64,000 nucleotides of DNA, from the IMG/VR virus record IMGVR_UViG_3300044614_002230, positions 1 through 64,000 of that record. The stretch is one strand, 5' to 3'. The DNA is from a virus. The notes under the pieces are model-generated. The model had not been told where the DNA came from, did no database searches, and worked only from the letters and a program-made list of their open reading frames with translations. The position numbers and the translations under genes are program-made. Below, piece by piece: positions 1 to 64,000 of this stretch (positions are counted from its first letter, which is position 1; the number at the start of each line of letters is the position of its first letter).

Positions 1-3000
1 AAGGTTTACCTGTTTCCACCTGAGTGAAAGGTGCAGATATTATAGCTTCTCTCGTCTCAGTAATACCGTTGACGTTGAGTACACCTCCCCACAAGGAAGT
101 TGCCAAGAAGTCGTAACCCAGTTTACGAGAAAACTGGTTAACTTGGTACTTAGGTAAACCACGAGAATAATCAATGTATCCGCAAGATTGCCAGGTATGA
201 GCCGTGGATTGAATCACAGAAGGTTGGTTGAACTCGACAGGCCAAGCAGCGGTTAAACGAGCGTAACCTTGAGAAGGAGAGAAAGGTAGATCTTCATTTA
301 ACAGAATTCTGTCACCATAGTACTGAGGCCTCAAATAGGGAATTATATCGTTAAACGAATATCCCATTAACCGGTAATAACGAAGAACTGTGCGCTTAGA
401 GATAGCCCAGTTTAAGTCATATTCAGAAATTTCAGGGAAATCTGAATAACCACAAAGAGACACTTTAGTGCCTGATTTCCAAGGTTTCAAATAATCGAGT
501 TCTACGCTGTATTTCGGATAGTAGTTGCTAATAACTGTCACCGTTTTGTCGACTATTTTAATTACGCGAACGTATTCTTTTCGTTTGCCCTCGTTATCTT
601 GCAGAAGAAGGATACTTAAGCCTTGCGTGGGGTCAATTACATCTTCAACTGAACTTAACTCCAGCTCAATCAGTTGGGGGCAACCGAAAGTAGACACATC
701 CCTGAAGGGTGGCTTTGAAGGTTCCACATAGGGTTGAATAATTATAGAGTCTTTAGTGGTGGTTCTATCGCTAGCCATTGCCCGGGTTTTATAAACAAAC
801 CCGAAAGAACCTGATGCGTCGTCTTTATCGTATAAGAATTCGTTGTAAATAGCAGAAAATGGGATTGTAGCTCCCCTCATATAGCGTGGGGATTCTTCTC
901 CACTAATATATGCAGGAAAGAAACTATCTGGGACATAACCCTGATAAGCAGCGTTTATCTCTGATTGTCGGATAAGAGTGGAAGTTAATACGTAGGGAGA
1001 ACTGGCCTCGTCTGGGGAAAGTTTGTAAGGTCCGTTCGTAGGGTTGTAAACGGTTTCATAGTACAATGTTTCCCAGTCGTTGTTTTCTGCTGCATAAAAA
1101 TTCTTGCCTCCAAAAGTAGTAAATGTTCCTGCGGATGAGTTAAAGACTTCTCTTAGGTCAATGTCTCCCAATTGCATCCAAGGTAGACCTTGGTCAACCA
1201 AAGACATATATAGAGCATAAGTTGTAGTCTGTGTAGTATCGTTTAACTTATTATTAAAGGTTGGGGAATCAATGAAAGGACTGGTTTTAACTAAATCTGT
1301 CTTAAATACATGGCTTACTCCGCCATAGGACCCAGGGTCGAATTGAAAGTTTCTATTGATTGTGTTAGAAAGTTTTTGACCCGTTTGGTTTAACCTTAGT
1401 AGATCACCTGGTTTAGGGGCTTTCGAAGATGGGTTTGTGGATTGTATGTATAAACCGTAAGAACGATCCGTTTCGGATCGAGGGTCCTTGAACCTTGTGA
1501 TATAGGGAATGCAAGTACCTGTGGAAAAGTCGGATTTATTGGGGATGTTGGAGTCAGAGGCTCTAACTCGAATAATTGCTCCTTTAGTATTAGGCTCTAA
1601 CAGCTTGATAGTCGCTTTACCATCTGTAGCTAGAAAGCCTCTGTAAGTGACACCTACGGGAGCCTGGTATGAGCCTCTTAGAACTCTTCCGCTAAATTTG
1701 AAATTAGATCTAGGAGGTTCTGCAAATGTTATAGTGCTGTCATCATAAGTGTATGAAACTCCGGGAGATTGAATGACACCTCCCAAAGAAATCAATAGAT
1801 CCCCAGTTAAAGTTCCCTTTGGCAGGTTTTCCCCTTCAGAGGTCAATGTGAATTTTGTTTGCGTACCATTGAATTTGCTGGCGATATCGTCGATTATAAT
1901 GTTCCCTGTGTCCGACCCAGCCAAACCTAAAAGATTTTCTTCGGTGGTACGGAATTCGATATAAATTGCTGAACCAGGGGTTAGAGAGTAGGGCAGGATG
2001 TTAGCAGGAGAGAAGGCGGAGGACAAGTAAATTAACTGAATGTCTGGATCCGTAGGGTCCAACGCAGTTTTTATCACTTTAGGTCCCAAAGGTAACCTAA
2101 CCTGGTTTTTAACGTTGCTAACATCTTCTTGAGTGAGTAACAAAGGACGCACGACTCCGGCTTGCAGGAAGCCTTGATTGGGCAATTCTGCTCCACCTAA
2201 AGTGCCTATACCAGCGAAACCCTCAGCCAGAAGTCCCACACTGCCAAACGTAGATTTAGAATTTGACAGGGAAACTTGAGCACCATCTAAAGCCCAAACT
2301 CCAATAGCACTACCGAGCGTTTGAACGGAGTCGCCTTCAAACAAAGTGTTAGCACCCCTGACTCTCACACCGTAATGGCGGTAGTCATTATCGACATCGG
2401 TAATTCCTGAATCACCCAAAGGTTTCCCCGTGGCATCAGTCGCAACTTTAGTACTGTACAGATACCGTATATCTTCAATACTGGTCCTATTTAGAAACTC
2501 CAATTGTGCGTCTAAAGGTACGGAAGTAATTTCGCGATTTAGCGAATCTGCTACAATTTTCGTCAGGGTATCCCAGTCAGAGATGTTCTCTTTCGTTGTA
2601 TAAATTTCGTAGCATCCAGGATCTCTCTGTAGGTTAATGATGGAGAAATTTTTGGCAGAAGCCGCTTTAAACCCGCTGACCAAATTACCATTTATATCAC
2701 AACCTGCCATCCCATAGCTTGAACGAACGGATACATTATTAATGTAGGGTTCTGTGTTTTCAGTAGTGTTAGCTGCTGTGTTTTTAGGATAAGGTGCTTC
2801 TGTATTACCAATAATGGTATATTCGGGGGAGAGAGTAATCCTGTCACTCACCGTTTCCCCAAAAAGGTTCGGAAAAGCTTTTTGAATTTTGGTGTAAAAG
2901 TCGTTGAAATCTTCTTTACTCGCGTTTCCTACAACACTTAACCGGTGAGCAGAATAAAGACCCACCTCGAATGGTTCATTGAGTTCTGGCCGGAAGTAAG

Positions 3001-4156
3001 GATATATGTTTTGAACATTAAAAATGTTATAATTGCTGCCAGATATGAGTTTGGGATCTAAATCATAAACTTTAATCAATTGAGGTGTGGATTCTTTGTT
3101 AATACCGACAAAAGTTTGGCGAGAAATAACAAACTCATACGGCGTGATTGCTTTTACGTAATAAGCGCCGTTAGGGAAATTAGGTGAGTTTGGTGTATTG
3201 GCTTCTGCACGAATATATACATAGTCGTTAATATCCAGACCGTGGGTTGTCTCACAAGAGAATACAGCCACTTCAGGGTTTAAGCCGTTCTCCTTGATGT
3301 TACCAGGGTTAATTGAAGTGATAAAACGTTGTTCTAATTTATCCGTTACACTAAAATTGGTTAGATAACTGTTTCCTGACCAACGGAATATATTAGCCAG
3401 CGGCTTTTTGGTGTATTGGGGACCCTTAGGGTCCAAGCTGTAATTAGCAGGAAATCCTGGGTAATTGTAAGTAGGTACGTAGGAAGGTCGAAGAACTGAT
3501 TTCTTCAGGTCCATGCCTACAATTGAGACTCCTCGAGGCACAATAAGACCGCCGTCCGGGTGGTTGAACGCCTCTAAATTATCGATATTAGGGTTTGATT
3601 GGTTTGGGCCTGGTGCGAAATTCACTGTGAACGCATCAGCACGTTGACCCGGTCCATTAAACACTGTGACGGAACTTGGTGCCACCATGATGGTGTACCG
3701 AGCATTAGAAGGAACACCGGTCACAGCATTTTGAACAATAGTTTTTCCTACCTCAATAATGGCACGGTTTAGAGAACGAAACGGCAATGTCTGTCCGTCG
3801 TTTTTCAGTGAGTCGGTAGCCTGAAAATAATCAGGAGCAACGAAAATTGTAACACCGTTAGTACCACCAAGGAAAGGTGCAGCGATTGACTCCCAGGTGT
3901 TGGTGTTGGAACCGATACTCAAAGTGTTGGTATCAGAGTCAACCCAAAGTTCCCCTTGAGCAGGTGATGTGGTGGGGGCAGCGGGCAGGTACGAAGTTGG
4001 TCCTGCTTTTACAACACTACCGTCGCTTACTTCAAAGTAAATACCAGGTTCAACACTGTTGGTATTTAAGCCTAACTCACCTGGTTCTAAAAGTTGTGAA
4101 TTCGGTCTTTTTCCTAGTACGCTTGACCGCTTTAGAATAATTTTGTAAGCCGACAT
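1..4156 (-). CDS. Giant fibre-like virion structural protein (3' end outside window)
   Basis: An open frame of at least 1385 codons begins at ATG 4156 and is still open at the left edge, so the C-terminus is missing. The N-terminus (about residues 1-60) has the 'K-R-S...PGELGLN...G' layout common to the first domain of phage tail-fibre and appendage proteins. A later stretch around residues 170-270 contains 'LIVPRGVSIVGMDLKKSVLR' and 'IFRWSGNSYLTNF', which closely recalls the very large virion structural proteins of T4-like cyanophages. The rest is rich in Asn, Thr, Ser and Gly with beta-type composition and few charged blocks. It is the last gene of the left module and has its own GGGTAAAA box and hairpin. 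Expected role: tail fibre or baseplate appendage for host contact. No enzymatic motif was recognised. Structural role fairly sure; exact part unknown. Confidence 0.7.
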   Translation of the reverse strand, partial: MSAYKIILKRSSVLGKRPNSQLLEPGELGLNTNSVEPGIYFEVSDGSVVKAGPTSYLPAAPTTSPAQGELWVDSDTNTLSIGSNTNTWESIAAPFLGGTNGVTIFVAPDYFQATDSLKNDGQTLPFRSLNRAIIEVGKTIVQNAVTGVPSNARYTIMVAPSSVTVFNGPGQRADAFTVNFAPGPNQSNPNIDNLEAFNHPDGGLIVPRGVSIVGMDLKKSVLRPSYVPTYNYPGFPANYSLDPKGPQYTKKPLANIFRWSGNSYLTNFSVTDKLEQRFITSINPGNIKENGLNPEVAVFSCETTHGLDINDYVYIRAEANTPNSPNFPNGAYYVKAITPYEFVISRQTFVGINKESTPQLIKVYDLDPKLISGSNYNIFNVQNIYPYFRPELNEPFEVGLYSAHRLSVVGNASKEDFNDFYTKIQKAFPNLFGETVSDRITLSPEYTIIGNTEAPYPKNTAANTTENTEPYINNVSVRSSYGMAGCDINGNLVSGFKAASAKNFSIINLQRDPGCYEIYTTKENISDWDTLTKIVADSLNREITSVPLDAQLEFLNRTSIEDIRYLYSTKVATDATGKPLGDSGITDVDNDYRHYGVRVRGANTLFEGDSVQTLGSAIGVWALDGAQVSLSNSKSTFGSVGLLAEGFAGIGTLGGAELPNQGFLQAGVVRPLLLTQEDVSNVKNQVRLPLGPKVIKTALDPTDPDIQLIYLSSAFSPANILPYSLTPGSAIYIEFRTTEENLLGLAGSDTGNIIIDDIASKFNGTQTKFTLTSEGENLPKGTLTGDLLISLGGVIQSPGVSYTYDDSTITFAEPPRSNFKFSGRVLRGSYQAPVGVTYRGFLATDGKATIKLLEPNTKGAIIRVRASDSNIPNKSDFSTGTCIPYITRFKDPRSETDRSYGLYIQSTNPSSKAPKPGDLLRLNQTGQKLSNTINRNFQFDPGSYGGVSHVFKTDLVKTSPFIDSPTFNNKLNDTTQTTTYALYMSLVDQGLPWMQLGDIDLREVFNSSAGTFTTFGGKNFYAAENNDWETLYYETVYNPTNGPYKLSPDEASSPYVLTSTLIRQSEINAAYQGYVPDSFFPAYISGEESPRYMRGATIPFSAIYNEFLYDKDDASGSFGFVYKTRAMASDRTTTKDSIIIQPYVEPSKPPFRDVSTFGCPQLIELELSSVEDVIDPTQGLSILLLQDNEGKRKEYVRVIKIVDKTVTVISNYYPKYSVELDYLKPWKSGTKVSLCGYSDFPEISEYDLNWAISKRTVLRYYRLMGYSFNDIIPYLRPQYYGDRILLNEDLPFSPSQGYARLTAAWPVEFNQPSVIQSTAHTWQSCGYIDYSRGLPKYQVNQFSRKLGYDFLATSLWGGVLNVNGITETREAIISAPFTQVETGKP

Positions 4157-4182
4157 TTGCTAAAGAGCGAGGGTAGTGATTA

Positions 4183-4200
4183 TGTGTGTAAAGACACACA
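4183..4200 (-). other. Leader hairpin after late-box copy
   Basis: A perfect 7-bp stem (TGTGTGT/ACACACA) with a 4-nt loop starts 3 nt downstream of the GGGTAAAA box at 4204. It accounts for the longer gap (47 nt) between box and ATG here. It could be a 5' mRNA stabiliser; there is no T-tract, so it is not a standard terminator. Confidence 0.5.
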
Positions 4201-4203
4201 AGG

Positions 4204-4211
4204 TTTTACCC
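4204..4211 (-). promoter_or_regulatory. GGGTAAAA box, candidate late promoter (giant fibre gene)
   Basis: Coding-strand GGGTAAAA just after the stop of the 53-residue gene and 47 nt before ATG 4156, with a hairpin between. One of 16 copies in the window. Confidence 0.5.
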
Positions 4212-4213
4212 GC

Positions 4214-4375
4214 TCAGAGATAGGCAGCGCCAATAATAGCGTCGTCGCTCACATTACCTTTTTCCTTTAGTTTTGTGGCAGCTTGCAGGTATTTCACTGC
4301 TGCTTCACCTTCTTCCCGGCGATGCTCTTTATATTTCGCCATTAATGCCACGTAGGCAGCGTCATCTTTAGCCAT
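4214..4375 (-). CDS. Small helical protein, 53 aa, unknown function
   Basis: The ATG at 4375 shares one base with the TAA of the kinase-like gene (TAATG junction), which argues for translational coupling. The protein is short, Ala/Lys/Glu-rich and predicted helical, with 'AKYKEHRREEGEAAVKYL' in the middle and 'SDDAIIGAAYL' at the end. It ends immediately before a GGGTAAAA box. No family recognised. The coupling and the clean fit between neighbours are the reasons for calling it real. Confidence 0.6.
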   Translation of the reverse strand: MAKDDAAYVALMAKYKEHRREEGEAAVKYLQAATKLKEKGNVSDDAIIGAAYL

Positions 4376-6258
4376 TAAACTCCCTCATATAAAGTGTTGA
4401 TAATTTCAAGTGCTTGACTATCACTTATTTTAGCCCAAGGACCCTTGGAGTAACTCGACATAGGCGAGCGAATACCGTGGTCCATTATGGTAGCAATATC
4501 GTCGTTGTTCAAACCCATCTTTTTCATTTTGTACATGGCTTCCGATCGTTGGTCAAACACTCGAGCCATGGTCGGGAAACGTTTTAAAAGTTCTGCGCGC
4601 TCTTGGGGTTTAGCTCTCTCCCACTGTTTCAGCACCTCGCCTCCGGTACCGTTCCAACGGCGCATTTGCCAATCGCCTTGACCGCGTGCTTCGGGGGAGC
4701 GGGTTACCATCGAACCCGTCGGTTTTGTGAACACACCGAGTGCTTCCGCCAGCGCTGCTTTAGGAGAATCCTGAGCGAGACCCATGTCTACAAACCTGCC
4801 TTTGCCGTTGCTGTCGATAAAGACGTTGTCGATATGCATATCGTTGTGGGCGATCCCCAGCCGGTGCAGTTTGGCTCTTGCCCCCCAGTAAGAGTCGGCA
4901 ACTTTCACACCGTTGATTTCATCGTCTGCCCTTTTACCTCCGATTGGTTTACCAGGAAGTACATCCATTGCCATGCGCCCGTACCGAGTACCTGACTCTG
5001 ATGGGTGAGGACCGTCAAGTTGAGCTGCTTTAAGGCGAGGACCTAAATCGTTCTCTCCGAGTTTTTGAATTAACCGAGCCTCATCTTCTCCAATAGCTCC
5101 GCGCTTTACCGCATTCGGTGTATTTCCTGTCTCTTTAATTACGGTTCCAAATGCACCTGAACCGAGAACTTTTGAACCAGAGCCGTAAGAGGTTTCCCAT
5201 TTGTAATTGCTCTCGCCAATTTGCTGTTTGACTCCATTTTTCTCGATAACATCATCAATGTCTCTCGACTTTTCACGACCATACTTGGTTTTTGCGCTTG
5301 CTCCAGTTGCTGGACCTTCGATCGCCTTTTCAACTTCGTTTAATCGCTTAATTAACTTGGCTCGTTTCGGCGTGTTTGGTTTAGCCGCGTCTATTTCTTC
5401 TTTCAAATTACGCCGTAGGTCTTTAGCTTCATTTACCAAGCCTTCTAGGTCTCTTCCAACGTCTATGCGGGTTTGTGCACCAAGCCCCAAAACCGACTGC
5501 AACTGTGCGATTTGGGACTTAGACTTGAACCGACCACCTTCGTCGGTAATCATTTGAATATGTTGCGGAGATTCTCCTCGCATCAAACGAGAAATATCGT
5601 CCATCATCAAGTCCATGCTGTCCGCTTTTTTCGCACCAGGCGACTGCGAAATGACCCTGGGTTTTGCCTCTAGCTGCTCTCTGCGACGAAGTTCGCCGTC
5701 AATTGCTTTTCTAGCATCTTCGAATTTTGGATCTTTATCTATACCTTGACGAAACTTTTTCAATTGATCGGTTTCCCAACCGCCGTAAAGAGGATCGGGC
5801 TGATTAATTTTGTTCTGGAGACGTGGAATCTCGTCGGCTAACTCCAGCCTTCTTTTGAGAGCTGACACTCCGGTCTTACCGACTAAATTCTGTCTTTCTT
5901 CTTTCAGCCGATTTAATTTTGTCCTATCCCCTTCCTCTTTTGTTGCCTCACGCTTAGGGAGCACTCCAGCTTCTTGATACCGGCGGCGTAATTCCCCAAT
6001 ATGTTCTGGTTTACGAATTTGTTTAATTCCTTCAACCTTTAGCTGTTGTAAATATTCGCCACGAATTTTATTCGCTTTTGCGGCAGCACCTCTGGGCATG
6101 TGCTTCATAGCTGCCCAGAAATCCTTCCCTTGAATATTTGCGGTGGCTTGATTAATAGCGTTAGCCACGGTAGGCGGTAAGCTTACTCTGCAGACTTTCG
6201 CCTGACTAATGAAAGAAGCCCCGCAAGGTTTTCCTGCGCCTTTGCCTGCTCTGGCCAT
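4375..6258 (-). CDS. Protein-kinase-like protein with long coiled-coil N-terminus
   Basis: 627 residues. The C-terminal half carries an almost complete eukaryotic-type kinase signature: glycine loop GSGAFGTV at 366-373, candidate ATP-anchoring Lys385 (NAVKRG), acidic helix-C residues near 391-393, catalytic loop HNDMHIDN at 471-478 (Asp473, Asn478) and metal-binding DMG at 491-493. The short linkers and the HND/DMG variants point to the atypical RIO/Bud32-like end of the family. Residues 90-350 are highly charged and coiled-coil-like. The N-terminus has GKPCGASFI, similar to GKSCGATCI in the HNH-like protein at 11545-13233. Known kinase-fold biology suggests ATP-dependent Ser/Thr phosphorylation. 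Because it lies among virion genes it may be packaged and injected, which is inference. The target is unknown. Confidence 0.72.
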   Translation of the reverse strand: MARAGKGAGKPCGASFISQAKVCRVSLPPTVANAINQATANIQGKDFWAAMKHMPRGAAAKANKIRGEYLQQLKVEGIKQIRKPEHIGELRRRYQEAGVLPKREATKEEGDRTKLNRLKEERQNLVGKTGVSALKRRLELADEIPRLQNKINQPDPLYGGWETDQLKKFRQGIDKDPKFEDARKAIDGELRRREQLEAKPRVISQSPGAKKADSMDLMMDDISRLMRGESPQHIQMITDEGGRFKSKSQIAQLQSVLGLGAQTRIDVGRDLEGLVNEAKDLRRNLKEEIDAAKPNTPKRAKLIKRLNEVEKAIEGPATGASAKTKYGREKSRDIDDVIEKNGVKQQIGESNYKWETSYGSGSKVLGSGAFGTVIKETGNTPNAVKRGAIGEDEARLIQKLGENDLGPRLKAAQLDGPHPSESGTRYGRMAMDVLPGKPIGGKRADDEINGVKVADSYWGARAKLHRLGIAHNDMHIDNVFIDSNGKGRFVDMGLAQDSPKAALAEALGVFTKPTGSMVTRSPEARGQGDWQMRRWNGTGGEVLKQWERAKPQERAELLKRFPTMARVFDQRSEAMYKMKKMGLNNDDIATIMDHGIRSPMSSYSKGPWAKISDSQALEIINTLYEGV

Positions 6259-6261
6259 TTC

Positions 6262-6774
6262 TTAGACCTGTGATTCTGAGAACTCCACCAATTTAGCTTC
6301 TAATTCTTGAATACGTGATGACATTTTGTCAAGTAACTCAGAGTAAGAAGAAGTTTGGTCCATTGTCCTGTTGTAGTCTTCTTGTTGCTTACGTCCCAAG
6401 GAAACTACAGCCATTTTGGCGTCAATTCCTTCTTTCTCTTTCACAAGAGCTTGCATCTCTTTCATTTGACGTTGCAACATCTGAAACGCACCGGTTTTTC
6501 GGGAGTTTCTCATTTGATTTTGAAGAGAATCAATACTCATATTGATCTCTTTCCCCCGTGCTTGGAGCATTTCATATTCTCCCCCATCCATTACGGTAGA
6601 AGGGGTCAATTCTTGGTATTTCTCCATTACAACCGAGGTGTTCTCAGGTTCTAACACCGTGCCGCGAGCGTAATCCGTGGGAGCGTGGCTGTAATCTTGA
6701 ATCTGGTGCCCTTTTTCTGCGTAAATTAGGTACGCGGCTTCAAGGGCTTCTTTGGAAATGTTATCTTTCCTCAT
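6262..6774 (-). CDS. Coiled-coil protein, 170 aa, unknown function
   Basis: Starts 28 nt after a GGGTAAAA box and ends 3 nt before the kinase-like gene, so the two are probably co-transcribed. The first third resembles a short globular segment ('AAYLIYAEKGHQIQDYSHA'). From about residue 70 the protein is rich in Gln, Lys, Glu and Met with heptad-like spacing, ending in 'SRIQELEAKLVEF', a likely long coiled coil. No catalytic motif recognised. It could be a partner or chaperone of the kinase-like protein, or a minor virion protein; that is only context. Confidence 0.65.
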   Translation of the reverse strand: MRKDNISKEALEAAYLIYAEKGHQIQDYSHAPTDYARGTVLEPENTSVVMEKYQELTPSTVMDGGEYEMLQARGKEINMSIDSLQNQMRNSRKTGAFQMLQRQMKEMQALVKEKEGIDAKMAVVSLGRKQQEDYNRTMDQTSSYSELLDKMSSRIQELEAKLVEFSESQV

Positions 6775-6801
6775 TTTTACATGGAGAGGAGTGTGTAAAG
6801 T

Positions 6802-6809
6802 TTTTACCC
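6802..6809 (-). promoter_or_regulatory. GGGTAAAA box, candidate late promoter (6774 gene)
   Basis: GGGTAAAA on the coding strand 27 nt before ATG 6774. A T4-type TATAAATA lies directly upstream at 6811-6818, so two candidate late elements abut here. Confidence 0.55.
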
Positions 6810-6810
6810 G

Positions 6811-6818
6811 TATTTATA
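6811..6818 (-). promoter_or_regulatory. TATAAATA, T4-like late -10 candidate
   Basis: Exact match to the T4 late promoter core on the coding strand. It overlaps the stop region of the 6814-7368 gene and lies 36 nt upstream of ATG 6774. Confidence 0.4.
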
Positions 6819-7368
6819 TAGAACCGCCTAATTCCTTAATCTGTTCTTCAATGGCCAATCTACCGGAGTCTGTGGTTTGACGATCGTAGGCTTCACGTAA
6901 GCCTTGAATTCGACCTTGACGAGAGGAATCACTGCCTCCCCCAGACCTTCGACGGCCGGTACCCCCACCACGGCCAGACTTGGTTTTCGGTTCTTTGGGG
7001 CCAACCTTTTTCTCGCCAGCAACTGACCCCCACTCTACCAAAACCGCTTTACCATTCTTTTTAGCCCACCCATAGCGTTTCCCATTTACTGTGACTGGTT
7101 TGTTAGCATCGAAGGAAGATTTCTGTGTTTTAGCTGCACCGCCAATCTTTTTCTCCTGCTCTGTCTCTTTACTTGTATCCCAATCTTTCTCCCCTGACCC
7201 TCCAACTTTGCGGCAGACACCAAACACCATTTTCTCCCCAGCAGGGCAAGCAGGGTCCGGAGTCGGTGTAGCCGGTGCAGCATCAGCAAAGTTCCAATCA
7301 AGAACTTGATAGTGAACACCTTCGATTAAGTGATCAACGGACGGAAGATTTTGAAAAGGGTCGTACAT
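6814..7368 (-). CDS. Pro/Lys/Gly-rich protein with Cys pair, 184 aa
   Basis: The start at 7368 overlaps the end of the upstream gene by one base. The N-terminus 'MYDPFQNLPSVDHLIEG' is followed by a Pro/Thr linker, a small Cys-containing module (CPAGEKMVFGVCRKV, about residues 41-55), a possible beta segment around 95-115 ('VTVNGKRYGWAKKNGKAVL'), and a basic Gly/Arg/Ser-rich tail. The two-Cys module resembles short Cys motifs in neighbouring genes. No function recognised. Composition and context suggest a small virion-associated or DNA-binding accessory protein. Confidence 0.6.
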   Translation of the reverse strand: MYDPFQNLPSVDHLIEGVHYQVLDWNFADAAPATPTPDPACPAGEKMVFGVCRKVGGSGEKDWDTSKETEQEKKIGGAAKTQKSSFDANKPVTVNGKRYGWAKKNGKAVLVEWGSVAGEKKVGPKEPKTKSGRGGGTGRRRSGGGSDSSRQGRIQGLREAYDRQTTDSGRLAIEEQIKELGGSI

Positions 7369-7685
7369 TAGCCTACTTTGGCAGCATTGAGATTCTTTTG
7401 AGCGGCTGCTTTGGCTCCTGGATTGGTAGCTTTTGCAAGGGCTGCTTGAGCCCCTTTAATCCTACCCTTGACACCAGAGTCAGTCATTCGAACTCCAGAC
7501 ACGTTTCTATTTTTAGCTCCTGGAGGAAGTTCCGCTCCTTTTTTGGCTTCAGAACCTGCCGGGAGTAATGATACTTTTTTACCTTTTGTCTTAATCTCAT
7601 ACAGACCGCTGGATAATCGAATCAACTTTTCAGCGTAATCTACTCGAAATTGAGCGAGAAGTTCATCAGGAAAAGAGCCAAACAT
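7368..7685 (-). CDS. Small basic protein with MFG-FP-ELL N-terminal motif, 105 aa
   Basis: A longer frame starts at 7709, but the ATG at 7685 forms a TAATG overlap with the upstream stop and yields an N-terminus (MFGSFPDELLAQFRVDYAE) matching that of the upstream gene (MFGHFPEELLEQFMHDYAE). The rest differs: a short beta-like segment ('LYEIKTKGKKVSLLPAG') and a basic, Ala/Lys/Asn-rich C-terminus. The shared leader motif suggests a docking or packaging signal duplicated between neighbours. Function unknown. Confidence 0.65.
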   Translation of the reverse strand: MFGSFPDELLAQFRVDYAEKLIRLSSGLYEIKTKGKKVSLLPAGSEAKKGAELPPGAKNRNVSGVRMTDSGVKGRIKGAQAALAKATNPGAKAAAQKNLNAAKVG

Positions 7686-8047
7686 TACCATTTTACGCGA
7701 TTTGCCCAATACGCTGCGGAGGAAGGCCCTTTAGCGATGTTTTTGGCATGACGAGCTTTGAAAGATTCGCGTCGTTTGCGGTACGCCTCCGACTCCCCTT
7801 CTTTTTTCGGCGACCCTTTGACACCCTTAGCTCCGAAGTGAATGATTTTGCCACCTTCAGGAGCACCGTCATAACATGCTTTTACGATATGCGAGCTTCC
7901 CCCTTCGGTATCCGGACGGGGTTTGTTGCAGGGCATGCTTTCTTTGTCTACAAACGACTGCTGCGGATAGCCGATTGCCATAGCCCGGCGTTCGGCGTAA
8001 TCGTGCATGAACTGCTCAAGAAGTTCTTCGGGAAAGTGTCCAAACAT
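7685..8047 (-). CDS. Small protein with MFG-FP-ELL N-terminal motif, 120 aa
   Basis: Starts at ATG 8047 in a TGATG overlap with the upstream gene. The N-terminal motif MFGHFPEELLEQFMHDYAE is shared with the next gene. The middle has 'MPCNKPRPDTEGGSSHIVKA', an 'IIHFGAKGVKGSPKKEGESE' segment, then a basic 'YRKRRESFKARHAKNIAKGP' and 'AAYWANRVKW' end. This C-terminal pattern (H-F-G-x-x-G...YR-x-RH...AxYWA-x-R-x-W) is familiar from many small phage proteins annotated DUF5754-like or 'structural'; that recognition is from memory. Possibly a nucleic-acid-binding virion accessory protein. Confidence 0.65.
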   Translation of the reverse strand: MFGHFPEELLEQFMHDYAERRAMAIGYPQQSFVDKESMPCNKPRPDTEGGSSHIVKACYDGAPEGGKIIHFGAKGVKGSPKKEGESEAYRKRRESFKARHAKNIAKGPSSAAYWANRVKW

Positions 8048-8979
8048 CAGTCTCTAGCCCTCGCTACTGCAGTCGCTCGACGTTGCATTGCCAGGGGGGA
8101 AATGTCGGGTGCCTGTTTAGGCCCTTGTACTTTATCTCTCTCCGCTTTTAGCAGTTCTTCTCTCTTCTTGGTCAGTTTAACCACATCGTCCATTAGTTTT
8201 TTACGCTCTCCCGCTTTAGTCGAATCGCCCTGTAATTGTTTGTGTTTCTCACTCATCTTTCGCAGTTTCACGCCAAGTGCCTCAATCAAGAGTTTAGGGT
8301 TCTCACGTCCTAAACGAGCGTTTTCTTCTTTAGTAAATTTTGAGGTTTCTTTCTGCGTTTTGAGAACCTTGGCTACCGGGTCTTTTTTAGTCATCGCCGA
8401 CTTCGGGGGGACTGGAGCCACCGGAGTTCCACTGGTTTCAGTGCCTTTGCGGCACTTACCGCCAGTGCCATACCGAGAACCATCAGGGCGCTCACAAGTT
8501 GTAAAATCTAAAGTTTCTGAAAACTCAACACCGAAACGCATGTAATCGCACACGGACGCGAGATTTTGAGAACTCATGGTAAGTTTTGCCGCCATCCATG
8601 GTTCCAAGTTGTCGTCAGGATAAAGCATTCCAAGCATAATATCAATCTTTTCACGCATAACCCGCAGCTGGTTGATCGCCATTGCGGCATTAGGTTCCAT
8701 TGATTCGGTACCGGGCATTTCACTCATAATAAATTGGTCGGGCATGCTTGCTTCAGGTTTGGTCATGGATCGAGCGGTCATAAGGTCAACAGGGTTTTCA
8801 GATTCAGCGTGTTCGGAGCTGTTTTTCTTTTTCACGCAATTCGGCACCTTTTTGCCATTTTTTACTTTCATTCCAACGGCAGTATAACCTGGCCAACAAG
8901 CACTTTTTAAACTACCTATTGCCTCCTCTGTGAACCCCAAACTCTGGAGTTGATTATAATCATGAAAGTTGGTAGACAT
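8047..8979 (-). CDS. Putative virion accessory protein with two Cys modules, 310 aa
   Basis: The ATG at 8979 (TAATG with the upstream stop) is preferred to an in-frame start at 9003. Near the N-terminus is 'CWPGYTAVGMKVKNGKKVPN', a short module common in phage proteins, with another Cys following. A helical region follows at about 80-150 ('AINQLRVMREKIDIMLGMLY'), then a second module reading DGSRYGTGGKCRKGTE around 175-190, recalling cyanophage structural proteins. The C-terminal third is Lys/Glu-rich coiled coil. No catalytic motif seen. Probably a minor capsid or internal protein; this is inferred from context and module sharing. Confidence 0.6.
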   Translation of the reverse strand: MSTNFHDYNQLQSLGFTEEAIGSLKSACWPGYTAVGMKVKNGKKVPNCVKKKNSSEHAESENPVDLMTARSMTKPEASMPDQFIMSEMPGTESMEPNAAMAINQLRVMREKIDIMLGMLYPDDNLEPWMAAKLTMSSQNLASVCDYMRFGVEFSETLDFTTCERPDGSRYGTGGKCRKGTETSGTPVAPVPPKSAMTKKDPVAKVLKTQKETSKFTKEENARLGRENPKLLIEALGVKLRKMSEKHKQLQGDSTKAGERKKLMDDVVKLTKKREELLKAERDKVQGPKQAPDISPLAMQRRATAVARARD

Positions 8980-9566
8980 TACAGAGTTCTTCCTTTTTTC
9001 CACCCTTTCGGGATTTCACTGTCTGGAGCAAGCATTTTTGATTCTATACCGTTGGTTACCCAAAAGTAACCTTTTGTAGCTTCCGGGTCTAAATTTTGCA
9101 ATCCGTTGTAGTAACTACCTTTCACCCACCCCTCTCCGGGGCATTCTTTACAGCGTTTGCTTTTTCCATCTTTAATCCACTGAACCGAACCTTTGGTTGG
9201 GTGTTCTTCCCCGAAAGGTTTTGACCTACCCCACTTAAACCCGGGAGGGAGAATACCATCACGGACCTGTAAGTTTTTTACCCCGTTAGTGGCCCACTTG
9301 AATGACCCAAATATATCTTTTTCAGGGGGAACCATTCTGTTTCTGTTTCTATTGTTAGATATATGTTTTAATATTAACTGTCTTTCCCTTTCTTTAAGTT
9401 CTTCCAAATTGTCGCAAAATGCAATAACCTGTTTTTTAACAGGGACAAAAGATTTGTCTTTACAAGAACCCATGTAAGGATCTAAAGACGGGTCTTGTCG
9501 GGAAGAACGCCTCCCAATGTAATAATCGTTTTGTTCGTTAAAAACTAAATAAAGGTAATGGTACAT
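8979..9566 (-). CDS. GIY-YIG homing-endonuclease-like protein
   Basis: 195 residues. The N-terminus MYHYLYLVFNEQNDYYIGRR matches the GIY-YIG nuclease core (here YLYLV...YYIG, conserved Arg after YIG), followed by 'ERERQLILKH', the conserved helix with Glu. The C-terminal half contains three imperfect repeats of the form W-x-T/K-N/D-G...P-x-G-W/F-x-x-GR (near residues 90-112, 128-147 and 168-193), the minor-groove-contact type repeats often attached to phage homing nucleases. It lies between structural-type genes and has its own candidate late promoter, fitting a free-standing mobile endonuclease gene. Its cut site and activity are unknown. Confidence 0.78.
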   Translation of the reverse strand: MYHYLYLVFNEQNDYYIGRRSSRQDPSLDPYMGSCKDKSFVPVKKQVIAFCDNLEELKERERQLILKHISNNRNRNRMVPPEKDIFGSFKWATNGVKNLQVRDGILPPGFKWGRSKPFGEEHPTKGSVQWIKDGKSKRCKECPGEGWVKGSYYNGLQNLDPEATKGYFWVTNGIESKMLAPDSEIPKGWKKGRTL

Positions 9567-9584
9567 TGTTGCTGGGTCTTTTCT

Positions 9585-9592
9585 TATTTATA
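9585..9592 (-). promoter_or_regulatory. TATAAATA, T4-like late promoter candidate (GIY-YIG gene)
   Basis: Coding strand reads AGGGTATAAATA, merging the GGG of the phage-specific box with the T4 late core. It lies 18 nt before ATG 9566. Confidence 0.5.
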
Positions 9593-9612
9593 CCCTACGC
9601 AGTTTGGAACTC

Positions 9613-10329
9613 TTAACCCGGCAGCCCTGATTCACCTGCTTCCAGGCGTTTTTTCACGGATTCGGGTAACCCGCTTTCCCAGCCGTGCTTTTTTGCAATG
9701 CGAATAATATTTTTCATAATCGCCCGGGGATTCTTAGCGCGGCCAACCGAAGACCAAGCTGCCGACACATCCTCGGGTCCGGAGATTGGGAAAGACATTT
9801 CTGGACCGGCGAATTCTCCTTTTACTTCGCCTTTCTTCATTTTCTCCCTCTTTTCAGTCGACCACTCCCGATATTCAGCATCTTTACGCTTTTTATCGCG
9901 ACAAGCAGCACATGTACCGCATTTGCACCCCTCGGCCATGGCAAAGGGTTGAGGGATTGCCATCAATTCGTTATCTTGGGAGTCTCCGGGAGCCGCTTCT
10001 GCAAACGGGTACTCTTTTTCTTTCAGGGATTTAAATTTTTCCGCTCTTGCTTTTTTACGGTCAAAAATTTCTTTCATCGCGGTTGAGCTGTCTGCGTGAT
10101 CGTCGTATAAACGGTTCACAAGGCTTTCCCGCTTTTGACGGTTTTGTTCATTAGCTTTTAGCTGAGTCTCGTTGTGGTGAGACATACCGCCTTCCGCATT
10201 CGGGCTCCACTTCTTACCTGTCTTATTAAGGCGAGCAAGCTGGTCCGTAGTCATGGCATTGCCAGCGTTAATACCGCCCCCAACACCCGGAAGCGAAATA
10301 CCTGAAAAGTCGAGGGAGCTACCGTACAT
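9613..10329 (-). CDS. Putative virion-associated protein, 238 aa
   Basis: The N-terminus is Gly-rich ('SGISLPGVGGGINAG'). The middle is charged and helical, with a four-Cys knuckle CKCGTCAAC near residue 136 that could bind zinc. The C-terminal 60 residues ('EMSFPISGPEDVSAAWSSVG' through 'IIRIAKKHGWESGLPESV') resemble the small helical domain found at the ends of phage prohead-protease and structural polyproteins (pattern: F-P...V...A...G...R...I...I..RA). A TATAAATA box lies only 2 nt upstream of the ATG, so if that box drives transcription, translation may begin further in, for example at Met26. Function unknown. Confidence 0.6.
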   Translation of the reverse strand: MYGSSLDFSGISLPGVGGGINAGNAMTTDQLARLNKTGKKWSPNAEGGMSHHNETQLKANEQNRQKRESLVNRLYDDHADSSTAMKEIFDRKKARAEKFKSLKEKEYPFAEAAPGDSQDNELMAIPQPFAMAEGCKCGTCAACRDKKRKDAEYREWSTEKREKMKKGEVKGEFAGPEMSFPISGPEDVSAAWSSVGRAKNPRAIMKNIIRIAKKHGWESGLPESVKKRLEAGESGLPG

Positions 10330-10331
10330 TA

Positions 10332-10339
10332 TATTTATA
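10332..10339 (-). promoter_or_regulatory. TATAAATA beside start codon
   Basis: Exact T4 late core on the coding strand, ending 2 nt before ATG 10329. This is too close for that start unless the mRNA is leaderless or a downstream start is used; possibly fortuitous. Confidence 0.25.
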
Positions 10340-10354
10340 GATGAGTCTAGGGTG

Positions 10355-10362
10355 TTTTACCC
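10355..10362 (-). promoter_or_regulatory. GGGTAAAA box, candidate late promoter (10329 gene)
   Basis: Directly follows the stop codon of the upstream gene and sits 25 nt before ATG 10329. The box also forms one arm of AGGGT-AAAAC-ACCCT, a short inverted repeat. Confidence 0.5.
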
Positions 10363-10794
10363 TTACTCTTCTTCTTCATCAAAGGAATTGAGCAATTCCT
10401 CTACTAATGCATCAATCTCTTCGTCAGAAATAATGTCTTCTTCATCCGAGTCGGTATTTTCTTCTTCGTCTAATAGTTCATCGATGAGAGCTCTTGCTTC
10501 TTCAAGGGTCATTTCTTCTGTATCTTCATCGAATTCCTCGTCATCCTCTTCCGGCATGTAATCTTCTACATTAAATGGCCTTTTTAGATCTTCTTCTGGC
10601 CCTTTACCGCTTGGGTATTTCCAAAGCCCAACGTGGGCAGCCCATGGCGAACCGGTTGAAATTACCTCTGTGGGCAACCCTGTATTCTGGTCAATATCGT
10701 GATCGGCAGGATTCACTAACGACTGACCGTAAGCAGCTCTAAAAGCTTCAAGAGCTTCGGCACTCCAGTCACCACCGATTCTGTTTGTTCCCAT
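10363..10794 (-). CDS. Highly acidic protein, 143 aa
   Basis: The first 30 residues hold a helix 'SAEALEAFRAAYGQSLVN', loosely similar to the N-terminal LL-x-QF-x-x-DYAE motif of the two genes at 7368-8047. From residue 80 on the chain is almost entirely Asp/Glu with hydrophobic Leu/Ile positions ('EEARALIDELLDEEEN'), ending in a run of Glu. Such charge suggests a DNA mimic, scaffold, or histone-like-protein antagonist, but nothing specific is recognised. It is preceded by a GGGTAAAA box, so probably late and virion-related. Confidence 0.6.
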   Translation of the reverse strand: MGTNRIGGDWSAEALEAFRAAYGQSLVNPADHDIDQNTGLPTEVISTGSPWAAHVGLWKYPSGKGPEEDLKRPFNVEDYMPEEDDEEFDEDTEEMTLEEARALIDELLDEEENTDSDEEDIISDEEIDALVEELLNSFDEEEE

Positions 10795-10816
10795 AGTTTT
10801 AGTGTGAGTTGCTAAA

Positions 10817-10824
10817 TTTTACCC
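10817..10824 (-). promoter_or_regulatory. GGGTAAAA box, candidate late promoter (10794 gene)
   Basis: 22 nt before ATG 10794 and 4 nt after the upstream stop codon. Confidence 0.5.
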
Positions 10825-10828
10825 GATA

Positions 10829-11197
10829 TTACCGAGGTTTGATCTCACCTGTAATATCCTGAGAAAGGCGAGAATTTCCCATTAATTGCTCTTTGTACTT
10901 TTTGATTTCGGTTTGAACTTCGGCCCGCAATTTGCCTGATTCAATCATCTCTTTCTTTTTCTCGTTACGGGTTTTTGGACGATTACTTTCCACCACTCTT
11001 CCTTTATCATCAAATTCATGACCCTTTGGTGCCTGAGGTTTAACCGGCTCAGGGTGACATTCTTCACACAACCTGTCGAGAAGAGTGTCGAATTTGTCTT
11101 TTAACCTTTTTCTACATACCGTGTTGACTGCCAAGGTCATAGGACCACAAGGAAGTTTATGTTCTTTAATAAGGTTAGAGGCTTTTGAATTTGACAT
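10829..11197 (-). CDS. Small basic protein, 122 aa, unknown function
   Basis: The N-terminal half contains four Cys spaced irregularly ('LPCGPMTLAVNTVCRKRL', then 'LCEECHPE'), possibly a zinc-binding fold. The C-terminal half is Lys/Arg/Glu-rich and helical. It starts 6 nt after the end of the gene at 11204. No family recognised. Its neighbours are short proteins of the same module, probably co-transcribed. Confidence 0.55.
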   Translation of the reverse strand: MSNSKASNLIKEHKLPCGPMTLAVNTVCRKRLKDKFDTLLDRLCEECHPEPVKPQAPKGHEFDDKGRVVESNRPKTRNEKKKEMIESGKLRAEVQTEIKKYKEQLMGNSRLSQDITGEIKPR

Positions 11198-11203
11198 AAT
11201 TAG

Positions 11204-11536
11204 TTAGGCTGATTTGCGAGGAGTTAACCACCCTTCATTGTGTTTATCGTAATGAACTCCTGCTTTTTTCTCCTTTCTAGGGTTGGAGTCTTTTTTGTTT
11301 TCTTCCCTCATAGAAGAGATCATTGTGTCTCTCATGGCTCGAAGGGTTTCACGAGGCACGGAACAATGGGGACTGTCTCTATAACTTCGGTACCAGAATG
11401 CCACTTCGGAAGGGTCGTCAGCCTGTAGGCAAAGGTTCCAAATGCCAAGAGCCTGAGAATCGGATAAAGTTCCAGGAGGAAGTCGAGATTCAATTTCATG
11501 GCGCTCAGGGCGAGCGAATCGAGTGTCTTTGCGCAT
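11204..11536 (-). CDS. Small charged protein, 110 aa, unknown function
   Basis: Sequence such as 'LGIWNLCLQADDPSEVAFWY' suggests a compact helical N-terminal domain with Trp and Cys; the last third is Lys-rich and probably disordered ('SNPRKEKKAGVHYDKHNEGW'). It starts 8 nt after the upstream HNH-like gene ends. No motif recognised. Confidence 0.55.
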   Translation of the reverse strand: MRKDTRFARPERHEIESRLPPGTLSDSQALGIWNLCLQADDPSEVAFWYRSYRDSPHCSVPRETLRAMRDTMISSMREENKKDSNPRKEKKAGVHYDKHNEGWLTPRKSA

Positions 11537-11544
11537 TAGCTTAC

Positions 11545-13233
11545 CTATAGATCCATGAGCTCTTGAAACACTTCCTCTCTGACAGTTCGCACGATAGCAC
11601 GAACTTGTTTGGTTTTCTCTCCTTTGACGCGAACAAAAGGCAAACCAGTTTCTGCGTCCACATCACCGGGGGCGGGTTTAACTTGCTTGCTGATAAGTTC
11701 TTTAGCTCTTGTAGTACCTGAGTTTAAAATCTCTCTTGCTTTTGCTAAAGATTGTTTATCACCTCTTTCATATAAAACTGCCATTTTCTCAATCATACTT
11801 GTAGTCAGTTGTTCTGACCCTGCAACGTCCTTACCGAACCAATACCACCGCTTATCCCCTCGGCCATGACTCTGAATACCACCTCCAATGGTTTCAGCAC
11901 TCGCTCCTAAGTTAAATGTGATAATTTTCGTCAATAATTTTTCACGTAATTGTTTGTCCTCCACTGCGGCAGCCTGTTGTCCTAGCAAGCGAATTTGATC
12001 AGCTGTTTTGGCTCTAGAAGCTCGACTTTCTACATCTTTTTTAAACAAAATTTGATCCATTTTTTTATCGAAGTTCTCTTGAACTTTTTGCTTGCTTTCT
12101 GTGGTTAATTTATTATCTTTATCAAATTGGTAACCGCCTTCTTTCTCCCGAGTTTTCCACCATGTATCGTAGGGAGTGCTGGCTCTGCCAACATTGGACC
12201 CTGTTCGGAAGAATGAGTAATTCCTGCCTTGTTCTGCCGCTTTACCTGCCACTTCTGCTGGAATGTTGTGCTCTAAATCCATCCAAGTGATGGGCAATCT
12301 AACCCCCGAAGCGAAATCTCTACCATCTTCAGAAAGAAACACTGCGGCCAACACCCTAGCCCTGGCGTTTTTCTGATCCGCGGTTTGTTTGCCCAGGGGG
12401 CCATAAGATTCAGGTAAGGCATTGGTGCTCACATCTTTGCCAAATTTGCCCCCAATTGGGGACTTATCCAGAGCACCTGCTTTTTCCAAGTATTTGCGCT
12501 CACTGTCTGGCATCAGCGATAAAAACATAGAAACTTGAGCTTCCGAAGGTTCTCCACGGGTTCTCCTTGCAGCTGCTAATGGTTCTAATTTTTCAGATAA
12601 CTGTTGGGGGGTAAAAGGTTTGCCGGCATCTTTAGCTGCTTGAACTTCCTCCTGCAACTTCGTGTACGCGTTAAGTTGAGCCAAACGCTTTTGTGTACCT
12701 TCAACTTCTGCCACAGATGCTGGAATAGATTTCTCCCTTTCTGTGAAAGAAGCGGACACTGCCAACTCTAATGTTTTATTTAATGTTTGTTGATAAGATT
12801 TTTCATCTAACACGCCATTTACTGTGTGTTCCTTCTTCAGGGCCTCAATGGAGGCATTTAGCTCCTTAACCCTTTTCTTTAGAGTGGAGGATTTTAAATC
12901 AACATCATCTTCTTGATCATCTTCATCTTCATCTTCATCCTCAGAGCTTCCCGAGCTTTTTGTTTTAACTAATTTGGAGAAATACCCAGAAGTCTGCTCC
13001 TCAGTTAGAACACCTTCTTTTTCTAACCCCCTTAGCATTTGTCGCAAAGAATTGAGCGACGAATTTACAGGGTCTGCAGCGTCAATTAAACAGTCATCAT
13101 CAAAGTAAATACAAGTGGCTCCACAAGATTTACCTTTTTTGCAACCCTTGGCTCCGCCTGCAGCGAAAGAGAAAACCGCTGGCATTCGAGTAGATAGAGG
13201 TTCAATTGTATGAGAATTACGCCAGCGGTACAT
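11545..13233 (-). CDS. Large charged protein with HNH-like motif and N-terminal Cys module, 562 aa
   Basis: The N-terminus has KGCKKGKSCGATCIYFDDDC (about residues 29-48), whose GK-x-CGA-x-x-I core recurs in the kinase-like protein at 4375-6258. An Asp/Glu run follows near residue 100 (SSEDEDEDEDDQEDD). The middle is helical and charged. Around 317-350 is 'MDLEHNIPAEVAG' followed by 'NYSFFRTGSNVGRAS', which has the order of an HNH nuclease (D-x-E-H-x-I-P, then N and N); the third catalytic residue is not certain. It may be an injected nuclease or a structural protein with a degenerate HNH fold. It is the gene directly downstream of PhoH. Confidence 0.55.
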   Translation of the reverse strand: MYRWRNSHTIEPLSTRMPAVFSFAAGGAKGCKKGKSCGATCIYFDDDCLIDAADPVNSSLNSLRQMLRGLEKEGVLTEEQTSGYFSKLVKTKSSGSSEDEDEDEDDQEDDVDLKSSTLKKRVKELNASIEALKKEHTVNGVLDEKSYQQTLNKTLELAVSASFTEREKSIPASVAEVEGTQKRLAQLNAYTKLQEEVQAAKDAGKPFTPQQLSEKLEPLAAARRTRGEPSEAQVSMFLSLMPDSERKYLEKAGALDKSPIGGKFGKDVSTNALPESYGPLGKQTADQKNARARVLAAVFLSEDGRDFASGVRLPITWMDLEHNIPAEVAGKAAEQGRNYSFFRTGSNVGRASTPYDTWWKTREKEGGYQFDKDNKLTTESKQKVQENFDKKMDQILFKKDVESRASRAKTADQIRLLGQQAAAVEDKQLREKLLTKIITFNLGASAETIGGGIQSHGRGDKRWYWFGKDVAGSEQLTTSMIEKMAVLYERGDKQSLAKAREILNSGTTRAKELISKQVKPAPGDVDAETGLPFVRVKGEKTKQVRAIVRTVREEVFQELMDL

Positions 13234-13235
13234 AG

Positions 13236-14063
13236 TCAGTCTTCGTATCTGTCTAAAATGTGTGCGATTACAGAGTTACGCACGATGTCTTCTTTTTCGA
13301 ATTTAACAATCCCAACCTCTGTTAGGTTGCTTAAACGGTGAATGGCGTCAACCAGACCATTATCACGACGGAAAACTTCAAGATCTGTCTGTTTGGTGTC
13401 TCCAATAAGGCAAATTTTTGAATCTTTGCCGACCCGGCTGAGGCAAGTTTTGATATGACTCGGCAAAAAGTTCTGAGCCTCGTCAACGATGATAAATGCT
13501 TCGTTCAATGAGCGTCCACGAATATCCTCGAGGAGCACAGGTTCAATAATTTTTTTATTTAAAAGGTATTCTGCAGCACCTTGCGAACGCATGATGCAGG
13601 GTAGGTTGTCGAGCACGGGAGCGATCAACGGAGCAATCTTTTCCGATAGATCGCCAGGTAAAGCACCTCGTCCCCTTTGAAACTCTACTCCAACGTCGCT
13701 ACGAACATAGTACACTTTATCATAGTCGCCAGAGGCGACTCCATAAAGTCCGTAGTGAAGAGCAATTAGAGTTTTGCCGGTACCGGCACAGCCATGAGCC
13801 AGAGTGACTGTGTTTCTTTTGAAACAATCCCAAAGTTCTTCTTGACGCCAAGTTAGAAACTTCGGGGTCTGAACATCCATACCTTTATGGTATGTTTGTT
13901 CTAGCATTTGCACAGCCTCGGCTCGACGAGTTTTACGCTTTTCCTTTGAAGATAACATACGTGAGATGGTGATAGCAACGGTGGGTACTTGAAAAACATA
14001 CGCTTTGTGCCTAAAAAACTTTACACTAACACCACCTCCTTGAGAAATATAGTGGGATTGCAT
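13236..14063 (-). CDS. phoH: PhoH-like P-loop ATPase
   Basis: 275 residues with Walker A GCAGTGKT at about 91-98, Walker B 'AFIIVDEAQN' near 188-197 and the conserved 'GDTKQTD' motif near 225, in the order typical of PhoH/PhoH2 proteins. PhoH is very common in cyanophages and other marine phages; its role there is uncertain (proposed RNA- or phosphate-stress-related ATPase). The start at 14063 lies 24 nt after a GGGTAAAA box but lacks a clear ribosome-binding site. An internal ATG at 13958 (Met36) would leave the ATPase intact, and the extra 35 residues look unlike a conserved domain. Confidence 0.9.
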   Translation of the reverse strand: MQSHYISQGGGVSVKFFRHKAYVFQVPTVAITISRMLSSKEKRKTRRAEAVQMLEQTYHKGMDVQTPKFLTWRQEELWDCFKRNTVTLAHGCAGTGKTLIALHYGLYGVASGDYDKVYYVRSDVGVEFQRGRGALPGDLSEKIAPLIAPVLDNLPCIMRSQGAAEYLLNKKIIEPVLLEDIRGRSLNEAFIIVDEAQNFLPSHIKTCLSRVGKDSKICLIGDTKQTDLEVFRRDNGLVDAIHRLSNLTEVGIVKFEKEDIVRNSVIAHILDRYED

Positions 14064-14087
14064 TGGAGGGCTGCAACCGACCCAAAG

Positions 14088-14095
14088 TTTTACCC
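14088..14095 (-). promoter_or_regulatory. GGGTAAAA box, candidate late promoter (phoH)
   Basis: 24 nt before ATG 14063, after the stop of the 66-residue gene. Confidence 0.5.
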
Positions 14096-14104
14096 TTTAA
14101 GAGG

Positions 14105-14305
14105 TCACTCGTGCCACCGTTCAACAAAATCATCGAAGCCACCAGCTCCACCGCAAGGACGCGAATACCGGTTTTCTGGGATATTGTATTGGCTGGCCTT
14201 TGCTTTTTTCAAATACAAGTCAGCTATTGGCGAAGTGGCCAATACTACTGTGCCGTGCTCGGCACGCATAATTTCTTGATTATAGTCTGTAGGATGAATA
14301 GCCAT
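14105..14305 (-). CDS. Small protein, 66 aa, unknown function
   Basis: It fills the space between TerL and phoH, and its stop is followed by a GGGTAAAA box as for other real genes. The sequence 'HGTVVLATSPIADLYLKKAK' and the C-terminus 'GGAGGFDDFVERWHE' look protein-like rather than random. The start lies just beyond a 6-bp hairpin. No family recognised. Confidence 0.55.
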   Translation of the reverse strand: MAIHPTDYNQEIMRAEHGTVVLATSPIADLYLKKAKASQYNIPENRYSRPCGGAGGFDDFVERWHE

Positions 14306-14311
14306 AGCAAT

Positions 14312-14327
14312 CTGTTGTAAACAACAG
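14312..14327 (-). other. Hairpin between TerL and small gene
   Basis: CTGTTG/CAACAG stem with 4-nt loop, 7 nt upstream of ATG 14305. There is no T-tract, so it may affect translation rather than termination. Confidence 0.35.
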
Positions 14328-14352
14328 AACTTTTAGGGAGGTTGCTATCTCC

Positions 14353-16092
14353 TTAGTCGTAGCTTAAATGCCCTCTTCTGCCTCTTGAACCTCTTTCAAA
14401 GAAAGAAGGAACTCTTCTATGGTCCTCAGTGTCTCCGTAAGAGTAATCAGGGTCATTTACCATTGTATCCCCGGAGAACAATTTATGCCGGGGTTTGTGC
14501 AACTCTTGTATCACATTTCCATCTGAAATAGCGTCTCGAGTTAATTGCCCTTTGAATCTCTTGTTTTGAATAATATGGTCTTGAAGCCCCCTGTCTATAG
14601 CGTCTAATTTTAACGTGTAATAGGTTAATGTCCAAGAAAAAGCATCAGTGCTATCGTCATGTTTAGTGAAAGGAAAAGTTGTTAATTCTTTGACGAAAGC
14701 ATCCGTCCATAGCCCTCTAACTATTTTAACGCGGCTGTTTTCAAGTAAAGGGCAAACCGCTTGTAAACGGGTTGTTTTAGATTTAAGTGGCCTCATTTCT
14801 TCCACAGGTATGCGAGCCTCTCTCTTCAAAACCTGAATCAAAGATTGACCTGATGCAGCTTTTTCAATGCATAATACCTTGGCATTATAAAAAGCATACG
14901 CCTGTTTAACCGCTTCCACCATATCTGGGAACCCCCAGCGACCTTTGATAATATCTCGTATATATACGGTACTAGGGTCAGTCAGACTTATTGAGCCCAC
15001 GCATATGGCAGTTTCGTCGGAAAATTGCTGTTCACTAAAGGCACAGTCTACGCCGAACCATGTTACGTCAAACTCTGGACAATCTTCCTCTTCCACGATT
15101 TCGATCCAACCGTTTTTCACGATTTGACCTTCGGCTGCTACAGGCATCCCTTGGTACAGGGCGGCAAAAGCGAAAGAACCCATGGTCTTTTTCTGCGACA
15201 AGAGCATGTCAACAGTGAATGAAGAGTTCGTTGGCCAGTGAGATTCTCCCATCTGGCGTTCCAACGGGTCATTAACCGGATCTTCACAAATACCCGCAAT
15301 GTTCACCCAACGCCAGCCCATGGGGTTTTCTTCTTCATCGTAAAAACCATCTTTCTCCATCAAAACTCCATGCAAGTCTCTTTCATGGAATCGTGTGGCA
15401 ATCACAAGCTGGCACCAATTATTTGTCCTTCGGGTGGAAGCTTCCTCTCCCCACCAGTTTTCCAGGGTCTCAAGGGCAGCTTTTGAGTCGGAGGACTTCA
15501 AAGGGTCGTCAATAACCATGCTACCTACTCCCGGGCTTTCAGGGTTCGTAGTTCCAGCAGTGAATCCTGTCAAAACTCCACCTACAGAAGTTGGAAGGAT
15601 GTAGCCTCCCCCCAACATGTCGTATTTTGAATCCGGTGCAAAACCTTTCCACTCTGGAAAAATTTTCTTAAATACAGGGGTTTTGAGCATAGCAATACAT
15701 TCCCGGTGGAATTTACCAGACAATTGCTGGCCGTATGATGCCATGATGTGCTGAGTCTGCTGATCCCTACCGAGAAGCCATGCCACAAACATTGTGGCAA
15801 GCATAGACTTGCCGGAACGAGGAGGGCACGAAACAATCAACCTTCGGTATCTGCCTGTGGCTAGATCTTCAAAAGCTGAACCAATAATTTCGTGAAATCC
15901 GACCACTTTCAGAGACCCTTCCTTCATCAAATCCGCAAAGGCTAGAAAACAATCTCTAGCTGCTTGGTGCTTGTAGGCGTTGATAACGGACTTAGGGGCT
16001 TCGAGTAATTCTAACTCTTTTAAACCTCTCTGATAAATTCTCCAAGAGGAGTGCTCTTCTAATTGGCTTGCCTTGAGAATTAATGGCCTCAT
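14353..16092 (-). CDS. terL: Terminase large subunit
   Basis: 579 residues, the usual length for TerL. The ATPase domain shows Walker A SCPPRSGKS at about 88-96 and Walker B VIDD at 193-196. The C-terminal RNase H-like nuclease domain shows 'GVDCAFSE', 'CIEKAASGQSL' and 'DDSTDAFSW', the three acidic clusters expected. It powers DNA packaging through the portal and cuts the concatemer. Its upstream neighbour (16094-16372) is the candidate small subunit, separated by 1 nt. The arrangement after the tail genes rather than before the portal is unusual for lambda-type order but frequent in T4-like and mixed phages. Confidence 0.95.
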   Translation of the reverse strand: MRPLILKASQLEEHSSWRIYQRGLKELELLEAPKSVINAYKHQAARDCFLAFADLMKEGSLKVVGFHEIIGSAFEDLATGRYRRLIVSCPPRSGKSMLATMFVAWLLGRDQQTQHIMASYGQQLSGKFHRECIAMLKTPVFKKIFPEWKGFAPDSKYDMLGGGYILPTSVGGVLTGFTAGTTNPESPGVGSMVIDDPLKSSDSKAALETLENWWGEEASTRRTNNWCQLVIATRFHERDLHGVLMEKDGFYDEEENPMGWRWVNIAGICEDPVNDPLERQMGESHWPTNSSFTVDMLLSQKKTMGSFAFAALYQGMPVAAEGQIVKNGWIEIVEEEDCPEFDVTWFGVDCAFSEQQFSDETAICVGSISLTDPSTVYIRDIIKGRWGFPDMVEAVKQAYAFYNAKVLCIEKAASGQSLIQVLKREARIPVEEMRPLKSKTTRLQAVCPLLENSRVKIVRGLWTDAFVKELTTFPFTKHDDSTDAFSWTLTYYTLKLDAIDRGLQDHIIQNKRFKGQLTRDAISDGNVIQELHKPRHKLFSGDTMVNDPDYSYGDTEDHRRVPSFFERGSRGRRGHLSYD

Positions 16093-16093
16093 A

Positions 16094-16372
16094 TTACCCG
16101 TCTTTAAGTTTTTGGAGGAGTTCTTCTACTTTGCCTCCATATTCTTTCGCAAGCTCTTTTTCTGACTTGCTCTCGGTTTCGGTCAACGCAACAATGTCAG
16201 AAACAATTTCCCTATGGGTTTTAACAGCGGAATTAAAAATTGAAACCAAATCTCTTGTTGAGCACTCAGAAAGTTGGTCTTGGATGTAACCAAGCGCCTC
16301 ATTCGCTACTTTGAGCGCCTCAAAGGCCAAAAATTCTTTTTGGGATAAAATTTCTTCGTGTTTTCGAGTCAT
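16094..16372 (-). CDS. Candidate terminase small subunit, 92 aa
   Basis: It starts in an ATGA overlap with the upstream 53-residue gene and ends 1 nt before TerL. The sequence is helical throughout, with a hydrophobic helix 'FLAFEALKVANEALGYIQDQ' and a C-terminal coiled coil 'ESKSEKELAKEYGGKVEELL'. Small terminases are short, helical, oligomeric DNA-binding proteins next to TerL, so position and fold type fit. There is no clear helix-turn-helix, and the assignment rests mainly on position. Confidence 0.5.
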   Translation of the reverse strand: MTRKHEEILSQKEFLAFEALKVANEALGYIQDQLSECSTRDLVSIFNSAVKTHREIVSDIVALTETESKSEKELAKEYGGKVEELLQKLKDG

Positions 16373-16530
16373 GGGAATCTTTTTCTACAAGAGGAGCAAC
16401 CTCCCCGGTTACTGGAATAGGGTGTGGAGGAGTACGAGTGTATCTCAGATAAAATCTGGTGGGCTAATTGTTCATTACCTTGAGCCATAGCGTCATGGTA
16501 CAATTTCCACAATTGAGCTGGTGAAGTCAT
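16369..16530 (-). CDS. Small Cys-containing protein, 53 aa
   Basis: A longer frame begins at 16635 inside the upstream gene; the ATG at 16530, 2 nt after the upstream TGA, is far more likely. The protein begins 'MTSPAQLWKLYHDAMAQGNE' and ends with GGCSSCRKRFP, a C-x-x-C pair. The stop overlaps the next ATG (ATGA). Function unknown; the opening helix resembles small phage proteins of 'W-x-x-Y-x-x-A...G...A' type. Confidence 0.6.
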   Translation of the reverse strand: MTSPAQLWKLYHDAMAQGNEQLAHQILSEIHSYSSTPYSSNRGGCSSCRKRFP

Positions 16531-16532
16531 GA

Positions 16533-17750
16533 TCAACACGGAGGGGGAGGAGCTTGTTGCCCCGTACAAAGTTGACAACCCAGTTTCCACAAGGAATTCA
16601 GAGAAGCAAGTTCGAAATTTTCTTCCTTGATCCAACCTTTACCTTGGGAAGAGTTGCTCACGTAGTAAAATCGACCTTTTTCTGTTTGTGTAAACACCGA
16701 AGTGTTTACGCCAATTAAGGAACCAGAGTCTAAGTAAAGTTGGGCCCCATTAGGGTTCAAAGGGTCGGTGAACAAGTATACGGGGAACCCGCGAGCTACA
16801 GCAAATTCCCCGGTGTTCATACCTTGGAACCAGGTTGAATCTTTGCTGGCCAAGGCACTAATTTCACCGTTACTACCAACTAAATCTTTCCAAAGTTCCA
16901 CTGCATAACGAGCTAGCTTTCTGCCACTATTGCAGAAAAACATTTCTTTAATTGGCTCGTTAGTTTTCTGATCGAAAACTGTAACAACTAAACGTCCATC
17001 CTCAGTATAGTTATTGTTGCTCAGTAAGTAAATGGGTTGATTTAACGGGTCTTTGATAAAAATTGTCTCAGGGTCACAAACAAACACCCAGTCCCCGCTT
17101 TGAGTGAGTTCATCGCTCCAACGAATACCATCACAAAGACTGTAATCTTCTGTAGGCAATTTATCGCCAAAATACCAAGGTAAGTAAATGCTACCTGAGG
17201 CATCGTCTAGAACGCCACCTAGAGGTAACTTTGTTTCCACATTTAGACCGGGGAACAATTGCCTGCAGTCTCCCCTCTGAACGCAAGGGTCAAGAGCAAC
17301 ATATGGTAACTGTTCTTCGATTGTAACAACGTAAACTTGAGTGTATGTATATTGAGACTGATCTGTTAAACCAGTGAATGATTCACTTTGGCAAGTGAAC
17401 GGTTCTATGACATCCACGTAAGCACCAGATGGTACAGCACCGTTTAGAGTTATGAACGCTCCTGCAAGCAACTGAGTGGCAAAATCATGTCCACTTGTCG
17501 TCAAGTAATTCAGACACGACATATTTAGTTCGAACGTCATCTGACGCTCAAACACCATGGGAATTCTATTTTTTACATTGTTTGTGGAACCGGTGTAACG
17601 AACGACAATATTATTTGTCTGCTGAATGACACCTTCATTCTCGATAACATCAGCCAGGCGTAACACATTTACGCCAAGAGGGATAAGAGGACTAGCAACC
17701 AGCGCATCGCACATGAATTGCTCAATTCTCTGTATAGTTGAGAGTTCCAA
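16533..17750 (-). CDS. Tail/neck protein with Mu gp37-like N-terminus, 405 aa
   Basis: The start codon is TTG at 17750, preceded by a strong Shine-Dalgarno (GAGGAGGTG) and a GGGTAAAA box. Residues 1-130 resemble the DUF1834/Mu gp37 family: an opening helix, 'VLRLADVIENEGVIQQTNNI', then 'PMVFERQMTFELNMSCLNYL', which in Mu-like phages lies by the tail-terminator genes. The remaining ~270 residues are beta-rich and Cys-containing ('CVQRGDCRQLFPG'), with short repeats resembling 'IFIKDPLNQPIYLL' and 'VYLFTDPLNPNGAQLYL', and end in a Cys/Pro tail. Probably a neck or tail-completion protein with an added exposed domain. Confidence 0.6.
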   Translation of the reverse strand: MELSTIQRIEQFMCDALVASPLIPLGVNVLRLADVIENEGVIQQTNNIVVRYTGSTNNVKNRIPMVFERQMTFELNMSCLNYLTTSGHDFATQLLAGAFITLNGAVPSGAYVDVIEPFTCQSESFTGLTDQSQYTYTQVYVVTIEEQLPYVALDPCVQRGDCRQLFPGLNVETKLPLGGVLDDASGSIYLPWYFGDKLPTEDYSLCDGIRWSDELTQSGDWVFVCDPETIFIKDPLNQPIYLLSNNNYTEDGRLVVTVFDQKTNEPIKEMFFCNSGRKLARYAVELWKDLVGSNGEISALASKDSTWFQGMNTGEFAVARGFPVYLFTDPLNPNGAQLYLDSGSLIGVNTSVFTQTEKGRFYYVSNSSQGKGWIKEENFELASLNSLWKLGCQLCTGQQAPPPPC

Positions 17751-17774
17751 GTTACACCTCCTCTCTGTAAGTAG

Positions 17775-17782
17775 TTTTACCC
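17775..17782 (-). promoter_or_regulatory. GGGTAAAA box, candidate late promoter (17750 gene)
   Basis: 24 nt before TTG 17750, after the fibre-gene stop; a strong ribosome-binding site lies between. Confidence 0.55.
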
Positions 17783-17786
17783 GGGA

Positions 17787-19442
17787 TTACCAGGATGTTA
17801 GAGCTGCTCGTTTCCAGGTGTTGGCGGCGACGCAAACATAAACGTACTGATCGTCCCAGCAAATACGTCCCGTCTCGCCGGGGGAAGTGGCGGCAAGTGG
17901 AGTGAACTTTTTCGTAATCAGGGAATCGCCAGTGACTTTGGACGCGCCAAACTGAGAGAAACCGGTGATTGTTGTATTCTCACCAGCCAACGTAGCATTC
18001 GAAGACGAAGGGAATGCCAGAAATTTTACACACTCGGTAAACAAAACTTTGCCGGGATCTGTAGTCTTAACGCTAATGATTTGATCGGAACCCATGTCGC
18101 AAGCGTAGAAACCCACAGCCACCGTAACGGTGTCCTCAATAGTTAATCCGCCACCAAAAGTGCAGTCCTCAAACTCAATGAAGCCCTCAGTATTGTTACG
18201 AAGAATAACAGGACCGTTAAAGGTTACGTTGTCAAATGAGTGCCGTCCTTGAGAACCATCAATAATCATTCCTCCTTCGACAACTAGGTCCGTTAGACGC
18301 ACGCGAGTGCTCGTACCTCCGATCAGGACTTTACGGGCGTTCGTTTTATTGCCGACAAAAGCAATCGCACACCCATCAGGGCAGTGAGGACCGACGATGT
18401 TCAAACCGGTGGCACCGTTGATTACCAGGTCTTCCCCACCGTAGGCACCAGTCGCCACGTAAATGGTGTTATAAAGCCCAGCGGCGTCGACTGCTGCTTG
18501 GATGTCTTTGACCGTGGAGTTAACATAAAACGTGTTGCTAACTTCGGTCACGTCGCTCATCGCCTTCCAAACGTTCGCGCTGCCGTCAAAGCTTAAATAG
18601 TCGCCCGCTTGCGCTGCTACCGTCGGCGCTACTACCGCTGCGTCCGCCGTTTTTTGTGCATTGACCGCTGCTGTGTTCGCAGCGTCTGCTGCCGTTTCTG
18701 CTACTTGTGCTTGAGTTTTGGCAGCGTTGGCCATTGTTACGGCGCTGTTCGCTGCGCTTTGTGCCTGATTAGCGTCGTTAATTGCCGTGTCTGCCAGGCT
18801 TTTGGCTCCCGTGGCTTCTGCTTTAGCCTGATCGGCCACAGTTTGAGCATCTGCAGCAGACTGGCTTGCCGAATCGGCTTCGGCTTTAGCTTGTTCCGCT
18901 AAGGTTTGGGCGGCAGTGGCGCTCTCGTTAGCCAAATTTGCTGAACCTTGGGCCTCACCTGCTAGTACAAAAGCCTGGTCTGCTTGCTCACCAGCTTTTA
19001 CTGCATTCTCTTCAGTCTTTTTAACTAGGCCAACCGTTTCGTCGATGGCACCTTGAACGTCTTTAGCAGTTAATTTAGATGTTTCCGGATCGTAATCTAC
19101 GTCTTTAGCTGCTACATGCCCACCAGGTTCTACTGAACCCCATACAGGGTGATCTTTGTCCCCATCCCACATTAAAACTTGTTTATCGAACGGTTTATCA
19201 CCGTAACGCTGGGGATTGGCGAGGTAAGAAGGGTCTAGCCCTGCTTGTGAGAGAGGAAAAGCAAACCACCCTTGACCAGGAACTCCCGGGGTTGTCGTAC
19301 CGTCGAATAGTTTATTCGTGTCACTACCGTCACCAGTGTAAAGAATCTGGTCGGCTAAGTTTATAAAAATTTGTCCAGGTTGTAGAGAGGGGGGCTGTAG
19401 ACCAGGGGTCAGTGTACGGTAGTTCTGAATAGGAAGGCTCAT
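17787..19442 (-). CDS. Tail fibre with Ala-rich coiled coil and beta-helix
   Basis: 551 residues in clear order: a short N-terminal attachment domain ('GLQPPSLQPGQIFINLADQI'), an Ala/Gln/Asp heptad coiled coil at about 145-275 ('ADQAKAEATGAKSLADTAIN'), then a right-handed beta-helix region at about 305-480 ('DIQAAVDAAGLYNTIYVATG', pectate-lyase-like), and a C-terminal tip 'GRICWDDQYVYVCVAANTWK' ending RAALTSW. That last motif is a widespread phage tail-fibre C-terminal domain. Trimeric host-binding fibre is the expected role. It is followed by the gp37-like gene and preceded by another fibre-like gene. Confidence 0.82.
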   Translation of the reverse strand: MSLPIQNYRTLTPGLQPPSLQPGQIFINLADQILYTGDGSDTNKLFDGTTTPGVPGQGWFAFPLSQAGLDPSYLANPQRYGDKPFDKQVLMWDGDKDHPVWGSVEPGGHVAAKDVDYDPETSKLTAKDVQGAIDETVGLVKKTEENAVKAGEQADQAFVLAGEAQGSANLANESATAAQTLAEQAKAEADSASQSAADAQTVADQAKAEATGAKSLADTAINDANQAQSAANSAVTMANAAKTQAQVAETAADAANTAAVNAQKTADAAVVAPTVAAQAGDYLSFDGSANVWKAMSDVTEVSNTFYVNSTVKDIQAAVDAAGLYNTIYVATGAYGGEDLVINGATGLNIVGPHCPDGCAIAFVGNKTNARKVLIGGTSTRVRLTDLVVEGGMIIDGSQGRHSFDNVTFNGPVILRNNTEGFIEFEDCTFGGGLTIEDTVTVAVGFYACDMGSDQIISVKTTDPGKVLFTECVKFLAFPSSSNATLAGENTTITGFSQFGASKVTGDSLITKKFTPLAATSPGETGRICWDDQYVYVCVAANTWKRAALTSW

Positions 19443-19450
19443 GGTAATAC

Positions 19451-19915
19451 TTAAACTAAAAGACCGCCATCGATTGAAACAACTTGACCACTTGGGCTAA
19501 TTGTCACGCCATTGCCGGAGACCACGTAATCGTTGCTTGTTAAATAAGATTGAATAGCAGTATTTACCGAACCAACAGTCGCAAAGGCCGCAGGGTTGTT
19601 AGGCACCGAGTAAGAAGCGTAAATAGGACCCTCAAAAGTACCACCGTTCTGATCTATGGAATTTTCCGGATACGGGGTAATAGCAACCCAGGCACCGCCG
19701 TTAAGGTCTTTTAGGTAGATAGACAGACCACCGTCATTGGTGCTATACCATAAATTGCCTGGTATAGGGTTTGCAGGGGGTGATACGCTAATATAAACTG
19801 GAGCAGTTCGGTTGGTAAAAATTTGCGTGGAGTCCCACCTTACTCCATTCCAGACGTAGGTACGTCCGTCAACTGTGTAATTATCACCCTTATTTGGATT
19901 GGGAGGAAATGACAC
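19451..19915 (-). CDS. Fibre-associated structural protein, 154 aa
   Basis: The start is GTG at 19915, 25 nt after a GGGTAAAA box. The N-terminus 'PPNPNKGDNYTVDGRTYVWN' is the short W-containing 'carbohydrate-binding/fibre' repeat seen at the start of many phage tail fibres, repeated loosely near residue 45-75 ('GNLWYSTNDGGLSIYLKD'). The C-terminus 'GNGVTISPSGQVVSIDGGL' looks like a beta-spiral end. Possibly a collar/whisker or an adaptor for the fibre gene downstream. Confidence 0.62.
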   Translation of the reverse strand: MSFPPNPNKGDNYTVDGRTYVWNGVRWDSTQIFTNRTAPVYISVSPPANPIPGNLWYSTNDGGLSIYLKDLNGGAWVAITPYPENSIDQNGGTFEGPIYASYSVPNNPAAFATVGSVNTAIQSYLTSNDYVVSGNGVTISPSGQVVSIDGGLLV

Positions 19916-19940
19916 TATTCTACAAGCAATCTTTTAAAGA

Positions 19941-19948
19941 TTTTACCC
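19941..19948 (-). promoter_or_regulatory. GGGTAAAA box, candidate late promoter (19915 gene)
   Basis: 25 nt before GTG 19915. The sequence after it can form a 5-bp stem ATCTT/AAGAT. Confidence 0.5.
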
Positions 19949-19962
19949 GTTTACTTATTTGG

Positions 19963-21042
19963 TTAGACACCAGAATCTGGGACACCGTTAATGAGAACTC
20001 CGCCAGAGTCTGTAGGTTGGATGCTTGTTAAATCCCCATCTAGTTGCATAAAATTTCTCTCACCTAACCAGTTACTTTGATTGTTATTCTGCCCGATGGA
20101 ACCGTACCCCCAACGGTAATCTAGTCCTTGGTCGCCAGCAGTGTCAACATTCCACCCCGAAAGACCTTTACCGCTAACAGAATTGTAGCGTTGAGGTGTA
20201 CGGAAAGAACGCATAATTCCTTGCGGAGTGTCAATAGCTGCGTCCCCATTGCCAGCCCTAATGGCTGACATTTTCATCTCGGCTTGTAATTGTTTCAGAG
20301 CCGATTCATAATCTTGGCGAACGTCCTCGCGCCTGCGAACCGTGTCCAGGTAATACCTGGCAATAATTAAAGCGGTTCTTCTACGGTTACTTGTTATAAG
20401 AACCATTCCAGCTTTGCCGGATTGTTCAATGTAACTATCAATCAGAGCGTTGGCGTCTTGAATTGCCATACGCAATTTTGCAACGTTGACAGAAGTTGCT
20501 GCACCATCGTCAATGTTCGTGAGCTGTATAGCTTCTTTCAGCCCGTATGCTACGATAAAGTCGTCAGGCGATGCGGAATAAGGGTTTGACCCGGTCTCTG
20601 TTAAAACTCCTGATCTATTTTGATAGGGAAAACCGTACCCACCAATTGTCGCTCCCAGGTTAGACTGCGATTGAGATCCGTCTCTTTCCTCGTCCGGGGC
20701 TAATTGATTTTTTACAGGAAAACGGTAAAAGGCTTTTGCGGCATTACGCTTTTTGACAACATCATTAGCCGTTGGTGGTACTGGACCTCTAAGGCACTGT
20801 GCTAAATTTATCGGTGGCTCGTAAGTTACAAACACCGTGTCAGCAAAGGAAATGTTGCTATCTAACCCCAAACTGACCATTGTGTCGGAAACGTATTCCA
20901 CTGTTGATACGGAATACTGCCCGTAATTAACTGTGAAACAGTTGACCGGTACGGAGACTTTTTTGTCTAAAGGGCCATCAAAGTACAGCATTAGTGTGCT
21001 TTCGGCCGCAACCAGTGCTTCTTTGATCAGTGGAGTAGCCAT
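19963..21042 (-). CDS. SwmB-like domain fused to Mu gp36-like (DUF1320) neck protein
   Basis: 359 residues. Residues 1-80 ('ESTLMLYFDGPLDKKVSVPV', 'DTVFVTYEPP') match the SwmB-like Ig-type repeat of cyanobacterial surface proteins: 'L-x-F-D...L-D...F-x-V...V...V-x-L...D-x-V-x-V-x-Y'. Residues about 155-250 ('DDFIVAYGLKEAIQLTNIDD' to 'RREDVRQDYESALKQLQAEM') match the DUF1320/gp36 head-completion protein of Mu-like phages. The C-terminal 100 residues are Gly/Asn-rich. The gp36 part suggests a head-tail connector; the SwmB part is an unusual decoration for it. Confidence 0.68.
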   Translation of the reverse strand: MATPLIKEALVAAESTLMLYFDGPLDKKVSVPVNCFTVNYGQYSVSTVEYVSDTMVSLGLDSNISFADTVFVTYEPPINLAQCLRGPVPPTANDVVKKRNAAKAFYRFPVKNQLAPDEERDGSQSQSNLGATIGGYGFPYQNRSGVLTETGSNPYSASPDDFIVAYGLKEAIQLTNIDDGAATSVNVAKLRMAIQDANALIDSYIEQSGKAGMVLITSNRRRTALIIARYYLDTVRRREDVRQDYESALKQLQAEMKMSAIRAGNGDAAIDTPQGIMRSFRTPQRYNSVSGKGLSGWNVDTAGDQGLDYRWGYGSIGQNNNQSNWLGERNFMQLDGDLTSIQPTDSGGVLINGVPDSGV

Positions 21043-21046
21043 AAAA

Positions 21047-21469
21047 TTACCTTATCAAATAACTGTTGTTCAGGTTGTCGTAAGGGAATAGCTCCTCTGA
21101 CACCCAGAAAGGGTAGTTTTCTTTGCTCACGCGAATGGTGTACTGTTGAGTTTTTCTGTACATGCACCTTATCATGTAGTTTAACCCTATTCTAACTGGC
21201 CAATCGTCTTTCCAACTATGTGTCCAATCTTGAAGAGTCACCAGTTTACCGTTTAGCTCGTAAAACAACTCAGCAACAATGTGACCTCCTCTTTGTTTCT
21301 CATCTGGGTACGGAGGATTACTATAGTCAAAAGTCTCAGAAACCCTATAAAAAGGTTCCCCATCGTACTTAACTTGTAGAGATCTAAATTGGATGCCTTC
21401 AATTTCTTCATCAAGAAAATCTTGAAAAAGCCATTGAGAGGAATACATGCTTGGGCAACGTATTGACAT
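21047..21469 (-). CDS. Structural-region protein, 140 aa, unknown function
   Basis: Tightly packed: starts 1 nt into the upstream stop and ends 4 nt before the gp36-like gene. Aromatic-rich and beta-like ('VAELFYELNGKLVTLQDWTH'), with many Trp and Tyr and a C-terminus 'FPYDNLNNSYLIR'. Its position among neck and spike genes suggests a small baseplate or connector protein. No family recognised. Confidence 0.55.
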   Translation of the reverse strand: MSIRCPSMYSSQWLFQDFLDEEIEGIQFRSLQVKYDGEPFYRVSETFDYSNPPYPDEKQRGGHIVAELFYELNGKLVTLQDWTHSWKDDWPVRIGLNYMIRCMYRKTQQYTIRVSKENYPFWVSEELFPYDNLNNSYLIR

Positions 21470-21726
21470 TAGTACGCCGCCAATACTAAATGAGTACCTG
21501 AGTCCGCTTGTATGATTTTGGGCACGAATCTTCGGCCCCCAACTCCAATAACAGCAGGACGAACATTTGTTGTTCCTAAGTCAGAAGCGCCAAGCACGTG
21601 AATATCTTGGCAGAAAACTTGCTCTCTGGGAGTGAATTCAGGTTTGTTACAACCGTCTGCTCCGCAACCTGCCTCCACGTCACAGGGAGTGTCGTAATTA
21701 AGAGTGTACTTAGTAGGAGTTGCCAT
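21469..21726 (-). CDS. Small Cys-rich structural protein, 85 aa
   Basis: The ATG at 21726, 1 nt after the stop of the spike gene, is preferred over the longer frame starting at 21765. The N-terminal part is Cys-rich (CDVEAGCGADGC), possibly metal-binding or disulfide-linked; the remainder is beta-like ('RPAVIGVGGRRFVPKIIQAD'). Lying directly after the spike gene, it might form a spike tip, as small metal-binding tip proteins do in contractile systems. That is inference; the PAAR signature is not evident. Confidence 0.5.
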   Translation of the reverse strand: MATPTKYTLNYDTPCDVEAGCGADGCNKPEFTPREQVFCQDIHVLGASDLGTTNVRPAVIGVGGRRFVPKIIQADSGTHLVLAAY

Positions 21727-21727
21727 T

Positions 21728-22534
21728 TTATTTCGGGGGTTCATGCCATTTGGCGTCTCCACCAAACGGGTTTGCTCGGGGATTGGTGCCGTAGCGGGAA
21801 TATTTTTGCATTTCTCCTCCGGTCGTTGGAAAAACGTAATCCCAAACTGCTTGTTCTTCTACCGGGAATTCGGCATCGCCTCGAGTGTCGTTAGGCTGTT
21901 TGCCGTCGTTTTCTCCAGCATGACCATGAGCCATGTCAATATGCCTAACCCAGTAGTAAGACCCTTGACGCTTAAGGCAGACGCAGAGCCAATCTGAATC
22001 CATGGGGCCACCCATTTCAACAACCATGCATCCGTGGTTTTCTTCAGAGGCAGGAGGCAGTTCACCGGAGGGATAAATAGGCAGCCGTGTCATGCTGCTA
22101 TTATCCGGCATCTTTAGTTTTTCGCTTTTGCCGGTGGCTAAGTTATCTGGGTCATATAAAACGTCGTTTAAAACAGCGTACTGGTACTCGCCATTTGTTA
22201 CTGAGATATTAACCCTCTTTCCCACAAGTCCAGCAGGTTGACGTCCTTTGAAAGCAGGGGAAACATCGATCCAGTGAGACTGGTCTTCTTTACCTTTTCT
22301 GCTTTCTGACCATTCACCAGCACCCGAAACTTGGGGAATGTCCGGAGAAAAAGCGTCAAAGTACACTTTGACTCTGCCTCGGTTTTCTGGATCCTCAACA
22401 GAAGTGATTGTTCCCCTTACAGAACCTTTTGGTGTACCTACTTGCCCTGCTTGTAATTCCGACCGCTCTAAACAAGAAGCCAATTCCTGGACCAGGGGTA
22501 TGCAAGTTAATTTAACTCCTCTTGCTCCGGCCAT
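21728..22534 (-). CDS. Baseplate spike/hub protein with gp5-type OB domain
   Basis: 268 residues. Around residues 38-70 is 'RGTITSVEDPENRGRVKVYF' plus downstream 'WIDVSP', the OB-fold signature of T4 gp5, Mu gp45 and VgrG-type spikes (G-x-V...D-P...G-R-V-K-V). The C-terminal part is Gly/His-rich without an evident lysozyme domain. Expected role: central spike of the baseplate through which DNA passes. Its neighbours (small Cys protein downstream, baseplate genes upstream) fit. Confidence 0.75.
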   Translation of the reverse strand: MAGARGVKLTCIPLVQELASCLERSELQAGQVGTPKGSVRGTITSVEDPENRGRVKVYFDAFSPDIPQVSGAGEWSESRKGKEDQSHWIDVSPAFKGRQPAGLVGKRVNISVTNGEYQYAVLNDVLYDPDNLATGKSEKLKMPDNSSMTRLPIYPSGELPPASEENHGCMVVEMGGPMDSDWLCVCLKRQGSYYWVRHIDMAHGHAGENDGKQPNDTRGDAEFPVEEQAVWDYVFPTTGGEMQKYSRYGTNPRANPFGGDAKWHEPPK

Positions 22535-22536
22535 AT

Positions 22537-22761
22537 TTAAGAAAACCTTGGTACGTTTCTGCGAGGACCAACAATCTGAGGCTCGATTGGGCGCGGCTTG
22601 ATTTTTGGAGCTTTCACCTCAGGTTTATTAGGTTCAACCTTTGGTGTAATTTGCACCGGTTGTGGTTTTTCCTCAAAAACAGTATCTTCTTGAGGTGAAT
22701 CTTTTTCCTCAACGGTGGTGTTTTGAGTTGTCTGATAAGTGGGTCTTTTTCTTGTAGTCAT
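22537..22761 (-). CDS. Pro/Glu/Lys-rich small protein, 74 aa
   Basis: The ATG at 22761 follows an AGG-type ribosome-binding site (CGGAGG) and sits 18 nt after a GGGTAAAA box; the longer frame to 22851 is not needed. Composition is Pro, Glu, Lys, Thr and Val ('EEKPQPVQITPKVEPNKPEV'), so it is probably disordered. It may be a linker or assembly factor for the spike. No family. Confidence 0.55.
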   Translation of the reverse strand: MTTRKRPTYQTTQNTTVEEKDSPQEDTVFEEKPQPVQITPKVEPNKPEVKAPKIKPRPIEPQIVGPRRNVPRFS

Positions 22762-22779
22762 AGGAACCTCCGAGTTTAT

Positions 22780-22787
22780 TTTTACCC
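22780..22787 (-). promoter_or_regulatory. GGGTAAAA box, candidate late promoter (22761 gene)
   Basis: Overlaps the stop codon of the 975-residue gene (the TAA is part of GGGTAA) and lies 18 nt before ATG 22761. Confidence 0.5.
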
Positions 22788-25709
22788 GGTTAAAGCGGAA
22801 GGAGTTAAATAGGAATTTTGTGGAGCATTTAAAGGTTCCCTCCAGGAGCAAGGGTTCTCTACATCGAAGAAGGCGTCTTCTGCTGCGGAAACGTCAGCCA
22901 TAAAGTAGACATACCCAATTTTAAAATTATTGGCATCTACTGTGTACTCTTCGGAAACAGAACCTATCATGGGAGGTATTTTATAAATACTGGCATCCCA
23001 AGTCGGAGGCTTAATTGGTGAAACTTTCTTTTGTTTTAAATCAGTAGATAAGTAACCGCTTAACCCTTCACAAGGAGTTACCTCTATGTAAACCCCTTCC
23101 CATTCTCCAAACCCTCGTCCCACAGGGTTTTCAACATCAACTGACCTTGAATGTAAAGGGTCATACTCAATTAAATTCGCTTCTTCAAATTCGTCAAAGG
23201 CAGTGTCCTGAGTTGGTAGAACCACGCAGTTTTCGTATTGAGATGAAGATAAAAATTCTGTAATTACTGCGTTAGAGTACAGGTAAGGTTCTGAGTAAAC
23301 ATACCTGTAAGGTTTACCGTTATTTCTAAACAAGTAAACTTCCTCATAAATCTCAGGGGTTTGTTTCTCTGGCGGTACGTTCATAGGCTCAGCTTCTACG
23401 CTGGACCCCATGTAAGCAAAATTTTGACAAATTAAGTTGACTTTTTGCCATTCCGGACCGTTACGTTCATAGCAAGGGGGCATGCGAACGAAATATCGGG
23501 CCCAACTGCTATCATTCGGTCCAGTGTTTTGATCAGCAATTAAAGGGTTTCCGTAGCTTCTTTGGTTGACTTCTTTTAGGGAGTTCACGACCTGCAGGCT
23601 TTGGGGTTTCCACAACCTTAAGGGAGTCAAAGCATTGTACACATTAGGCGAACAGTAATACCTGGCTCCACTAAACACCTTATCAGTGACATCGACTCTA
23701 AACTCTGAAGTTAAATTGTCAGATATTACCACCCTTGGAGGTTGAACTCCTACCGAATTAGATAAAATACTGTAAGTAAACTCAATCTTCCCTTCTAGTG
23801 GTTTTTCGGTGTACTTAAATGCGTAGAAATCAGTTTGATACAGTTTGTCATTTTTAAGTAAAACGCCATTGCAAAAAACACACAATTGGTTATAGTTTAA
23901 AGGTGCTGGTGGAGCACTAATAAAGTCTCCCGTTGTGAATTCGACCCACTGGTCTTGAGCAAAAACCGTGCCTGCACGATTAACGTAGTCTTCATTCAGG
24001 TAATCCCACCAAAGTTCTCCTCTTTCTGGTTCATAAGGAGACATCTGGTTTCCATAGAGCCGAGTATTTGCTATGAATTTGAGTATACTGCCTGAGGCAA
24101 TTTCCCACTCCTCGTTCCGGTAGTATTTAATGAAAGAGGCAGGGACAGGTGTGGAAATAGTGAACTCTAAATTACGAATTTCGTAATTCTTACCAAGCGC
24201 GTTTTTCACTCCAATAGCGTTGGCAATATTAACTTGTATACCAAAAGGCAAAGAGAGGGCATTCTCATTAAATGCATTCTCATCTAATAAACGAATGTAG
24301 TCAATTACCCAGATACCGTTCTCATTTTTGTGAGCATAGATGACTCCTTGACCTTTGAGTTCTCCTTGCAGACCTTGAATAATGTAATTTTCGGTTATAG
24401 GCTTTAGCCCATCTATATTTAAAAGAGTTATAAAAGAGTTTACGTTTAAATTTTTTGCCTCTTGGTTAAATTCGCTAACTGTTTCGTAATTTTTGTCCGT
24501 TTGGTAATACTCCCATTGCTCAGGGTAGTGGGGGTAATCAATTTCCACTCTACCTGTACACTCGGTGTCCAATCCAGTGATCCTTACCGACATGGAACCA
24601 TTGGCCTCGTTCCACCAAGGAACATCTGAATACAAACCTTCCGGGACAGTTACATCCGTTGATGCCTGTTGTAGATAAACCTCGTTTAACAATTGATCGT
24701 AATTTACGCTGACTGTTGTCTCAGGTACAAGAATTGAGTTGTTTTCTGTAAAACCGTGCAATTCCAGAGCGTCAAAACATAGGTTAAAAGGCAAGAAACC
24801 TCCCTTATTGCCCCAAGCTCCTGTGAAATTATCGATTGCAGATTGGTTTAGCCAATCGGAAGGGTCTTTCCAAGAAGTGAGGGAGAATCGGGTCCAAGCC
24901 ACTTTAGGGAATTCCTTCACGGAATACTCCCACACCAGATAACCAGTTGGAGGTAAAGTTTGACTCAGACTGTCTGGAATTTTTATTCTCCAAAGTTTCA
25001 GATCTTCATCGTAAAAAGGTTCTATGTCTCTTTGAAATGAATCCGGGCCAGTGAAAGAAATATAAACATTCTGATCAAAGGAGTAAGTAGAACCTAAGAA
25101 AAAAATGTTGAAAGAATAAGGTAATTTACCTTGCTTGTCGTAACCTGGGCATAAATACAGGCTGGTGGAATTAGTTTTTACAGTGAAAGAAGCGTTTCCG
25201 GAAGTTTTAACGTTCGGACGAGTAAAAGGTTCTGGAATGCTCTCGATTGCTAAAATCCTGAGTTGGCCCTCTTCTGCAAAGTCATCATAAAACGATTGAG
25301 GCAAAGGCCCAAAACTGAGAGCATAATGACGACCGGATTCCGAAATTTTCTTAATGGTGTAAATTTTGTCTTTTAGGAAAACTTTCTGCCCTAGTTTTAC
25401 GCGTTCATCCGCTTCAATTAAAATCAGCTCATCCCAATTTTGTACGGCGTAAACTTTTGGAATAATATATTTATTGTATACACCAAATGAACCAACTAGA
25501 AAATTTCTCTTTTCGTGTAAGGTATTTGGTAGATTGTTCCAATAATTTGCCCCGTTCCAACCCAAAAGCTGGGCCAACCAATCTATCTGCTGATTTACCC
25601 TGTCGGTAACTTTTACTAGAGCTTCAGACTGAGCGGCAGTATAATAGCTGGATTGGGTTCCAGTTAACTCGTACTGAGAGATGTCAAATTTAGGGTTAAA
25701 TTCTGTCAT
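22782..25709 (-). CDS. Large baseplate/tail structural protein, 975 aa
   Basis: Begins in an ATGA overlap with the upstream 422-residue gene. The protein is rich in aromatic residues, Asn and Pro. Its N-terminal 90 residues ('KVTDRVNQQIDWLAQLLGWN') are helical; the remainder is beta-type ('SVNYDQLLNEVYLQQ', 'GEWEGVYIEVTPCEGLSGYL'). No enzyme motif seen. Position after baseplate J and before the spike suggests a baseplate wedge or large appendage; length and composition would suit a T4 gp7/gp10-type function, which is inference. Confidence 0.62.
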   Translation of the reverse strand: MTEFNPKFDISQYELTGTQSSYYTAAQSEALVKVTDRVNQQIDWLAQLLGWNGANYWNNLPNTLHEKRNFLVGSFGVYNKYIIPKVYAVQNWDELILIEADERVKLGQKVFLKDKIYTIKKISESGRHYALSFGPLPQSFYDDFAEEGQLRILAIESIPEPFTRPNVKTSGNASFTVKTNSTSLYLCPGYDKQGKLPYSFNIFFLGSTYSFDQNVYISFTGPDSFQRDIEPFYDEDLKLWRIKIPDSLSQTLPPTGYLVWEYSVKEFPKVAWTRFSLTSWKDPSDWLNQSAIDNFTGAWGNKGGFLPFNLCFDALELHGFTENNSILVPETTVSVNYDQLLNEVYLQQASTDVTVPEGLYSDVPWWNEANGSMSVRITGLDTECTGRVEIDYPHYPEQWEYYQTDKNYETVSEFNQEAKNLNVNSFITLLNIDGLKPITENYIIQGLQGELKGQGVIYAHKNENGIWVIDYIRLLDENAFNENALSLPFGIQVNIANAIGVKNALGKNYEIRNLEFTISTPVPASFIKYYRNEEWEIASGSILKFIANTRLYGNQMSPYEPERGELWWDYLNEDYVNRAGTVFAQDQWVEFTTGDFISAPPAPLNYNQLCVFCNGVLLKNDKLYQTDFYAFKYTEKPLEGKIEFTYSILSNSVGVQPPRVVISDNLTSEFRVDVTDKVFSGARYYCSPNVYNALTPLRLWKPQSLQVVNSLKEVNQRSYGNPLIADQNTGPNDSSWARYFVRMPPCYERNGPEWQKVNLICQNFAYMGSSVEAEPMNVPPEKQTPEIYEEVYLFRNNGKPYRYVYSEPYLYSNAVITEFLSSSQYENCVVLPTQDTAFDEFEEANLIEYDPLHSRSVDVENPVGRGFGEWEGVYIEVTPCEGLSGYLSTDLKQKKVSPIKPPTWDASIYKIPPMIGSVSEEYTVDANNFKIGYVYFMADVSAAEDAFFDVENPCSWREPLNAPQNSYLTPSALTG

Positions 25710-26974
25710 TTTACAACCTCAATACCAAGTTTCTCTAAAGAACCGTACTCCCTAAGCATAGCAGATTCAGGGTTCATCCAATCTTTTACGTAATTATTAA
25801 TTTGTGAGAAATTTTCCATCAAATTTTGATCCCAGTAATTTGTCAACCAATCTGCAACAGGGTAGTAGGGGTTTTGAGTAATCAACCGTTTGTCTTGAAT
25901 TTCTTGCACTTGGTAATTACCGTTGACCTCAATTAAAGCAAGAGGGCAATACACTGCATTAATTAGTTCACCCGTAGAAGAGGTTACTTGTTTTGGGATG
26001 GCATTTTCAGGGTAGATCACCAAAGAAGCATAAGTTTTAGCATACTGCGGATTAATTTTTTCCGTTAAATATCCGGTAACTTCCAATTTGTTGATAGTAA
26101 TTAACGGAGTTATGCCAGGAGTTTTCCAAGCCACTCTCCAGCCGGACACATACTGGGGGTTGGATAAGTTAAACTCGTAATACTGCCCTTGAGCATCTTC
26201 CTGCACGGTCGAGGTGGCCGCTACAGACCATTCTTCTTTAAATTTCACATACAAAGTAGCAGTGATGGGGAATATTTGATTGACCACTTTCGGAGAGCGG
26301 AGAACTATCCTGCTAAAGGAAGATTCATAAGGGCTTTCCCAACCTAAAGTTGCGGGAGCTAGTTGTACCGGATCCGGCAATGAGGGGTCATAGTTGGTCC
26401 AATAGCGGTCAGGGCTCGTAATGAAAGCATTCACAGGAGGGAAACGCCAAGCCCCGTAAATATCTGTCCCAGCAGTAATGTTAAGAGGTTGTCCTTCCAA
26501 TGAACCGTTTTCAACAAAAGTTTTTTGCAAGTAACTGGCTCTATCAGCGATTAGCTCATACCCGACAAACTGACGCCCGGAACCCAACTCTAAAACCTCT
26601 AAATCTACGATTACAGGGTTGACCTCATTTGTGCCTAATTCCCAAGAAATTTTACCACTACCCACTCCAAGGAATTTACCATCTTGAAAAGTAGAAACTT
26701 TTATACTGTTGGAAGAATCTGCACTGAAACCTGGAGGCACGTAAACATAGCCAATTTCAGTTTCAGCGAAAAAATCTCTTTGATAGGTTTCTCCTATGGC
26801 AGGTAAACGCCTATAAATAGGTCTTCCGTTACCTGTCCATTCAGTTGGCCGTTCCTCTAGTCCAGTGGCTTCAATATATTGTTGTGATAGAACTCTGCCT
26901 TGGGTGTCACGACCTGAGATTTTTGTTTGTACTGTCGGGGGTTTACCCACCGGGGCAGGAAGAGAAAAGGTCAT
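25706..26974 (-). CDS. Baseplate-region structural protein, 422 aa
   Basis: Overlaps both neighbours by 4 nt (ATGA), showing tight coupling with baseplate J upstream and the 975-residue protein downstream. Beta-rich, with jelly-roll-like segments ('SRIVLRSPKVVNQIFPITAT', 'WRVAWKTPGITPLITINKLE') of the kind found in carbohydrate-binding or discoidin-like domains. The C-terminus is helical. In many contractile phages the gene after baseplate J is the P2 gpI-like wedge partner, but the sequence does not show it clearly. Confidence 0.6.
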   Translation of the reverse strand: MTFSLPAPVGKPPTVQTKISGRDTQGRVLSQQYIEATGLEERPTEWTGNGRPIYRRLPAIGETYQRDFFAETEIGYVYVPPGFSADSSNSIKVSTFQDGKFLGVGSGKISWELGTNEVNPVIVDLEVLELGSGRQFVGYELIADRASYLQKTFVENGSLEGQPLNITAGTDIYGAWRFPPVNAFITSPDRYWTNYDPSLPDPVQLAPATLGWESPYESSFSRIVLRSPKVVNQIFPITATLYVKFKEEWSVAATSTVQEDAQGQYYEFNLSNPQYVSGWRVAWKTPGITPLITINKLEVTGYLTEKINPQYAKTYASLVIYPENAIPKQVTSSTGELINAVYCPLALIEVNGNYQVQEIQDKRLITQNPYYPVADWLTNYWDQNLMENFSQINNYVKDWMNPESAMLREYGSLEKLGIEVVK

Positions 26975-29805
26975 AATGCAAGCGTACCTGGACCGTAATT
27001 AGGGGGAGTAAAGGGGTACCGTGTACCAGGGTACCATGACAACTCTGAATTTTGAGTGTAGCTTTCTGTAGCTTCCCAAACGTACAAAAGGTTTTCGTTC
27101 GAACCGGAACGGTCCTTCTTACTTTTAGGGATAATGGTAATTTGAGCCACACCCAGTTTTATCGCGGATGTTACTTTGCCAAGTTGGGACAGAATCGGAT
27201 CTTCGCAGGAGTACATATTAACATAACGAAGAAGATTCTTAGCGTATTCTTCGTTGCGAGGAGTGTTTTCAACGGTGGCTTCAGTCCAATTTCTCACCAT
27301 TTGCTTCGGGGTGAAAGACTTGATCACTCTGTATAAACTTCCTGTCTGTTCTTCGTAGATACTGTCTTCAGCATTTTTTGCATAAGCAGGGTTAAAAAAC
27401 GGAATGTATTCAGTGGAGTTAAAAGAAACGTTTTGCATCGTTTCCGTTTTTACGAATATGCCGCTTTGCTCATATATCCGGAACGCAAATAAAGGACTTA
27501 CGTTCTCGGTCGCTGTATATGAGGTTATGTTTACGCCATCTCTGAAGAAAGTTCGGTCGCCCTTAAAGAAAGTGAACATTCTTGAGGGTTGTTTAACAGA
27601 GCCGTTGGTTATTTGTTGTTGCAAATCGTTTTCTTGTGTCTCACTCGTAGCCAAAGGCACTATGAACCCTTCCCTAACCAATTGGTCAGGGTCATTTACA
27701 AAAGGAGTGAAATATTGAGCAGAAATGTAGTACACTGGTTTGTCTTTTGTGTTTCTCCTGTACTCTAAATACTGGCCCGTTTGAAATCTAGCGTTGTACC
27801 TTGCTAAAGGTAAACCTTTGTCTGCATTTTGAACAATGATTTCTTTTAGAACTTTCTTTGCGACTAAATCGTCAAAGTAATCACTCAAAGTCTCACCGTC
27901 TCTGAGAACAAAAGTGAAGTTAGAATTAACGTAAGCGTATTTATTTACGACGCCTTTTTCCAGGTCAATGTAGTTGTAATAAGGGTCCGCTATGGGATTA
28001 GGTCCGGACCCTATCTGAGGAGTCATGACCCAATCCCCTTCCGAAAAAGTTTGGTTTTTGCGAAACATTTTCACTTCCACTGGGCTGGGGCTCAAGACTC
28101 CAGCAGAAGATGCACCAGTCAAATCGTCTGTAGGTTGCTCTAGTATGAATTCTTTAGCAACCAACCAAACCAGAGTGCCAGGTCTCTTCTCTTGTGGCAC
28201 CGGTTGAGAAGTATTTGATGCCGGCGGAATGTATTCGTCGCTGCTGTAAGTGTACTGAATAATTTGAGGGTCGTAAATGTCGTTAACTGTATCCGAATAA
28301 ATCAACCCTACTTTCCATTCGCTGTAACTTTTAGCTCCCGAAATCAAACCTGATTGAATTAATTGAGGAATCTCCACATAAGAGCTAATAGCCACGTTTT
28401 GTAGAACCACATGCAATTCTGCATCTCCGTCCACTTCGGGAGACCAGAAAACAACATCACCTTGAGCGAATAGCCCTGGAGTCAAGTATTTTATTTGCTT
28501 CAGTACAAGATTGTCATAAATAGTTTGTTTAGATTTTTCTGCAGAGGTAGGTGTAAATGGTGACGTTACTGCGTAATACGTTTTAACTGGTTGACTAACG
28601 TATACCAGATCCCTAGGGTTTAATAGAAAATCAGAAGTTTCGAAAGGCAAAACCTGAGTATAAGTGGCTGCCTCAGGGGTTAGTTCAGCAGGAGTTGTGA
28701 ACGCTGCTGAGGTCACTATACCAGGGTTTTTATAGCGATCGACAGCGTCGAAAGTTGAATAAAAAGCTGAATCTATTTCACCAACAGTCGGGTCGATGTC
28801 TGCCGGGAATACTCGCCCAGGGATAAGAATATTGTTAAGTCTATTTCTGAAATCATTCGAGGCTGTTTTTGTGTCTCCCCCGAAAGCACCTGTAGCGTCT
28901 ATTTCTACTGTTAAATTATATTGAACGTCGCTCAGACTAATTGGGTATAGGTGTGCTTCTAACTCGACCGGAGTTGAAAAATTTAGTACATTTTGGCCAA
29001 CTCGTAATTGCTCCGGAGTTAGTTCAATTCCTCCAGGTCCAAGAACGAAAAAAGAAACTTGGCCATTAGACCTTTTATAGTCTGTCTCGTAATTGTAAGG
29101 CAGTCTACTTGGACGCCCAGGCTGGATAGAGGTTAAAGTTCCGACACCATAAAGGTCTTCAAAAAAGTCACTCCAATCTTCCCCGCTTACAGGGTTTTTA
29201 CGACGAATCAGAGTGAAAAAACGTTCTCTTACATCATCGTAAGACTCAACGTCACTACCACCCACCGCCGGAAGCCGGTTTGTAACGGTTGCTCCGGGAA
29301 TAGTTAAGAAAGATGAATCCGTAATGGACTGGGCAGGAACGTTATACTCTCTTCCTACAAATTGGCTAGCTACGCTGATTGTAGTAGAAATTTGGCCCGG
29401 AGGTATTGTTACATCCGTAGTAGTAACAAATGAAATACTTTCTCCCCCGGTAGCGTTAGGATCGGTAGCGAAAGTGGACCCAACAGGTATAAAAACTGGG
29501 GAGTCTGACGGAGGAATAGTTAGGGTTAATTGAGCGATAGAAGGAGTACCAAGACGCCTCATGGCTCCTAGGAAAGGGCCAATCCACTCCAGCAGGATTT
29601 TCTCAGGTAACTGGTTTGCCCAGAAAAGAAATTCCCCTTGAGCGAATGCTTGACCCTCAATTAAAGCCGCAAGGGGATTACCCGAACTAAAGTCGTTTAG
29701 AGTCTGGTTGGAAGCATCATAAACACGCTGAGAAGCTTCTTGAACTAATTCAGCCTCGTTACGCGGGTCAATAGAAACAACAGGTAAAGGAGCGTATCTT
29801 GGCAC
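26971..29805 (-). CDS. Baseplate J-like wedge protein
   Basis: 944 residues. The N-terminal 330 residues carry the Baseplate_J pattern: 'AQLTLTIPPSDSPVFIPVGS' followed by 'ATGGESISFVTTTDVTIPPG', 'FVGREYNVPAQSIT' and 'DDVRERFFTLIRRKNPVSGE'. P2 gpJ and T4 gp6 family members form the ring that links baseplate wedges. The C-terminal 500 residues are an extension beyond the usual P2 length (about 300) and resemble the long gp6-like versions of large phages. It is co-transcribed with the two genes that follow through ATGA overlaps. Confidence 0.82.
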   Translation of the reverse strand: MPRYAPLPVVSIDPRNEAELVQEASQRVYDASNQTLNDFSSGNPLAALIEGQAFAQGEFLFWANQLPEKILLEWIGPFLGAMRRLGTPSIAQLTLTIPPSDSPVFIPVGSTFATDPNATGGESISFVTTTDVTIPPGQISTTISVASQFVGREYNVPAQSITDSSFLTIPGATVTNRLPAVGGSDVESYDDVRERFFTLIRRKNPVSGEDWSDFFEDLYGVGTLTSIQPGRPSRLPYNYETDYKRSNGQVSFFVLGPGGIELTPEQLRVGQNVLNFSTPVELEAHLYPISLSDVQYNLTVEIDATGAFGGDTKTASNDFRNRLNNILIPGRVFPADIDPTVGEIDSAFYSTFDAVDRYKNPGIVTSAAFTTPAELTPEAATYTQVLPFETSDFLLNPRDLVYVSQPVKTYYAVTSPFTPTSAEKSKQTIYDNLVLKQIKYLTPGLFAQGDVVFWSPEVDGDAELHVVLQNVAISSYVEIPQLIQSGLISGAKSYSEWKVGLIYSDTVNDIYDPQIIQYTYSSDEYIPPASNTSQPVPQEKRPGTLVWLVAKEFILEQPTDDLTGASSAGVLSPSPVEVKMFRKNQTFSEGDWVMTPQIGSGPNPIADPYYNYIDLEKGVVNKYAYVNSNFTFVLRDGETLSDYFDDLVAKKVLKEIIVQNADKGLPLARYNARFQTGQYLEYRRNTKDKPVYYISAQYFTPFVNDPDQLVREGFIVPLATSETQENDLQQQITNGSVKQPSRMFTFFKGDRTFFRDGVNITSYTATENVSPLFAFRIYEQSGIFVKTETMQNVSFNSTEYIPFFNPAYAKNAEDSIYEEQTGSLYRVIKSFTPKQMVRNWTEATVENTPRNEEYAKNLLRYVNMYSCEDPILSQLGKVTSAIKLGVAQITIIPKSKKDRSGSNENLLYVWEATESYTQNSELSWYPGTRYPFTPPNYGPGTLAL

Positions 29806-29815
29806 AATTTACCTC

Positions 29816-30415
29816 TCAAGGGTTACAAATGATGTCGGTATTGCCGCTAACTGGGGGCACATCTGGAGTCGAATAGTTATTACAGTTACCACCGTTCACA
29901 TAGTAATAACCATTATCTACAACAAGCAAACTCAGAGTGTTTTGAAGAAGTTCTGACAGAATTAGTTTGGTAACAATATCAGAAACATCTAGTGAATCAA
30001 ACTTCTGAGAAATTGTCGGGTTTGGCAACCCATTTGCTTGAGTATATTTGTCATTGGTAATATAGCTCCTCGGTGCATTCTCTACTGCGTTACGAGGATT
30101 ATTTAGGACGGGGTTTGGATCATAACCAAAATTCCAGATACCTGTAACAACCTTCGTCCCGGAGATATCCAAACCGGAAGAAAATTTGTAGGTTTTAGTA
30201 GAGTCTGGTAGAATGTACGGCTCAAGGGTTGGTTGGTCCGTTGGCATAGTGACGTATCTGCCATCCAGTCCATCAGGGCCCGCAGTATTGATTGAGCTTA
30301 AACCCAGAGGAGGGTAGTGCCAGTCCAGGTCTTGTCCGTCGAAAAAGATCTTTTGAGACCCGTTTAGCCACTCACTAGTGACTATAACACCAGAACTAAA
30401 CGTCGTCTTTGCCAT
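29816..30415 (-). CDS. Tail/baseplate structural protein, 199 aa
   Basis: The N-terminus 'FSSGVIVTSEWLNGSQKIFF' plus 'DGQDLDWHYPPL' matches a short domain at the start of many cyanophage and myovirus fibre or baseplate proteins (V-V-T-S-x-W-L-N-G...). The rest is Asn/Pro-rich with a hydrophobic helix 'KLILSELLQNTLSLLVVDNG'. It lies between the tyrosinase and baseplate J and starts 30 nt after a GGGTAAAA box, so it opens the baseplate operon. Function: probable baseplate attachment or fibre connector. Confidence 0.62.
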   Translation of the reverse strand: MAKTTFSSGVIVTSEWLNGSQKIFFDGQDLDWHYPPLGLSSINTAGPDGLDGRYVTMPTDQPTLEPYILPDSTKTYKFSSGLDISGTKVVTGIWNFGYDPNPVLNNPRNAVENAPRSYITNDKYTQANGLPNPTISQKFDSLDVSDIVTKLILSELLQNTLSLLVVDNGYYYVNGGNCNNYSTPDVPPVSGNTDIICNP

Positions 30416-30445
30416 AAATCCTGCTTGGATTATTTCTTCTAAAAG

Positions 30446-30453
30446 TTTTACCC
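30446..30453 (-). promoter_or_regulatory. GGGTAAAA box, candidate late promoter (baseplate operon)
   Basis: Overlaps the tyrosinase stop codon by one base and lies 30 nt before ATG 30415. It would restart late transcription after the insulated tyrosinase gene. Confidence 0.5.
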
Positions 30454-31883
30454 TACTTGTAGTATTTAACGGTTATCTTTTGAATACTGACAGGAGGAAC
30501 CTCCCCAACAACTTTATCGTTTTCAACACCGGTTGTAGGTGTGAATACCAGCTCAAAGCTGTTTTCAGCAAAGCGACTTAAAGGAATCTCAAGAGACACC
30601 GGTTTAGCATTTCCATGGTGATGGTGGCCCTCATGTCCGGAGTCTGGAGTGTTGCCTTCTTTACCGAAGAAATTCAAAAAACCAATAGAAATTCCATTTC
30701 CTTTATCTCCTATAGCTCTGTAACTTACAATGTAAGAAACGCTCGTGTATCCAGAAACAATTGCATTCTCTATTTGAATAATTCCACCTGTATTTCTAAG
30801 ACCTTTAGGTCCAAGAAAAGAAACACTCACTTGTTTTGAAGTTAATGTAACAGGTTTAGAGGTTTGAACTGAAATGGTGTTTTTGTTTTTATCTGCGCTC
30901 TCTGCGGCTAATAGCTTGGGTTCAAAGGGAGAACGTTGACAATCTTCGTAGGATTGGTATTTAACTTTGATAACATTCTGTACCAGATTTTGCATCTGAG
31001 GGATTGTTAATGAAATTATTGACCCGTCTTCGTCTGTGAACTGGTAGGTTCTACCGTCATCTTCGAAAGTAGGTAACACACCACCTCGGTTTGTCCAACA
31101 TTCCCACACGCGGTCTAAGTTGGCGTGATGTAACCAAAAAATTGGGTCCTGAGCAGCCCAGGAAATAGATCCCATCAAAAGACCGTTTTCTTTGCCGAGG
31201 GCGTCGTGTACAACGTTGTGTGGCACGTGTTCTAGGGCCGATTGGAAATCCTCGTATAATGAATTGTCTAATGCTGAAAGAGAGACAATGTCTTCATCTA
31301 ATGCATGACCCCGGTTAATACTTGCTCTTCGGGGGGCATGGAGCGGGTTAATTGACGAATCTTTAGTTAAACGAGTACGAAAAGCTTGAGGGATCTCACG
31401 AGCTTTTGCTGTGCCCGCAGTGTAATTCCAGTAAGGTAGGCTCCAGTTCGGCTGTCCGGACACTTTGCGAGCAACTTTCTCGAAATAATGAAGATACACT
31501 CGATGCCAAAGTAAGAAAAGCTTATCTGGGTGATATTGATGGCACTGGTTCCAAGCATTCTTAACTTTTACTGTTTCATTGGGCACAAGCGTATAAGGCA
31601 TCATTTCTTTCTTATCTTTTTTCGATACATCTTGCATATTTTTCACATCATCCGTGGTGTAGTAATGATGTATTCCGGAGAACCAACGCCAACTACGAGG
31701 GTCTGTCTCAGGCAAAGCCTTCATTGAGCTAACAACTCTTCGGTATTCGTTAATTTCTTGCTCTGTCAGAGAGTTAAAATCTTTTCTAAATGCTGTATTT
31801 TCTCCGTTTGCGAGCGCAGGAATACTAACACTTACGGATGTTAATAATGCAACGATGATTTGAATAAAAATTTTGCGAGCCAT
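30453..31883 (-). CDS. Secreted tyrosinase / polyphenol oxidase (type 3 copper enzyme)
   Basis: 476 residues with a Sec signal peptide (residues 1-26, hydrophobic core 'IFIQIIVALLTSVSVS', cleavage after ALA). A complete type 3 copper site is visible: CuA His72, His118 and His127 (H-x8-H, with C114 nearby), CuB His222 and His226 (H-x3-H) and the DPIFWLHHANLDRVW block at 246-260. The C-terminal domain (about 335-476) resembles the shielding domain of plant/cyanobacterial polyphenol oxidases and carries a His stretch, GHEGHHHHG. Such enzymes hydroxylate monophenols and oxidise catechols to quinones outside the cytoplasm. It sits between tube and baseplate genes but has its own terminator and promoter. 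A phage copy is unusual; acquisition from a host is likely but inferred. Confidence 0.88.
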   Translation of the reverse strand: MARKIFIQIIVALLTSVSVSIPALANGENTAFRKDFNSLTEQEINEYRRVVSSMKALPETDPRSWRWFSGIHHYYTTDDVKNMQDVSKKDKKEMMPYTLVPNETVKVKNAWNQCHQYHPDKLFLLWHRVYLHYFEKVARKVSGQPNWSLPYWNYTAGTAKAREIPQAFRTRLTKDSSINPLHAPRRASINRGHALDEDIVSLSALDNSLYEDFQSALEHVPHNVVHDALGKENGLLMGSISWAAQDPIFWLHHANLDRVWECWTNRGGVLPTFEDDGRTYQFTDEDGSIISLTIPQMQNLVQNVIKVKYQSYEDCQRSPFEPKLLAAESADKNKNTISVQTSKPVTLTSKQVSVSFLGPKGLRNTGGIIQIENAIVSGYTSVSYIVSYRAIGDKGNGISIGFLNFFGKEGNTPDSGHEGHHHHGNAKPVSLEIPLSRFAENSFELVFTPTTGVENDKVVGEVPPVSIQKITVKYYK

Positions 31884-31889
31884 AGGTAT

Positions 31890-31914
31890 AAAAAATGCCC
31901 CCGTATAGGAGGCA
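31890..31914 (-). terminator. Intrinsic terminator directly upstream of tyrosinase
   Basis: Coding strand: stem TGCCTCC / GGGGGCA (one G-T pair) with loop TATAC, followed by six T's at 31895-31890. It lies 6 nt before the tyrosinase ATG, so late read-through from the tube gene should stop before tyrosinase. No T-tract on the other strand. Confidence 0.75.
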
Positions 31915-31919
31915 TTATA
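31914..31919 (-). promoter_or_regulatory. -10 box (TATAAT) of tyrosinase promoter
   Basis: Perfect TATAAT on the coding strand, overlapping the outer base of the terminator stem. A transcript starting about 7 nt downstream would begin within the loop and escape the terminator. The -35 is weak (TGTTTA or TTTACT at 15-17 nt). Confidence 0.55.
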
Positions 31920-31944
31920 ATTAGTGATTGATTGAGTAAACAGA

Positions 31945-32391
31945 TTAAACTCTGTCCCAGTAATTTACCGTCATCTCAATTTCAATTTCTTGCACATCAC
32001 CAGATTCGCGATCCACTTCACCGGTTGTGATCGAAACAAAACGACATTCATACATCAGGTATTGGCCTCCGGCAGAGGGCTCGGAGCCTTTACCGCTACA
32101 GTCACGTGGTGTAACAGTAACAGTAATGTATTCGCAGTTATAGTTCAACCAAAACAGCTCAAGAGCTTTGAAAATTGTAGGATCGTAAGGGGCCGTCAGA
32201 GTCACATTGTCAGCGGTGCGAGGACCGACAACGTGGTAGAGACGGTTTCCTGTACCGTTGGCGTAGGTGCTTGTGTCCGAGGAGTCGTTAACTCCACTAA
32301 ACTTCGTGAAAACCGAAGTAAAAGTTGTTCCACCACCAGAAGCAAACGAGACTTCGTATTGCGCTTTGGTGATCGGTCTTAAAATAGCCAT
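31945..32391 (-). CDS. Tail tube protein
   Basis: 148 residues, the normal size of contractile tail tube proteins. Strong ribosome-binding site AAGGAGGTG 7 nt before ATG 32391. Beta-rich with the pattern 'RPITKAQYEVSF', 'LFWLNYNCEYITVTVTPRDC' and 'DVQEIEIEMTVNYWDRV'; the C-terminal strand ending is typical of gp19-fold proteins. The position directly after the major capsid gene is unusual, since tube normally follows sheath, which here lies 7 kb upstream. The assignment is by length, composition and the lack of another tube candidate. Confidence 0.6.
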   Translation of the reverse strand: MAILRPITKAQYEVSFASGGGTTFTSVFTKFSGVNDSSDTSTYANGTGNRLYHVVGPRTADNVTLTAPYDPTIFKALELFWLNYNCEYITVTVTPRDCSGKGSEPSAGGQYLMYECRFVSITTGEVDRESGDVQEIEIEMTVNYWDRV

Positions 32392-32417
32392 GATGACACC
32401 TCCTTAGTATTCTTGGA

Positions 32418-33473
32418 TCAACCAAGAATGTTGGTGATCATAGCGCCAGAACCGATAAGACCAGAGGCACCAAGGCCAACCAGGTTAACAACACGCTCAA
32501 CCGTGATTTCAGCACGAACCACGCGACGCTCACGAATGTAGTACTCGGGGCGAACAGCAGGGGTACCAGTCAGCTGATAGGTGTAAGCGAAGGCAGGGGT
32601 AGCAGCGTTAGCACCACCAGCAGGCATAACCGAATCCGAAGGGCCATTCGGGCTGTAGAACAGCAGAACGCCGTTCTCAGGGAACACGGGCTGCAGGCTA
32701 CCATCGGTGGCCAGATAACGACCCTCAGCCACGCGCAGACCGCGCTCGAGACCGAAGTAGCGGGCGAGCATGTCGGTGTCGATGCTGTCAGCGGTGGTGT
32801 ACTTGATGCGCTCAAGGATCGCCTGGTTGGTCAGCAGTTGGTCAAACACGGCGGTACCGACAACCATCGAGTTGGGGCGGATACCGATCTGGTTAGCAAC
32901 AGCACGCTTTAGGGTCAGCACGTCTTCAATCGGGTTTGAAGAACCTGAAGACCAAGCAGCAGGGCCGCCAGCAGAACCGTAGGCAGTTTGGAAAGCAGCC
33001 CAGTTGGTAAAGCCCAGGCCAGTCTGGCTGCCGGGAGTACCATTGTAAGGCTCATAAGGGTTGTAAGAACCGGTAACGGTCACAGCCTGGCTCACGGTGT
33101 ACTCGTAAGCGTTCATCAGGCGGCTCATGGCGTTGCGGGTTTCAATCGCACGCAGATCAACCTGAGCAGGACCTTCGCCAGCGTTCTCAATGACTTCTTC
33201 CGGCAGTTCCCAAGCCACGACTTCTTGCTCGAGCGCATAAGGCTCAGCATCAAAACGGCTTTGAACGTAAGGAATATTGGTGCCGTAAGCACGACGGAAG
33301 TCGTTGATAGCGAACTGTTCCTTACCGAAGCGCAGGATCCGGCCAGCACGAGTCGGGGTATCAACAACGGGAGCAATAAAGTTGGCGATATTGGTCGCCG
33401 GCAGCATGAAACCTTGAGCCAGTGTAGTCAGAATCGGATCTACACCCGCATAGGTTTGCGAGAGATTCATCAT
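32418..33473 (-). CDS. Major capsid protein
   Basis: 351 residues. The N-terminal 120 residues ('GVDPILTTLAQGFMLPATNI', 'RILRFGKEQFAINDFRRAYG') and the conserved 'PNSMVVGTAVFDQLLTNQAI' segment are the pattern of HK97-fold major capsid proteins of Mu-like and related large phages. Codon choice in this gene is noticeably more GC-rich and uniform than in its neighbours, as for a very highly expressed protein. It lies after the decoration-protein gene in the expected head order portal, protease/scaffold, minor head, decoration, capsid. Starts ATGATG at 33473. Confidence 0.88.
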   Translation of the reverse strand: MMNLSQTYAGVDPILTTLAQGFMLPATNIANFIAPVVDTPTRAGRILRFGKEQFAINDFRRAYGTNIPYVQSRFDAEPYALEQEVVAWELPEEVIENAGEGPAQVDLRAIETRNAMSRLMNAYEYTVSQAVTVTGSYNPYEPYNGTPGSQTGLGFTNWAAFQTAYGSAGGPAAWSSGSSNPIEDVLTLKRAVANQIGIRPNSMVVGTAVFDQLLTNQAILERIKYTTADSIDTDMLARYFGLERGLRVAEGRYLATDGSLQPVFPENGVLLFYSPNGPSDSVMPAGGANAATPAFAYTYQLTGTPAVRPEYYIRERRVVRAEITVERVVNLVGLGASGLIGSGAMITNILG

Positions 33474-33564
33474 GGGAGGGATTCTCCGAAAATAATTTTG
33501 TCTTCAAATGGTTGCAACCAGGGTGGGACTTACACCTTACGGATGCCCTTCCCGGTTAATTTAC

Positions 33565-34029
33565 TCAGATAGAAACAACCACAAAACTGCGGCCACCAAT
33601 GGCGACCACTTCACGGATCAAGGGGGTGCTACCATCAATGGTCACTTCAGTGCCATTCTTAGCAGCTTGGCCTTTACCGTTGATTGCGAGTTGAGCGTTC
33701 AGATCGCCAGCCTGGAAAGGGGCAGTGGGGTCTTGGGCAACAAGCAGCAGACCTGAGGTAGCTACGCTAGCTTGGCGAGCGGTGTAAGGCTCAGCCAGGG
33801 CGGTAGGAATGTAAGCCTGGTTAACACCGAGCACGTCGGTAGGAGCGGTGGTGAAAGCGTTCGGGGGAGCGCAAACCATCGGGCCAGCGTATGTAGCGTA
33901 AGCTACGCAGCAATATTCGCCAATTTCGACGGTACCAACAGCACCACCTTGGGTGTTCTGGGCAGCTTCGAAAGTCTCGGCAAGACGGATGTATTGTTTG
34001 CCGTATACGGGAGCAGCGTTAGTCGCCAT
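33565..34029 (-). CDS. Capsid decoration/stabilising protein (DUF2190-like)
   Basis: 154 residues, Ala/Gly/Val-rich, beta type. 'QNTQGGAVGTVEIGEYCCVA' and 'VATSGLLLVAQDPTAPFQAG', with a C-terminus 'VVAIGGRSFVVVSI', fit small head decoration proteins that sit between scaffold and capsid genes. As for the capsid gene, codon use is GC-rich. It is the first gene after a GGGTAAAA box with a long (117 nt) structured leader, consistent with a very strongly expressed head operon. Confidence 0.7.
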   Translation of the reverse strand: MATNAAPVYGKQYIRLAETFEAAQNTQGGAVGTVEIGEYCCVAYATYAGPMVCAPPNAFTTAPTDVLGVNQAYIPTALAEPYTARQASVATSGLLLVAQDPTAPFQAGDLNAQLAINGKGQAAKNGTEVTIDGSTPLIREVVAIGGRSFVVVSI

Positions 34030-34146
34030 GTTTTATACTTTAATAAATGGACTTCAAAATTTTCGACAAAGTCGAGGTAGTTTGTCATGCACATGCCGGA
34101 AGGCAGGCAATTGCTAGACCTTTTGTTGTTTAGTCTTATTCGTAAA

Positions 34147-34154
34147 TTTTACCC
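34147..34154 (-). promoter_or_regulatory. GGGTAAAA box with long leader (decoration/capsid operon)
   Basis: 117 nt before ATG 34029. The leader contains small hairpins (TGCC-TTCC-GGCA and CGAC-TTT-GTCG) and no ORF, and ends with TATAAAAC at the start codon. Confidence 0.5.
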
Positions 34155-34886
34155 TTAGCGGTACTGAACTTGGCAACGGCAACGATCGTAGCACCGGCAA
34201 TCTTGGCCGGGCATTGGAAGTTGCCCTAGGGGCACCCATCCGAGTTTCCCGTAATCTAAGCAATCAGGGCAAACTTTCTGATCTGCTCTAGGTATTCTTC
34301 TCATTTCCTTAAACCCTTGCTCCTCTTTGACAAAATAATCGCCTAAGTGGTAGTAAGAATATACAGGTGTTGATAAATAACGTTGAACCCTGCTGTATAG
34401 ACCAGGCCAAGTCTGCCCGATCGCTTTATTCTTCGTTGCTTCCTGCACGCCCTGACTCTCGTAATTTTCAAGAAGGTCAAGGTCAATCTCAGAAAGCTCT
34501 TCGAATTCAAGTGTTTTGTCCCCTTGGCGCAGAGTGTTGTTATCTAGGTAAGTTTTCGTTTCGGCCAGGAATTGAACTAAAGGCGGAAGCACGTTGCCCA
34601 CAATAATGGGCCATGCTTTTTTCATCTTTTCCTTTGGCCTGGAACTTTTCGAACCCAGGTAAACGGCTGCTAAGGCAGAGGTTAAAGTTTTATCAACCAT
34701 TGAACGCTCGTATTCTTCGAAACGAAATAATTTGTCTCGAAGACCTTTGACGAGAGTTTTAGATTCCTCTGCCATTCTAGACTCTAATTTAGACTCTGTA
34801 GGGCACTTTTTTGAAAGTTGCTCTGCTTGAGTGAAATAATCCTCTCTACGTTTTGTAACTGAACCTATGATAGAGAGGATATCCAT
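34155..34886 (-). CDS. Minor head protein (Mu gpF-like morphogenesis type)
   Basis: 243 residues. The N-terminal 190 residues are helical and charged. The C-terminus (about residues 208-243) holds CPDCLDYGKLGWVPLGQLP followed by PGQDCRCYDRCRC, the Cys-rich end 'CPDC...G-W...P-G..C...CRC' seen in gpF-like head morphogenesis proteins. Such proteins are minor capsid components near the portal vertex. It sits between the protease/scaffold gene and the decoration gene as expected. Confidence 0.72.
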   Translation of the reverse strand: MDILSIIGSVTKRREDYFTQAEQLSKKCPTESKLESRMAEESKTLVKGLRDKLFRFEEYERSMVDKTLTSALAAVYLGSKSSRPKEKMKKAWPIIVGNVLPPLVQFLAETKTYLDNNTLRQGDKTLEFEELSEIDLDLLENYESQGVQEATKNKAIGQTWPGLYSRVQRYLSTPVYSYYHLGDYFVKEEQGFKEMRRIPRADQKVCPDCLDYGKLGWVPLGQLPMPGQDCRCYDRCRCQVQYR

Positions 34887-34893
34887 TTCACAT

Positions 34894-37113
34894 TCAGCTG
34901 TACATAGTTTTCTTCAGGGCTTCGACGTAGTCGATTCCTTCCGATTCCACAAGACGCAGAGCTTTAGTATGGGGGTCAAGATCTTCTTCAGAGAACTGGA
35001 AAGTTCCACCTTGAACCACTTCACCATAGGTAACCATGGGAGGCAGTTTTGCAAGAATACCCATTAACTTGGTTGCAGGGGTTTCACCTTCGGAGAATTC
35101 TAGGGTTCCGAACTCTAAACCTTCGCAGTAAGAAATAAGTTCTTGCTCGGGGATAACGCCATCAGTTAGACGACCTTCGCTATAAAGGCTATCAACGAAT
35201 GAAGCGATTTTCTCTTTACGAGCCATTCGCTTTTCTTCGCTGTAAAGCCGCTGTAGTTCAGCGTGCTCTGCCTTTAGTTTTTTGATTTCTTCCATGTACA
35301 TTTGAGCTTCACCCATTGGGCGTGCCTGGCTCATGGAGCCCATGCCATAGTTGTCCATCCCGCAGAAGTCGTCAGTTTCACTGTAATCGTCGTCATCTTG
35401 TGACTCTTCGATCCCTTCGCCCTCTTCGTAAGTCGAACCAAAACCAGTCTTGGTGTAAGGGTCTTTCTTTTTACCTTCGGCATGCTCTTCCGAGAACACT
35501 CCAGCAGGGCCTGTGATTTGGGCAGCTTCGTCGACTTTGTCGAAATCACCGCTCAACTGTTTTTCTTTGGACTTTTTCTCTGATTTTTCAGCGTGGTTGA
35601 TGGCACCACCTTTTACAGGAGCCCGTCCATCGCTGCTCTTCTGACGTAGGACCCTCATATCTTTGTCACTCATTACATTGGTAACTTGAGTGGCAAACAC
35701 AGTGTCGTCGGGTGTTTCTTCGGTTTCGGTAGGAACTTTGGTAGGACCTTCTGAACGACCGGCAGGGTCGCTACCTGATGCATCACCGGGTTGGTTGGGC
35801 TCAGGGTAATCGCCTTTGGCCAGATCGTATTGGTCATTATTATGAACTTTGTCATAGCCGTCGGCTTGACCAGCCCACCTTTCTTCCCGATCGTCCGAAT
35901 TTTCCGAAGATTTAGCAAGTTTGACGCGGTCTGCGTCTTGACTGCCGTTTTTGGCTGTGTTCAGACGGTCTTGATCTTGCTCGGCAGACTCAGCATCGGT
36001 AAGACGACCAGTTTCACCATCGGCACCAGCTTTGCCGGTACGCATACGGTTGCCGTATCCGTCCACATCGTTTCTGGCTGTTTCCATACGACCAGAACGA
36101 TCTGAGTCGCTACTTTCTTTCTTTTTACCGAAAGAAACTTTTCCGCCTTTTGCGGTTTTGTAAGAGACTTCGTCGAATTCTAAATTCTCGGAATGATCTG
36201 CAGAAGATTCTTCATCTTCTTCATCATCGTCCATTGCCATCTCTTTGGCATTGGCTTTTTTCTTAAAGGCTTCAGGCATTTCGCCGTGGGAAGCAGCAAT
36301 TTCCACTGCATCCTCTTCTGCCTCGTTATGGAGTTCTTCCACAACTTGAACATCCTGGCCGTGAGCGCCTTTGGCACGCTTTCGGCTGATTTTTCCTTCT
36401 TCCATAAATTGGTCCTCTGGGAGATTGTCTTCAAGTTCAGCCGTTTGCTGAGCAATTTCGGAGAATTTTTCTTCGGGTTGTTTTTCCGTTTCAGTTTCCT
36501 CCCCCTCTGGTGAGGGAGAATTTTGATTATCTTCCGGGTTAGTTTTACCTTGGGATTCGGAAGATAGATCTTGCCTTACTTGGTCAAGTTTGGCTTTTAG
36601 CATTTCTAGAGGACTATTTTCCACATTCATTGTGGGTCCTAGCTCTTCATCGAAAAGCCCCTCTAGCGAAAGTGAAGCCGAAAAATTCAAAACCCCATTC
36701 TCTTCCGAGAAAGAAAAAGGTTCTAAACCTTTGACTGCCGGCGGCGCGGCACCTAACAACGCTAGGTGTCGAGCACTCCATTTCTTTCCATGAGGGTTAA
36801 TAGGGGAATCTGGGGAGTAAAAGGAGATCGAAACCTTGCGATAGTGACCATCTTTTACTAAATCTTTTGCCGTATCCGTGAAAGCCACGTCGGCATACAA
36901 ATTTTCTCCCTGTCTAACAAATTTCTTGATCCACCCATAAGATGGCAAGCTATCGTTATCACCTTGGTGTCCGATCACCAAAGGAGCTTCATGGATAGAA
37001 GGGTCATAACTCTCAACAACCTGGTCAAGGTCGTCAGGAGTGAACTCCCGTTGTACTCCTTGAGCAGAAGTTTGAGAACCTGCTTTAAATACGTGAACTC
37101 TTTTTGTGAACAC
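34894..37113 (-). CDS. Prohead protease fused to scaffold
   Basis: 739 residues, starting at GTG 37113, 24 nt after a GGGTAAAA box. Residues 1-150 resemble the Mu gpI-type head protease ('QREFTPDDLDQVVESYDPSI', 'HEAPLVIGHQGD', and 'HLALLGAAPPAVKGLEP'), and the His and Ser around 'VSISFYSP' could be catalytic. Residues about 180-580 are an Asp/Glu/Ser/Lys-rich, low-complexity scaffold. The C-terminal 150 residues (from about 'MEEIKKLKAEHAELQRLY') form a coiled coil and a capsid-binding end. A protease-scaffold fusion is common in Mu-like phages; this one is long. Confidence 0.75.
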   Translation of the reverse strand: MFTKRVHVFKAGSQTSAQGVQREFTPDDLDQVVESYDPSIHEAPLVIGHQGDNDSLPSYGWIKKFVRQGENLYADVAFTDTAKDLVKDGHYRKVSISFYSPDSPINPHGKKWSARHLALLGAAPPAVKGLEPFSFSEENGVLNFSASLSLEGLFDEELGPTMNVENSPLEMLKAKLDQVRQDLSSESQGKTNPEDNQNSPSPEGEETETEKQPEEKFSEIAQQTAELEDNLPEDQFMEEGKISRKRAKGAHGQDVQVVEELHNEAEEDAVEIAASHGEMPEAFKKKANAKEMAMDDDEEDEESSADHSENLEFDEVSYKTAKGGKVSFGKKKESSDSDRSGRMETARNDVDGYGNRMRTGKAGADGETGRLTDAESAEQDQDRLNTAKNGSQDADRVKLAKSSENSDDREERWAGQADGYDKVHNNDQYDLAKGDYPEPNQPGDASGSDPAGRSEGPTKVPTETEETPDDTVFATQVTNVMSDKDMRVLRQKSSDGRAPVKGGAINHAEKSEKKSKEKQLSGDFDKVDEAAQITGPAGVFSEEHAEGKKKDPYTKTGFGSTYEEGEGIEESQDDDDYSETDDFCGMDNYGMGSMSQARPMGEAQMYMEEIKKLKAEHAELQRLYSEEKRMARKEKIASFVDSLYSEGRLTDGVIPEQELISYCEGLEFGTLEFSEGETPATKLMGILAKLPPMVTYGEVVQGGTFQFSEEDLDPHTKALRLVESEGIDYVEALKKTMYS

Positions 37114-37137
37114 TTTTATAAAAAACCCTGTGAATAA

Positions 37138-37145
37138 TTTTACCC
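37138..37145 (-). promoter_or_regulatory. GGGTAAAA box, candidate late promoter (protease/scaffold)
   Basis: Overlaps the portal stop codon (GGG-TAA) and lies 24 nt before GTG 37113. Confidence 0.5.
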
Positions 37146-38552
37146 TACACCCGCTTCCTCAGGAGATAACGTTTCTTCTCCTTCTGGCGCTTCAGGGAGA
37201 TTTGCGATATCTTCCTCGGTGGGCATAGATTCTCCTGACCCAGAATCGTCACCAAAGATTTGAGCGTATAAATCTTGGTCGGTTTCAGGGTTGTAAACTT
37301 CTGAGTTGGTTCCAGGCTCTGAAGAAGAATCTTCTTTGTCGTGTAGTTCCACTCGGAAGTGTCTCTCGATCCATTCTTTTCTAGGTGTAAATCCAGACTG
37401 AATAAGAAGAGAAACGTCTGGCATCGTGAGAGGAGACTCTTCAATACGGAATTCACGTGTGAGCTCCGGACAAGCCACATCTGTGCCATAGTTTAAGTCA
37501 ACAATCCAGCGAATTAGAGTTTTTGTTAGAGTGTGAGAAATCATTTCTGACATCTCTGAAGCTTTAACAACCCTAACTAGATTGGCAACTTGAGAAGACG
37601 CACGAGACCCTGCTTCTGCTTGGCCTGCCTCGTTTTCTCCGCACACAAGAGTACTAATTTCCTTGTCAATGTAATCAATCAAGTTTTTGAAAACATCTGG
37701 GCTACCAGAGGGAGTTACAAAATCAAGTTCATAACCCTCAGGCAGAATCATTGCCGTTTCTTGAGATAAGTTAGACAGATGGTCGTACAATGTGTCTAAC
37801 TCTTTCGTGCTTGCACTTAACGGAGCTTTTGCCACAGCTGTGGGAGTTGCGTACCTGTCTCCATACAACACGTAAGATTCAATCGCTCTTCTTCTGAATT
37901 TCACCAAAGGATACAAAATCCTTCCTAGTCCGGCTCCATACGGGTCACCATTGTGAGAGGTGTAGTGGCGATTAATAATAAATTTCCTTTGAGGTAGCTC
38001 AACACCCTCAAACATTCGGTTAAAAGTTAGGCAACGCATCGTAAAACCGGTTTGAGCTTCTTCCATCTCTTGAAACACAAACCGACGTTGATCTCTCATA
38101 CGAACGTCGAAAGGAATCACTCCCCTTTTAGATTTTTTCCACATTACCTCAGCCACCGAAAAGCCGGTAATTAGGCATTCAGCCATGCCTTTATAAATAT
38201 CGTCTATAGGAAGTTCAGAAAGAACCTCAGCTACGTAGTCTCTAACTGCTAAGTCCCCGGGTTTATCCGAATGCTCCTGTACATACCAGGGTCTTGCTGT
38301 TACTTCTTGCATCAGTTTAGCAAAACACCCTTGGACATGTTCGTCTAAGAGCAATCTTTGATATACCGATAAAGCACGGTTCCCGCCCTTAGAGAGAAGC
38401 AAATCATCCGAAGGACGAACAATTGTATTACCTTGCCCTGTAAATGGGCTCGACGATCCAAACATGTAGATCGACGAAAGGTTATACGGGTCACTCGTGT
38501 AACGAGCAACTTCACCTGAGGGGACAGGAGCAACTTTAAATCTTTTTGCCAT
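37140..38552 (-). CDS. Portal protein (DUF935 / Mu gp29 family)
   Basis: 470 residues, normal for the family. Motifs: 'NRALSVYQRLLLDEHVQGCF', 'VTARPWYVQ', 'KGMAECLITGFSVAEVMWKK', 'HYTSHNGDPYGAGLGRILYP' and 'YGDRYATPTAV' are the DUF935 hallmarks. The C-terminus is acidic. The dodecameric portal is the DNA entry and exit channel and terminase docking site. Translation starts at ATG 38552 behind GGGGAGAAG, at the end of a 107-nt leader. Confidence 0.88.
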   Translation of the reverse strand: MAKRFKVAPVPSGEVARYTSDPYNLSSIYMFGSSSPFTGQGNTIVRPSDDLLLSKGGNRALSVYQRLLLDEHVQGCFAKLMQEVTARPWYVQEHSDKPGDLAVRDYVAEVLSELPIDDIYKGMAECLITGFSVAEVMWKKSKRGVIPFDVRMRDQRRFVFQEMEEAQTGFTMRCLTFNRMFEGVELPQRKFIINRHYTSHNGDPYGAGLGRILYPLVKFRRRAIESYVLYGDRYATPTAVAKAPLSASTKELDTLYDHLSNLSQETAMILPEGYELDFVTPSGSPDVFKNLIDYIDKEISTLVCGENEAGQAEAGSRASSQVANLVRVVKASEMSEMISHTLTKTLIRWIVDLNYGTDVACPELTREFRIEESPLTMPDVSLLIQSGFTPRKEWIERHFRVELHDKEDSSSEPGTNSEVYNPETDQDLYAQIFGDDSGSGESMPTEEDIANLPEAPEGEETLSPEEAGVG

Positions 38553-38659
38553 TACTAGCTTCTCCCCTTGAGGTCAAGGTTGCTCCTATTTTTAAGTTCT
38601 TCGTTGATTAAATTTATCGCGGCGTAAGTAATCACACGACAACAGCGTTTATAATAAAA

Positions 38660-38667
38660 TTTTACCC
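38660..38667 (-). promoter_or_regulatory. GGGTAAAA box with long leader (portal)
   Basis: 107 nt before ATG 38552. The leader contains CCTTG-ACCT-CAAGG just upstream of the ribosome-binding site, which could modulate translation. Confidence 0.5.
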
Positions 38668-38672
38668 TAAGC

Positions 38673-39044
38673 CTAACTTGCAAGTGTGAACCGTAAAGGA
38701 GGTTGAGGAACACTGTTAATTTCGTACTGGATCAAAACTTTGTAGACTCCATCATCACCCCCGGTTTGCCAATCTCCCAAAACACTTAAACCGCTTAGAC
38801 CAGGAACATTCAGCGTTATAGAGTTTTGTATGGCAGAGTTAATTAAACCAGGGTCTAAAACTTCAAGCACATAGTCACCAATACCGTAATCTGCACGCAT
38901 CACTCTTTCGTAGTACCGGGTTTCTACCACACTCCGAATCTGTTGGGCGATTAAATCCGCATCAACACTTACGGCAAGGTTACCGTTAGCTATGGTTAAA
39001 GGGTAGGTTAAACCGCGAATAATGGAAGCACTTGTTTCAGTCAT
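38673..39044 (-). CDS. Baseplate wedge protein, gpW/gp25 family
   Basis: 123 residues. The motif 'LIAQQIRSVVETRYYERVMR' followed by 'DYGIGDYVLEVLDPGLINSA' is the gp25/gpW core (I-x-x-I...T-R-x-x-E-R-x-x-R-x-x-Y-G). This conserved lysozyme-like baseplate subunit is diagnostic of contractile tails. The start overlaps the stop of the upstream gene by one base. Confidence 0.85.
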   Translation of the reverse strand: MTETSASIIRGLTYPLTIANGNLAVSVDADLIAQQIRSVVETRYYERVMRADYGIGDYVLEVLDPGLINSAIQNSITLNVPGLSGLSVLGDWQTGGDDGVYKVLIQYEINSVPQPPLRFTLAS

Positions 39045-39325
39045 TAGCGTATATATCTCCTAGATATTTGAAGTTCAAGATGATTTACTCTACGCTTAAT
39101 CTCTTCTTGTGGTAAAGAACTTTCAATAACTTTAGCAATTTCTGACCTTAAAATTCCGTGGTTTAACGAAGGATAAAAAGAAGGATCTATAAGATCGCCT
39201 TCGTCGGAAGATTCAGATAGAAGGGAAAGGCAGAGAGCCTCTAAAGAAACCCCCTGCCGTGTTGCTTGCTTTTTTAACGAGAAAAGAAGAGAGAGCGGAA
39301 CTTGTAGTAATAGTTCCTCAGTCAT
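39044..39325 (-). CDS. Small protein with ribbon-helix-helix-like N-terminus, 93 aa
   Basis: Residues 5-35 ('LLQVPLSLLFSLKKQATRQG' then 'SLEALCLSLL') have the strand-helix-helix spacing of Arc/CopG-type DNA-binding proteins. The rest is helical and charged. It lies between sheath and gp25, so it could be a regulator or simply a small assembly factor. Medium doubt on the DNA-binding idea. Confidence 0.5.
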   Translation of the reverse strand: MTEELLLQVPLSLLFSLKKQATRQGVSLEALCLSLLSESSDEGDLIDPSFYPSLNHGILRSEIAKVIESSLPQEEIKRRVNHLELQISRRYIR

Positions 39326-39341
39326 TTAGCTCTCCAAAAAG

Positions 39342-42300
39342 TCAACGATTACCTGTACCAAGACCTTGCAGGTCTAGTTCTTTCTGCATTTGGCCGATGG
39401 CAACGCGAATAAGGTCGATCTGAATCCTTTCCAGTGTTGGAACAGGAGTTACAAACACCTTAGCATTGACAACTCCACTCTCCAGGTTCATGGAATTGTT
39501 AATTCGCTCGTCGCAGATGACTTGGAAGGCATCTGAAGGACGTGCCCCGAACAGAGCACCTTTGACGTACAGTTCGTTTAGAACGCTGTTACCAACGTTA
39601 ACGATCTGGTTGTAAACCACACCGAAACCGTCGACAACGTTAAAGATCTGGTTATCGAAGGCATTACGAAGCGAGCCGTAAACCACGTTCAGAATAACGC
39701 GGGTGTTTACGAACTGGTACAGACGCTGCTGAGCATCGGCTTCGTTGATACGAGTACGACCACCCCAAATAAAGATTGAATTTAGGGGGTACCCAGGCAG
39801 GTTACGGATAGCGTTACAACCCTTCGGATTCAGCAAGTTCTGCTGAGCAGAGTTGATCGGAATCTGAGCCGCTACGGCATCCGAGAGCTGGTATTTAGCG
39901 CCAGCAGGCGGGAATTGGTAACCTTCGGAACGGTAACGACGAATTGCAACCCCGGTAACGTAAGGCGAGGGAGGAATCCACTGCCCACCGGCATTTTGGA
40001 TGTAAGGACCATAGTAGGCAATAAATCCAAGGGGATGCTCGTAACGTTGGCTGTCTTCCAGGAGACGAGTAACGTTATCAACACCGGCTTCTACGAACAC
40101 TGCTTGAGGCACACCATTAAATCCGACCCCTCTCAGAGCTTCGTCAATGATGTTGGTCGAGGTAACAGCATCAAACCTCCAGAGGTTTGCAGGAGGAGTT
40201 TGCTCAGGCAGGAACGAGATTTCTACGGTTGCGCCGTAGCAAGGCTGACCTGCAGCAATAATGTTTTCGTCTTGTCCAACAGCGTCCGGTTTTACAACCA
40301 TCCAAGTCACTGCTACACCGTCAGAAACAGCAGCAAGTCTATCGCCTTTAGCAACGTTTGTCTTGTCGTCAGGAGCCAGACCGTCGCTGGTTACATTGAA
40401 ATAAACACCAACCAGCTTAGAGCGCGAAGCTTGAACAGCATCAGCGGTTGAACCATTGCTTAAGCCCGTTGCTAAGACATAAGGAGTTACATTAGCTAAT
40501 GTACCATTTGAAGCCAGAGCAATCCCGGCAACATCGGCTTCGAATCCGACGCATCCTCCGATTGAAGCGGAATTCAACTCAAGTTGATCGCCAATCGCGT
40601 AACCACTTCCACCGGCAACAACAGTAACGTTGCTAACAACACCGCCAGTAACAGTAACAGTTACGGTAGCATTTTGACCGAGGCCAGTCTTGGTCACAAC
40701 AGGTACGCTAACGTACTGTCCGTCAGTACCACCGGTACCACCGTTTGTAACGGTTAGCGATTGCAGAGGACCCACGGCCGGACCACCACCGGCATTATAA
40801 TCACCACCCGGAATGGCTTGCAGGGAGGGAACCAGATAAGCTTCTGTGGAGAAACTTTGCTTTGTAGTAGGAACGCAATAGAAGTTTTCCACGAAAGCGG
40901 TTTCGTCACCAGGATCAACCAGTTTGAGTTCTGGCAGGTAACCAGCCGTGGTGTTTTCACCCCAGGCAGAGATTTGACCCTTACCAAGAACTTGGGCGCT
41001 GTTATTTAACCGGATGCTAACTTTAGGAGCAGTCAGCGAAGGAGCAGGAGCGACTTTAGAGTCTCCAGCAATGTTGTCAATCGTACCGCTAGCGAATCCG
41101 TACTTACGTCCACGTAGGAAAGGAATGTTAGTAAGTTCAGTAAGGTTAACAGCTGTTTCGCTTCCACCGAGAACATTCGTGTAAAAAATAGTCGGGCTGG
41201 AAACAATAGGAGCTGAAGGGAACAGAACGTAACTACCGGCATTTAGAGCAGTCAGGCTTGTTGACAGTACAAAACTATCGACAGACAGCTGTTTCACAAA
41301 ATAGTCGAAGGTTACAGCTTTTGTGGTAGCTTTAAAAATGTCAATTCCCCCTGCTGTAACAGGTTGCGTGAAGTAGACTTTTTGTCCATCCGTAAGGCCG
41401 TGATCGACACAGTTAATTACGGCAACGCCAGCAAGTCCAGGAGACGTAGAAGAAGTAATGGAAACTTTAGGATCATAAATTGTACGACTCTGGAAGCTCA
41501 AACGGTAGTTAGTTGTTGAACTTTGAAGCGTTGCAGGAAGGTGCAAGGTGTTGACACCCACAACCGAATCCGATACGCTTTGAATCAGGTCTGAGGATTG
41601 ACCGTTAATTAAAACCTCAAAATCCCATGCTGGGGTTTCGTAACTGATTTCACAGGCTCCACTTCCACTCGGGAAAGCAACAGCACCGGTAGGCAGTGTA
41701 GTGACTGCGCTCGAACCACCTAGCAGTTCAACAGAACGAAGAACAATAGCTGCTTCAGCCGGAGTCAAAGCAATAAAGGCATAATTTAGATTGTAATCTC
41801 CAAAATTTTTCTCATCAAATTTAGGAGCAATCAGATAAACGGATTTACCGTTGATAGCATGGAACGGATTGGTTGCATCCTCTGCACCTGTAACGTTCAC
41901 CTTTTGAATTTTCTTGTCTACAGGCCAATAATTGGAATTGTTAAACAAGATACGGCCAACAGCACCATTGTCCACATTGGCAATGTAGACCCCGGAATCA
42001 AGAATACCAATTTTTGTTCCAGGAGAAACAGTGTTGGTAGATTCTGTGACCGCTGTTTCAGGAGAAACACCGAACTTCAGCTCTTGATAATTGAGACGGG
42101 GATGGGTAACTGTAGCACCTGTCCACGTGTAAATGGCGTTGTCTACCAGGTACTTTTGGTTTGTCTCCAGGTCTTCAGCAGCTTTATGAGGAGTAAACTG
42201 ATTGTACTTATTAACATCAGTTACGTTGTAAGGGCCGGGATCAGCAATCGCCATCCACTTGTAACTGTTGTTAGCACAATGAGCAGCAGCGGCAGCTCCA

Positions 42301-43244
42301 ATGGCCGACCTTCCTTCCACGTCGAACTGAGCGTAGGCAGTAGGAGTGATCAAGTACCCTTGGTCTTGCTGACCGTCGAAAGCAGTGCTAATGCACTGAA
42401 TATAGTCTTGAGGAACTTTTGCAATGTCTCCTTGCCCCACAATGTTATCAACACTGTAGGTGTTTTGCATGAACACTGCAGTTTGTCCCACGGGGTCAAC
42501 CTGGGTCACAACAGAAACATTCCCTCCCCAAGTAGCGGAAGAGATTGTAACGTAAGCATTCTGAGAGTTAGCGTACTTGACTGGATCCAAGTCGTTGAGC
42601 ATGCCATAGCTACGCACGTACACCGAGCTGCTAACGCTAGGGTTCGATTGCATAGCTTCTGCCACAGCTTTGACAACGGCGGCAGAAATTTTGCGGTTGT
42701 TAGCCGCGTCTCCAGCGATGTAATTAACAGGAATGTTAACAGGAACACCAAGCCACTCACCGTTGGAACTGTACCCAGTGCTGTTGTTACCAGACACTAG
42801 AGGAATACCATTAACGATAATCTGAGCGTACACAACGTCCCCGGCCATCAAGGCTGAAGGAGTGCCTGTGCTGTTGATTTTAGTTCCAGAAGACAGCAGT
42901 TCGATCTCAACCACTTCTGCGGGAGTGCCAACCCGCACTACGCGAAGATCCCCGACTTGAGCGTTTAAGAAAAATTCTTGAACGCAGTTGTAGCTAAGAA
43001 GGGCAATACGGTCTTGGGGAATACTGCCGCCAAGAAGAACTTTATAGTCGTTGATGCTGGTAACTGCAACCGGCGTGTTAAAAGGAAAAACCGTTACAGG
43101 AACGCTATCCTCAACCTCAACCAACATATAAGTTGTGCTGAAGGGAGCAATAGCAGGAGTTCCTAAAATACCTGGGCGCTCATTAATGTAAACGCCAGGG
43201 GCGCCAGGAACAATAGCGCTGTTGCCGAGAGAAAAAGTAGCCAT
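39342..43244 (-). CDS. Tail sheath protein, unusually large (1300 aa)
   Basis: The ATG at 43244 is preferred over the upstream TTG at 43259; either way the sheath start 'GNSAIVPGAPGVYINERPG' is intact. The C-terminal 330 residues ('PPSPYVTGVAIRRYRSEGYQ', 'IFIWGGRTRINEADAQQRLY', 'NSVLNELYVKGALFGARPSD') are the sheath-conserved core that joins neighbouring subunits. Typical sheaths have 400-700 residues; here residues about 130-950 contain large beta-rich, Gly/Thr/Val-rich insertions facing outward, including 'VTVTVTGGVVSNVTVVAGGS'. It forms the contractile outer tube. Confidence 0.88.
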   Translation of the reverse strand: MATFSLGNSAIVPGAPGVYINERPGILGTPAIAPFSTTYMLVEVEDSVPVTVFPFNTPVAVTSINDYKVLLGGSIPQDRIALLSYNCVQEFFLNAQVGDLRVVRVGTPAEVVEIELLSSGTKINSTGTPSALMAGDVVYAQIIVNGIPLVSGNNSTGYSSNGEWLGVPVNIPVNYIAGDAANNRKISAAVVKAVAEAMQSNPSVSSSVYVRSYGMLNDLDPVKYANSQNAYVTISSATWGGNVSVVTQVDPVGQTAVFMQNTYSVDNIVGQGDIAKVPQDYIQCISTAFDGQQDQGYLITPTAYAQFDVEGRSAIGAAAAAHCANNSYKWMAIADPGPYNVTDVNKYNQFTPHKAAEDLETNQKYLVDNAIYTWTGATVTHPRLNYQELKFGVSPETAVTESTNTVSPGTKIGILDSGVYIANVDNGAVGRILFNNSNYWPVDKKIQKVNVTGAEDATNPFHAINGKSVYLIAPKFDEKNFGDYNLNYAFIALTPAEAAIVLRSVELLGGSSAVTTLPTGAVAFPSGSGACEISYETPAWDFEVLINGQSSDLIQSVSDSVVGVNTLHLPATLQSSTTNYRLSFQSRTIYDPKVSITSSTSPGLAGVAVINCVDHGLTDGQKVYFTQPVTAGGIDIFKATTKAVTFDYFVKQLSVDSFVLSTSLTALNAGSYVLFPSAPIVSSPTIFYTNVLGGSETAVNLTELTNIPFLRGRKYGFASGTIDNIAGDSKVAPAPSLTAPKVSIRLNNSAQVLGKGQISAWGENTTAGYLPELKLVDPGDETAFVENFYCVPTTKQSFSTEAYLVPSLQAIPGGDYNAGGGPAVGPLQSLTVTNGGTGGTDGQYVSVPVVTKTGLGQNATVTVTVTGGVVSNVTVVAGGSGYAIGDQLELNSASIGGCVGFEADVAGIALASNGTLANVTPYVLATGLSNGSTADAVQASRSKLVGVYFNVTSDGLAPDDKTNVAKGDRLAAVSDGVAVTWMVVKPDAVGQDENIIAAGQPCYGATVEISFLPEQTPPANLWRFDAVTSTNIIDEALRGVGFNGVPQAVFVEAGVDNVTRLLEDSQRYEHPLGFIAYYGPYIQNAGGQWIPPSPYVTGVAIRRYRSEGYQFPPAGAKYQLSDAVAAQIPINSAQQNLLNPKGCNAIRNLPGYPLNSIFIWGGRTRINEADAQQRLYQFVNTRVILNVVYGSLRNAFDNQIFNVVDGFGVVYNQIVNVGNSVLNELYVKGALFGARPSDAFQVICDERINNSMNLESGVVNAKVFVTPVPTLERIQIDLIRVAIGQMQKELDLQGLGTGNR

Positions 43245-43343
43245 TTTATTTAAAAACAAATCCTCTTTATATCGATTCGCGATGGAGGCGAGGAAGGACT
43301 CCTCCGTGGTTCCCGTAGGATCGCTTACCGAGGCACTTACATG

Positions 43344-43718
43344 CTACTTTATTTTACCCGTGTTCCCGGTCTGTGCTTCCTCTGTATCGGCAGTGTATCC
43401 GTTGATTTTGTTAAGTTGATCTATAGCACTCGGAGTGTATCTAACTAAAGATTTAATGTATTCTTCTCTAGATCCGTATGGGAAAAAACCGTCATCGCTA
43501 GATTCCGTTCCGGTTGTATAGATAAACGAAGCTTGGCTTAACCCAGAACGAGCCTGGGTGCCTGCGTCAGACCGCATCTGAGCGCCAATTGGTGGTAAAT
43601 TAATGACCGACCATTGAGGGTTTTCTTCTAAAACCTGTCGATAGTTAACAGAGTTATAGTATAGTAGAAAACCTAGCTTACGCCAGGTGTAATCCTGTTG
43701 AAACGGAAAAGCGTTCAT
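43344..43718 (-). CDS. LysM/gpX-like tail protein, 124 aa
   Basis: Residues 8-55 ('DYTWRKLGFLLYYNSVNYRQ' then 'LEENPQWSVINLPPIGAQM') have the LysM-like layout of tail protein X: W-x-x-L...Y...Y-x-x-L...N-P...P...G. These small baseplate-hub proteins bind peptidoglycan or the spike complex. The C-terminus is Thr/Gly-rich. It lies just before the sheath gene. The last codons contain a GGGTAAAA box. Confidence 0.6.
   Translation of the reverse strand: MNAFPFQQDYTWRKLGFLLYYNSVNYRQVLEENPQWSVINLPPIGAQMRSDAGTQARSGLSQASFIYTTGTESSDDGFFPYGSREEYIKSLVRYTPSAIDQLNKINGYTADTEEAQTGNTGKIK
43352..43359 (-). promoter_or_regulatory. GGGTAAAA box with long leader (sheath)
   Basis: Within the last codons of the LysM-like gene, 107 nt before ATG 43244. 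The leader contains GAGGA-gtcct-TCCTC and TATAAAGAGG before the start. Confidence 0.5.
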
Positions 43719-43720
43719 AA

Positions 43721-44059
43721 TTAGGCCATATTACGTGATTTGGCAATAAGGCGAGCTCCGATAGAAGTGCCTCGATTTAGTTCAAATCCGTTTTCTTTAG
43801 CAATTTGAGAAGCGGCTTTCTCAAGTTCGACCGGGTTTGTAGGGACAAACAGGTTGTCATTGTCAGTTTTCTTGCCCAGCTTTTTCATGACGCTGGTCTC
43901 AACGACAACTTTTTCAGTAGGCTCTGCAGCCACTTCTGCAGCTTCACTCGTCTTTTTAACTTCGAAGTTTGCCGGGGCTACTGTTTCATCGCTTTTTACG
44001 ATTGGGGGAGTTTGAGCTTTTGAAGCCATTGGTTTTGAGGTGTTAGAACGTGTTGCCAT
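43721..44059 (-). CDS. Ala/Lys/Thr-rich small tail protein, 112 aa
   Basis: The ATG at 44059, 2 nt after the upstream stop, is chosen over the longer frame at 44137. The N-terminal half is Ala/Thr/Pro/Val-rich and low-complexity; the C-terminal 40 residues form a compact segment 'NPVELEKAASQIAKENGFEL' ending 'NRGTSIGARLIAKSRNMA'. No family recognised; the basic C-terminus may contact DNA or the head. Confidence 0.58.
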   Translation of the reverse strand: MATRSNTSKPMASKAQTPPIVKSDETVAPANFEVKKTSEAAEVAAEPTEKVVVETSVMKKLGKKTDNDNLFVPTNPVELEKAASQIAKENGFELNRGTSIGARLIAKSRNMA

Positions 44060-44061
44060 GG

Positions 44062-44466
44062 TTAACGTGTAGAGAGTATATTCCCCCAAGCTATTGCGGG
44101 GAGTTTTTGCAAGGAGGTGGAAGGAATTCCCACCCAAGGGCGAGCGGACATTTTAGATGTCCCATTTTGATGATAAACTCCGTAAAATTTAGAGGTTACA
44201 TTAAATCCCTCGCCTTTTGGAACTATTTTCATGGAGTCTTGCATATCCCCGCTTGCGCGTAGGATTGATGCTCCTGGCCACCGTTTTAATTTCTGAACTG
44301 CGTAACCAGGGCTCAGCGATTGCCATGGACGACCAGTAGTTGGATCAGACTCTTGGCGCCAAAACGGTTGTTGATCAGATGCGAGAATTGGGGCCCATTG
44401 ACGTTGTGTCTTGGGCCACCAATTTAAGTTTACCTTAGGTAATTTTTTGAGTTTAAAACTGATCAC
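44062..44466 (-). CDS. Virion morphogenesis protein, Mu gpG-like
   Basis: 134 residues. The sequence 'LSPGYAVQKLKRWPGASILR' with 'ASGDMQDSMKIV', then 'YGVYHQNGTSKMSARPWVGI' carries the pattern of the phage virion morphogenesis family (W-x-P-L...K...I-L-R-D-S-G...I...H-Q-x-G...ARPF-x-G), which includes Mu gpG and tail completion proteins. Overlaps the upstream gene by 4 nt (ATGA). Confidence 0.72.
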   Translation of the reverse strand: MISFKLKKLPKVNLNWWPKTQRQWAPILASDQQPFWRQESDPTTGRPWQSLSPGYAVQKLKRWPGASILRASGDMQDSMKIVPKGEGFNVTSKFYGVYHQNGTSKMSARPWVGIPSTSLQKLPAIAWGNILSTR

Positions 44467-44882
44467 TTTTTCTTTTTCGAGGCTTTCTTCATTTCAGATT
44501 CTTGGCTGTCGACAAAGTTTTTTTGAATCTCAATCATGGTAAGAATTTTACTTATTGGCTGAGATTCTAACCAATCCATTGTCGAGTCCCAACGTTGCTT
44601 ACACAAATGAAATCCAACTTCTAACCAATTTTCCACTGTAAAAACAGTTTCATTCAGTAAATTGTTCATTGCCCAGTTTAAGATAGCTCGGCAAGGTTTT
44701 ATAGGTAGCTCGTTGAATTCTTCCTTTGATAGTATTAGCCTGAGAAAGATCGGGAACTGGTTTTGCTCGTTTTGACGTAAAATTTGAGCCAGGTAGAAAT
44801 CTTTGGGGCAAATTTCCCGCAGTAATACAGAAGGGTACCCTTCAACTGTTACCAAAAAAGTGAAGTCTTCCTGGTCATCCAC
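44463..44882 (-). CDS. Tail assembly chaperone, frameshift extension
   Basis: Own GTG start at 44882, but the frame is -1 relative to the upstream gene and open back through its last codons, which contain a CCCAAAC slippery heptamer. Thus it is probably made mainly as the C-terminal part of a 249-residue fusion, as for lambda G/GT and P2 E/E'. The protein is helical with 'RAILNWAMNNLLNETVFTVE' and a Lys-rich end. Chaperones of this kind coat the tape measure during tail assembly. Confidence 0.65.
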   Translation of the reverse strand: MDDQEDFTFLVTVEGYPSVLLREICPKDFYLAQILRQNEQNQFPIFLRLILSKEEFNELPIKPCRAILNWAMNNLLNETVFTVENWLEVGFHLCKQRWDSTMDWLESQPISKILTMIEIQKNFVDSQESEMKKASKKKK

Positions 44883-44884
44883 AG

Positions 44885-45211
44885 TTAGTTTGGGTCTTCT
44901 TCGTCTCCACCGCTGGCTTGAGCCACAAGGTCGCTCAGTTTTTTGAAGTCGCGAACACCGAGGTCCAAAATTTCGTCGTATGTAATTTTGTCTTCCCCAA
45001 CAATCAACCTTTCGATAATTTTCATACCTTTCTCGACGTCACCCGCTTTCGAAAGATCTTTCTCCATGAAAATTAGGTCGCGACCAGTCATCTCACGAAT
45101 TGTAATATGCCGGCCGTCTGACAAAATAGTTGAGAAAGTTTGCAGATTGTGTTTTTGTTCTTTTTTGTTTGCCGGCGTAGTTTGAACCGAGTCGTCAGAA
45201 ATAGTGCGCAT
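44885..45211 (-). CDS. Tail assembly chaperone (Mu gp41/E-like)
   Basis: 108 residues. 'LSDGRHITIREMTGRDLIFM' then 'KIIERLIVGEDKITYDEILD' and 'GVRDFKKLSDLVAQ' match the tail assembly chaperone family of Mu gp41/P2 E: D-G-R...R-E-x-T-G-R-D...L-x-D-x-x-x-R-D-x-x-x-L. It begins 26 nt after a GGGTAAAA box and ends with a slippery site for a -1 shift. Confidence 0.78.
   Translation of the reverse strand: MRTISDDSVQTTPANKKEQKHNLQTFSTILSDGRHITIREMTGRDLIFMEKDLSKAGDVEKGMKIIERLIVGEDKITYDEILDLGVRDFKKLSDLVAQASGGDEEDPN
44888..44894 (-). other. Slippery heptamer CCCAAAC for -1 ribosomal frameshift
   Basis: Coding strand codons GAC CCA AAC TAA contain C-CCA-AAC, a canonical X-XXY-YYZ heptamer, directly before the stop. 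A -1 shift reads on into CTA ACT GTG and the downstream chaperone frame without a stop. Confidence 0.65.
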
Positions 45212-45222
45212 AATTTGCTTGT

Positions 45223-45438
45223 TTACTGTTGATCAAGTTTTACCCGTGAGAGCATCAAAGCGGACTCTAGTTCCTCACTACCTTCTCCCGGAGGGAGGCT
45301 AAGGTAAATATCGTTGGCAATTTTCCAACTAAGGTTTGCAGAGTCGATATCTTTTTCGATGCGATCAGCAACGTCTTGTATCCAATCCCGTACTAAACCC
45401 TTGCGATAATCAGGATCTAATGGAAGTGGAAAAGGCAT
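45223..45438 (-). CDS. Small acidic protein, 71 aa
   Basis: Starts one base inside the upstream stop (TAATG). 'PDYRKGLVRDWIQDVADRIE' and 'DIYLSLPPGEGSEELESALM' look like a helical protein. Its last codons contain a GGGTAAAA box. Context: between polymerase and tail chaperones. Function unknown. Confidence 0.58.
   Translation of the reverse strand: MPFPLPLDPDYRKGLVRDWIQDVADRIEKDIDSANLSWKIANDIYLSLPPGEGSEELESALMLSRVKLDQQ
45238..45245 (-). promoter_or_regulatory. GGGTAAAA box, candidate late promoter (tail chaperones)
   Basis: Inside the final codons of the 71-residue gene, 26 nt before ATG 45211. The first such box after the polymerase, so it may open the tail operon. Confidence 0.5.
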
Positions 45439-45632
45439 TACAAAGCCTCAGACATCAGCATAGCCTCTTCTGACTCGAAGTAAGCGGCATTGTAGGCACA
45501 ATTTACCGAGGAAGGAATTTCCCTTCCTTTTTTATCGTAAGGAGTTACCAGGTAATATTCGTATCCGCTTTTGGGTCCTACAATTACCGAGAGAGAAGCG
45601 TAAACAACTCGAGATTTTTTAAACTTTTTCAT
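45438..45632 (-). CDS. Small protein, 64 aa, unknown function
   Basis: ATGA overlap with the polymerase stop, so translationally coupled to it. 'RVVYASLSVIVGPKSGYEYY' suggests a small beta-sheet fold; the C-terminus 'YFESEEAMLMSEAL' is acidic. No family recognised. It could be a polymerase accessory protein purely by position. Confidence 0.55.
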   Translation of the reverse strand: MKKFKKSRVVYASLSVIVGPKSGYEYYLVTPYDKKGREIPSSVNCAYNAAYFESEEAMLMSEAL

Positions 45633-48385
45633 TTAATTAGTCCTTTTTGAATAGCAGTGTAACGAGTTTTGAGTTTGTCGATGAACCCTTGTTCCGACAA
45701 TTCTTGCATAGAATACTCAACTCCCGGGGGTTCCTTAGCTCCTTGGGGATTTGACAGAGTGACTGTCTTTTCTTTGGGAGACTTGCGAAGGCGGTTGTCA
45801 ATCGCTACGCTCGAGAAAAATGCTCGAGACAAAGGCAATTCGGGAATACCCACCGACGAATGAAACAGACTCCAAGTATACATGTGGGCAATTTGAAATA
45901 AAACTGCAAATTGTTCTGCATATTTATCAGGGGTCATGAACCACACTTCGTCATGAATGCTTAGAATAAACCGAGCAGGAACCTTATATTCTTTAACAAG
46001 CCAATGGACCGTCGTCAAAAAGATTGCAAGAATTTCTGCACCAGAAGATTGAATGGTCCAATTAACCCTTGAGGTTTTAAAGTCGTCTCCCACTGCCGAA
46101 GGTCTCATTGCTGTAGAGATTTTGGTGCCTAAGCAAGGGAGGGTAGGAATTTTAGACCGCATTGCAATCTGTTCCATAAAGTTAAAACAACCCGAGTCAG
46201 AACCACCTTCGTATAAACCTTGTGTCATACGACCTTTTTTGCCTTCCAGAATCCGGTAAGCGAAATTTTTGACTTCCGTAGGGGATTTCTCAGGGTACTT
46301 TCGACGAATATAAGTTTGAACCGCACGAACGCCAGCACCGTAAAGCACGGCGAAACCGGCAATTTTAGCAGTGTCACGGTCTACGCCCGCGAGTTTCGCA
46401 AGTGCAGAGTGAGGATCCGTACCCGCTTCCTTAGAGCCTGACAACACATTGTGCCCGAAAGGTGAACAACCAACGTGGCCCCCTTCCCACTTGTCGCTGT
46501 AGATTGAAGCAATCTGCATTTCCTGGCCATCAAAGTCAGCGCCAACAATTTTCCAGCCATCCGGTGCCTGCACCCGAGATTTAAGCTCAGTGCCAATGCG
46601 CCAATTTTTGGTGGAACACATGGTAACCATAAGGGATTCAACAGTCCTTCTAGTTACCGTACCGTGACACAGGATCTCTGGAAGAGTAACCAGAGCATCG
46701 GCCCCATGGGGATTATGAGCAGGAAGGAAAATTCTGTCCATAACCCGCTTGCGAACCGAGGTCCAGTAAGAAACGGCATTCGCGATCTCCAGGGCTCTTT
46801 TGGCTTCTGGCAGGTCACTAGACAACCTACCAACAGCCATGTCGTCAACGAAGTCTTTACTTAATACACCGCCGACGTTATCTCCCGCACCTTTTGGATG
46901 AGGTATTTTTTGAAGTTTTCCCTCTTCATCGTGGTAGCACCAACCGTCGTTTTCTGTAAAGATCATTGGGCTACCTTCATACTTGAGCTTAAGCATCAAG
47001 TGTGAGAGGATCGATTTCACACCAATGTGGGTTTCCGGGTCTTTAATAAAAGGACGAACCCAGTTAGGAACTCCGGCATATTTACCTTTTTGAGTCTTCA
47101 CTTCCCAATTCAATTGGCTCAGCCAAGGGTCCCGAACCTCAAATTCTTCTTTGTTTTCGGATTCCTTCCATGTTTCATAATTTTGCCAAACAAGGTCCCT
47201 ACAGAGCTGGGTCATTTCCTCGTTGTGCTCTTGAAACACCCTCTCTACATTTTGAATCCACTCCTCCCAATCAGGGACCAGAGGAATAACAGAACCGTTG
47301 AGGTGATAATGACCGCACAAGGCAACCATTGAAGGTGTAGAGTTTAGGTACTTGGGCCATATTGCCTGGAAAAGTTCGGCGGTGTAAAAAGCGTCCTTCA
47401 AGGCGTAATCGAGAGCCTGTGTTAGCATCTGCCGAATTTGACTTAGATGTGTCGCTTTTACGAAAATATCGCGAACCTTTTTATCGCTGTCTCCCAGCTC
47501 GGTAACATTTTCTCCGAAGTATTTTCTAACGGCTGCTACATGAAAGTTATAACATTGAACCAGAGAGTTCGTCGCACCTTTATCGAGCCACTTCGGGGCG
47601 TACCGGAGTTTTCTCTTTTCTTCTTCAGTTAGATCCTCAGGGTCTTTACCTGCCAGCACATATAGCCAGCGTTGACCCCCGGCAAGACCGGAAACACCGA
47701 TGTGTGCCGACAATGTGTCAAAATAGAAATTCTCTGGCTCGGTGTTTTCAAGGGAATACCCTTCCCTGGCCCGAACACGGTCGTACGAAATATTATGACC
47801 AGCAATAAACCGTTGTCGCCCAACTGGAATCAACCCGTGTTGTTCCCACTTGTCTTCTGGAATCGTTGGGTCAATTAGCTCTGCAGCCAGCCAAACGTAA
47901 GCTGCCTTTGGTGACAAAGCGGTTCCGATAATTGGGAAAGCACCGCCATGCACATAAGTTTCGGTGTCAAATGTAAATACTTCTTCCTCGGGGTAAGGAA
48001 CTTTTTTAGTTTTCCATTTCCCTTTTACTTTCTCATACCGAATCCAACCGCTCTCCAGGATAAACTCTTCTGGTGGCGGTAGTTCTGGAAGCTCACAACT
48101 AGCAAACTTGTCGCCAAGGTCTTTATACCGACCTACTTGATTTGCAGCGATAGTTTCAAAATGCTCTTTTAGTGAATTACCCTTCAAATCTGGCAGCGGA
48201 AGTTCTCCGTTGTACAGATTATCAGGGTAATCAACAGGCGTACTAATCCCGAAATTTTTCAGAAGACCTTTCGCCTTTTGAATTTCTGTTCGAGACATAC
48301 CCTTGAGTTTTTCCTGCCCGAAGATCTTGTCGTGCAGATCGTCTGAAATAACTGGGTATCCTAGTTCTGTGATTCTGAGTGCCAT
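45629..48385 (-). CDS. Family A DNA polymerase resembling mitochondrial pol gamma
   Basis: 918 residues with a full set of proofreading and polymerase motifs. Exo I FDTET (D140, E142), Exo II GHNISYD (N198, D202), Exo III Y327...D331; Pol A VGADFDGQEMQIAS (D617, E622), Pol B R670-D-T-A-K674...Y682-G683, Pol C IHDEV (H811-D812-E813). Sequence blocks typical of animal POLG are present, such as GTVTRR-V-ES, GTELKSRVQAP, G-C-PFG...GTD-HS, P-LG-IS-AM-PSAV, TSRVNW-x-x-QSS and the final FFSSVAIDNRLRK. This is far closer in pattern to POLG than to T7 or E. coli Pol I. Main replicase of the phage, presumably. Preceded by TATAAT. Confidence 0.93.
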   Translation of the reverse strand: MALRITELGYPVISDDLHDKIFGQEKLKGMSRTEIQKAKGLLKNFGISTPVDYPDNLYNGELPLPDLKGNSLKEHFETIAANQVGRYKDLGDKFASCELPELPPPEEFILESGWIRYEKVKGKWKTKKVPYPEEEVFTFDTETYVHGGAFPIIGTALSPKAAYVWLAAELIDPTIPEDKWEQHGLIPVGRQRFIAGHNISYDRVRAREGYSLENTEPENFYFDTLSAHIGVSGLAGGQRWLYVLAGKDPEDLTEEEKRKLRYAPKWLDKGATNSLVQCYNFHVAAVRKYFGENVTELGDSDKKVRDIFVKATHLSQIRQMLTQALDYALKDAFYTAELFQAIWPKYLNSTPSMVALCGHYHLNGSVIPLVPDWEEWIQNVERVFQEHNEEMTQLCRDLVWQNYETWKESENKEEFEVRDPWLSQLNWEVKTQKGKYAGVPNWVRPFIKDPETHIGVKSILSHLMLKLKYEGSPMIFTENDGWCYHDEEGKLQKIPHPKGAGDNVGGVLSKDFVDDMAVGRLSSDLPEAKRALEIANAVSYWTSVRKRVMDRIFLPAHNPHGADALVTLPEILCHGTVTRRTVESLMVTMCSTKNWRIGTELKSRVQAPDGWKIVGADFDGQEMQIASIYSDKWEGGHVGCSPFGHNVLSGSKEAGTDPHSALAKLAGVDRDTAKIAGFAVLYGAGVRAVQTYIRRKYPEKSPTEVKNFAYRILEGKKGRMTQGLYEGGSDSGCFNFMEQIAMRSKIPTLPCLGTKISTAMRPSAVGDDFKTSRVNWTIQSSGAEILAIFLTTVHWLVKEYKVPARFILSIHDEVWFMTPDKYAEQFAVLFQIAHMYTWSLFHSSVGIPELPLSRAFFSSVAIDNRLRKSPKEKTVTLSNPQGAKEPPGVEYSMQELSEQGFIDKLKTRYTAIQKGLIK

Positions 48386-48407
48386 AGAACGATAAGTTTG
48401 TGTATTT

Positions 48408-48413
48408 ATTATA
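48408..48413 (-). promoter_or_regulatory. -10-like TATAAT upstream of polymerase
   Basis: Coding-strand TATAAT followed by AAATA, 22 nt before ATG 48385. No convincing -35. No GGGTAAAA copy here, so the gene is probably not in the late class. Confidence 0.4.
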
Positions 48414-48433
48414 GTGTTTTTTAGAGCAGTAAA

Positions 48434-48730
48434 TCAGCTCAGGGTGTCGATGGGAGGTGCGACTGTACTGTCTGCAACCGGGTAAAGCGCAGCACTAAAC
48501 CCTTTGCCGAACATGCGGTGAGGGGGTTGAGCCCAAGCAGGTTCGCCCCCAGGGAAACTATGGACGGAATACATAAATTTGGTTCCAAACCCCTGCGCAG
48601 GCCCCCGAGTGTAATAGGAGTAGTTGTTGTTCTGCCAAGAACGCCAATTGGGGGCCAGAATGTTTCCTTGTTCTGCAGGTACTCCCGCAGCGGTGACAGC
48701 TTGTGTCATTAAAACGGCACGAGGAGTCAT
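48434..48730 (-). CDS. Small Pro/Gly/aromatic-rich protein, 98 aa
   Basis: Begins 23 nt after a GGGTAAAA box. Sequence such as 'APNWRSWQNNNYSYYTRGPA' and 'HSFPGGEPAWAQPPHRMFGK' is Pro/Trp/Tyr-rich without charged blocks, like a small virion or external protein. The late-type promoter supports a structural role. No family recognised. Confidence 0.58.
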   Translation of the reverse strand: MTPRAVLMTQAVTAAGVPAEQGNILAPNWRSWQNNNYSYYTRGPAQGFGTKFMYSVHSFPGGEPAWAQPPHRMFGKGFSAALYPVADSTVAPPIDTLS

Positions 48731-48753
48731 TCTACTATTCTCGATATAAAAAG

Positions 48754-48761
48754 TTTTACCC
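48754..48761 (-). promoter_or_regulatory. GGGTAAAA box, candidate late promoter (48730 gene)
   Basis: 23 nt before ATG 48730 and 1 nt after the upstream stop. Confidence 0.5.
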
Positions 48762-48762
48762 T

Positions 48763-49026
48763 TTACTCAAAATTGTAATCCCAGCAAGTTTCCCCCGGGT
48801 TGGAATCATACAACCCTAGGTTACGGGCTTCGTTAATCGGGTCTAAGATTGACCGATCATTCTTCACTTTTCTGTGAAGCCTCAAACGCCAAAGAACATA
48901 CTTTTTTGCATTGCTCTGGTTGGGGTTCTCCAAATAGTTGTTGTAACACTTTTCTACGGTTTGCACCATGCCTACTCCCGCTTTTTCAACAAGGTAGTCG
49001 ATTTTTCTCAAGGCTTTCGTCTTCAT
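48763..49026 (-). CDS. Small basic helical protein, 87 aa
   Basis: ATGA overlap with the upstream coiled-coil gene. 'KIDYLVEKAGVGMVQTVEKC' and 'NAKKYVLWRLRLHRKVKND' suggest a basic helical protein. Possibly DNA-binding or a subunit partner of the preceding protein; not recognised. Confidence 0.55.
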   Translation of the reverse strand: MKTKALRKIDYLVEKAGVGMVQTVEKCYNNYLENPNQSNAKKYVLWRLRLHRKVKNDRSILDPINEARNLGLYDSNPGETCWDYNFE

Positions 49027-49847
49027 GCTGCTACCTCCTCGTTAGTTTCACCACTGTAAGTGAACATTTGCACATCAAATTTTCGAGTACCAGTGGACTC
49101 GTAAACCAGGTCTTTGTTCTTTTTGTAAATTTCTTGAGCGTCAAACACTTTTGGGAAGTGCAACGGTCTGTCTCCGGGGTTATCTTTCCAGTACATCATT
49201 TCAGTGTAAGAATAAGGCTGGTCAATGTCCCAAGTTTCGTCTCTGGCTCCATAAATTAGAGGCAGACCTTCGTTCCTCCACCAATCCGTAATAATTTCGC
49301 TATACTGATTCCAAGAAACAGGATCCGTTAAATAAGTTTTGCATTCCTCTTGAATCCAGCGAATGTATTCTCTACCGTGATTAATAATAATGTTAGCAGA
49401 ATCTGGAATTTCTTCTAGATAATAGGCATCTTCTGCTCCATCCATGATTCTCTCATAAATGACAGGAAATATGAAAGACTCTGAGAGAAGTTTAAAGTCT
49501 TCATTGTTGCCGCACATGTTTCGAAGCAAAGATTGAAACACACATACTGTACTGGCTATACGAAGCTCTTGAGGTGAAGACTTCAGTGAAGCAATTTTTT
49601 CTACTGGTTGAGTTTTTTGGAGCACTCTTAACTCGTTTTGCAGTCTCCTGACCTCGCGGTTTGCTTCCCTTTGAACTTTTTCTTTGTACACCTCGGCAGA
49701 CGCCAAAAAAGTTTCCAACCGGGTTTCCAGCTTGTCAAGATCTGCACTAAAGGCTTCTACCTGGATTTTTAGGTTTGATAGTTTTTTCTTTATCCCTGCT
49801 ACATTGTTCTTTAGTGTTGTGGCGGGATAAGCCAGATTGTCTTGCAC
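49023..49847 (-). CDS. Coiled-coil protein with globular C-terminus, 274 aa
   Basis: GTG start at 49847, 2 nt after the upstream stop. Residues 10-85 form a clear coiled coil ('LSNLKIQVEAFSADLDKLET' ... 'REVRRLQNELRVL'). The C-terminal part is Trp/Tyr-rich ('SWNQYSEIITDWWRNEGLPL'), suggesting a compact domain. Unknown function; it may be a tail or host-takeover protein. Confidence 0.6.
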   Translation of the reverse strand: MQDNLAYPATTLKNNVAGIKKKLSNLKIQVEAFSADLDKLETRLETFLASAEVYKEKVQREANREVRRLQNELRVLQKTQPVEKIASLKSSPQELRIASTVCVFQSLLRNMCGNNEDFKLLSESFIFPVIYERIMDGAEDAYYLEEIPDSANIIINHGREYIRWIQEECKTYLTDPVSWNQYSEIITDWWRNEGLPLIYGARDETWDIDQPYSYTEMMYWKDNPGDRPLHFPKVFDAQEIYKKNKDLVYESTGTRKFDVQMFTYSGETNEEVAA

Positions 49848-49849
49848 GG

Positions 49850-50404
49850 TTACAGTCGTTTAATGTGGGCTTTGAGGTTGTCGTTGGCTACATCGATTAC
49901 ATCAATGTGAAACTTATAACGAAGGTCCGGATCACTAAGTAAGTGAAATTCCCCTTCAAACCTGTCCCCATCTTTGGACCTCAAGTAAGAGTTACCTGGA
50001 GTGGGGGGAGAACATAGTGCAATGTTTCCGGACAGATTAGGGTCCTCTTCTTCTATAGCTTGGACGATTCTCTGGTAAATCGCCGAAGAAGCGGCAAGCT
50101 CATTATCGTTAGTAATTTGAGCCTTCACTTCTCCTTCTACAGCTTTCAGGAGAGATGCAATACCGCTATCCAAGTAAATACCGCAACTTTCCCCGTCTTC
50201 CTCGCACTTGAAACACACCTCCTCAGCAAGAAACTCGCAATCCTCAGGGTCTTCAAAGTTTTGTAGATCGTACTCTAGAATATCGTAGAAAGCAGACTTA
50301 AGAGTATCTCCGTCAGGGCCTTGCAAAATTTTTGCAATGGCGTAAAACAATCTAGGGTTGGCAAGTAGTCGTTCTACAGGGTAAATAACTTGAATTTCTT
50401 CCAT
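49850..50404 (-). CDS. Acidic protein, 184 aa, unknown function
   Basis: The ATG at 50404 (MEEIQVIYPVERLL) is preferred to an in-frame start at 50437 that lies within the hairpin. 'RLFYAIAKILQGPDGDTLKS' and 'CEFLAEEVCFKCEEDGESC' hold several Cys in an acidic helical protein. The C-terminal part ('DRFEGEFHLLSDPDLRYKFH') looks beta-like. First gene of a short operon with a GGGTAAAA box and hairpin leader. Confidence 0.58.
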   Translation of the reverse strand: MEEIQVIYPVERLLANPRLFYAIAKILQGPDGDTLKSAFYDILEYDLQNFEDPEDCEFLAEEVCFKCEEDGESCGIYLDSGIASLLKAVEGEVKAQITNDNELAASSAIYQRIVQAIEEEDPNLSGNIALCSPPTPGNSYLRSKDGDRFEGEFHLLSDPDLRYKFHIDVIDVANDNLKAHIKRL

Positions 50405-50421
50405 TGTATTACTCTTTAAAG

Positions 50422-50439
50422 GTGTGACGTGCCTCACAC
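50422..50439 (-). other. Leader hairpin after late-box copy
   Basis: GTGTGA/TCACAC stem with 6-nt loop, starting 2 nt downstream of the GGGTAAAA box. Same placement and size as the hairpin at 4183-4200. Confidence 0.5.
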
Positions 50440-50441
50440 GG

Positions 50442-50449
50442 TTTTACCC
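50442..50449 (-). promoter_or_regulatory. GGGTAAAA box, candidate late promoter (50404 gene)
   Basis: 6 nt after the topoisomerase stop and 37 nt before ATG 50404. It is the rightmost copy; none was seen from here to 64 kb. Confidence 0.5.
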
Positions 50450-50455
50450 GGTCAG

Positions 50456-52426
50456 TCACAGTTTAATGTCTTGCAAATTGGCGACCTTAATGCCTTTGGC
50501 TCCAGGGCGACCTTGCTTAACATTTACGGGAAACAGTTCCACTTTTTTCTTTCGAGAAGACACCCAAGGAACAGTATAGGACCCTTCACCAAAGTGAAGC
50601 AGTTTAGCACCTTCTGGTAAAGCTTTCTTGCCTTTGGATGTAACACGACAAAGGTCCTCTCCGGAAACCATCATAGCTTTTAGCTGATCCTCAAAAGCAA
50701 ACACAGCCAGGTACCTTCTTTCGGAGACTTCGGATTCTTTCTTGGCCAATACTACAGTTGAGTAAGTTTCCCCAAGAGCACCTTTAAAATTGGCAGGAAT
50801 TTTTTTCAGGAACCCGTCTTCTGTTAAAGTAATTAGTTTCTCTTTTTGGTCGAGAACAAGGGCACCCCTGGGACCTTTAACCTGCTCAACAACCCCCCGC
50901 TTCATGTCAATCTTCAAGAACCGGGGTCTAGGAGCGGCTGCAACCCGGGTCTTTTTCTCCCCGTTGACAGTCACCACCAGGCTGTCCGGGGGTTCCACCA
51001 GAGAGCTTCTACGAGCCTCTCCGTGGCGTGTGGTGAGCTGTGTCATGAGCTTAACCGCATAGGCCGCCCGTTTCTTCGGGTCTTTGATAAGCTCTTCCAG
51101 CTCCAACACCACGTCCAACAAGGTCGTTTTTTCGTTGGCCAAGGCAGTATGGTCCAGTTTCGTCAGTTGTGCCAGACGCATATCCAAAATCGCGTTGGCT
51201 TGCTCCCGGCTGAACTTATACGGTTTGTCTACGAGCTTGATTAGAGCGTCTGAGCGGGAGCTGGCACTCCGAATTAGTTTAATGATATCATCAAGACTGC
51301 CAATTGCTTTCAGCAAACCTTCGACAATGTGAAGGCGAGCGTTTGTTTTCTCAAGATCTAGCTCATATTTTGCTTGAAGGCGGTCCAGTCGCCAGTCGAA
51401 CCATTTCTTACAAATGTCAATTGGGCTGAGTTCGACGGGTTTCGTACCGTCAATAACCAGCGTTTTTGCCGAATAACGAGTGTCGAGATCGGTGTATGCG
51501 TACAGTTGTTTAGTAAGGAGTTCAGTGTCGGTATTGGCCTTTGCAATAATTGTGACACGGTCTCCGGAGAGATCAGACTCATCGATGACTTCAGCAATGC
51601 CATGAATTTTCCCTTTGTCTAGCGCATCTTTGATTTGCTCCCCGATTTTTTCAGGGTTAACGGCAGGCGGAAGGTGAGTAAACGTAATCGCCGTTTTTGC
51701 CTTGCCTTTTTGTTTCTTAGTTTCAGTAATTTCCAGCTTAGCGCGAACGCGGATGCTACCAGAACCGGTTCGAGCGTAATCAGTAAGTCCTTCATCTTTT
51801 ACAATGTCGCAACCGGTCGGGAAGTCGGGGTACAGCTCTGCTGTTTTTTTCGAGTTTATTAGCTTCGTGGCTTCAACTACTTCTCGGAGATTGTGTGGGG
51901 CGAGTTTCGTAGCGAATCCCACAGCAATTCCACTGTCACCATTAAGGAGAACAGAAGGGATAGCAGTATTAAATCGGATGGCCTCTTGACGTGACCCGTC
52001 GTAGTTTTCAATCGTTTCCCAAGTTTCACGGTCTTGAAGCAAAAGGTCGGTGGCGGACGGTCGCAATTTACACTCAGTGTATCTTTCAGCAGCAGGGCCG
52101 TCAACACTGCTTCCGAAATTGCCGTGACCGTCCACCCAGGGCACGTTGTTGTTCCAAGGGGTTGCCATGTTCACGAGCGCACCGTAGGCACCTCCGTGAG
52201 GGTGGTAATACGCCATCGTAAGGCCAGTCACCCGGGCGCACTTTACATAGCGTTTCTCAGGGCTCAAACCTTCTTCCAGCATCGTTTGGAGCACACGGCG
52301 CTGTACAGGTTTAAGTCCGTCGTAAAGATCAGGGATAGCTCTCCCCAGCAGCACCGCCATGCTGTAGGAGAGGTAGTCCTCCTTCATTTGGGAGGCTAGG
52401 TTAGTTGTCGTGAGTTGTTCTGCCAT
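50456..52426 (-). CDS. Type II topoisomerase subunit A (GyrA/ParC-like)
   Basis: 656 residues. N-terminal breakage-reunion domain: 'AIPDLYDGLKPVQRRVLQTM', 'HPHGGAYGALVNMATPW', and the catalytic Tyr116 in AAERYTE. Coiled-coil/gate region about 330-460. The C-terminal 170 residues contain beta-pinwheel-like strands but are shorter than in host GyrA (about 850-900 residues), so only a partial pinwheel is present. No GyrB/ParE partner lies in the window; it may lie outside or be supplied by the host. Likely relieves supercoiling during phage replication. The ATG is 6 nt behind a -10 box with no Shine-Dalgarno. Confidence 0.9.
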   Translation of the reverse strand: MAEQLTTTNLASQMKEDYLSYSMAVLLGRAIPDLYDGLKPVQRRVLQTMLEEGLSPEKRYVKCARVTGLTMAYYHPHGGAYGALVNMATPWNNNVPWVDGHGNFGSSVDGPAAERYTECKLRPSATDLLLQDRETWETIENYDGSRQEAIRFNTAIPSVLLNGDSGIAVGFATKLAPHNLREVVEATKLINSKKTAELYPDFPTGCDIVKDEGLTDYARTGSGSIRVRAKLEITETKKQKGKAKTAITFTHLPPAVNPEKIGEQIKDALDKGKIHGIAEVIDESDLSGDRVTIIAKANTDTELLTKQLYAYTDLDTRYSAKTLVIDGTKPVELSPIDICKKWFDWRLDRLQAKYELDLEKTNARLHIVEGLLKAIGSLDDIIKLIRSASSRSDALIKLVDKPYKFSREQANAILDMRLAQLTKLDHTALANEKTTLLDVVLELEELIKDPKKRAAYAVKLMTQLTTRHGEARRSSLVEPPDSLVVTVNGEKKTRVAAAPRPRFLKIDMKRGVVEQVKGPRGALVLDQKEKLITLTEDGFLKKIPANFKGALGETYSTVVLAKKESEVSERRYLAVFAFEDQLKAMMVSGEDLCRVTSKGKKALPEGAKLLHFGEGSYTVPWVSSRKKKVELFPVNVKQGRPGAKGIKVANLQDIKL

Positions 52427-52432
52427 GCATTT

Positions 52433-52477
52433 AGTATACTAAACCTTTTCCAAGAGTAAAGGAGGGTTTACCGAACC
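52433..52477 (-). promoter_or_regulatory. Early promoter cassette, copy 1 (topoisomerase)
   Basis: -10 TATACT at 52438-52433, 16-nt spacer, -35 TTTACT at 52460-52455, preceded by CCTC and GGTTCGGT. Six nt separate the -10 from ATG 52426. Only one CCGAACC half-site is intact in this copy. Confidence 0.6.
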
Positions 52478-52969
52478 TTATTCGATTGTTTCTACTTTAT
52501 GTGGGTACTTTTTGCACAAGTTTTCGATACGGGTTCTCATCCCTTTCATCCAACTTTCGTTTTGAGTGTTGTTCCTTGCTGCTCGCCTACGCTCCAGCTC
52601 TTCTTCACTGACTTGCAAACAAATCAAGTTCATGCCAATGTTTTCTTGAAACATAGCATCCATGTTAGGACCATTGCTCAAACGTTCCCCTTCACCGTAA
52701 ATTATCCAGTCCGGAAATTCTTCCGTGGCTCCGAGTAACCATTCACGAAACTTGGGTCCCACACCTTTACTCCAGGTGTCGGTCCCTGCAAACGTGCCTT
52801 CATCATAACGTCCAAGGACGATTGTCTTCTGTTTAAGGAATTTATGGTAAGTTACCAACCCTTCTTTAATGAATTCATCTGTTTCGTTCTCTCGAAGGTT
52901 ATTTAAAATACCGCGCATCAACGTGGTTTTACCGGTTCCAGGTTGACCAATGTAATAAAAGATTTTCAT
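52478..52969 (-). CDS. P-loop kinase, probable 5-hydroxymethyl-dU DNA kinase type
   Basis: 163 residues. Walker A GQPGTGKTT at 8-16 begins the protein. 'GRYDEGTFAGTDTWSKGVGP', 'IYGEGERLSNGPNM', and 'LQVSEEELERRRAARN' correspond to the lid and base-binding parts of small nucleotide-type kinases. The neighbour (ATGA overlap) resembles the alpha-glutamyl/putrescinyl thymine pyrophosphorylase family, with which this kinase class is linked in phages; the known role is phosphorylating 5-hydroxymethyl-pyrimidine in DNA ahead of adduct attachment. Kinase fold is clear; substrate is inferred from context. Confidence 0.68.
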   Translation of the reverse strand: MKIFYYIGQPGTGKTTLMRGILNNLRENETDEFIKEGLVTYHKFLKQKTIVLGRYDEGTFAGTDTWSKGVGPKFREWLLGATEEFPDWIIYGEGERLSNGPNMDAMFQENIGMNLICLQVSEEELERRRAARNNTQNESWMKGMRTRIENLCKKYPHKVETIE

Positions 52970-53907
52970 TGTTTAGGGTTGTAATGGTAATGCAGGGTGC
53001 CGTGGTTTAAAAACAATTCCATTTTAGCTTTATCTTCACGGGCGTAACGTGGAGCCAATACATCGCCAACAACTTCTCCACGAGCTTGCCAAATTACGTT
53101 CCAATCGATCCCGTGCCAGTTATCATTTTCAGCTTTCATAACTTCTTCTGATTGCCGGTCAAGGTAATAGCCAACGTAACGGCCTCGACTGGTTCTCCAG
53201 AGCTTTTTGTAAGCACAGAGTGCGGTTTCCATTGAGAAGTTGTCGAATTGGGAAGCAAGCAATGGCCAACGCTTGCGAGCTTCCAGCAAAAGTTCAGCAC
53301 CAGCTATTTCTAAGTAAGCGTACTCTTTGCTGGTCAATTTTTGGTTGACCCATTCGTCTTTCCCGAGCGCATAACACAACCCGTTTCTGTGAGACTTGGA
53401 TCCTGAGTAGTCACTTAGTAGTAATGTTGGGCAATCAATATTGATGCCACACGTGTGTTTTAATGTTTGTAAGTAAAAAAATGCGGTGTAACGTCCGAAC
53501 TTATACCATTCTCCTTTTATAATTGCCCAGAGTCGTTCAAAGTTAACTTCCGGCTCCTCCGTACAAATTCGGTCAAACACAGCTTTTTGTGAAGACCCGT
53601 GAACCCAATCACAATACGATTGGTACATGGCTGGCAGGTGCCCTTTTGACCACTTCGTGTCAGTTTGATAGCGCAATCGTGTATAATTCTCGTTGTTCCA
53701 TTGGGTAAATCTATCTACACTCGCCAACTCCTCATCGGGGAATTCGTTCTTATAAACGAATGCGGTGGGTAAATTGTATGTGTGATACAACCATGCAAAC
53801 CACAAACGTTCTTCCACCGAGTATTCATACCGGTCGTTCAGGTATTGGATCAACCAGAGTGCAGGATCGCAATCCCCGGAAGCCACGCTTGCTGCGTAAA
53901 ATTGCAA
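52966..53907 (-). CDS. Alpha-glutamyl/putrescinyl-thymine pyrophosphorylase-like (clade 2) protein
   Basis: About 313 residues if translation begins at TTG 53907 behind GAGGG; an ATG frame opens at 54039 but its first 30 codons lie antisense to the phosphatase gene and look unconserved. Residues (from the TTG) around 'DPALWLIQYLNDRYEYSVEE', 'RLWFAWLYHTYNLPTAF', 'NEFPDEELASVDRFTQWNNE', 'YKFGRYTAFFYLQTLKHTCG' and 'SKSHRNGLCYALGKDEW' match the pattern I know for helical aGPT-Pplase2-type proteins of phage base-hypermodification loci. That family attaches amino-acid or polyamine groups to activated hydroxymethyl-uracil in DNA. Recognition by eye; substrate unknown. Confidence 0.65.
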   Translation of the reverse strand: MQFYAASVASGDCDPALWLIQYLNDRYEYSVEERLWFAWLYHTYNLPTAFVYKNEFPDEELASVDRFTQWNNENYTRLRYQTDTKWSKGHLPAMYQSYCDWVHGSSQKAVFDRICTEEPEVNFERLWAIIKGEWYKFGRYTAFFYLQTLKHTCGINIDCPTLLLSDYSGSKSHRNGLCYALGKDEWVNQKLTSKEYAYLEIAGAELLLEARKRWPLLASQFDNFSMETALCAYKKLWRTSRGRYVGYYLDRQSEEVMKAENDNWHGIDWNVIWQARGEVVGDVLAPRYAREDKAKMELFLNHGTLHYHYNPKQ

Positions 53908-53943
53908 AAAACCCTCAGATCTTTGACTTAATTCACGGTAATC

Positions 53944-54354
53944 ATGACCAACGTTCTTTTTGTTTGTACTGGCAACATTAACCGCAGCGCCGCCGCACAC
54001 ATTATCTTGGAGTCTCATAGTAGCAGTTATAAAGTTCAATCATGTGGCACCGGGAAAGTCGCTCCGTTAGGTAAAAAGGTCCCCAGCAAAATGCGTATGG
54101 CCCTGGAAGAATTGGGATACAATCCCAACAATCACCGCTCTCAAGGTGTCTCCGAAGAATTGCTTGCCTGGGCTGATAAAATCGTGATTATGGGCAACGC
54201 CCACGAGAAATTTATCACAGAGCATTACCCTCAGTACCTTACTAAAATAACCAATTGGAACGTTAAAGATCCTCACTTTGCTACTGGGAATGAGCTGCAT
54301 CGTAAGGTGGCCAAAGAAATTGAAGTCAAAGTTAATCAGTTATTTGTTGAATGA
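53944..54354 (+). CDS. Low-molecular-weight protein tyrosine phosphatase-like
   Basis: The only plus-strand gene. 136 residues with the P-loop V-C8-TGNINR14-S (C-x5-R-S) at the N-terminus and the general-acid loop 'VKDPHFATGN' with Asp109 in the DP motif. LMW-PTPs cleave phosphotyrosine; relatives include arsenate reductases and wall-polysaccharide phosphatases. It is wedged in the modification island: its 3' end overlaps the amidoligase stop by 23 nt (convergent), and its start is 36 nt from the proposed aGPT start (divergent). Opposite orientation suggests recent insertion or independent control. Its target may be a protein, or a phosphorylated intermediate; unknown. Confidence 0.85.
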   Translation: MTNVLFVCTGNINRSAAAHIILESHSSSYKVQSCGTGKVAPLGKKVPSKMRMALEELGYNPNNHRSQGVSEELLAWADKIVIMGNAHEKFITEHYPQYLTKITNWNVKDPHFATGNELHRKVAKEIEVKVNQLFVE

Positions 54355-55270
54355 CCTTCACAGTTTCCTCGGCAGTGCAGTTATCGATATCTAAATGTTT
54401 ACGCAGATCGTTGATACGGGTTTCGGCAACTTTCCGAGAATTTTTATCAAAATTAGTGTACTGATACCCGCACTCCATTGCAAAATCAAACGGGGCAAAC
54501 TCAGGGAAATCATAAGAGTATGCCGAAAGCAATTCTGAAACAAGGGCATCATTCAAAGCCCCCTCGATAAACTTCGCTACCCACACAAAACAGGAGGCTA
54601 ACTTTTTAACATCAAGAGTGTTCGTAAAATGGCGAAATTCAACGGTGTCCGTTTCTTGCAACTGTAACAAGTTGATGCCAGCTCTTGTTGTTAGTCCATA
54701 TGCTCGTTTGTTGTCAGTCTGCAATTTTGAGTGAGCATCAAAGAACTCGCGCACCGTTGTTGCTTGCATCGCCTCAGCAACTCTCGCAGCAGGCACCTTA
54801 TATTGGTGAGAAACTTTACGTCGCTTGTAGCGTTTGAGAGCACCCTTATAGGCTTCTTCGCTGAAGTAATCTTCCCTCAATGGTACCGGAATTGGCTCAA
54901 TTGCTGCATAAATTTGACCTTGATTCGCATCAATATACGCAAGCAATTTCTTGAGAGATTTTAAATCCTCCGACAACCCTGGTACACAAATATGTAAATG
55001 CAAGTTTGTTCGGTGGTTGATAGCAGCTTCCGGATGTCGGGCAATCAACAACTCAAACATTTCAAGTTGTTCAGCAAAGCTATCGGTAGGCGCAGAGTTA
55101 ATCTCTCCTCCGCGTTGGTACGCTCGCCCTTTAGGGTCATTTGCGATCCCGGTTGAACTTACGATTGAGTAATCTTTTTCGTTCCAAGTTAGCCCTTGAG
55201 GTAAATCACTCCTCCAAATATCACCAAACTCGTATTCTGCCCCGAACGTTACGTTCTTGAGGTCAATCAT
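54332..55270 (-). CDS. Amidoligase (COOH-NH2 ligase family)
   Basis: 312 residues. 'TFGAEYEFGDIWR' at 8-20, 'GGEINSAPTDSFAEQLEMFE' near 54-73, 'NHRTNLHLHICV' near 85-96, and 'DTVEFRHFTNTLDVKKLASC' near 212-232 form the signature of the amidoligase family (glutamine-synthetase-like fold: G-x-E-x-E-F, E-I/V-S-x-P, G-x-H-x-H, E-F-R). Such ligases form amide bonds using ATP. It starts in an ATGA overlap with the class II glutaminase, so ammonia or an amidated product is probably passed between them. In a hypermodification island it may build the adduct. Confidence 0.8.
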   Translation of the reverse strand: MIDLKNVTFGAEYEFGDIWRSDLPQGLTWNEKDYSIVSSTGIANDPKGRAYQRGGEINSAPTDSFAEQLEMFELLIARHPEAAINHRTNLHLHICVPGLSEDLKSLKKLLAYIDANQGQIYAAIEPIPVPLREDYFSEEAYKGALKRYKRRKVSHQYKVPAARVAEAMQATTVREFFDAHSKLQTDNKRAYGLTTRAGINLLQLQETDTVEFRHFTNTLDVKKLASCFVWVAKFIEGALNDALVSELLSAYSYDFPEFAPFDFAMECGYQYTNFDKNSRKVAETRINDLRKHLDIDNCTAEETVKVIQQITD

Positions 55271-55926
55271 GGAATCAGTTCCTCAACGTTTGTTATTTTA
55301 GTGCCACCTTTGGGAGTGTAAATCCACCCCGGTTCGCATCGCCGTGGTCGTTTCAATCCTGCACGCAGAGCAATGTCTGATGTTGAGCAGATAAATACAC
55401 CGTTGGGTACACGGTTGAAGTACAAAGGGCGTTTCCCGTTGCGATAAAACCGCAACCCATCGGAGCCCAACTCGGCAACTGCCATACTTGCTTCAGGGAA
55501 CTCTTTCAGCGGTTCTTTCCCCGCATGTCTTGCTTGGTATAGTAACTCGGAATCGTTACTTGTTGCTAGTTCGTAACCGTGCTCGCCCCAATAAACAGGT
55601 GGCCTTTGATCGACAACACCGTTGTGGGCAAGCGCCAAGTCTTCAAAAATATGCAAAGGTTGATTGAATTTAAGGTCGCTCGTCGAATACCTGCAATGGC
55701 CAATCAATTGCAAAGTGTAATCACCAGGCTGCACCTCTGCGAAATGACTTTGCACGAAAGTTTCCGCAGGGACAGGCGCAACTTGAGTGAAGATTCGCTT
55801 ATTGCGAACCAGAGAGTAACCACTTGCGTGTTTTCCTCTAATCTGGGACTCGACAAACAATCGTTTCAGGGTCTGAATTTGTTCTTCAGAAGGCGAGTCA
55901 AGGTAACAACCAACTATAGCACACAT
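55267..55926 (-). CDS. Class II glutamine amidotransferase
   Basis: 219 residues with the N-terminal nucleophile Cys2 (MCAIVG), 'RGKHASGYSLV', 'IGHCRYSTSDLKFNQPLH', 'LALAHNGVVD' and 'SNDSELLYQ', the sequence of landmarks of GATase II glutaminase domains (as in PurF, GlmS, AsnB). It lacks any synthetase or isomerase domain, so it should supply ammonia to a partner, probably the overlapping amidoligase downstream. It follows the TET/JBP gene directly, with no gap. Confidence 0.88.
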   Translation of the reverse strand: MCAIVGCYLDSPSEEQIQTLKRLFVESQIRGKHASGYSLVRNKRIFTQVAPVPAETFVQSHFAEVQPGDYTLQLIGHCRYSTSDLKFNQPLHIFEDLALAHNGVVDQRPPVYWGEHGYELATSNDSELLYQARHAGKEPLKEFPEASMAVAELGSDGLRFYRNGKRPLYFNRVPNGVFICSTSDIALRAGLKRPRRCEPGWIYTPKGGTKITNVEELIP

Positions 55927-57357
55927 TCATTTCTCCGTATACCAGTAATTAGTGCGGGAAGCGTTAGGGCAATGTTTTGTTCTATACTCGTCCCACTCGT
56001 CGCTGACCCACATAGCAGGAAACACTCCACTGAATTTGCCTCCATCGTTTTTCTGATAGCGGTCTGCGTAGTTGGCTTGAGAGTATGCAATGAACTGTTT
56101 ACGGCAACATTCTGACCTGTAATCATCTAGTTTAGCCATGCCATCCCGGGCGTAATAAACTTGAATGATACTTTCGGCGTCCCCGGTTTTGTCTATCATT
56201 TCAGTTTGCCCGTGAACGCGATTGCAGTTGTCACCAACAAAGAAATCTCCGTGGCGAATGTCAAACGCTAAGCCAAACTCAGCCATTACAAAGTATTGTC
56301 CGTCGTATTTCTCGCCAGGGTATGCTTCATTAGTAATGTTTGTAAGAACTGCTACTCCTCTAGGGTTATTTTTACCATCTAGGTGCCAGAAGGTAGAGAA
56401 GTTATAGTTGATTGTAATTGTGGAGAAAGTTTTAGTACCTAGTAGCGTGTATAGATCTTCTTGGCAAGGCTCCATAAGATCATGGATATAATTCCACTCT
56501 TCTGGCATTGTGTCTCGGTACATATCCGAGACTTGCTGATACAAAGATTTATGAGCCTCAAAATCTTTTCGCCTTTTTTCCGTAGTGGCTGACAAGCGAC
56601 CGAAAGGATTTCGGGCAGACCTGTCCATAAAACCGAGGATATTGCTATATACTTTATTCGCTCGAGTCTGAATGCTGACAAAGTTCTTGTAAGAATCTTT
56701 AGCGAACTGAACTTGATCTTCTTCTTTAGCCCAATCAATCAACCAATTATCAAACCACTCCTGACGCAGTTTATCACGTTCAGCCAAGGCGGCATCTTTC
56801 TCTGCTTGAGGTGTGGCTTTCTTGCGAAGAAGAGACTCCAACGCCAGGATCTTCTCTCCATCTACGTAAGGGGAGTTCAGCAGTTTCTTGACATACAAGG
56901 AGAACCGCGAAGCTCCGGTCTGGCTAGCGACAATCTCTTTCGCTTCCTCAATTGTTTTGACTTTACCTTTCGTGGCAGAGCGAAAGAATGCTACTTGGCC
57001 GTTGGTAAGTCTGGCTGAAGTATCGGTAACGAGCTCTTTACCTCCTACCAAGCCACGTTGATCGGACAGTAGATCTTTACTGACCCAACGCCAATAGTTG
57101 AAACTGTCGGAATCAGGAGTGATTTTAGTAATCTCTGGCAACGCATTGCGCAGAAACACAATCGCTCGTTTACCTTTTAGATACACAATCGTGTTATCTC
57201 GAATTATACGGTTGCTGTCATAATCGGTTTCATTGGGGCGATCTCCGATCCGTTCTTTATCGAAAGGGATCAGTTCATCTATTTCAATCACTTCACACTC
57301 ATAAGTGCCAGTGCAAGTTTTGAGGGTTTCAGTGTTGGTTTTAACTTTGGCAGTCAT
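55927..57357 (-). CDS. TET/JBP-like 2-oxoglutarate/Fe(II) dioxygenase
   Basis: 476 residues. The double-stranded beta-helix core lies at about 310-405: 'TITINYNFSTFWHLDGKNNP' gives the H325-x-D327 iron ligands, 'YFVMAEFGLAFDIRHGDFFV' is the JBP/TET-type strand pair, and 'NRVHGQT' gives the distal iron ligand His382. The N-terminal 'DQRGLVGG' is like the small motif before the core in JBP-type proteins, and an inserted helical segment fills about 130-300. The family oxidises the methyl group of thymine (JBP) or 5-methylcytosine (TET) in DNA. In this island it would supply the hydroxymethyl pyrimidine used by the kinase and adduct enzymes. Base specificity not readable. Confidence 0.78.
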   Translation of the reverse strand: MTAKVKTNTETLKTCTGTYECEVIEIDELIPFDKERIGDRPNETDYDSNRIIRDNTIVYLKGKRAIVFLRNALPEITKITPDSDSFNYWRWVSKDLLSDQRGLVGGKELVTDTSARLTNGQVAFFRSATKGKVKTIEEAKEIVASQTGASRFSLYVKKLLNSPYVDGEKILALESLLRKKATPQAEKDAALAERDKLRQEWFDNWLIDWAKEEDQVQFAKDSYKNFVSIQTRANKVYSNILGFMDRSARNPFGRLSATTEKRRKDFEAHKSLYQQVSDMYRDTMPEEWNYIHDLMEPCQEDLYTLLGTKTFSTITINYNFSTFWHLDGKNNPRGVAVLTNITNEAYPGEKYDGQYFVMAEFGLAFDIRHGDFFVGDNCNRVHGQTEMIDKTGDAESIIQVYYARDGMAKLDDYRSECCRKQFIAYSQANYADRYQKNDGGKFSGVFPAMWVSDEWDEYRTKHCPNASRTNYWYTEK

Positions 57358-57408
57358 GGCTTCGCTCGTTTTGGTTATTTTAGGTAAAACAGGTGTGTTG
57401 TAAACGCC

Positions 57409-57906
57409 TCACTCAAAGAAACCGCGCATAACATGATATTTTTGCCCTTGGTTATAGTGGTCAGCTTCCAGGTTGTATGTGAAGTTGAAACTTTTTCCTG
57501 TGATGTGGTTCAATGGCACAAAAAAATGATCTTCGTTATCAATGAATTGATTATATACTGTAATCCAAACAATTTCCGCCGTTTTGGCTTGCAACTCTTT
57601 AGTTCCGAGTTTCATTAGCCAATAATCACCTCTTTGATTACGGTTATTCACTAGTCTTTTGTATTTTGCCTCTACAGAGCGATCTGTCTCTTCACAGAAT
57701 AGATCGTGCCCGTTTGTGGAATCTCTGGGAATCGAGAGATATTTACTTAATGCCAATTCGTGCAAAACACACAGCTCTATGCCGCCAGACTCAGCGAGTT
57801 CCTCGATTGCTGTGTATTGCTCGTCAGTGAAATGAGGATAAACGTAACGAACGTACTTTCTGACAAGGGGTTTGTGGTAATTTGCCACACGTTGAGTTGT
57901 TGCCAT
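57409..57906 (-). CDS. Unknown protein with possible D...ExK nuclease motif, 165 aa
   Basis: Starts 6 nt after the preceding stop. 'GHDLFCEETDRSVEAKYKRL' has an Asp ten residues before Glu-x-Lys, resembling a PD-(D/E)xK core, followed by the hydrophobic strand 'TAEIVWITVYNQF'. A restriction-type nuclease beside base-modification genes would make sense, but the motif is short and the fold uncertain. Otherwise not recognised. Confidence 0.55.
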   Translation of the reverse strand: MATTQRVANYHKPLVRKYVRYVYPHFTDEQYTAIEELAESGGIELCVLHELALSKYLSIPRDSTNGHDLFCEETDRSVEAKYKRLVNNRNQRGDYWLMKLGTKELQAKTAEIVWITVYNQFIDNEDHFFVPLNHITGKSFNFTYNLEADHYNQGQKYHVMRGFFE

Positions 57907-57912
57907 AAAAAT

Positions 57913-58176
57913 TCAAAGGTACCAGCAGGGCTCACGGTGCCCTTCCATGATTTCATACTGGTAGTCATACCAGGTTTCCGTGACTTGTTCGAAGGGAGAA
58001 ACTTCTAAGCTGATTTCATCACGAGCTATTACAAACAATTCTTGGTAAAGACTATCGAAAGAATCTTTGGTGCCGTCATAGCCCATGAAAGCATCGTCGT
58101 TGAGCAGTTTGCCGTGCATCTGACAGGCGGCGGTCAGAGCTACGGCTTCAGGGGAGACAGTGTCGAGTGTTTTCAT
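57913..58176 (-). CDS. Small acidic protein, 87 aa
   Basis: The ATG is 6 nt after a TATACT -10 box. 'TAACQMHGKLLNDDAFMGYD' and 'QVTETWYDYQYEIMEGHREP' suggest a compact helical protein, typical of early phage accessory genes. No family recognised. Confidence 0.58.
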   Translation of the reverse strand: MKTLDTVSPEAVALTAACQMHGKLLNDDAFMGYDGTKDSFDSLYQELFVIARDEISLEVSPFEQVTETWYDYQYEIMEGHREPCWYL

Positions 58177-58182
58177 ATTTCA

Positions 58183-58212
58183 AGTATAACGTGGTTGTAG
58201 GCAGAAAGGCAA
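58183..58212 (-). promoter_or_regulatory. Sigma70-like promoter (58176 gene)
   Basis: -35 TTGCCT (58212-58207), 18-nt spacer, -10 TATACT (58188-58183), 6 nt to ATG 58176. Lacks the CCGAACC array of the other early promoters. Confidence 0.6.
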
Positions 58213-58245
58213 CGAGTCAAGGCCGACCGTAACTATTCTTTAGGT

Positions 58246-58896
58246 TCAGGCAACCAGGCCCTCAACCGAAGGGTAAACCTCGCGAGTAAGTTGTTCAATC
58301 CTAGAGCGCACAAGCGACCTATACTCACCAACTTCATCCTCACCTAGTACAGCAAACGGTGCAGTCTCAGCGCTGTACCAGCTGTCCCAAGCATCATTCC
58401 AGCTATCAGCAAATTCCGCCTTGAGTTCATCACGGAAGACGACCCAATCAAAGTTGCTAACGCGACCCAAGTCCGCAGCCAGAGCCAGCAATTCTTTCTC
58501 TGGAGCCACAAATTTACTACGGCGGCTCGTATCAACTTGGTCTAGCACCGGTTGATAAAGTTCCAGAGCTCGAAGCTCCTCCTCCTTAATAATCAACCAG
58601 GCAGGCACTTCACCAGGAGCCAACTCGCTATATTTACGTAGCAATTCCGCTTCAGCAGCCCGCCAGCGGTAGTGCAGTTTGGTTTGAACAGGTTGTTTGC
58701 TCGCTTTGGTACCCCTAGCCTTTGCAGCAACCTTTTCGGCTGCCTTTGCAGCAAGAATAATCTGCTTTTGATCAGCAGTCAGGTTGGCGTAGCCAAAATA
58801 TTCGCGAGCCTGGAGAGCTTGCTGCAACTCAGCAATGTTCTCGGAGGACCAACCGGCCAGGTTTTGCAGTTTTGAGAAGTTCATGTCGTTTTTCAT
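58246..58896 (-). CDS. Helical acidic protein, 216 aa, unknown function
   Basis: The ATG at 58896 lies 9 nt behind the -10 of an early cassette; a second ATG at 58884 is possible. The N-terminus 'WSSENIAELQQALQAREYFG' and 'NLTADQKQIILAAKAAEKVA' resemble a small helix-turn-helix or SPOR-like segment; the remainder is helical and acidic ('DEVGEYRSLVRSRIEQLTRE'). Probably an early host-interaction or replication-accessory protein. No family recognised. Confidence 0.6.
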   Translation of the reverse strand: MKNDMNFSKLQNLAGWSSENIAELQQALQAREYFGYANLTADQKQIILAAKAAEKVAAKARGTKASKQPVQTKLHYRWRAAEAELLRKYSELAPGEVPAWLIIKEEELRALELYQPVLDQVDTSRRSKFVAPEKELLALAADLGRVSNFDWVVFRDELKAEFADSWNDAWDSWYSAETAPFAVLGEDEVGEYRSLVRSRIEQLTREVYPSVEGLVA

Positions 58897-58905
58897 TACC
58901 TTAAT

Positions 58906-58972
58906 AGTATAGCGTGGAGTGACCTAAAAGAAAAGGGGGCAAACCGAACCATTTGGTTCGGGTTACCGAACC
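58906..58972 (-). promoter_or_regulatory. Early promoter cassette, copy 2, with triple half-site
   Basis: Reading the plus strand: CCGAACC-attt-GGTTCGG-gtta-CCGAACC at 58944-58972, then AGGGGG and -35/-10 elements (coding strand TTTTCT, 17-nt spacer, TATACT at 58911-58906). The first two half-sites form a perfect 7-bp hairpin; the last two form an alternative one. Confidence 0.62.
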
Positions 58973-58977
58973 TTTGC

Positions 58978-59241
58978 CTAGACCCGCCAGGGGTCCAAGT
59001 CCTTGATCCTGGCGATCAAGGTGTCCACCTCGCCCACAGTACAGTAGCGGACGACGTCACTCGTGATTTCAGTTTCGTATGTCAAGTGTGCCCGCTTGCC
59101 TTCGGTGTGTTGAAGCACGGCAACTTCGTAGTGCTCCCCGTCTTCTTCAGGTACTACTGAAATGCCGTAGCCGTTGTCAAACAATTGCTGGTGCATAAAT
59201 CCCCGAGGATGGGGACGAACGTTCAAGTCAGCCAATTTCAT
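58978..59241 (-). CDS. Small protein, 87 aa, unknown function
   Basis: Overlaps the upstream gene by 14 nt. 'GYGISVVPEEDGEHYEVAVL' is beta-like and resembles small early phage proteins; ends 'RIKDLDPWRV'. Its stop is followed at once by the CCGAACC array, so it ends a transcription unit. Confidence 0.58.
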   Translation of the reverse strand: MKLADLNVRPHPRGFMHQQLFDNGYGISVVPEEDGEHYEVAVLQHTEGKRAHLTYETEITSDVVRYCTVGEVDTLIARIKDLDPWRV

Positions 59242-59476
59242 TTAAAACCTCGTTGTATTCGTCTTCGTCGGTAATGTCTTCAACAGCACCCAGCAATTCT
59301 TCGTCGGTGTACTCTCTCAGGTACTCTGACTGAACATCAAAAAAGAAACGCTCAAGGTCGCGACCATTCATGCTGTCGAGATAGCGCATGGCCACCAAAT
59401 CAATCAGATAATCGCGTTGCTCAACGGTTAAGGGTTGAGAGGTCGGGGATTGCGTCGGATTCGGAAGAGAGATCAT
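59228..59476 (-). CDS. Small acidic helical protein, 82 aa
   Basis: A longer frame starts at 59545, but ATG 59476 is the most upstream choice that keeps a plausible N-terminus; it overlaps the upstream 50-residue gene in another frame. The core 'RDYLIDLVAMRYLDSMNGRD' and 'YLREYTDEELLGAVED' is the small 'YYVDSM...L...L...Y-x-x-x-x-D-E-E-L' protein common in T4-like cyanophages (from memory). An internal ATG at 59389 with GGTGG before it is also possible. Confidence 0.58.
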   Translation of the reverse strand: MISLPNPTQSPTSQPLTVEQRDYLIDLVAMRYLDSMNGRDLERFFFDVQSEYLREYTDEELLGAVEDITDEDEYNEVLNEIG

Positions 59477-59573
59477 CGGTGTCAAAGAGATTGTTGAAAA
59501 GTTCGTCAAGGAAGGATTCTGTTTCCTCGTCGCTAAGTGTAGCAAAACGAAAGTTAGGGTCGATTCGTTTCAT
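59421..59573 (-). CDS. Small acidic protein, 50 aa
   Basis: Not obvious because of its length: ATG 59573 overlaps the TAA of the ArdA-like gene (TAATG), and the frame stays open for 50 codons: starts 'MKRIDPNFRFATLSDEETES', continues with 'FLDELFNNLFDTDDL'. The coupling and regular amphipathic pattern argue that it is real; the next gene overlaps its 3' part. Confidence 0.5.
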   Translation of the reverse strand: MKRIDPNFRFATLSDEETESFLDELFNNLFDTDDLSSESDAIPDLSTLNR

Positions 59574-59992
59574 TAGTAGTAACACCTAAAGTAATGGTCG
59601 CCGTAACGATCAACGTCGTGGTCAAGGAGATATTCGGCAGTAGCTTCCCAGTCCACCACAATCATGTAGCGCAAGCGATCAACTTCGTCATCGAGAAAAT
59701 CTTCAGCCATTCGTGCTGGGGAGGAGTATTCACCGATGTAGGCATTTTCGAACCGGTCAAGTTCATCCAGACCACCAACCTTATTGATAAAGCAATCAAC
59801 GGCTTCGTAACCGTAGTTTTCACCGAGTTCAACGTACTCTTCGTAGTATTCACGGAACTCCTCCTCATTGTGCTCATCGATAAAAACAAGCATGTCGTCG
59901 AGAGCATACAAGTCATCAACCAAACGGTCAACAACCTCAACGGTTTCGGGTGCGAGTGTATCGCGGTAAGAGGAGGTCAAGGTAACAGTCAT
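59573..59992 (-). CDS. ArdA-like antirestriction protein
   Basis: 139 residues, very acidic. 'FREYYEEYVELGENYGYEAV', then 'FENAYIGEYSSPARMAEDFL' and the C-terminus 'VVDWEATAEYLLDHDVDRYG' + 'DHYFRCYY' follow the ArdA pattern: Y-x-x-Y...A-x-x-C/F-I...F-x-x-A-Y-x-G-E-Y-x-S...A...D...F-D-x-E-A-x-A-x-x-L...H-x-F-R. ArdA mimics B-form DNA and blocks type I restriction enzymes. An early anti-host-defence protein would suit its place. Confidence 0.75.
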   Translation of the reverse strand: MTVTLTSSYRDTLAPETVEVVDRLVDDLYALDDMLVFIDEHNEEEFREYYEEYVELGENYGYEAVDCFINKVGGLDELDRFENAYIGEYSSPARMAEDFLDDEVDRLRYMIVVDWEATAEYLLDHDVDRYGDHYFRCYY

Positions 59993-60003
59993 TGTTGTTT
60001 GTA

Positions 60004-60186
60004 TCAGTAGTTTGGGTTTGGATTTTGTGAGCTAAACATCGCCACGGCTTCAAGGATTTTGTGATGCTCCTCCGTAGGCTCGTAGTCTTCAACGTTGTCA
60101 AAAGGGCCGAGAATCACGTCAAGCTGATCACATATCATTTTGTGAAGAATGGCGTAGTTTCTCTCACTCAAGTAAACAGTTGCCAC
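60004..60186 (-). CDS. Small protein, 60 aa, unknown function
   Basis: 'LSERNYAILHKMICDQLDVI' suggests a helix; ends with a short disordered tail. It sits in the row of small early genes, 11 nt upstream of the ArdA-like gene. No family recognised. Confidence 0.52.
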   Translation of the reverse strand: MATVYLSERNYAILHKMICDQLDVILGPFDNVEDYEPTEEHHKILEAVAMFSSQNPNPNY

Positions 60187-60214
60187 GGCTAGTTACCATT
60201 CAAAAAATCGTAGA

Positions 60215-60421
60215 TCACAGACGTTGCGAGCCGTTCTTGATCAGACGATCCCACTGGGCGTAAGCTTCCTCGGTGCTAATCCGCTCAAAGAACTTCTTAC
60301 GGAAGGTGCCTTTCTTGGTAGGGGTTCCAAGGTAACAATCGTAAGAGTTTCCGACCCGCTTGTAGATAAAACTGCTCCCAACAAGAGTAACGAAAGTTAC
60401 GGTTGATTGATTCATTTCCAT
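60215..60421 (-). CDS. Small protein, 68 aa, unknown function
   Basis: Beta-like N-terminal half ('TVTFVTLVGSSFIYKRVGNS') and charged helical end ('STEEAYAQWDRLIKNGSQRL'). Start at 60421 or at Met3 (60415). No family recognised. Confidence 0.52.
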   Translation of the reverse strand: MEMNQSTVTFVTLVGSSFIYKRVGNSYDCYLGTPTKKGTFRKKFFERISTEEAYAQWDRLIKNGSQRL

Positions 60422-60439
60422 GGTTGTTTCAGTCAGTGC

Positions 60440-60613
60440 TCAGTTACCGTTCAAGAAGTCGTGAATAGCTTCGCGGTACTCCTCGTAGGTAGAGTAACGA
60501 TCACGAAGGTGAGCGGGCACCCTCTTATCGGCTACCGCAGGAGTTTTGCGGATTTCCATCAGGGAGTAGCCTTTCTGGACCAGGTATTCTTCGTAGCAAT
60601 TCAAGTTTTTCAT
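60440..60613 (-). CDS. Small protein, 57 aa, unknown function
   Basis: The ATG at 60613 follows the upstream TGA by 1 nt; the longer frame to 60694 is antisense-free but overlaps the upstream gene. Aromatic and charged ('NCYEEYLVQKGYSLMEIRKT', 'RYSTYEEYREAIHDFLNGN'). Early-region accessory protein; not recognised. Confidence 0.55.
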   Translation of the reverse strand: MKNLNCYEEYLVQKGYSLMEIRKTPAVADKRVPAHLRDRYSTYEEYREAIHDFLNGN

Positions 60614-60614
60614 A

Positions 60615-60986
60615 TCAATAAACCATTGACCATTGACCGTTTTTGCCTTCAGTGACCTTGAAATCGAACTCTCGATCTTCGGTGGCATCAACAAACGTAC
60701 CGGTAAAAGTCTTACCGTCTTCGCTCAGGAAATAGTTGTTATACTGGCAAGGGGGCAGCCCATCTTCGTCATGAATGGCGGAAACGCCAGGAGCGTAAAC
60801 TTCAGAGATAGTCTTTATCAAGAAAGCAGTAACCTCTTGAGCCACAGGATCATTTGCAATTGCTGCCTCGATTTTTTCTCCCTCTTCCGTGAAAGCTTCA
60901 AACATTTCATCCAGCGAGTTAAACCCCTGGAAGGTCATGCCAGTAAAGGGATCGGGGGGGAGGGTCATAGTGCTTTCGTCTTTCAT
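60615..60986 (-). CDS. Small acidic protein, 123 aa
   Basis: The ATG at 60986 is 6 nt after the -10 of an early cassette; an upstream in-frame start at 61040 would lie inside the cassette and is rejected. Helical N-terminal part ('NSLDEMFEAFTEEGEKIEAA'), beta-like C-terminus ('YFLSEDGKTFTGTFVD'). No family recognised. Confidence 0.58.
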   Translation of the reverse strand: MKDESTMTLPPDPFTGMTFQGFNSLDEMFEAFTEEGEKIEAAIANDPVAQEVTAFLIKTISEVYAPGVSAIHDEDGLPPCQYNNYFLSEDGKTFTGTFVDATEDREFDFKVTEGKNGQWSMVY

Positions 60987-60992
60987 ACTAAT

Positions 60993-61060
60993 ATAATACC
61001 AGGGGTTCGGGATTTTGTAAAGGGGTGGAAACCGAACCAAGTGGTTCGGGTAACCGTACC
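60993..61060 (-). promoter_or_regulatory. Early promoter cassette, copy 3, with triple half-site
   Basis: Plus-strand CCGAACC-aagt-GGTTCGG-gtaa-CCGTACC at 61032-61060, then coding-strand -35 TTTACA (61021-61016), 17-nt spacer, -10 TATTAT (60998-60993). 6 nt to ATG 60986. Confidence 0.65.
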
Positions 61061-61405
61061 TCAGGCAGCCCCCAGCACCAGGCGGTCAGCAGAGGTACCG
61101 ACGCGGAAAGCACCGTTCCACAGGTAGGACCCCCAGAAAAAACGACCCTCGGTGTCATAGAATTCGGCGGTAACCGACCCGAGCTCAAGGCGGTCAGCCT
61201 CGGCTTCCAAGTCTCGCAGGTTGGTTACCCCGAAAGCGTTTTTCAGGAGTTTCAGATTGCTGTAGACCATTCCGTTAACTTTAAAGCCCACGAAACGGTT
61301 TTGGTCAACGAGCAGGTCGCGGCGCTTGTAACCAGCCTGGACGACCTGCCCAGAATAAAGGTTTGAGACCGTGGGGCGACGGGTAGTGGCGGTTTTGCTT
61401 TTCAT
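61061..61405 (-). CDS. Small basic protein, 114 aa
   Basis: The ATG at 61405 is 6 nt after a TATGAT -10 box. Sequence 'YSGQVVQAGYKRRDLLVDQN' and 'GFKVNGMVYSNLKLLKNAFG' is beta-like and mildly basic; 'DRLELGSVTAEFYDTEGRFF' follows. Possibly nucleic-acid-binding. Not recognised. Confidence 0.58.
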   Translation of the reverse strand: MKSKTATTRRPTVSNLYSGQVVQAGYKRRDLLVDQNRFVGFKVNGMVYSNLKLLKNAFGVTNLRDLEAEADRLELGSVTAEFYDTEGRFFWGSYLWNGAFRVGTSADRLVLGAA

Positions 61406-61411
61406 ATTATT

Positions 61412-61474
61412 ATCATACATCACTCTCGCCCAGAAGTAAAGGGGGTAAACCGAACCACCAAGGTACGGTTAACC
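61412..61474 (-). promoter_or_regulatory. Early promoter cassette, copy 4, degenerate half-sites
   Basis: Plus-strand CCGAACC-accaa-GGTACGG-ttaa-CCGTCC, overlapping the end of the next gene, then coding-strand -35 TTTACT (61440-61435), 17-nt spacer, -10 TATGAT (61417-61412). The outer half-sites have drifted from CCGAACC. Confidence 0.6.
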
Positions 61475-61672
61475 GTCCTTTTCCTCCAGTAGTTCAGGAG
61501 CATAGGTTTCGGCGTAAGCCCACAGGTCTGCCCACTCCTGGTGTACAAGGTCGTCGTACAGCATGTCCCAAACCATTCGACGCATTTCTTCCAGGGTCAT
61601 GGTGCGAATAATTCCGTCAACAATCTCCTCGGCGACAGTGCCGCGATCCTCTTCAACCCAGTTGTTTCTCAA
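61469..61672 (-). CDS. Small acidic protein, 67 aa
   Basis: TTG start at 61672 preceded by AAGGAG. 'TMTLEEMRRMVWDMLYDDLV' and 'WADLWAYAETYAPELL' give an acidic helical protein of the same small early family style as 59228-59476. The start overlaps the region after the upstream stop. Function unknown. Confidence 0.55.
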   Translation of the reverse strand: MRNNWVEEDRGTVAEEIVDGIIRTMTLEEMRRMVWDMLYDDLVHQEWADLWAYAETYAPELLEEKDG

Positions 61673-61677
61673 AGTAG

Positions 61678-61836
61678 TTACACTCCTTGATCTTTAAAAT
61701 TGATGCAAATTTTTTCAAAAGAGATGTCGCCTTTTATATATTTATCGTAAAGTCCTTGTTGTTGCAATTTGACAACTTCGACTTCAGTAAATTGAGAAAA
61801 AAGAAATTTCTCTCTACTTTTTTCAGAATTAGTCAT
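61678..61836 (-). CDS. Small AT-rich-coded protein, 52 aa
   Basis: ATG 61836 overlaps the stop of the DUF1599 gene (ATGA), and the frame runs 52 codons through an AT-rich stretch. 'REKFLFSQFTEVEVVKLQQQ' and 'YDKYIKGDISFEKICINF' look protein-like, recalling a short helix-turn-helix ('LYDKYIKGDISFEKIC'). It fills the otherwise empty 61.68-61.83 kb. Not recognised. Confidence 0.55.
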   Translation of the reverse strand: MTNSEKSREKFLFSQFTEVEVVKLQQQGLYDKYIKGDISFEKICINFKDQGV

Positions 61837-62135
61837 GACACGACAAACTGTTCTGATCTTCGTTGTTGCATCTGAGCGACTTTAAATAAAACTAGGTAAC
61901 CAACAAGGTCTGAAATAACGTCTTCGTCTTCATCGTCTTGTGCATTTTTCAGTCGACTCAGTTTATCGTCCAGTCTGACTTTTAGCTGTTCGATTGTACT
62001 AGCTTTACTAAAAATGCGGACCGGGTTTAATGCAGAGTCCCCATACTTTCTGTTTTTCTCTAATAGCAACTGCTTGATTTGATCACATACAGTTGCAATG
62101 TCTTGTTGAGACTGTGTGGTAATTCCTTCGCTCAT
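61833..62135 (-). CDS. DUF1599 / nucleotide-modification-associated domain 1 protein
   Basis: 100 residues. 'EKNRKYGDSALNPVRIFSKA' followed by 'LKVRLDDKLSRLKNAQDDED' and 'DVISDLVGYLVLFKVA' match DUF1599: K-N-x-x-Y-G-x-S...I-F-S...R-x-D-D-K-L-S-R...D...D-L-x-G-Y. The fold is MazG-like and the family is linked by gene neighbourhoods to modified nucleotides. It is the second sign, besides the 52-57 kb island, that this phage handles non-standard bases. Confidence 0.78.
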   Translation of the reverse strand: MSEGITTQSQQDIATVCDQIKQLLLEKNRKYGDSALNPVRIFSKASTIEQLKVRLDDKLSRLKNAQDDEDEDVISDLVGYLVLFKVAQMQQRRSEQFVVS

Positions 62136-62362
62136 AGTTTTCCACCGACAGACCCATCATAGCTTTTACTCTGTTCTGGGAAACCTTCTTGCTTGGCTTT
62201 CAGCCACCATCGGGTTGCTGCGATGCACGACTCTTCGCTGTGAGAAGTAATCAGCTCTTTTTCGTCCAGGTCGACAGAAACGTAAGTGCCCCATTGCTGC
62301 TTTCGGACCCAAAAAGCATCATCAATCACAAACACCTCGTCCGGCCTCGAAACCCATGTCAT
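62132..62362 (-). CDS. Small protein, 76 aa, unknown function
   Basis: ATG 62362 (MTWVSRPDEVFVIDDAF) is chosen over 62482, whose extra residues are low-complexity and antisense-like; the start overlaps the upstream gene by 41 nt. Ends 'YDGSVGGKL'. A compact alpha/beta style ('FWVRKQQWGTYVSVDLDEKE'). No family recognised. Confidence 0.5.
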   Translation of the reverse strand: MTWVSRPDEVFVIDDAFWVRKQQWGTYVSVDLDEKELITSHSEESCIAATRWWLKAKQEGFPEQSKSYDGSVGGKL

Positions 62363-62555
62363 AGGCTGCTTTGAGCCAGTTGCGGAGGCATTCATTGTTA
62401 CCGTATTCGCAGTCGTTGTAGAATCGCTCTGCTCTGAACCCGAAGCCTTCCATTTCATAGAACCAGTCCTCAAATTTCTCATTAGTTTGAATGTAGTTAG
62501 CTACTTGTTTTGATTGTTCGCGAATCCGCTCTCGTTTAGCTTCTTGCTCAGTCAT
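62322..62555 (-). CDS. Small acidic protein, 77 aa
   Basis: Starts in an overlap with the upstream gene. Rich in Glu, Arg and aromatics ('WFYEMEGFGFRAERFYNDCE'), ending 'AAYDMGFEAGRGVCD'. The pattern 'LKAAYDMGFEAGR' resembles small phage proteins that precede MazG-like genes. Not recognised. Confidence 0.52.
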   Translation of the reverse strand: MTEQEAKRERIREQSKQVANYIQTNEKFEDWFYEMEGFGFRAERFYNDCEYGNNECLRNWLKAAYDMGFEAGRGVCD

Positions 62556-62751
62556 CGTTATAAAGCAACTCCCCTTGTTGATACTGCCACCGAAGTAATG
62601 TCGGTATGACTGTCGGTTGCATACCTACGTGCTCCAGGGCATACTCAAACCATATTGCCATGGTCTCCAGAACCAGAGTAACTTTACCGTCGTCAGGATC
62701 ACAGTTGAGAGCCTGTCCGAGTGCCAACTGCAACTTTGTGTACTTAGCCAT
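62548..62751 (-). CDS. Small protein, 67 aa, unknown function
   Basis: ATG 62751 (MAKYTKLQLALGQ) overlaps the upstream stop by 8 nt and is preferred over 62772. 'ETMAIWFEYALEHVGMQPTV' and 'LLRWQYQQGELLYNDD' suggest a helical protein. No family recognised. Confidence 0.52.
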   Translation of the reverse strand: MAKYTKLQLALGQALNCDPDDGKVTLVLETMAIWFEYALEHVGMQPTVIPTLLRWQYQQGELLYNDD

Positions 62752-62965
62752 TGTTAAACTTCCCGAGGTCAAATTTGCCCAAGGAATTTAGTGAGTCCTC
62801 GGCAACATTCAACTGAACACCATCAAGGATTTTTACAACATCCTCCAGGGTTTCTCGTCTGGTCTTTTCATCATACATTCCAGAGTAGTTCGCAACTTGC
62901 AAGCTGCGGTATAAGCAATCTACGATTACCATTAGTTGTGAAGCAGTTAGTTTGACAGCACTCAT
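62744..62965 (-). CDS. Small helical protein, 73 aa
   Basis: 'KLTASQLMVIVDCLYRSLQV' and 'RRETLEDVVKILDGVQLN' give two amphipathic helices. ATGA overlap with the upstream gene. Function unknown. Confidence 0.52.
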   Translation of the reverse strand: MSAVKLTASQLMVIVDCLYRSLQVANYSGMYDEKTRRETLEDVVKILDGVQLNVAEDSLNSLGKFDLGKFNNG

Positions 62966-63267
62966 TGCGATACCCTTCGAAATTCTTCCATAAATTCCTC
63001 ACCCATTAATTTTGTAATGTCCCCCGGTTTCAGGTTGCTGATCGTTTTCATGCACTCTCGAAACCGTCGTTCATTCTCCTCTTCGGAAATTTGCTCCTGC
63101 TTCAGGAAAACTTTCAAGGTTCTGCCTTCGTCCTGCAAACTTACTTGTACGTTGCTGCAGCCGTAACGGACAAACTCTCTCCCGTCGTCTGTGATAACCT
63201 CAATGCGAGTGACCTCGGGATAGTTTTTAAGGAAGTCCCCGTTCGGTTGTTGTATGTCATTACTCAC
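62962..63267 (-). CDS. Small protein, 101 aa, unknown function
   Basis: 'RIEVITDDGREFVRYGCSNV' to 'LQDEGRTLKVFLKQEQ' is a run of short beta strands; the C-terminus is helical and acidic. It overlaps the next gene upstream by 8 nt. Not recognised. Confidence 0.55.
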   Translation of the reverse strand: MSNDIQQPNGDFLKNYPEVTRIEVITDDGREFVRYGCSNVQVSLQDEGRTLKVFLKQEQISEEENERRFRECMKTISNLKPGDITKLMGEEFMEEFRRVSQ

Positions 63268-63628
63268 TTGCAGCCTCCTCCCTCAGTTCGGTTGTAATCC
63301 AGTCAATCTGAGGACCGAACTCCTCCTCCAACCACGTTGCTACTTCGCGAATCGCAGCTCGTGCTTCCGGTTGACCAGCACTCTTTGAACGTGCGTATTC
63401 AACGTAGATTGCGTGTTGAACCCTCTCCACAAGTGAGTCTTCTCTGTCCAACGCAATCAATCGGTCAAGTTTGTCCTGGTGCGGTTTCTGCGTGGTTTCC
63501 AGCGCCTCGACCCTCGCACGCAGTTCGAGGATACAGCAGGCCATGGACCACCTCAGCCCGGTAATGTTATTTGGCGATTTGCCCTCAGTCTGGGCCCACT
63601 GCTCGGGTGTTGCTCGATACTCACTCAT
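63260..63628 (-). CDS. Small protein with coiled coil, 122 aa
   Basis: ATG 63628 (MSEYRATPEQWAQTE) is chosen, overlapping the upstream stop by 8 nt; the frame to 63691 adds a low-complexity leader. 'STPEQWAQ'-like openings with 'CILELRARVEALE' are a recurring small phage protein type. The end 'WLEEEFGPQIDWITTELREE' is acidic. Function unknown. Confidence 0.57.
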   Translation of the reverse strand: MSEYRATPEQWAQTEGKSPNNITGLRWSMACCILELRARVEALETTQKPHQDKLDRLIALDREDSLVERVQHAIYVEYARSKSAGQPEARAAIREVATWLEEEFGPQIDWITTELREEAASE

Positions 63629-63980
63629 TGCCCCGCCCCGCACCCATGTTGTAAGCATCCCTAAAGATCTCCCAACGCTCGGAATCTTCACCAGTCCCGA
63701 AACTGTTGTATTTCTCGTAGTACGCTTTCATTGCCGGTGACAGCTCGTATTTGACGCAATAGTCCCCATAAAGCGCCGTAATCTTTTTCTCGATGCTTTC
63801 GAACAGGGCAACGTCCTCGGGGTTGTCAGCATTGTGACCAGCGCAGATACTTGGGTGATTCTCCACAATCGTGTCTAGGCACTCATTCAGGAAGCCAACC
63901 TCATCCTCGGTCAGTTTGAGGGTAATCTCACCGATTTCGTAAGGAGCAGTAAGCTCTTCCTCCAACTCTTCATCAGTCAT
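63621..63980 (-). CDS. Acidic protein, 119 aa, unknown function
   Basis: Last complete gene before the right edge. 'EIGEITLKLTEDEVGFLNEC' and 'FESIEKKITALYGDYCVKYE' form an acidic helical protein of early-gene style. Its promoter is outside the window or within the last 20 bases. Confidence 0.55.
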   Translation of the reverse strand: MTDEELEEELTAPYEIGEITLKLTEDEVGFLNECLDTIVENHPSICAGHNADNPEDVALFESIEKKITALYGDYCVKYELSPAMKAYYEKYNSFGTGEDSERWEIFRDAYNMGAGRGNE

Positions 63981-64000
63981 AATCGGTTTTTGATTCTTCA

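Follow-up and report, generated by a model that had tools for sequence, protein, structure and literature searches.

A DNA polymerase gamma in a contractile-tailed phage related to cyanophage S-CBWM1, and the replisome context of phages that encode this enzyme

DNA polymerases of the gamma type (POLG), the replicases of mitochondria, are already known from cyanophages. Passages of the report on phage Mic1 (PMC7156551) review the enzymes of A-HIS1/2 (Chan 2011), S-TIM5 (Sabehi 2012), S-CBWM1 (Xu 2018) and Mic1 itself, propose a common ancestor for the cyanophage and mitochondrial polymerases, and predict further finds. A passage of another, recent paper (PMC12230644) gives the replication proteins of animal mitochondria a monophyletic origin in T-odd (T7-like) phages. 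The polymerase analysed here does not represent a new type of phage replicase, as the Mic1 passages (PMC7156551) place the first report of a cyanophage POLG in 2011. The addition made here is the replisome context of POLG phages: in the titles, abstracts and passages searched, where subscription literature is thinly covered, we found no published statement that these phages lack partners of the TWINKLE or T7 type.

The window (the whole stretch of DNA analysed, 64,000 nucleotides) comprises bases 1-64000 of a viral contig 65,704 bases long. This record is an incomplete fragment, and its other genes include those for a contractile tail sheath and a portal, for the major head protein and a head protease, and for the large terminase; a tRNA scan found none. 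The gene for the POLG-type replicase lies at 45629..48385 (-), stop codon counted, exactly where it was originally placed, and is identified by Pfam, PDB match and structural model. It encodes 918 amino acids from an ATG start with zero internal stops. A broken gene was considered and rejected, as neither a stop nor a frameshift was seen. Between this gene and that of one relative (L229), 539 of 794 base differences are at third codon positions, and we conclude that it is under protein-level constraint. The POLG blocks GTVTRR...GTELKS, TSRVNWTIQSS, FFSSVAIDNRLRK and SNPQG all occur, in the expected order.

Pfam identified the mitochondrial polymerase exonuclease domain (DNApol_Exo, PF18136) at residues 61-346 with E 1.7e-61, and the family A domain (DNA_pol_A) with E 3.4e-11. 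PF18136 was found in none of 14 well-known cellular control genomes. In a phmmer search of all PDB sequences, the protein matched yeast Mip1 (5.8e-118) and human and mouse POLG (1e-105 to 1e-109), and the best polymerase other than the POLG type had E 0.12. The Pfam and PDB matches are far above chance, and chance motif similarity was rejected as an explanation. The window ORF genuinely belongs to the DNA polymerase gamma family, with an affinity beyond the generic family A motifs that sequence, structure and phylogeny all support.

The exonuclease domain (47348..48205 (-); Pfam and alignment) retains the acidic residues D140, E142, D202 and D331, which align with those of yeast and human POLG. 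It is followed by a short spacer (residues 438-492; 46910..47074 (-)), defined as the gap between phmmer blocks. The spacer between the aligned exonuclease and polymerase blocks had been singled out for comparison with human POLG, and the animal-type spacer proved to be nearly absent: 55 residues, versus 250 in human POLG. Thus, there is no room for the POLG2-docking segment of animal POLG. The family A polymerase domain (PF00476; residues 599-831; 45893..46591 (-); Pfam and alignment) contains motifs A, B and C. The residues kept are D617 of motif A, E622, R670, K674 and Y682 of motif B, and D812 of motif C.

Motif B of the window protein has phenylalanine (F678) where human and yeast POLG have tyrosine, a position that we take to be Y951 in human numbering. 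By analogy with human Y951, T7 Y526 and E. coli F762, F678 would be expected to confer strong discrimination against ddNTPs. We compared this position in 107 aligned rows: the window protein, yeast and human, five named phages and the 99 unique full-length relatives from IMG/VR. Of these rows, 76 have F and 31 have Y; those with Y belong to the S-TIM5 type or are Mic1, yeast and human. Passages by the authors of the Mic1 report (PMC7156551) likewise give tyrosine for Mic1 and S-TIM5 and not for A-HIS1/2 or S-CBWM1. The spacing between motifs A and B was measurable in 98 of the 105 phage rows. In 20 of these, including S-CBWM1 (L016) and A-HIS1/2 (L019, L020), the two motifs are separated by an insert of about 26-56 residues; human and yeast POLG, the S-TIM5 type and the window protein have no such insert.

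An AlphaFold2 model of the window protein, built from an alignment with 33 IMG/VR relatives (33 of 50 representatives), has a mean pLDDT of 86.5 and a pTM of 0.86. The first 36 rows of a Foldseek search of the PDB are all POLG (best E 4.7e-57, TM 0.85), and Klenow follows them (E 1.4e-11, TM 0.30). After structural realignment the first 35 rows are all POLG, with Z from 45.2 to 28.6, followed by pol theta (16.4) and T7 (15.8).

Of 50,697 phage records, 16 match the window protein, and in 11 the match covers at least 80% of it; the remaining five matches are partial and T7-like. For comparison, E. coli Pol I matches at least 5,000 phage records. Identity to the window protein is 57% for S-CBWM1, 38% for S-TIM5 and three relatives in this search, 34% for yeast Mip1, 31% for Mic1 and A-HIS2, and 28% for A-HIS1. 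A pattern search identified 161-163 relatives in IMG/VR. Also found was a POLG fragment (58% identity) on a 9.6-kb contig of a metagenome-assembled 'Microbacteriaceae' genome, the sole match in genome contigs (L090); this is probably a phage contig binned with that genome.

Phylogenies included human and yeast as the only eukaryotes. The 99 unique full-length relatives were represented by 23 sequences in the first tree, 10 of those in the next and five in the next; a further tree comprised five of these representatives and four additional loci. Long branches were flagged across the POLG trees. The window protein groups with S-CBWM1-like sequences, and the S-TIM5, A-HIS and Mic1 types are separate. 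Mic1 and the eukaryotes are split from the other phages with bootstrap values of 99-100 in full-length, polymerase-domain and exonuclease-half trees. Forcing the phage POLGs together costs 3.9 log units (p-AU 0.179), so a monophyletic phage group is not rejected. Against yeast Mip1, L292, which is closely related to Mic1, scores 356 bits, and the next phage type, A-HIS2, 291 bits. The suggestion that the window encodes a phage replicase closer to POLG does not hold in this sense: its clade is far from mitochondria among phage POLGs. We also rejected the window enzyme as the phage POLG closest to mitochondria, as its identity is 39-40% to S-TIM5 but 34% to yeast Mip1, and the Mic1 type is nearest. 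With Mic1's own sequence as query, only three Mic1-type loci were found in viral contigs (L292, L293, L294). The Mic1 gene itself consists of two ORFs with a 298-bp intron between them, according to Mic1's authors.

The genes around the polymerase are ordered as in S-CBWM1: topoisomerase II, two uncharacterised proteins, POLG, small proteins and Neck1. In the window, a topoisomerase II subunit is encoded upstream of POLG (50456..52426 (-)), and between the two are genes for conserved proteins of 195 and 274 amino acids with no assigned function (49023..50437 (-)) that have counterparts in S-CBWM1. Downstream (44062..45632 (-)) are small proteins, most with S-CBWM1 counterparts, the last of which is tail completion/Neck1. 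At the DNA level, megablast of window positions 40000-64000 gave no match to phage records, including S-CBWM1. The tail sheath (39342-43259 (-)) is 1305 amino acids long and only its C-terminal third matches the known sheath profile; the sheath gene of S-CBWM1 is long as well.

Genes at 52966-57357 (-) likely form a cluster for DNA base hypermodification. These encode an amino acid:DNA transferase (ADDT; 52966-54039 (-); E 4.9e-20), an amidoligase-like protein (54332-55270 (-); below the cut-off), a class II glutamine amidotransferase (55267-55926 (-)) and a Tet/JBP oxygenase (55927-57357 (-); E 5.9e-12). The window POLG may thus copy a modified template.

We compared gene content across 14 POLG-phage records, namely that of the window, S-CBWM1, S-TIM5, Mic1, A-HIS1 and nine large IMG/VR contigs. 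Tet/JBP is present in five of the 14 and ADDT in only two. Genes of the psbA family occur in nine of the 14, the window record not being one of them. The host is therefore deduced from relatives: the named phages and these psbA genes point to a cyanobacterium. We did not identify a helicase of the DnaB/T7 gp4 (TWINKLE) type in any of the 14 records (the window record being a fragment), nor a T7-type RNA polymerase; both are present in all four T7-like control phages. Thus, the link to T7-like mitochondrial replication enzymes raised in the original prediction is not supported for POLG phages. A family B polymerase is likewise absent from all 14.

A protein with the DUF5906 domain is encoded in 12 of the 14 records, missing from the window fragment and one 114-kb contig, and in none of three T7-like phages. 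In the reciprocal direction, POLG was found in 10 of 20 large records selected via the DUF5906 protein: 10 of 12 records of at least 110 kb and none of eight records of 92 kb or less. This size pattern is the one expected if the shorter records are fragments, though it does not prove it. Sequence searches of the PDB with the DUF5906 protein returned nothing significant. Its structural model (pLDDT 75, pTM 0.60) matches superfamily 3 (SF3) helicases, including those of SaPI5, vaccinia/mpox (D5/E5), African swine fever virus PrimPol, NrS-1 and papillomavirus E1, at modest Z values of about 11-13 and Foldseek E of 2.8e-7 to 2.5e-5. No DnaB-type chain is among the 50 matches listed, although this does not demonstrate that none would match. 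In vaccinia D5 the match covers residues 321-785, the helicase half, and DUF5906 is assigned to the AAA+ helicase domain of D5 in a passage of PMC9611036; the PHROG name 'DNA primase' for this partner is thus unproven. From the model, the DUF5906 partner of POLG is most likely a poxvirus D5-like SF3 helicase. In loci L328-L330, L332-L335, L339 and L340, the match to the 646-residue helicase spans 2.2-2.9 kb, and the gene there may contain an intein, intron or other insert.

Could the window enzyme be an ordinary phage Pol I or T7-type polymerase, with POLG blocks that are generic or convergent? Family A motifs are indeed present, and T7-like polymerases are sister to the POLG clade with weak support (89/84). 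However, the T7-like rows form their own clade (99/98), and phage and eukaryotic POLGs together form a clade at 100/100 against T7-like and E. coli Pol I outgroups in two trees. The second of these included 11 such rows (six Pol I, comprising five phage enzymes and that of E. coli, and five T7-like). The phylogeny that the original prediction had called for thus places the window protein in the POLG clade and not among ordinary phage Pol I. The structural comparison proposed alongside it agrees, with Z of about 29-45 for POLG versus about 16 for T7 and Pol I, and the protein carries PF18136. Tree placement and fold search refute this explanation, and its probability is negligible.

A recent capture of the gene from a eukaryote, from mitochondrion to phage, would fit the branch shared by eukaryotes and Mic1, and phage monophyly is not rejected (p 0.179). 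Against it are the depth and long branches of at least four phage types, the 161-163 metagenomic relatives, the conserved phage gene order and the lack of an animal-type spacer, and we regard such a capture as quite unlikely. An auxiliary or repair polymerase, rather than the phage replicase, could be suspected from the position of the helicase gene, which is far from POLG in the relatives, so that the two are not in one operon. The absence of a family B polymerase from all 14 records, the strong co-occurrence with the D5-like helicase and the intact proofreading site argue otherwise and leave a repair role only a very slim chance. The window enzyme is very probably the replicative polymerase of an S-CBWM1-like contractile-tailed cyanophage as well as a true POLG family member.

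As a replicase, the enzyme would extend primers by two-metal chemistry at D617 and D812, with R670, K674 and Y682, and would proofread with its own exonuclease (D140, E142, D202, D331). It presumably works without a POLG2-like accessory subunit, because the docking spacer is nearly absent. The fork helicase would most likely be the D5-like SF3 ATPase encoded alongside POLG in the genomes of relatives; no D5-like helicase gene was found in the 65.7-kb window record, which is a fragment. Primers may be removed by a separate 5'-3' exonuclease, such as is annotated in S-CBWM1 and A-HIS1, and the topoisomerase II encoded upstream of POLG would relieve supercoils.

With no T7-type helicase or RNA polymerase detected, the known POLG phages do not resemble a donor of the whole POLG-TWINKLE-POLRMT set, and an origin of that set in one package from the POLG phages known so far is unlikely. 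It is possible, if not quite probable, that mitochondrial POLG came from a Mic1-type cyanophage lineage with a D5-like SF3 helicase, and TWINKLE and the mitochondrial RNA polymerase separately from T7-type phages. If so, the mitochondrial replisome would be a chimera drawn from two or more phage sources, not one T7-like package, and the window's clade would display the POLG half together with the helicase it first worked with. The separate clade and different helicase of POLG phages make a single-donor origin testable, and the metagenomic relatives provide the sampling for a properly rooted tree. The compact phage enzymes are also natural minimal models of human POLG.

The closest known system is the polymerase of S-CBWM1 (Aokuangvirus), which is 57% identical over its full length, has topoisomerase II upstream and small genes and Neck1 downstream as in the window, and differs in having about 36 residues between motifs A and B that are missing from the window protein. 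The polymerases of S-TIM5, A-HIS1/A-HIS2 and Mic1 share family, domain order and a DUF5906 partner with the window's group but are only 28-40% identical to the window protein and fall in separate clades. Yeast Mip1 and human POLG resemble the window protein over its whole length, in sequence and fold, although it lacks an AID-sized spacer; unlike the animal POLG-POLG2 holoenzyme, it has neither the long spacer nor the accessory-subunit docking segment within it. T7 gp5 has the family A fold and 3'-5' exonuclease in common with the window protein, yet it and T7-like polymerases are outside the POLG clade at 100/100, and T7-like phages encode a DnaB-type helicase and a T7-type RNA polymerase beside the polymerase (4 of 4 records). 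Compared with the mitochondrial replisome of POLG, TWINKLE and POLRMT, POLG phages have the same kind of polymerase but another type of helicase, and none of the 14 records encodes a T7-type RNA polymerase.

Follow-up and report, generated by a model that had tools for sequence, protein, structure and literature searches.

Which modified base would a virus make with a TET/JBP-type dioxygenase, a glutaminase and an amidoligase encoded beside an amino acid:DNA transferase and a kinase? The locus that raises this question lies in a 64,000-nucleotide stretch of viral DNA (the window), where a preliminary description had placed a five-gene thymine-hypermodification island with a glutaminase–amidoligase element, a reading that is consistent with all of our tests. 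The five genes are real, sit on the minus strand where they had been placed, and form two halves with the described junctions of 0–4 nt overlap: the kinase and transferase genes overlap by 4 nt, the amidoligase and glutaminase genes overlap by 4 nt, and the glutaminase and dioxygenase genes abut directly. A sixth gene had been missed. It encodes a 136-aa low-molecular-weight (LMW) phosphatase (positions 53,944–54,354, plus strand; PF01451, E = 1.6e-17), fills the 292-nt gap between the two halves, and lies antisense to the other cassette genes throughout the window clade. The gene order of the window is kept in three other viral contigs at 59–76% protein identity.

Pfam searches confirmed four of the original identities. 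The 476-aa TET/JBP-type dioxygenase (55,927–57,357, minus strand) scores 45.6 bits against Tet_JBP (E = 5.9e-12; cut-off 34.9), has fold matches to CcTet, NgTET1, CMD1 and TET2, and in alignments retains the invariant H-x-D...H iron site first noted in its JBP/TET-type core (H325, D327, H382); it is assigned on domain, iron site and fold, which does not imply use of 2-oxoglutarate, and is predicted to convert thymine in DNA to 5hmU. The 163-aa P-loop kinase (52,478–52,969, minus strand) exceeds the cut-off of PF18751 (Ploopntkinase3; 43.4 bits, E = 3.5e-11; cut-off 27) and conserves the P-loop G8..G13K14, as expected of the 5hmU type, and is predicted to act on 5hmU in DNA. A PHROG label of 'terminase small subunit' for this protein is a misannotation, and the kinase of Pseudomonas phage PaMx11 carries the same label. 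The protein first called aGPT-like (52,966–54,039, minus strand; 357 aa from a TTG start) indeed matches PF18724 (72.7 bits, E = 4.9e-20; cut-off 26.2) and phrog_3271 (E = 1.1e-55), but its correct name is the amino acid:DNA transferase family (ADDT, aGPT-Pplase2), and it is predicted to displace the (pyro)phosphate of activated 5hmU. The true ADDT start may be downstream of the TTG codon, and a search of viral contigs with ADDT returned only the close relatives. The 219-aa class II glutamine amidotransferase (GATase; 55,267–55,926, minus strand; GATase_6, E = 2.9e-7) carries the N-terminal Cys2 nucleophile together with R79, N102–G103 and D125, each at least 95% conserved across 36 dereplicated relatives, and is the predicted ammonia source. 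The phosphatase likewise has its C-x5-R-S loop (C8, R14, S15) and Asp-Pro general acid (D109, P110) at no less than 95% conservation in 42 relatives.

Identification of the 312-aa amidoligase (54,332–55,270, minus strand) is supported less directly. The window protein falls below the Pfam Amidoligase_2 cut-off (18.3 bits, E = 0.0023; cut-off 22), but it matches PHROG 2443 (E = 1.2e-6), its orthologue in locus L041 exceeds the Pfam cut-off at 26.1 bits, and a structure model with a pLDDT of 93.9 agrees. The best matches of the model are 1tt4, YbdK, plant and E. coli glutamate-cysteine ligase, and glutamine synthetases (Z 9–10); Foldseek E-values are weak (best 4e-3), yet the top structural alignments are consistently to this group. 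On this confident model the protein belongs to the glutamine synthetase/glutamate-cysteine ligase (GS/GCS) fold, with invariant residues E12, E14, E56, H91, H93, E211 and R213, and is predicted to be an ATP-dependent amide ligase.

An amidoligase search recovered 79 viral loci, dereplicated to 28 clusters at 70% identity, in which the amidoligase co-occurs with the phosphatase (27 of 28 clusters), the kinase (26 of 28) and ADDT (25 of 28). Two positions in the cassette are interchangeable. For the hydroxymethyl group the source gene is TET or a thymidylate-synthase-like (TS) hydroxymethylase, for the amine it is GATase or a flavin enzyme (DAO), and neither pair ever shares a cluster (TET/TS, p = 0.0098; GATase/DAO, p = 1.5e-4). 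TS occurs with GATase in L094 and L069 and TET with DAO in L095, so all four combinations exist. Because the p-values are not phylogenetically independent, and the GATase/DAO contrast is essentially one deep split in the amidoligase tree, it is the swaps and not the p-values that carry the argument. L095, the TET case in the DAO clade, comes from a MAG and sits on a long branch, and some GATase-type loci such as L059 have neither TET nor TS in the available record. The two amidoligase clades could make different products. Gene identities, the conservation of catalytic residues (the TET arginine discussed below excepted) and of synteny, and the interchangeable hmU and amine sources are established, and the presence of a cassette with exchangeable first steps in many unrelated viral contigs points to DNA modification of undetermined chemistry.

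Our best reading, to which we give a probability of roughly 0.5, is a post-replicative thymine-hypermodification cassette that yields an amide-bearing thymine. TET would hydroxylate the 5-methyl group of thymine in phage DNA to give 5hmU, the P-loop kinase would activate the hydroxymethyl group by phosphorylation, and ADDT would exchange the phosphate for a nitrogen nucleophile, the likeliest being ammonia released by the class II glutaminase; the outcome would be 5-aminomethyl-dU or else an adduct with an amino acid. The amidoligase would then spend ATP to couple the aminated group through an amide bond to a small acid (carboxylic or amino), and the LMW phosphatase may take a phosphate off some molecule tied to this step, a phosphorylated acyl donor or adduct being one candidate. 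The product would probably be of the 5-(N-acylaminomethyl)-dU type and protect DNA against host nucleases. All of these reactions and their order are inferred, as are the acid added, the phosphatase substrate, the product and its biological role. Counting against this reading are the absence of chemical data, a serine at the TET 2-oxoglutarate arginine position, and base-contact residues that do not discriminate thymine from 5mC.

The same thymine pathway could instead run with GATase and amidoligase acting together, a version we consider possible but rather doubtful, in which ADDT installs an amino acid such as glycine or glutamate, whose carboxylate is then ligated with ammonia from GATase to form a carboxamide (an aminoacyl-amide-thymine). 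The overlap of the two genes, their adjacency in most window-type cassettes, and the fact that characterised ADDTs install amino acids (the PaMx11 enzyme was solved as Glycinyltransferase) all favour such a pairing. However, joint action of GATase and amidoligase is not obligatory, since TS/flavin-type cassettes carry the amidoligase without GATase; in L057, L059, L069, L093 and L094 GATase adjoins ADDT rather than the amidoligase; and the carboxamide route leaves the phosphatase unexplained.

It is improbable that TET oxidises 5mC and that the downstream enzymes act on 5hmC, although several observations lean that way. The closest relative of the window TET, that of phage S-CBWM1 (38% identity), has a TET-associated glycosyltransferase (TAGT) downstream, and this family is linked to hydroxymethylcytosine. 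TAGT profile matches among the amidoligase loci are confined to L007, L062 and L063, and in L062 and L063 TAGT accompanies the cassette. The TET base-contact residues are also as similar to those of 5mC enzymes as to anything (PMC7854593): in 28 aligned TETs the residues matching TET2 N1387/H1904 are D/R, N/H or N/R, and for 5mC itself Asp serves in CMD1 and NgTET1 and Arg in CMD1 and CcTet (PMC7854593, PMC11040006). We dropped active-site residues as a test of thymine versus 5mC, since the 5mC enzymes use the same residue types. In agreement with the preliminary account, no C5-cytosine methyltransferase (PF00145) was found in the 65.7-kb record that contains the window, nor was one found in window relatives, phage Simon, S-CBWM1 or 22 further records, with control genomes positive; S-CBWM1, itself a TET/TAGT phage, lacks a PF00145 match, making this absence a weak test. 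Thymidylate synthase (PF00303) was likewise not found in the 65.7-kb record or in G000-G003, where TET takes the place of the TS-like hydroxymethylase. ADDT and the kinase belong to families of the thymine systems. In related cassettes a TS-like enzyme next to 5-hmdU-kinase domains replaces TET, so the two types have 5hmU as a common intermediate and TET probably acts on thymine, which supports the original preference for thymine oxidation in DNA.

By alignment, Ser396 of the window TET occupies the position of the 2-oxoglutarate-anchoring arginine (TET2 R1896), a substitution seen only in the window, L002 and L003, with Arg in all other aligned TETs. CMD1, one of the fold matches, lost 2-oxoglutarate use together with its functional arginine (PMC7854593), and the window TET might similarly be degenerate or, like CMD1 with vitamin C, depend on another co-substrate, so that the first step is not ordinary 2-oxoglutarate-dependent hydroxylation. 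We regard this as unlikely, given that the iron ligands and remaining fold are intact and conserved, 2-oxoglutarate-binding residues differ among TET subfamilies (PMC7854593), and the nearby clade-specific K329 and R333 could stand in for the arginine. A defence-system reading was discarded, PADLOC having given just a weak P-loop match.

If the thymine–amide reading holds, the thymine-modification tool kit gains an amide ligase that runs on ATP, together with a phosphatase, and does so in many viral contigs. The natural TET–TS exchange within one cassette is a genetic argument for phage TET acting on thymine. More tentatively, these loci may encode widespread undescribed bases in which thymine bears an ATP-ligated acyl or peptide-like amide. 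A GS/GCS-fold ligase would make them out of a phosphorylated building block, and the LMW phosphatase would do the trimming, either on DNA or on a precursor. To our knowledge, the thymine hypermodifications described so far terminate in an amine, an amino acid or an acetyl group, and we know of no earlier DNA-modification role of this kind for GS/GCS-fold ligases or LMW phosphatases. A literature search for amidoligases in phage DNA modification found no description, but its coverage of earlier papers was incomplete and priority is not settled. With phage Simon as a named relative, a few small proteins would be enough to test the adduct chemistry directly.

Phage Simon, from sewage, encodes the order ADDT-DAO-amidoligase-LMWP-kinase-HMUDK_hel-Nmad5-TS, homologous to the PaMx11 cluster ADDT-DAO-acetyltransferase-kinase-HMUDK_hel-TS (gp46-gp51), whose first two enzymes have been solved as Glycinyltransferase (8z2m) and Flavin-dependent lyase (8z2o). 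PaMx11 shares with the cassette an ADDT-family transferase, a 5-hmdU kinase and an hmU-derived thymine modification, and has in common with TS-type cassettes the gene order as well as TS-like, flavin and HMUDK_hel proteins that are 40–52% identical. The acetyltransferase slot of PaMx11 is taken by amidoligase and LMW phosphatase in TS-type cassettes, the amidoligase loci yielded no acetyltransferase of the PaMx11 kind, and where PaMx11 uses a TS-like enzyme and a flavin lyase the window type has TET and glutaminase. In mycobacteriophages such as Lolalove (genes 2-4) and in Rhodococcus phage Tonitrus (PMC11955845), TET/JBP, aGPT-Pplase2/ADDT and 5hmU kinase genes are adjacent as in the window, the Lolalove kinase also being of the PF18751 family, but this trio is listed next to a ParB-like gene and not to an amidoligase, GATase or phosphatase. 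In the TET plus TAGT systems of S-CBWM1 and Stenotrophomonas phage DLP6 the TET is related to that of the window, but glycosyltransferase genes follow or accompany it rather than kinase, ADDT and amidoligase. CmoX/CmoY of Synechococcus phage S-B43 include an ATP-dependent amide ligase that works on a modified phage-DNA base (PMC12783734); CmoY, whose substrate is 5-carboxymethylcytosine, is homologous to asparagine synthetase, whereas the cassette ligase is modelled in the glutamate-cysteine ligase/glutamine synthetase fold and its base is inferred to derive from thymine.

The five minus-strand genes of the putative base-modification cassette (52478-57357) were recovered where the preliminary description had placed them, in two tight halves, and its assignments of a TET/JBP dioxygenase, class II glutaminase (GATase), aGPT-like protein and kinase held, with Pfam Tet_JBP, GATase_6, ADDT and Ploopntkinase3 matches above curated cut-offs; the aGPT-like protein is a member of the family now called amino acid:DNA transferase (ADDT). 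The TET model (pLDDT 81) matches CcTet, NgTET1, CMD1 and TET2. The amidoligase scores below the curated Amidoligase_2 cut-off, which one orthologue passes, and its AlphaFold model (pLDDT 93.9) finds its best structural alignments among glutamate-cysteine ligases and glutamine synthetases, supporting the proposed family. Between these halves, a 292-nt gap holds a plus-strand gene for a low-molecular-weight (LMW) phosphatase (53944-54354; PF01451, 1.6e-17) that overlaps both the ADDT start and the amidoligase end, and whose C-x5-R-S loop and Asp-Pro acid are kept across 42 relatives. Antisense orientation is restricted to the window's own clade (the window and loci L002, L003/L013, L004/L014, L011 and L012), and elsewhere the gene is co-directional, usually following immediately after the amidoligase gene. 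The phosphatase accompanies the amidoligase in 27 of 28 clusters but is matched in only nine of 50,697 phage records, phage Simon among them, which marks it as belonging to the pathway. An enzyme of this kind suggests, by inference only, the involvement of a phosphorylated acid or intermediate. The window also encodes a large terminase (14353-16092), a baseplate wedge (26971-29805) and an unusually long, 1305-aa tail sheath (39342-43259), identifying a contractile-tailed phage; a 627-aa protein (4375-6258) has a weak C-terminal Pkinase-like match (5.3e-5, under cut-off).

An amidoligase profile search returned 79 viral loci, which we typed with profiles built here and Pfam checks on representatives. 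Two main cassette types emerged: type 1, including the window, with TET, GATase, amidoligase, LMW phosphatase, ADDT and kinase, and type 2, including Simon, with ADDT, an FAD oxidoreductase (DAO), amidoligase, LMW phosphatase, kinase, HMUDK_hel and a thymidylate-synthase-like (TS-like) hydroxymethylase, in some cases joined by Nmad5. Metagenome-assembled contigs L094 (GATase with TS-like enzyme) and L095 (DAO with TET), together with record G023 (GATase plus TS homologue, locus L069), demonstrate that the hydroxymethyl source is separable from the amine source. The amidoligase tree contains one GATase and one DAO clade with TET/TS exchanges inside each, the DAO-clade exchange depending on the long-branched L095. 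In L062/L063 (from 6375; L063 contig 247 kb) a TET-associated glycosyltransferase accompanies the cassette, and amide and sugar chemistry may thus meet on one genome.

Simon TS-like, flavin and HMUDK_hel proteins share 40–52% identity with counterparts in Pseudomonas phage PaMx11, for which the structures of gp46 and gp47 have been solved and their depositions name them Glycinyltransferase and Flavin-dependent lyase, respectively. In PaMx11, gp47 is followed by a GNAT acetyltransferase, then kinase, HMUDK_hel and TS-like genes; type 2 cassettes carry the amidoligase-phosphatase pair in exactly the acetyltransferase position, and no PaMx11-like acetyltransferase was found in any amidoligase locus examined. 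The simplest reading of this comparison is that the amidoligase would acylate a 5-aminomethyl amine using ATP and a free acid rather than acetyl-CoA. In type 1, GATase would plausibly supply ammonia for the same amine in place of glycine transfer plus lyase. Amidation of an amino-acid carboxylate, instead of amine acylation, stays open.

The TS-like enzyme that substitutes for TET adjoins 5-hmdU-kinase domains; through this exchange 5hmU is then the shared intermediate, and TET would have to form it from T. Consistent with the preliminary description, no C5-cytosine methyltransferase was detected in the window's record, nor in its relatives or 22 further amidoligase-carrying records, although these are mostly fragments and such absences are only suggestive. 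None was detected either in phage S-CBWM1, which has a related TET, making absence by itself a weak argument, and TET active-site residues do not discriminate between the candidate bases. The TETs of the window, L002 and L003 belong to an S-CBWM1-like subfamily, unlike those of most type 1 cassettes; L011 carries two tandem genes of this subfamily (3319-4809 and from 4788) upstream of one cassette, as does L012. In alignment, the arginine that holds the 2-oxoglutarate C5-carboxylate (TET2 R1896; PMC7854593) is serine in these three TETs (Ser396, window 56170-56172) and is retained in all others aligned. Either the nearby clade-specific basic residues K329 and R333 compensate, or co-substrate or activity differs.

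Cultured Caulobacter phage Cr30 encodes TET, ADDT, TAGT-like proteins, a cassette-type P-loop kinase and myo-inositol-1-phosphate synthase (genes of this set at L096 9001-10329, 12027-13256, 13238-14164 and 17349-17894); its TET is labelled an SNF2 repair protein, and its kinase carries the label terminase small subunit. The latter label on 5hmU-type kinases, seen in phrog_800, PaMx11 gp49 (L104 3718-4287) and Cr30 gp114 (L096 17349-17894), is a probable annotation error spreading through phage pipelines. We found no published description of the amidoligase-phosphatase pair or the four-way exchange, the main comparative-genomics papers lying outside our search. TET, ADDT and kinase together are already known from actinophages, where they are annotated as a thymine hypermodification system, and mycobacteriophage Lolalove also has them. 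For the joining of an amide to a base in phage DNA, a single precedent has been characterised, CmoY acting on carboxymethylcytosine (PMC12783734).

Follow-up and report, generated by a model that had tools for sequence, protein, structure and literature searches.

The locus studied here encodes a glutaminase without a synthetase domain, and it raises the question of which enzyme would receive the ammonia. The window, meaning the whole stretch of 64,000 nucleotides that was analyzed, belongs to an IMG/VR virus record of 65.7 kb in which phage head and tail genes were found. An earlier note on this DNA had proposed that the glutaminase feeds the amidoligase encoded beside it, and that the ammonia reaches a carboxylate on a modified base or its donor. 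A megablast comparison of 24 kb of the window with a phage collection returned no match. Amid the virion genes, a tyrosinase-domain protein of 476 aa is encoded (30453-31883, minus strand; PF00264, 1.6e-28), for which tblastn of 50,697 phage records gave no match.

The gene cassette of the window

Pfam analysis of the window revealed the minus-strand gene order TET/JBP, glutaminase, amidoligase, ADDT and P-loop kinase. The first gene encodes a TET/JBP 2OG-Fe(II) dioxygenase (55927-57357; PF12851, 45.6 bits, cut-off 34.9) with a Tet_JBP domain and the HxD iron motif, which was present in 136 of 136 relatives. It is followed by the stand-alone class II glutamine amidotransferase (GAT; 55267-55926; PF13522 GATase_6, 31 bits, cut-off 27), an Amidoligase_2-like amidoligase of the glutamine synthetase (GS) fold (54332-55270), the amino acid:DNA transferase ADDT (52966-54039; PF18724, 72.7 bits) and the P-loop kinase Ploopntkinase3 (52478-52969; PF18751, 43.4 bits, cut-off 27). 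The latter is a predicted 5hmdU DNA kinase; Walker A was found in 153 of 154 relatives, and an HMUDK_HMUD1 kinase occupies its homologous position in locus L061. Together, these genes probably constitute a cassette for thymine hypermodification of the phage's own DNA.

GAT has 219 aa and begins with Met-Cys, and no synthetase domain follows the GAT domain. In an alignment with 21 relatives Cys2, Arg79, Asn102, Gly103 and Asp125 were invariant, thus the N-terminal cysteine nucleophile of class II enzymes and the Arg, Asn-Gly and Asp of the glutamine site are all in place. The earlier description as a stand-alone glutaminase is therefore correct. Its closest curated relatives are the glutaminase domains of PurF, AsnB and GlmS, with PurF being the nearest by sequence. 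The GAT start abuts the TET/JBP stop (TGAATG) and is preceded by GGAG, while its stop overlaps the amidoligase start by 4 nt (ATGA), as the earlier note had stated.

The sequence score of the amidoligase was weak (PF12224 Amidoligase_2, 18.3 bits vs a cut-off of 22), whereas a homologue in L056 scored 23.0 and thus above the cut-off. A PDB sequence search with the amidoligase profile gave nothing credible. An AlphaFold (AF2) model with a pLDDT of 93.7 resembled the folds of glutamine synthetase, gamma-GCS and YbdK (Foldseek E 3e-3, VIA Z 9.7), and E12, E14, H93, R196, E211 and R213 were invariant among relatives. Fold and conserved acidic and basic catalytic residues are those of a GS-like amidoligase, in agreement with the identity first given to this neighbour. 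As single-sequence queries against viral contigs, neither GAT nor the amidoligase found relatives; an alignment was needed to detect any. Relatives of the window amidoligase were found in 3 of 84,980 cellular genomes, two of them with DNA-modification genes.

For the window ADDT, a PDB sequence search found nothing, and the relationship was found by fold search instead. Besides its PF18724 domain, the protein has a predicted fold that matches only the 5-PmdU glycinyltransferase gp46/PUGT (8z2n, probability 1.00, TM 0.52-0.63).

A conserved member of the cassette that the earlier note did not mention is a low molecular weight phosphatase-fold protein (LMWPTP; 53944-54354, plus strand; PF01451, 1.6e-17). 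Its gene lies antisense here and overlaps both the ADDT and the amidoligase genes; it is antisense in L006, L008, L099 and L177 as well. In most relatives it is co-directional and adjoins the amidoligase. Natural fusions with the amidoligase in L093 (7983-9365) and with the kinase in L052 (3211-4260) show that the phosphatase belongs to the cassette. In L006 (3319-6242) and L007, two adjoining TET/JBP genes were observed upstream of GAT.

The constant partner of the glutaminase

Separate scans were anchored on GAT and on ADDT, each covering the best 80 relatives only. Loci with 3.5 kb of downstream sequence were clustered at 95%, resulting in 93 non-redundant GAT loci. Among the matches listed, ADDT was present in all 93 of these loci, so the DNA-modification setting proposed earlier was supported. 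The amidoligase was present in 72 of the 93; in 20 a GNAT acyltransferase was found instead, and in one (L189) neither (again among the matches listed). Conversely, all 84 ADDT clusters contained GAT and 61 contained the amidoligase; in the ADDT-anchored scan alone the numbers were 60 and 37 of 62, both counts referring to the matches listed. For 11 of 12 GAT cassettes lacking the amidoligase, no amidoligase was found elsewhere in the record. L189, the locus with neither amidoligase nor GNAT, lies in a 161 kb record and has a minimal cassette of TET, GAT, ADDT and kinase, with GAT and ADDT encoded by overlapping genes. The same overlap, with ADDT and not with the amidoligase, was found in L052, L061, L062 and L093.

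The two loci of the ADDT-anchored scan without GAT, L212 and L217, had been considered as counterexamples. They were dropped, as their contigs begin inside the amidoligase gene. Both carry ORFs of about 500 aa (1.5 kb) between the GNAT and ADDT genes (L212, 1420-2961; L217, 1343-2842), which are possibly homing endonucleases.

A quick tree of ADDT, on which counts are approximate, shows about 24 changes of the acyl module between amidoligase with phosphatase, amidoligase with GNAT, and GNAT, while GAT is constant. Phosphatase and GNAT are mutually exclusive among the amidoligase loci. Thus, the invariant partner of GAT is likely ADDT and not the adjoining amidoligase. The simplest reading of these gene patterns would be a constant amine-installing core of GAT and ADDT, with amidoligase and GNAT as interchangeable acylating ends.

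These data bear directly on the proposal that GAT feeds the amidoligase. In such a scheme, ADDT would add an amino acid via its nitrogen to 5-PPO-methyl-dU, and the amidoligase would convert the free carboxylate to a primary amide. GS-fold enzymes form amides from a carboxylate and ammonia. The scheme is consistent with the 4-nt gene overlap in the window and with the gene order in relatives: for 78 of 144 unique GAT genes, the following gene encodes the amidoligase. There is also a precedent in phage S-B43: the asparagine-synthetase-type ligase CmoY couples a carboxymethyl base of the phage DNA to glycine, and ammonia is the predicted substrate of those CmoY homologues that contain a glutaminase domain (PMC12783734). 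Like the cassette predicted here, the CmoA/CmoX/CmoY system has an amide ligase that uses ATP and modifies a base of phage DNA, in some homologues with a glutaminase domain (PMC12783734). It differs in that it works on cytosine with a C5-MTase-like CmoX and an asparagine-synthetase-type ligase; CmoY is unrelated to the window amidoligase, no Cmo gene was found in the window cassette, and record G000 gave no match to PF00145, the profile expected for a Cmo carboxymethyltransferase. Against feeding of the amidoligase stand the 21 of 93 GAT loci without a cassette amidoligase (20 of these with GNAT, among the matches listed) and the frequent occurrence of the amidoligase family in lyase loci without GAT. 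Furthermore, GAT was in no case apart from ADDT in the 93 loci, and their genes overlap in five loci. We consider this scheme doubtful. Of the original proposal, glutamine-derived ammonia is retained, but the counts for ADDT and the amidoligase and the GAT-free lyase loci speak against the amidoligase as its recipient. A carboxylate on the modified base was not indicated either; characterized enzymes of the lyase class leave an amine.

Two gene sets and a proposed common amine

A scan of viral contigs anchored on the amidoligase alignment yielded at least 80 loci, which fall into two classes. Class A contains TET, GAT, amidoligase, LMWPTP, ADDT and kinase; glycosyltransferases, some of them TET-associated, are frequent additions. 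Class B, of which phage Simon is a member, contains a different ADDT, a flavin enzyme, amidoligase, LMWPTP, a 5hmdU-kinase-like protein, an HMUDK_hel protein and a thymidylate-synthase homologue, and is without GAT. The gene set of the window is not a chance assembly, as it recurs in many virus contigs. Structures have been solved for the families matched by the ADDT and the flavin enzyme of class B, namely the 5-PmdU glycinyltransferase and the flavin-dependent lyase (8z2m, 8z2o; E 1e-51, 1e-71). GAT and the flavin lyase are mutually exclusive (0 of 36 vs 13 of 16 clusters; Fisher 9e-10), and GAT was absent from all 18 class B or related records that were searched whole. One locus (L094) has TET together with the lyase and no GAT. 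Another (L061) has GAT but no TET at the locus, with a thymidylate-synthase homologue in the record. The split between GAT and lyase is therefore not a mere echo of that between TET and thymidylate synthase.

Class B corresponds to the M6/PaMx type of hypermodification; its amidoligase relatives lie within exactly that gene set. The window shares with this type the P-loop DNA kinase and the ADDT-fold transferase, both of which were found, and the predicted common intermediate 5-(pyro)phosphomethyl-dU. In contrast to the M6/PaMx type, it has TET/JBP in place of the thymidylate-synthase-like hydroxymethylase (no PF00303 match in record G000) and GAT in place of the flavin lyase (the window gave no match to the lyase profile). 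Moreover, the window ADDT is of a distant subfamily (about 15% identity), and HMUDK_hel is absent from the window. The nearest named ADDT homologues (26-30%) are those of the ViI type (Ackermannviridae), which likewise occur with a kinase and additionally with a thymidylate-synthase homologue. These ADDTs are distant nevertheless, and no GAT, amidoligase, TET or LMWPTP was found near them in five ViI-type loci inspected.

Based on these observations, GAT is most likely the supplier of nitrogen for the predicted DNA decoration, and we slightly favour the following pathway, which was derived from the gene content. TET/JBP would hydroxylate thymine in DNA to 5hmdU, and the P-loop kinase, judged by its family, would convert this to 5-(pyro)phosphomethyl-dU. 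GAT would then hydrolyze glutamine and hand the ammonia to ADDT, which would displace the pyrophosphate to give 5-aminomethyl-dU in DNA, a chemistry resembling that of PurF. The amidoligase would use ATP to couple the resulting amine to a carboxylic acid, a step that the GNAT acyltransferase would carry out in other loci, and the phosphatase may act with the amidoligase or the kinase. In this pathway, a one-step amination would stand in for the two-step route by glycinyltransferase and flavin lyase. GAT and lyase may exclude each other and still share amidoligase and phosphatase because both routes would yield 5-aminomethyl-dU.

In PurF, a GAT-II domain feeds the ammonia that displaces pyrophosphate from PRPP. 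In the reaction of ADDT-fold enzymes, an amine takes the place of the (pyro)phosphate on a phosphorylated hydroxymethyl base. The likeness of GAT to PurF supports displacement of pyrophosphate by ammonia as an analogy, not as proof. PurF carries its PRTase domain on the same polypeptide, whereas here the functions would be split, the acceptor enzyme has the ADDT fold and the substrate would be DNA. On the other side, the amine known for characterized ADDT relatives is glycine, and for others it is an amino acid or putrescine, not ammonia; GAT and ADDT could also stay together through other pressure. A related displacement follows replication in phage phiW-14, where the pyrophosphate of 5-(hydroxymethyl-O-pyrophosphoryl)uracil in the DNA gives way to an amine (PMC5977210). 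There the amine is putrescine and the product putrescinylthymine, in contrast to the glutamine-derived ammonia proposed here.

The modified base and the meaning of the cassette

Which base is modified was addressed by searching whole records. No C5-cytosine methyltransferase was found in the 28 whole records searched. A search of TET-bearing records for genes of the thymidylate synthase/hydroxymethylase type was negative as well. TET and thymidylate-synthase-type genes were mutually exclusive (0 of 28 TET clusters vs 14 of 24 others), and the TET-less GAT record G011 contains a thymidylate-synthase-type gene. Since both C5-methyltransferase and thymidylate-synthase-type genes are missing from the TET records, which may be fragments, in-place hydroxylation of thymine by TET/JBP is the most economical reading of the gene content. 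Alternatively, TET might oxidize 5-methylcytosine, and kinase, ADDT and GAT would act on 5hmC. Characterized phage TETs act on 5mC, and the TET-associated glycosyltransferase PF20691 is present in some relatives. We regard cytosine as improbable, given the lack of a C5-cytosine methyltransferase in the 28 records; the exclusion of TET and thymidylate synthase and the content of G011 fit thymine/uracil as the shared base, and 5hmdU is the substrate of kinase and ADDT homologues in other systems.

Phage GAT-II proteins adjoining amidoligases are also present in the LUZ24 cluster. In contrast to the window, that cluster encodes a long GAT-containing protein (510 aa) together with RimK and GGCT, and no TET, ADDT or kinase is annotated in the region. 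The earlier note had named the occurrence of the pair in many loci without modification enzymes as an argument against its proposal. Such loci were found for the distant LUZ24-like proteins only, not in the GAT subfamily of the window. That GAT and amidoligase make a small molecule or peptide unrelated to DNA, as proposed for LUZ24-like GAT/amidoligase/RimK clusters, is very improbable: a LUZ24-like GAT-II protein that adjoins amidoligase, RimK and gamma-glutamyl cyclotransferase genes is 28% identical to the window GAT, but the window subfamily always occurs with ADDT and DNA kinase where the flank suffices, Pfam detected no RimK-type ATP-grasp ligase among the cassette genes, and the few cellular amidoligase relatives lie mostly in genomes with DNA-modification genes. 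In Vibrio phage 2.275.O (L002, 7866-12126), a 7-deazaguanine-type cluster includes a stand-alone GAT and an amidoligase of 27% identity.

Taken together, we give an even chance to the complete proposal of a split glutamine-dependent amidotransferase acting on DNA. PurF-like GAT and ADDT would make 5-aminomethyl-dU from 5-pyrophosphomethyl-dU in one step, on thymine hydroxylated by TET/JBP, and thereby provide a common handle for interchangeable acyl modules. Parts of the GAT/amidoligase/TET gene set may well be listed already in Iyer 2013. We know of no assay for glutamine-dependent amination of DNA. Adjacency likely misleads at this locus, as the invariant partner of the glutaminase is not its immediate neighbour. 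If the proposal holds true, an amine handle in DNA could be made by a second biosynthetic route, and a modular amine-acylation chemistry would extend across uncultivated viruses, T4-like ones included.
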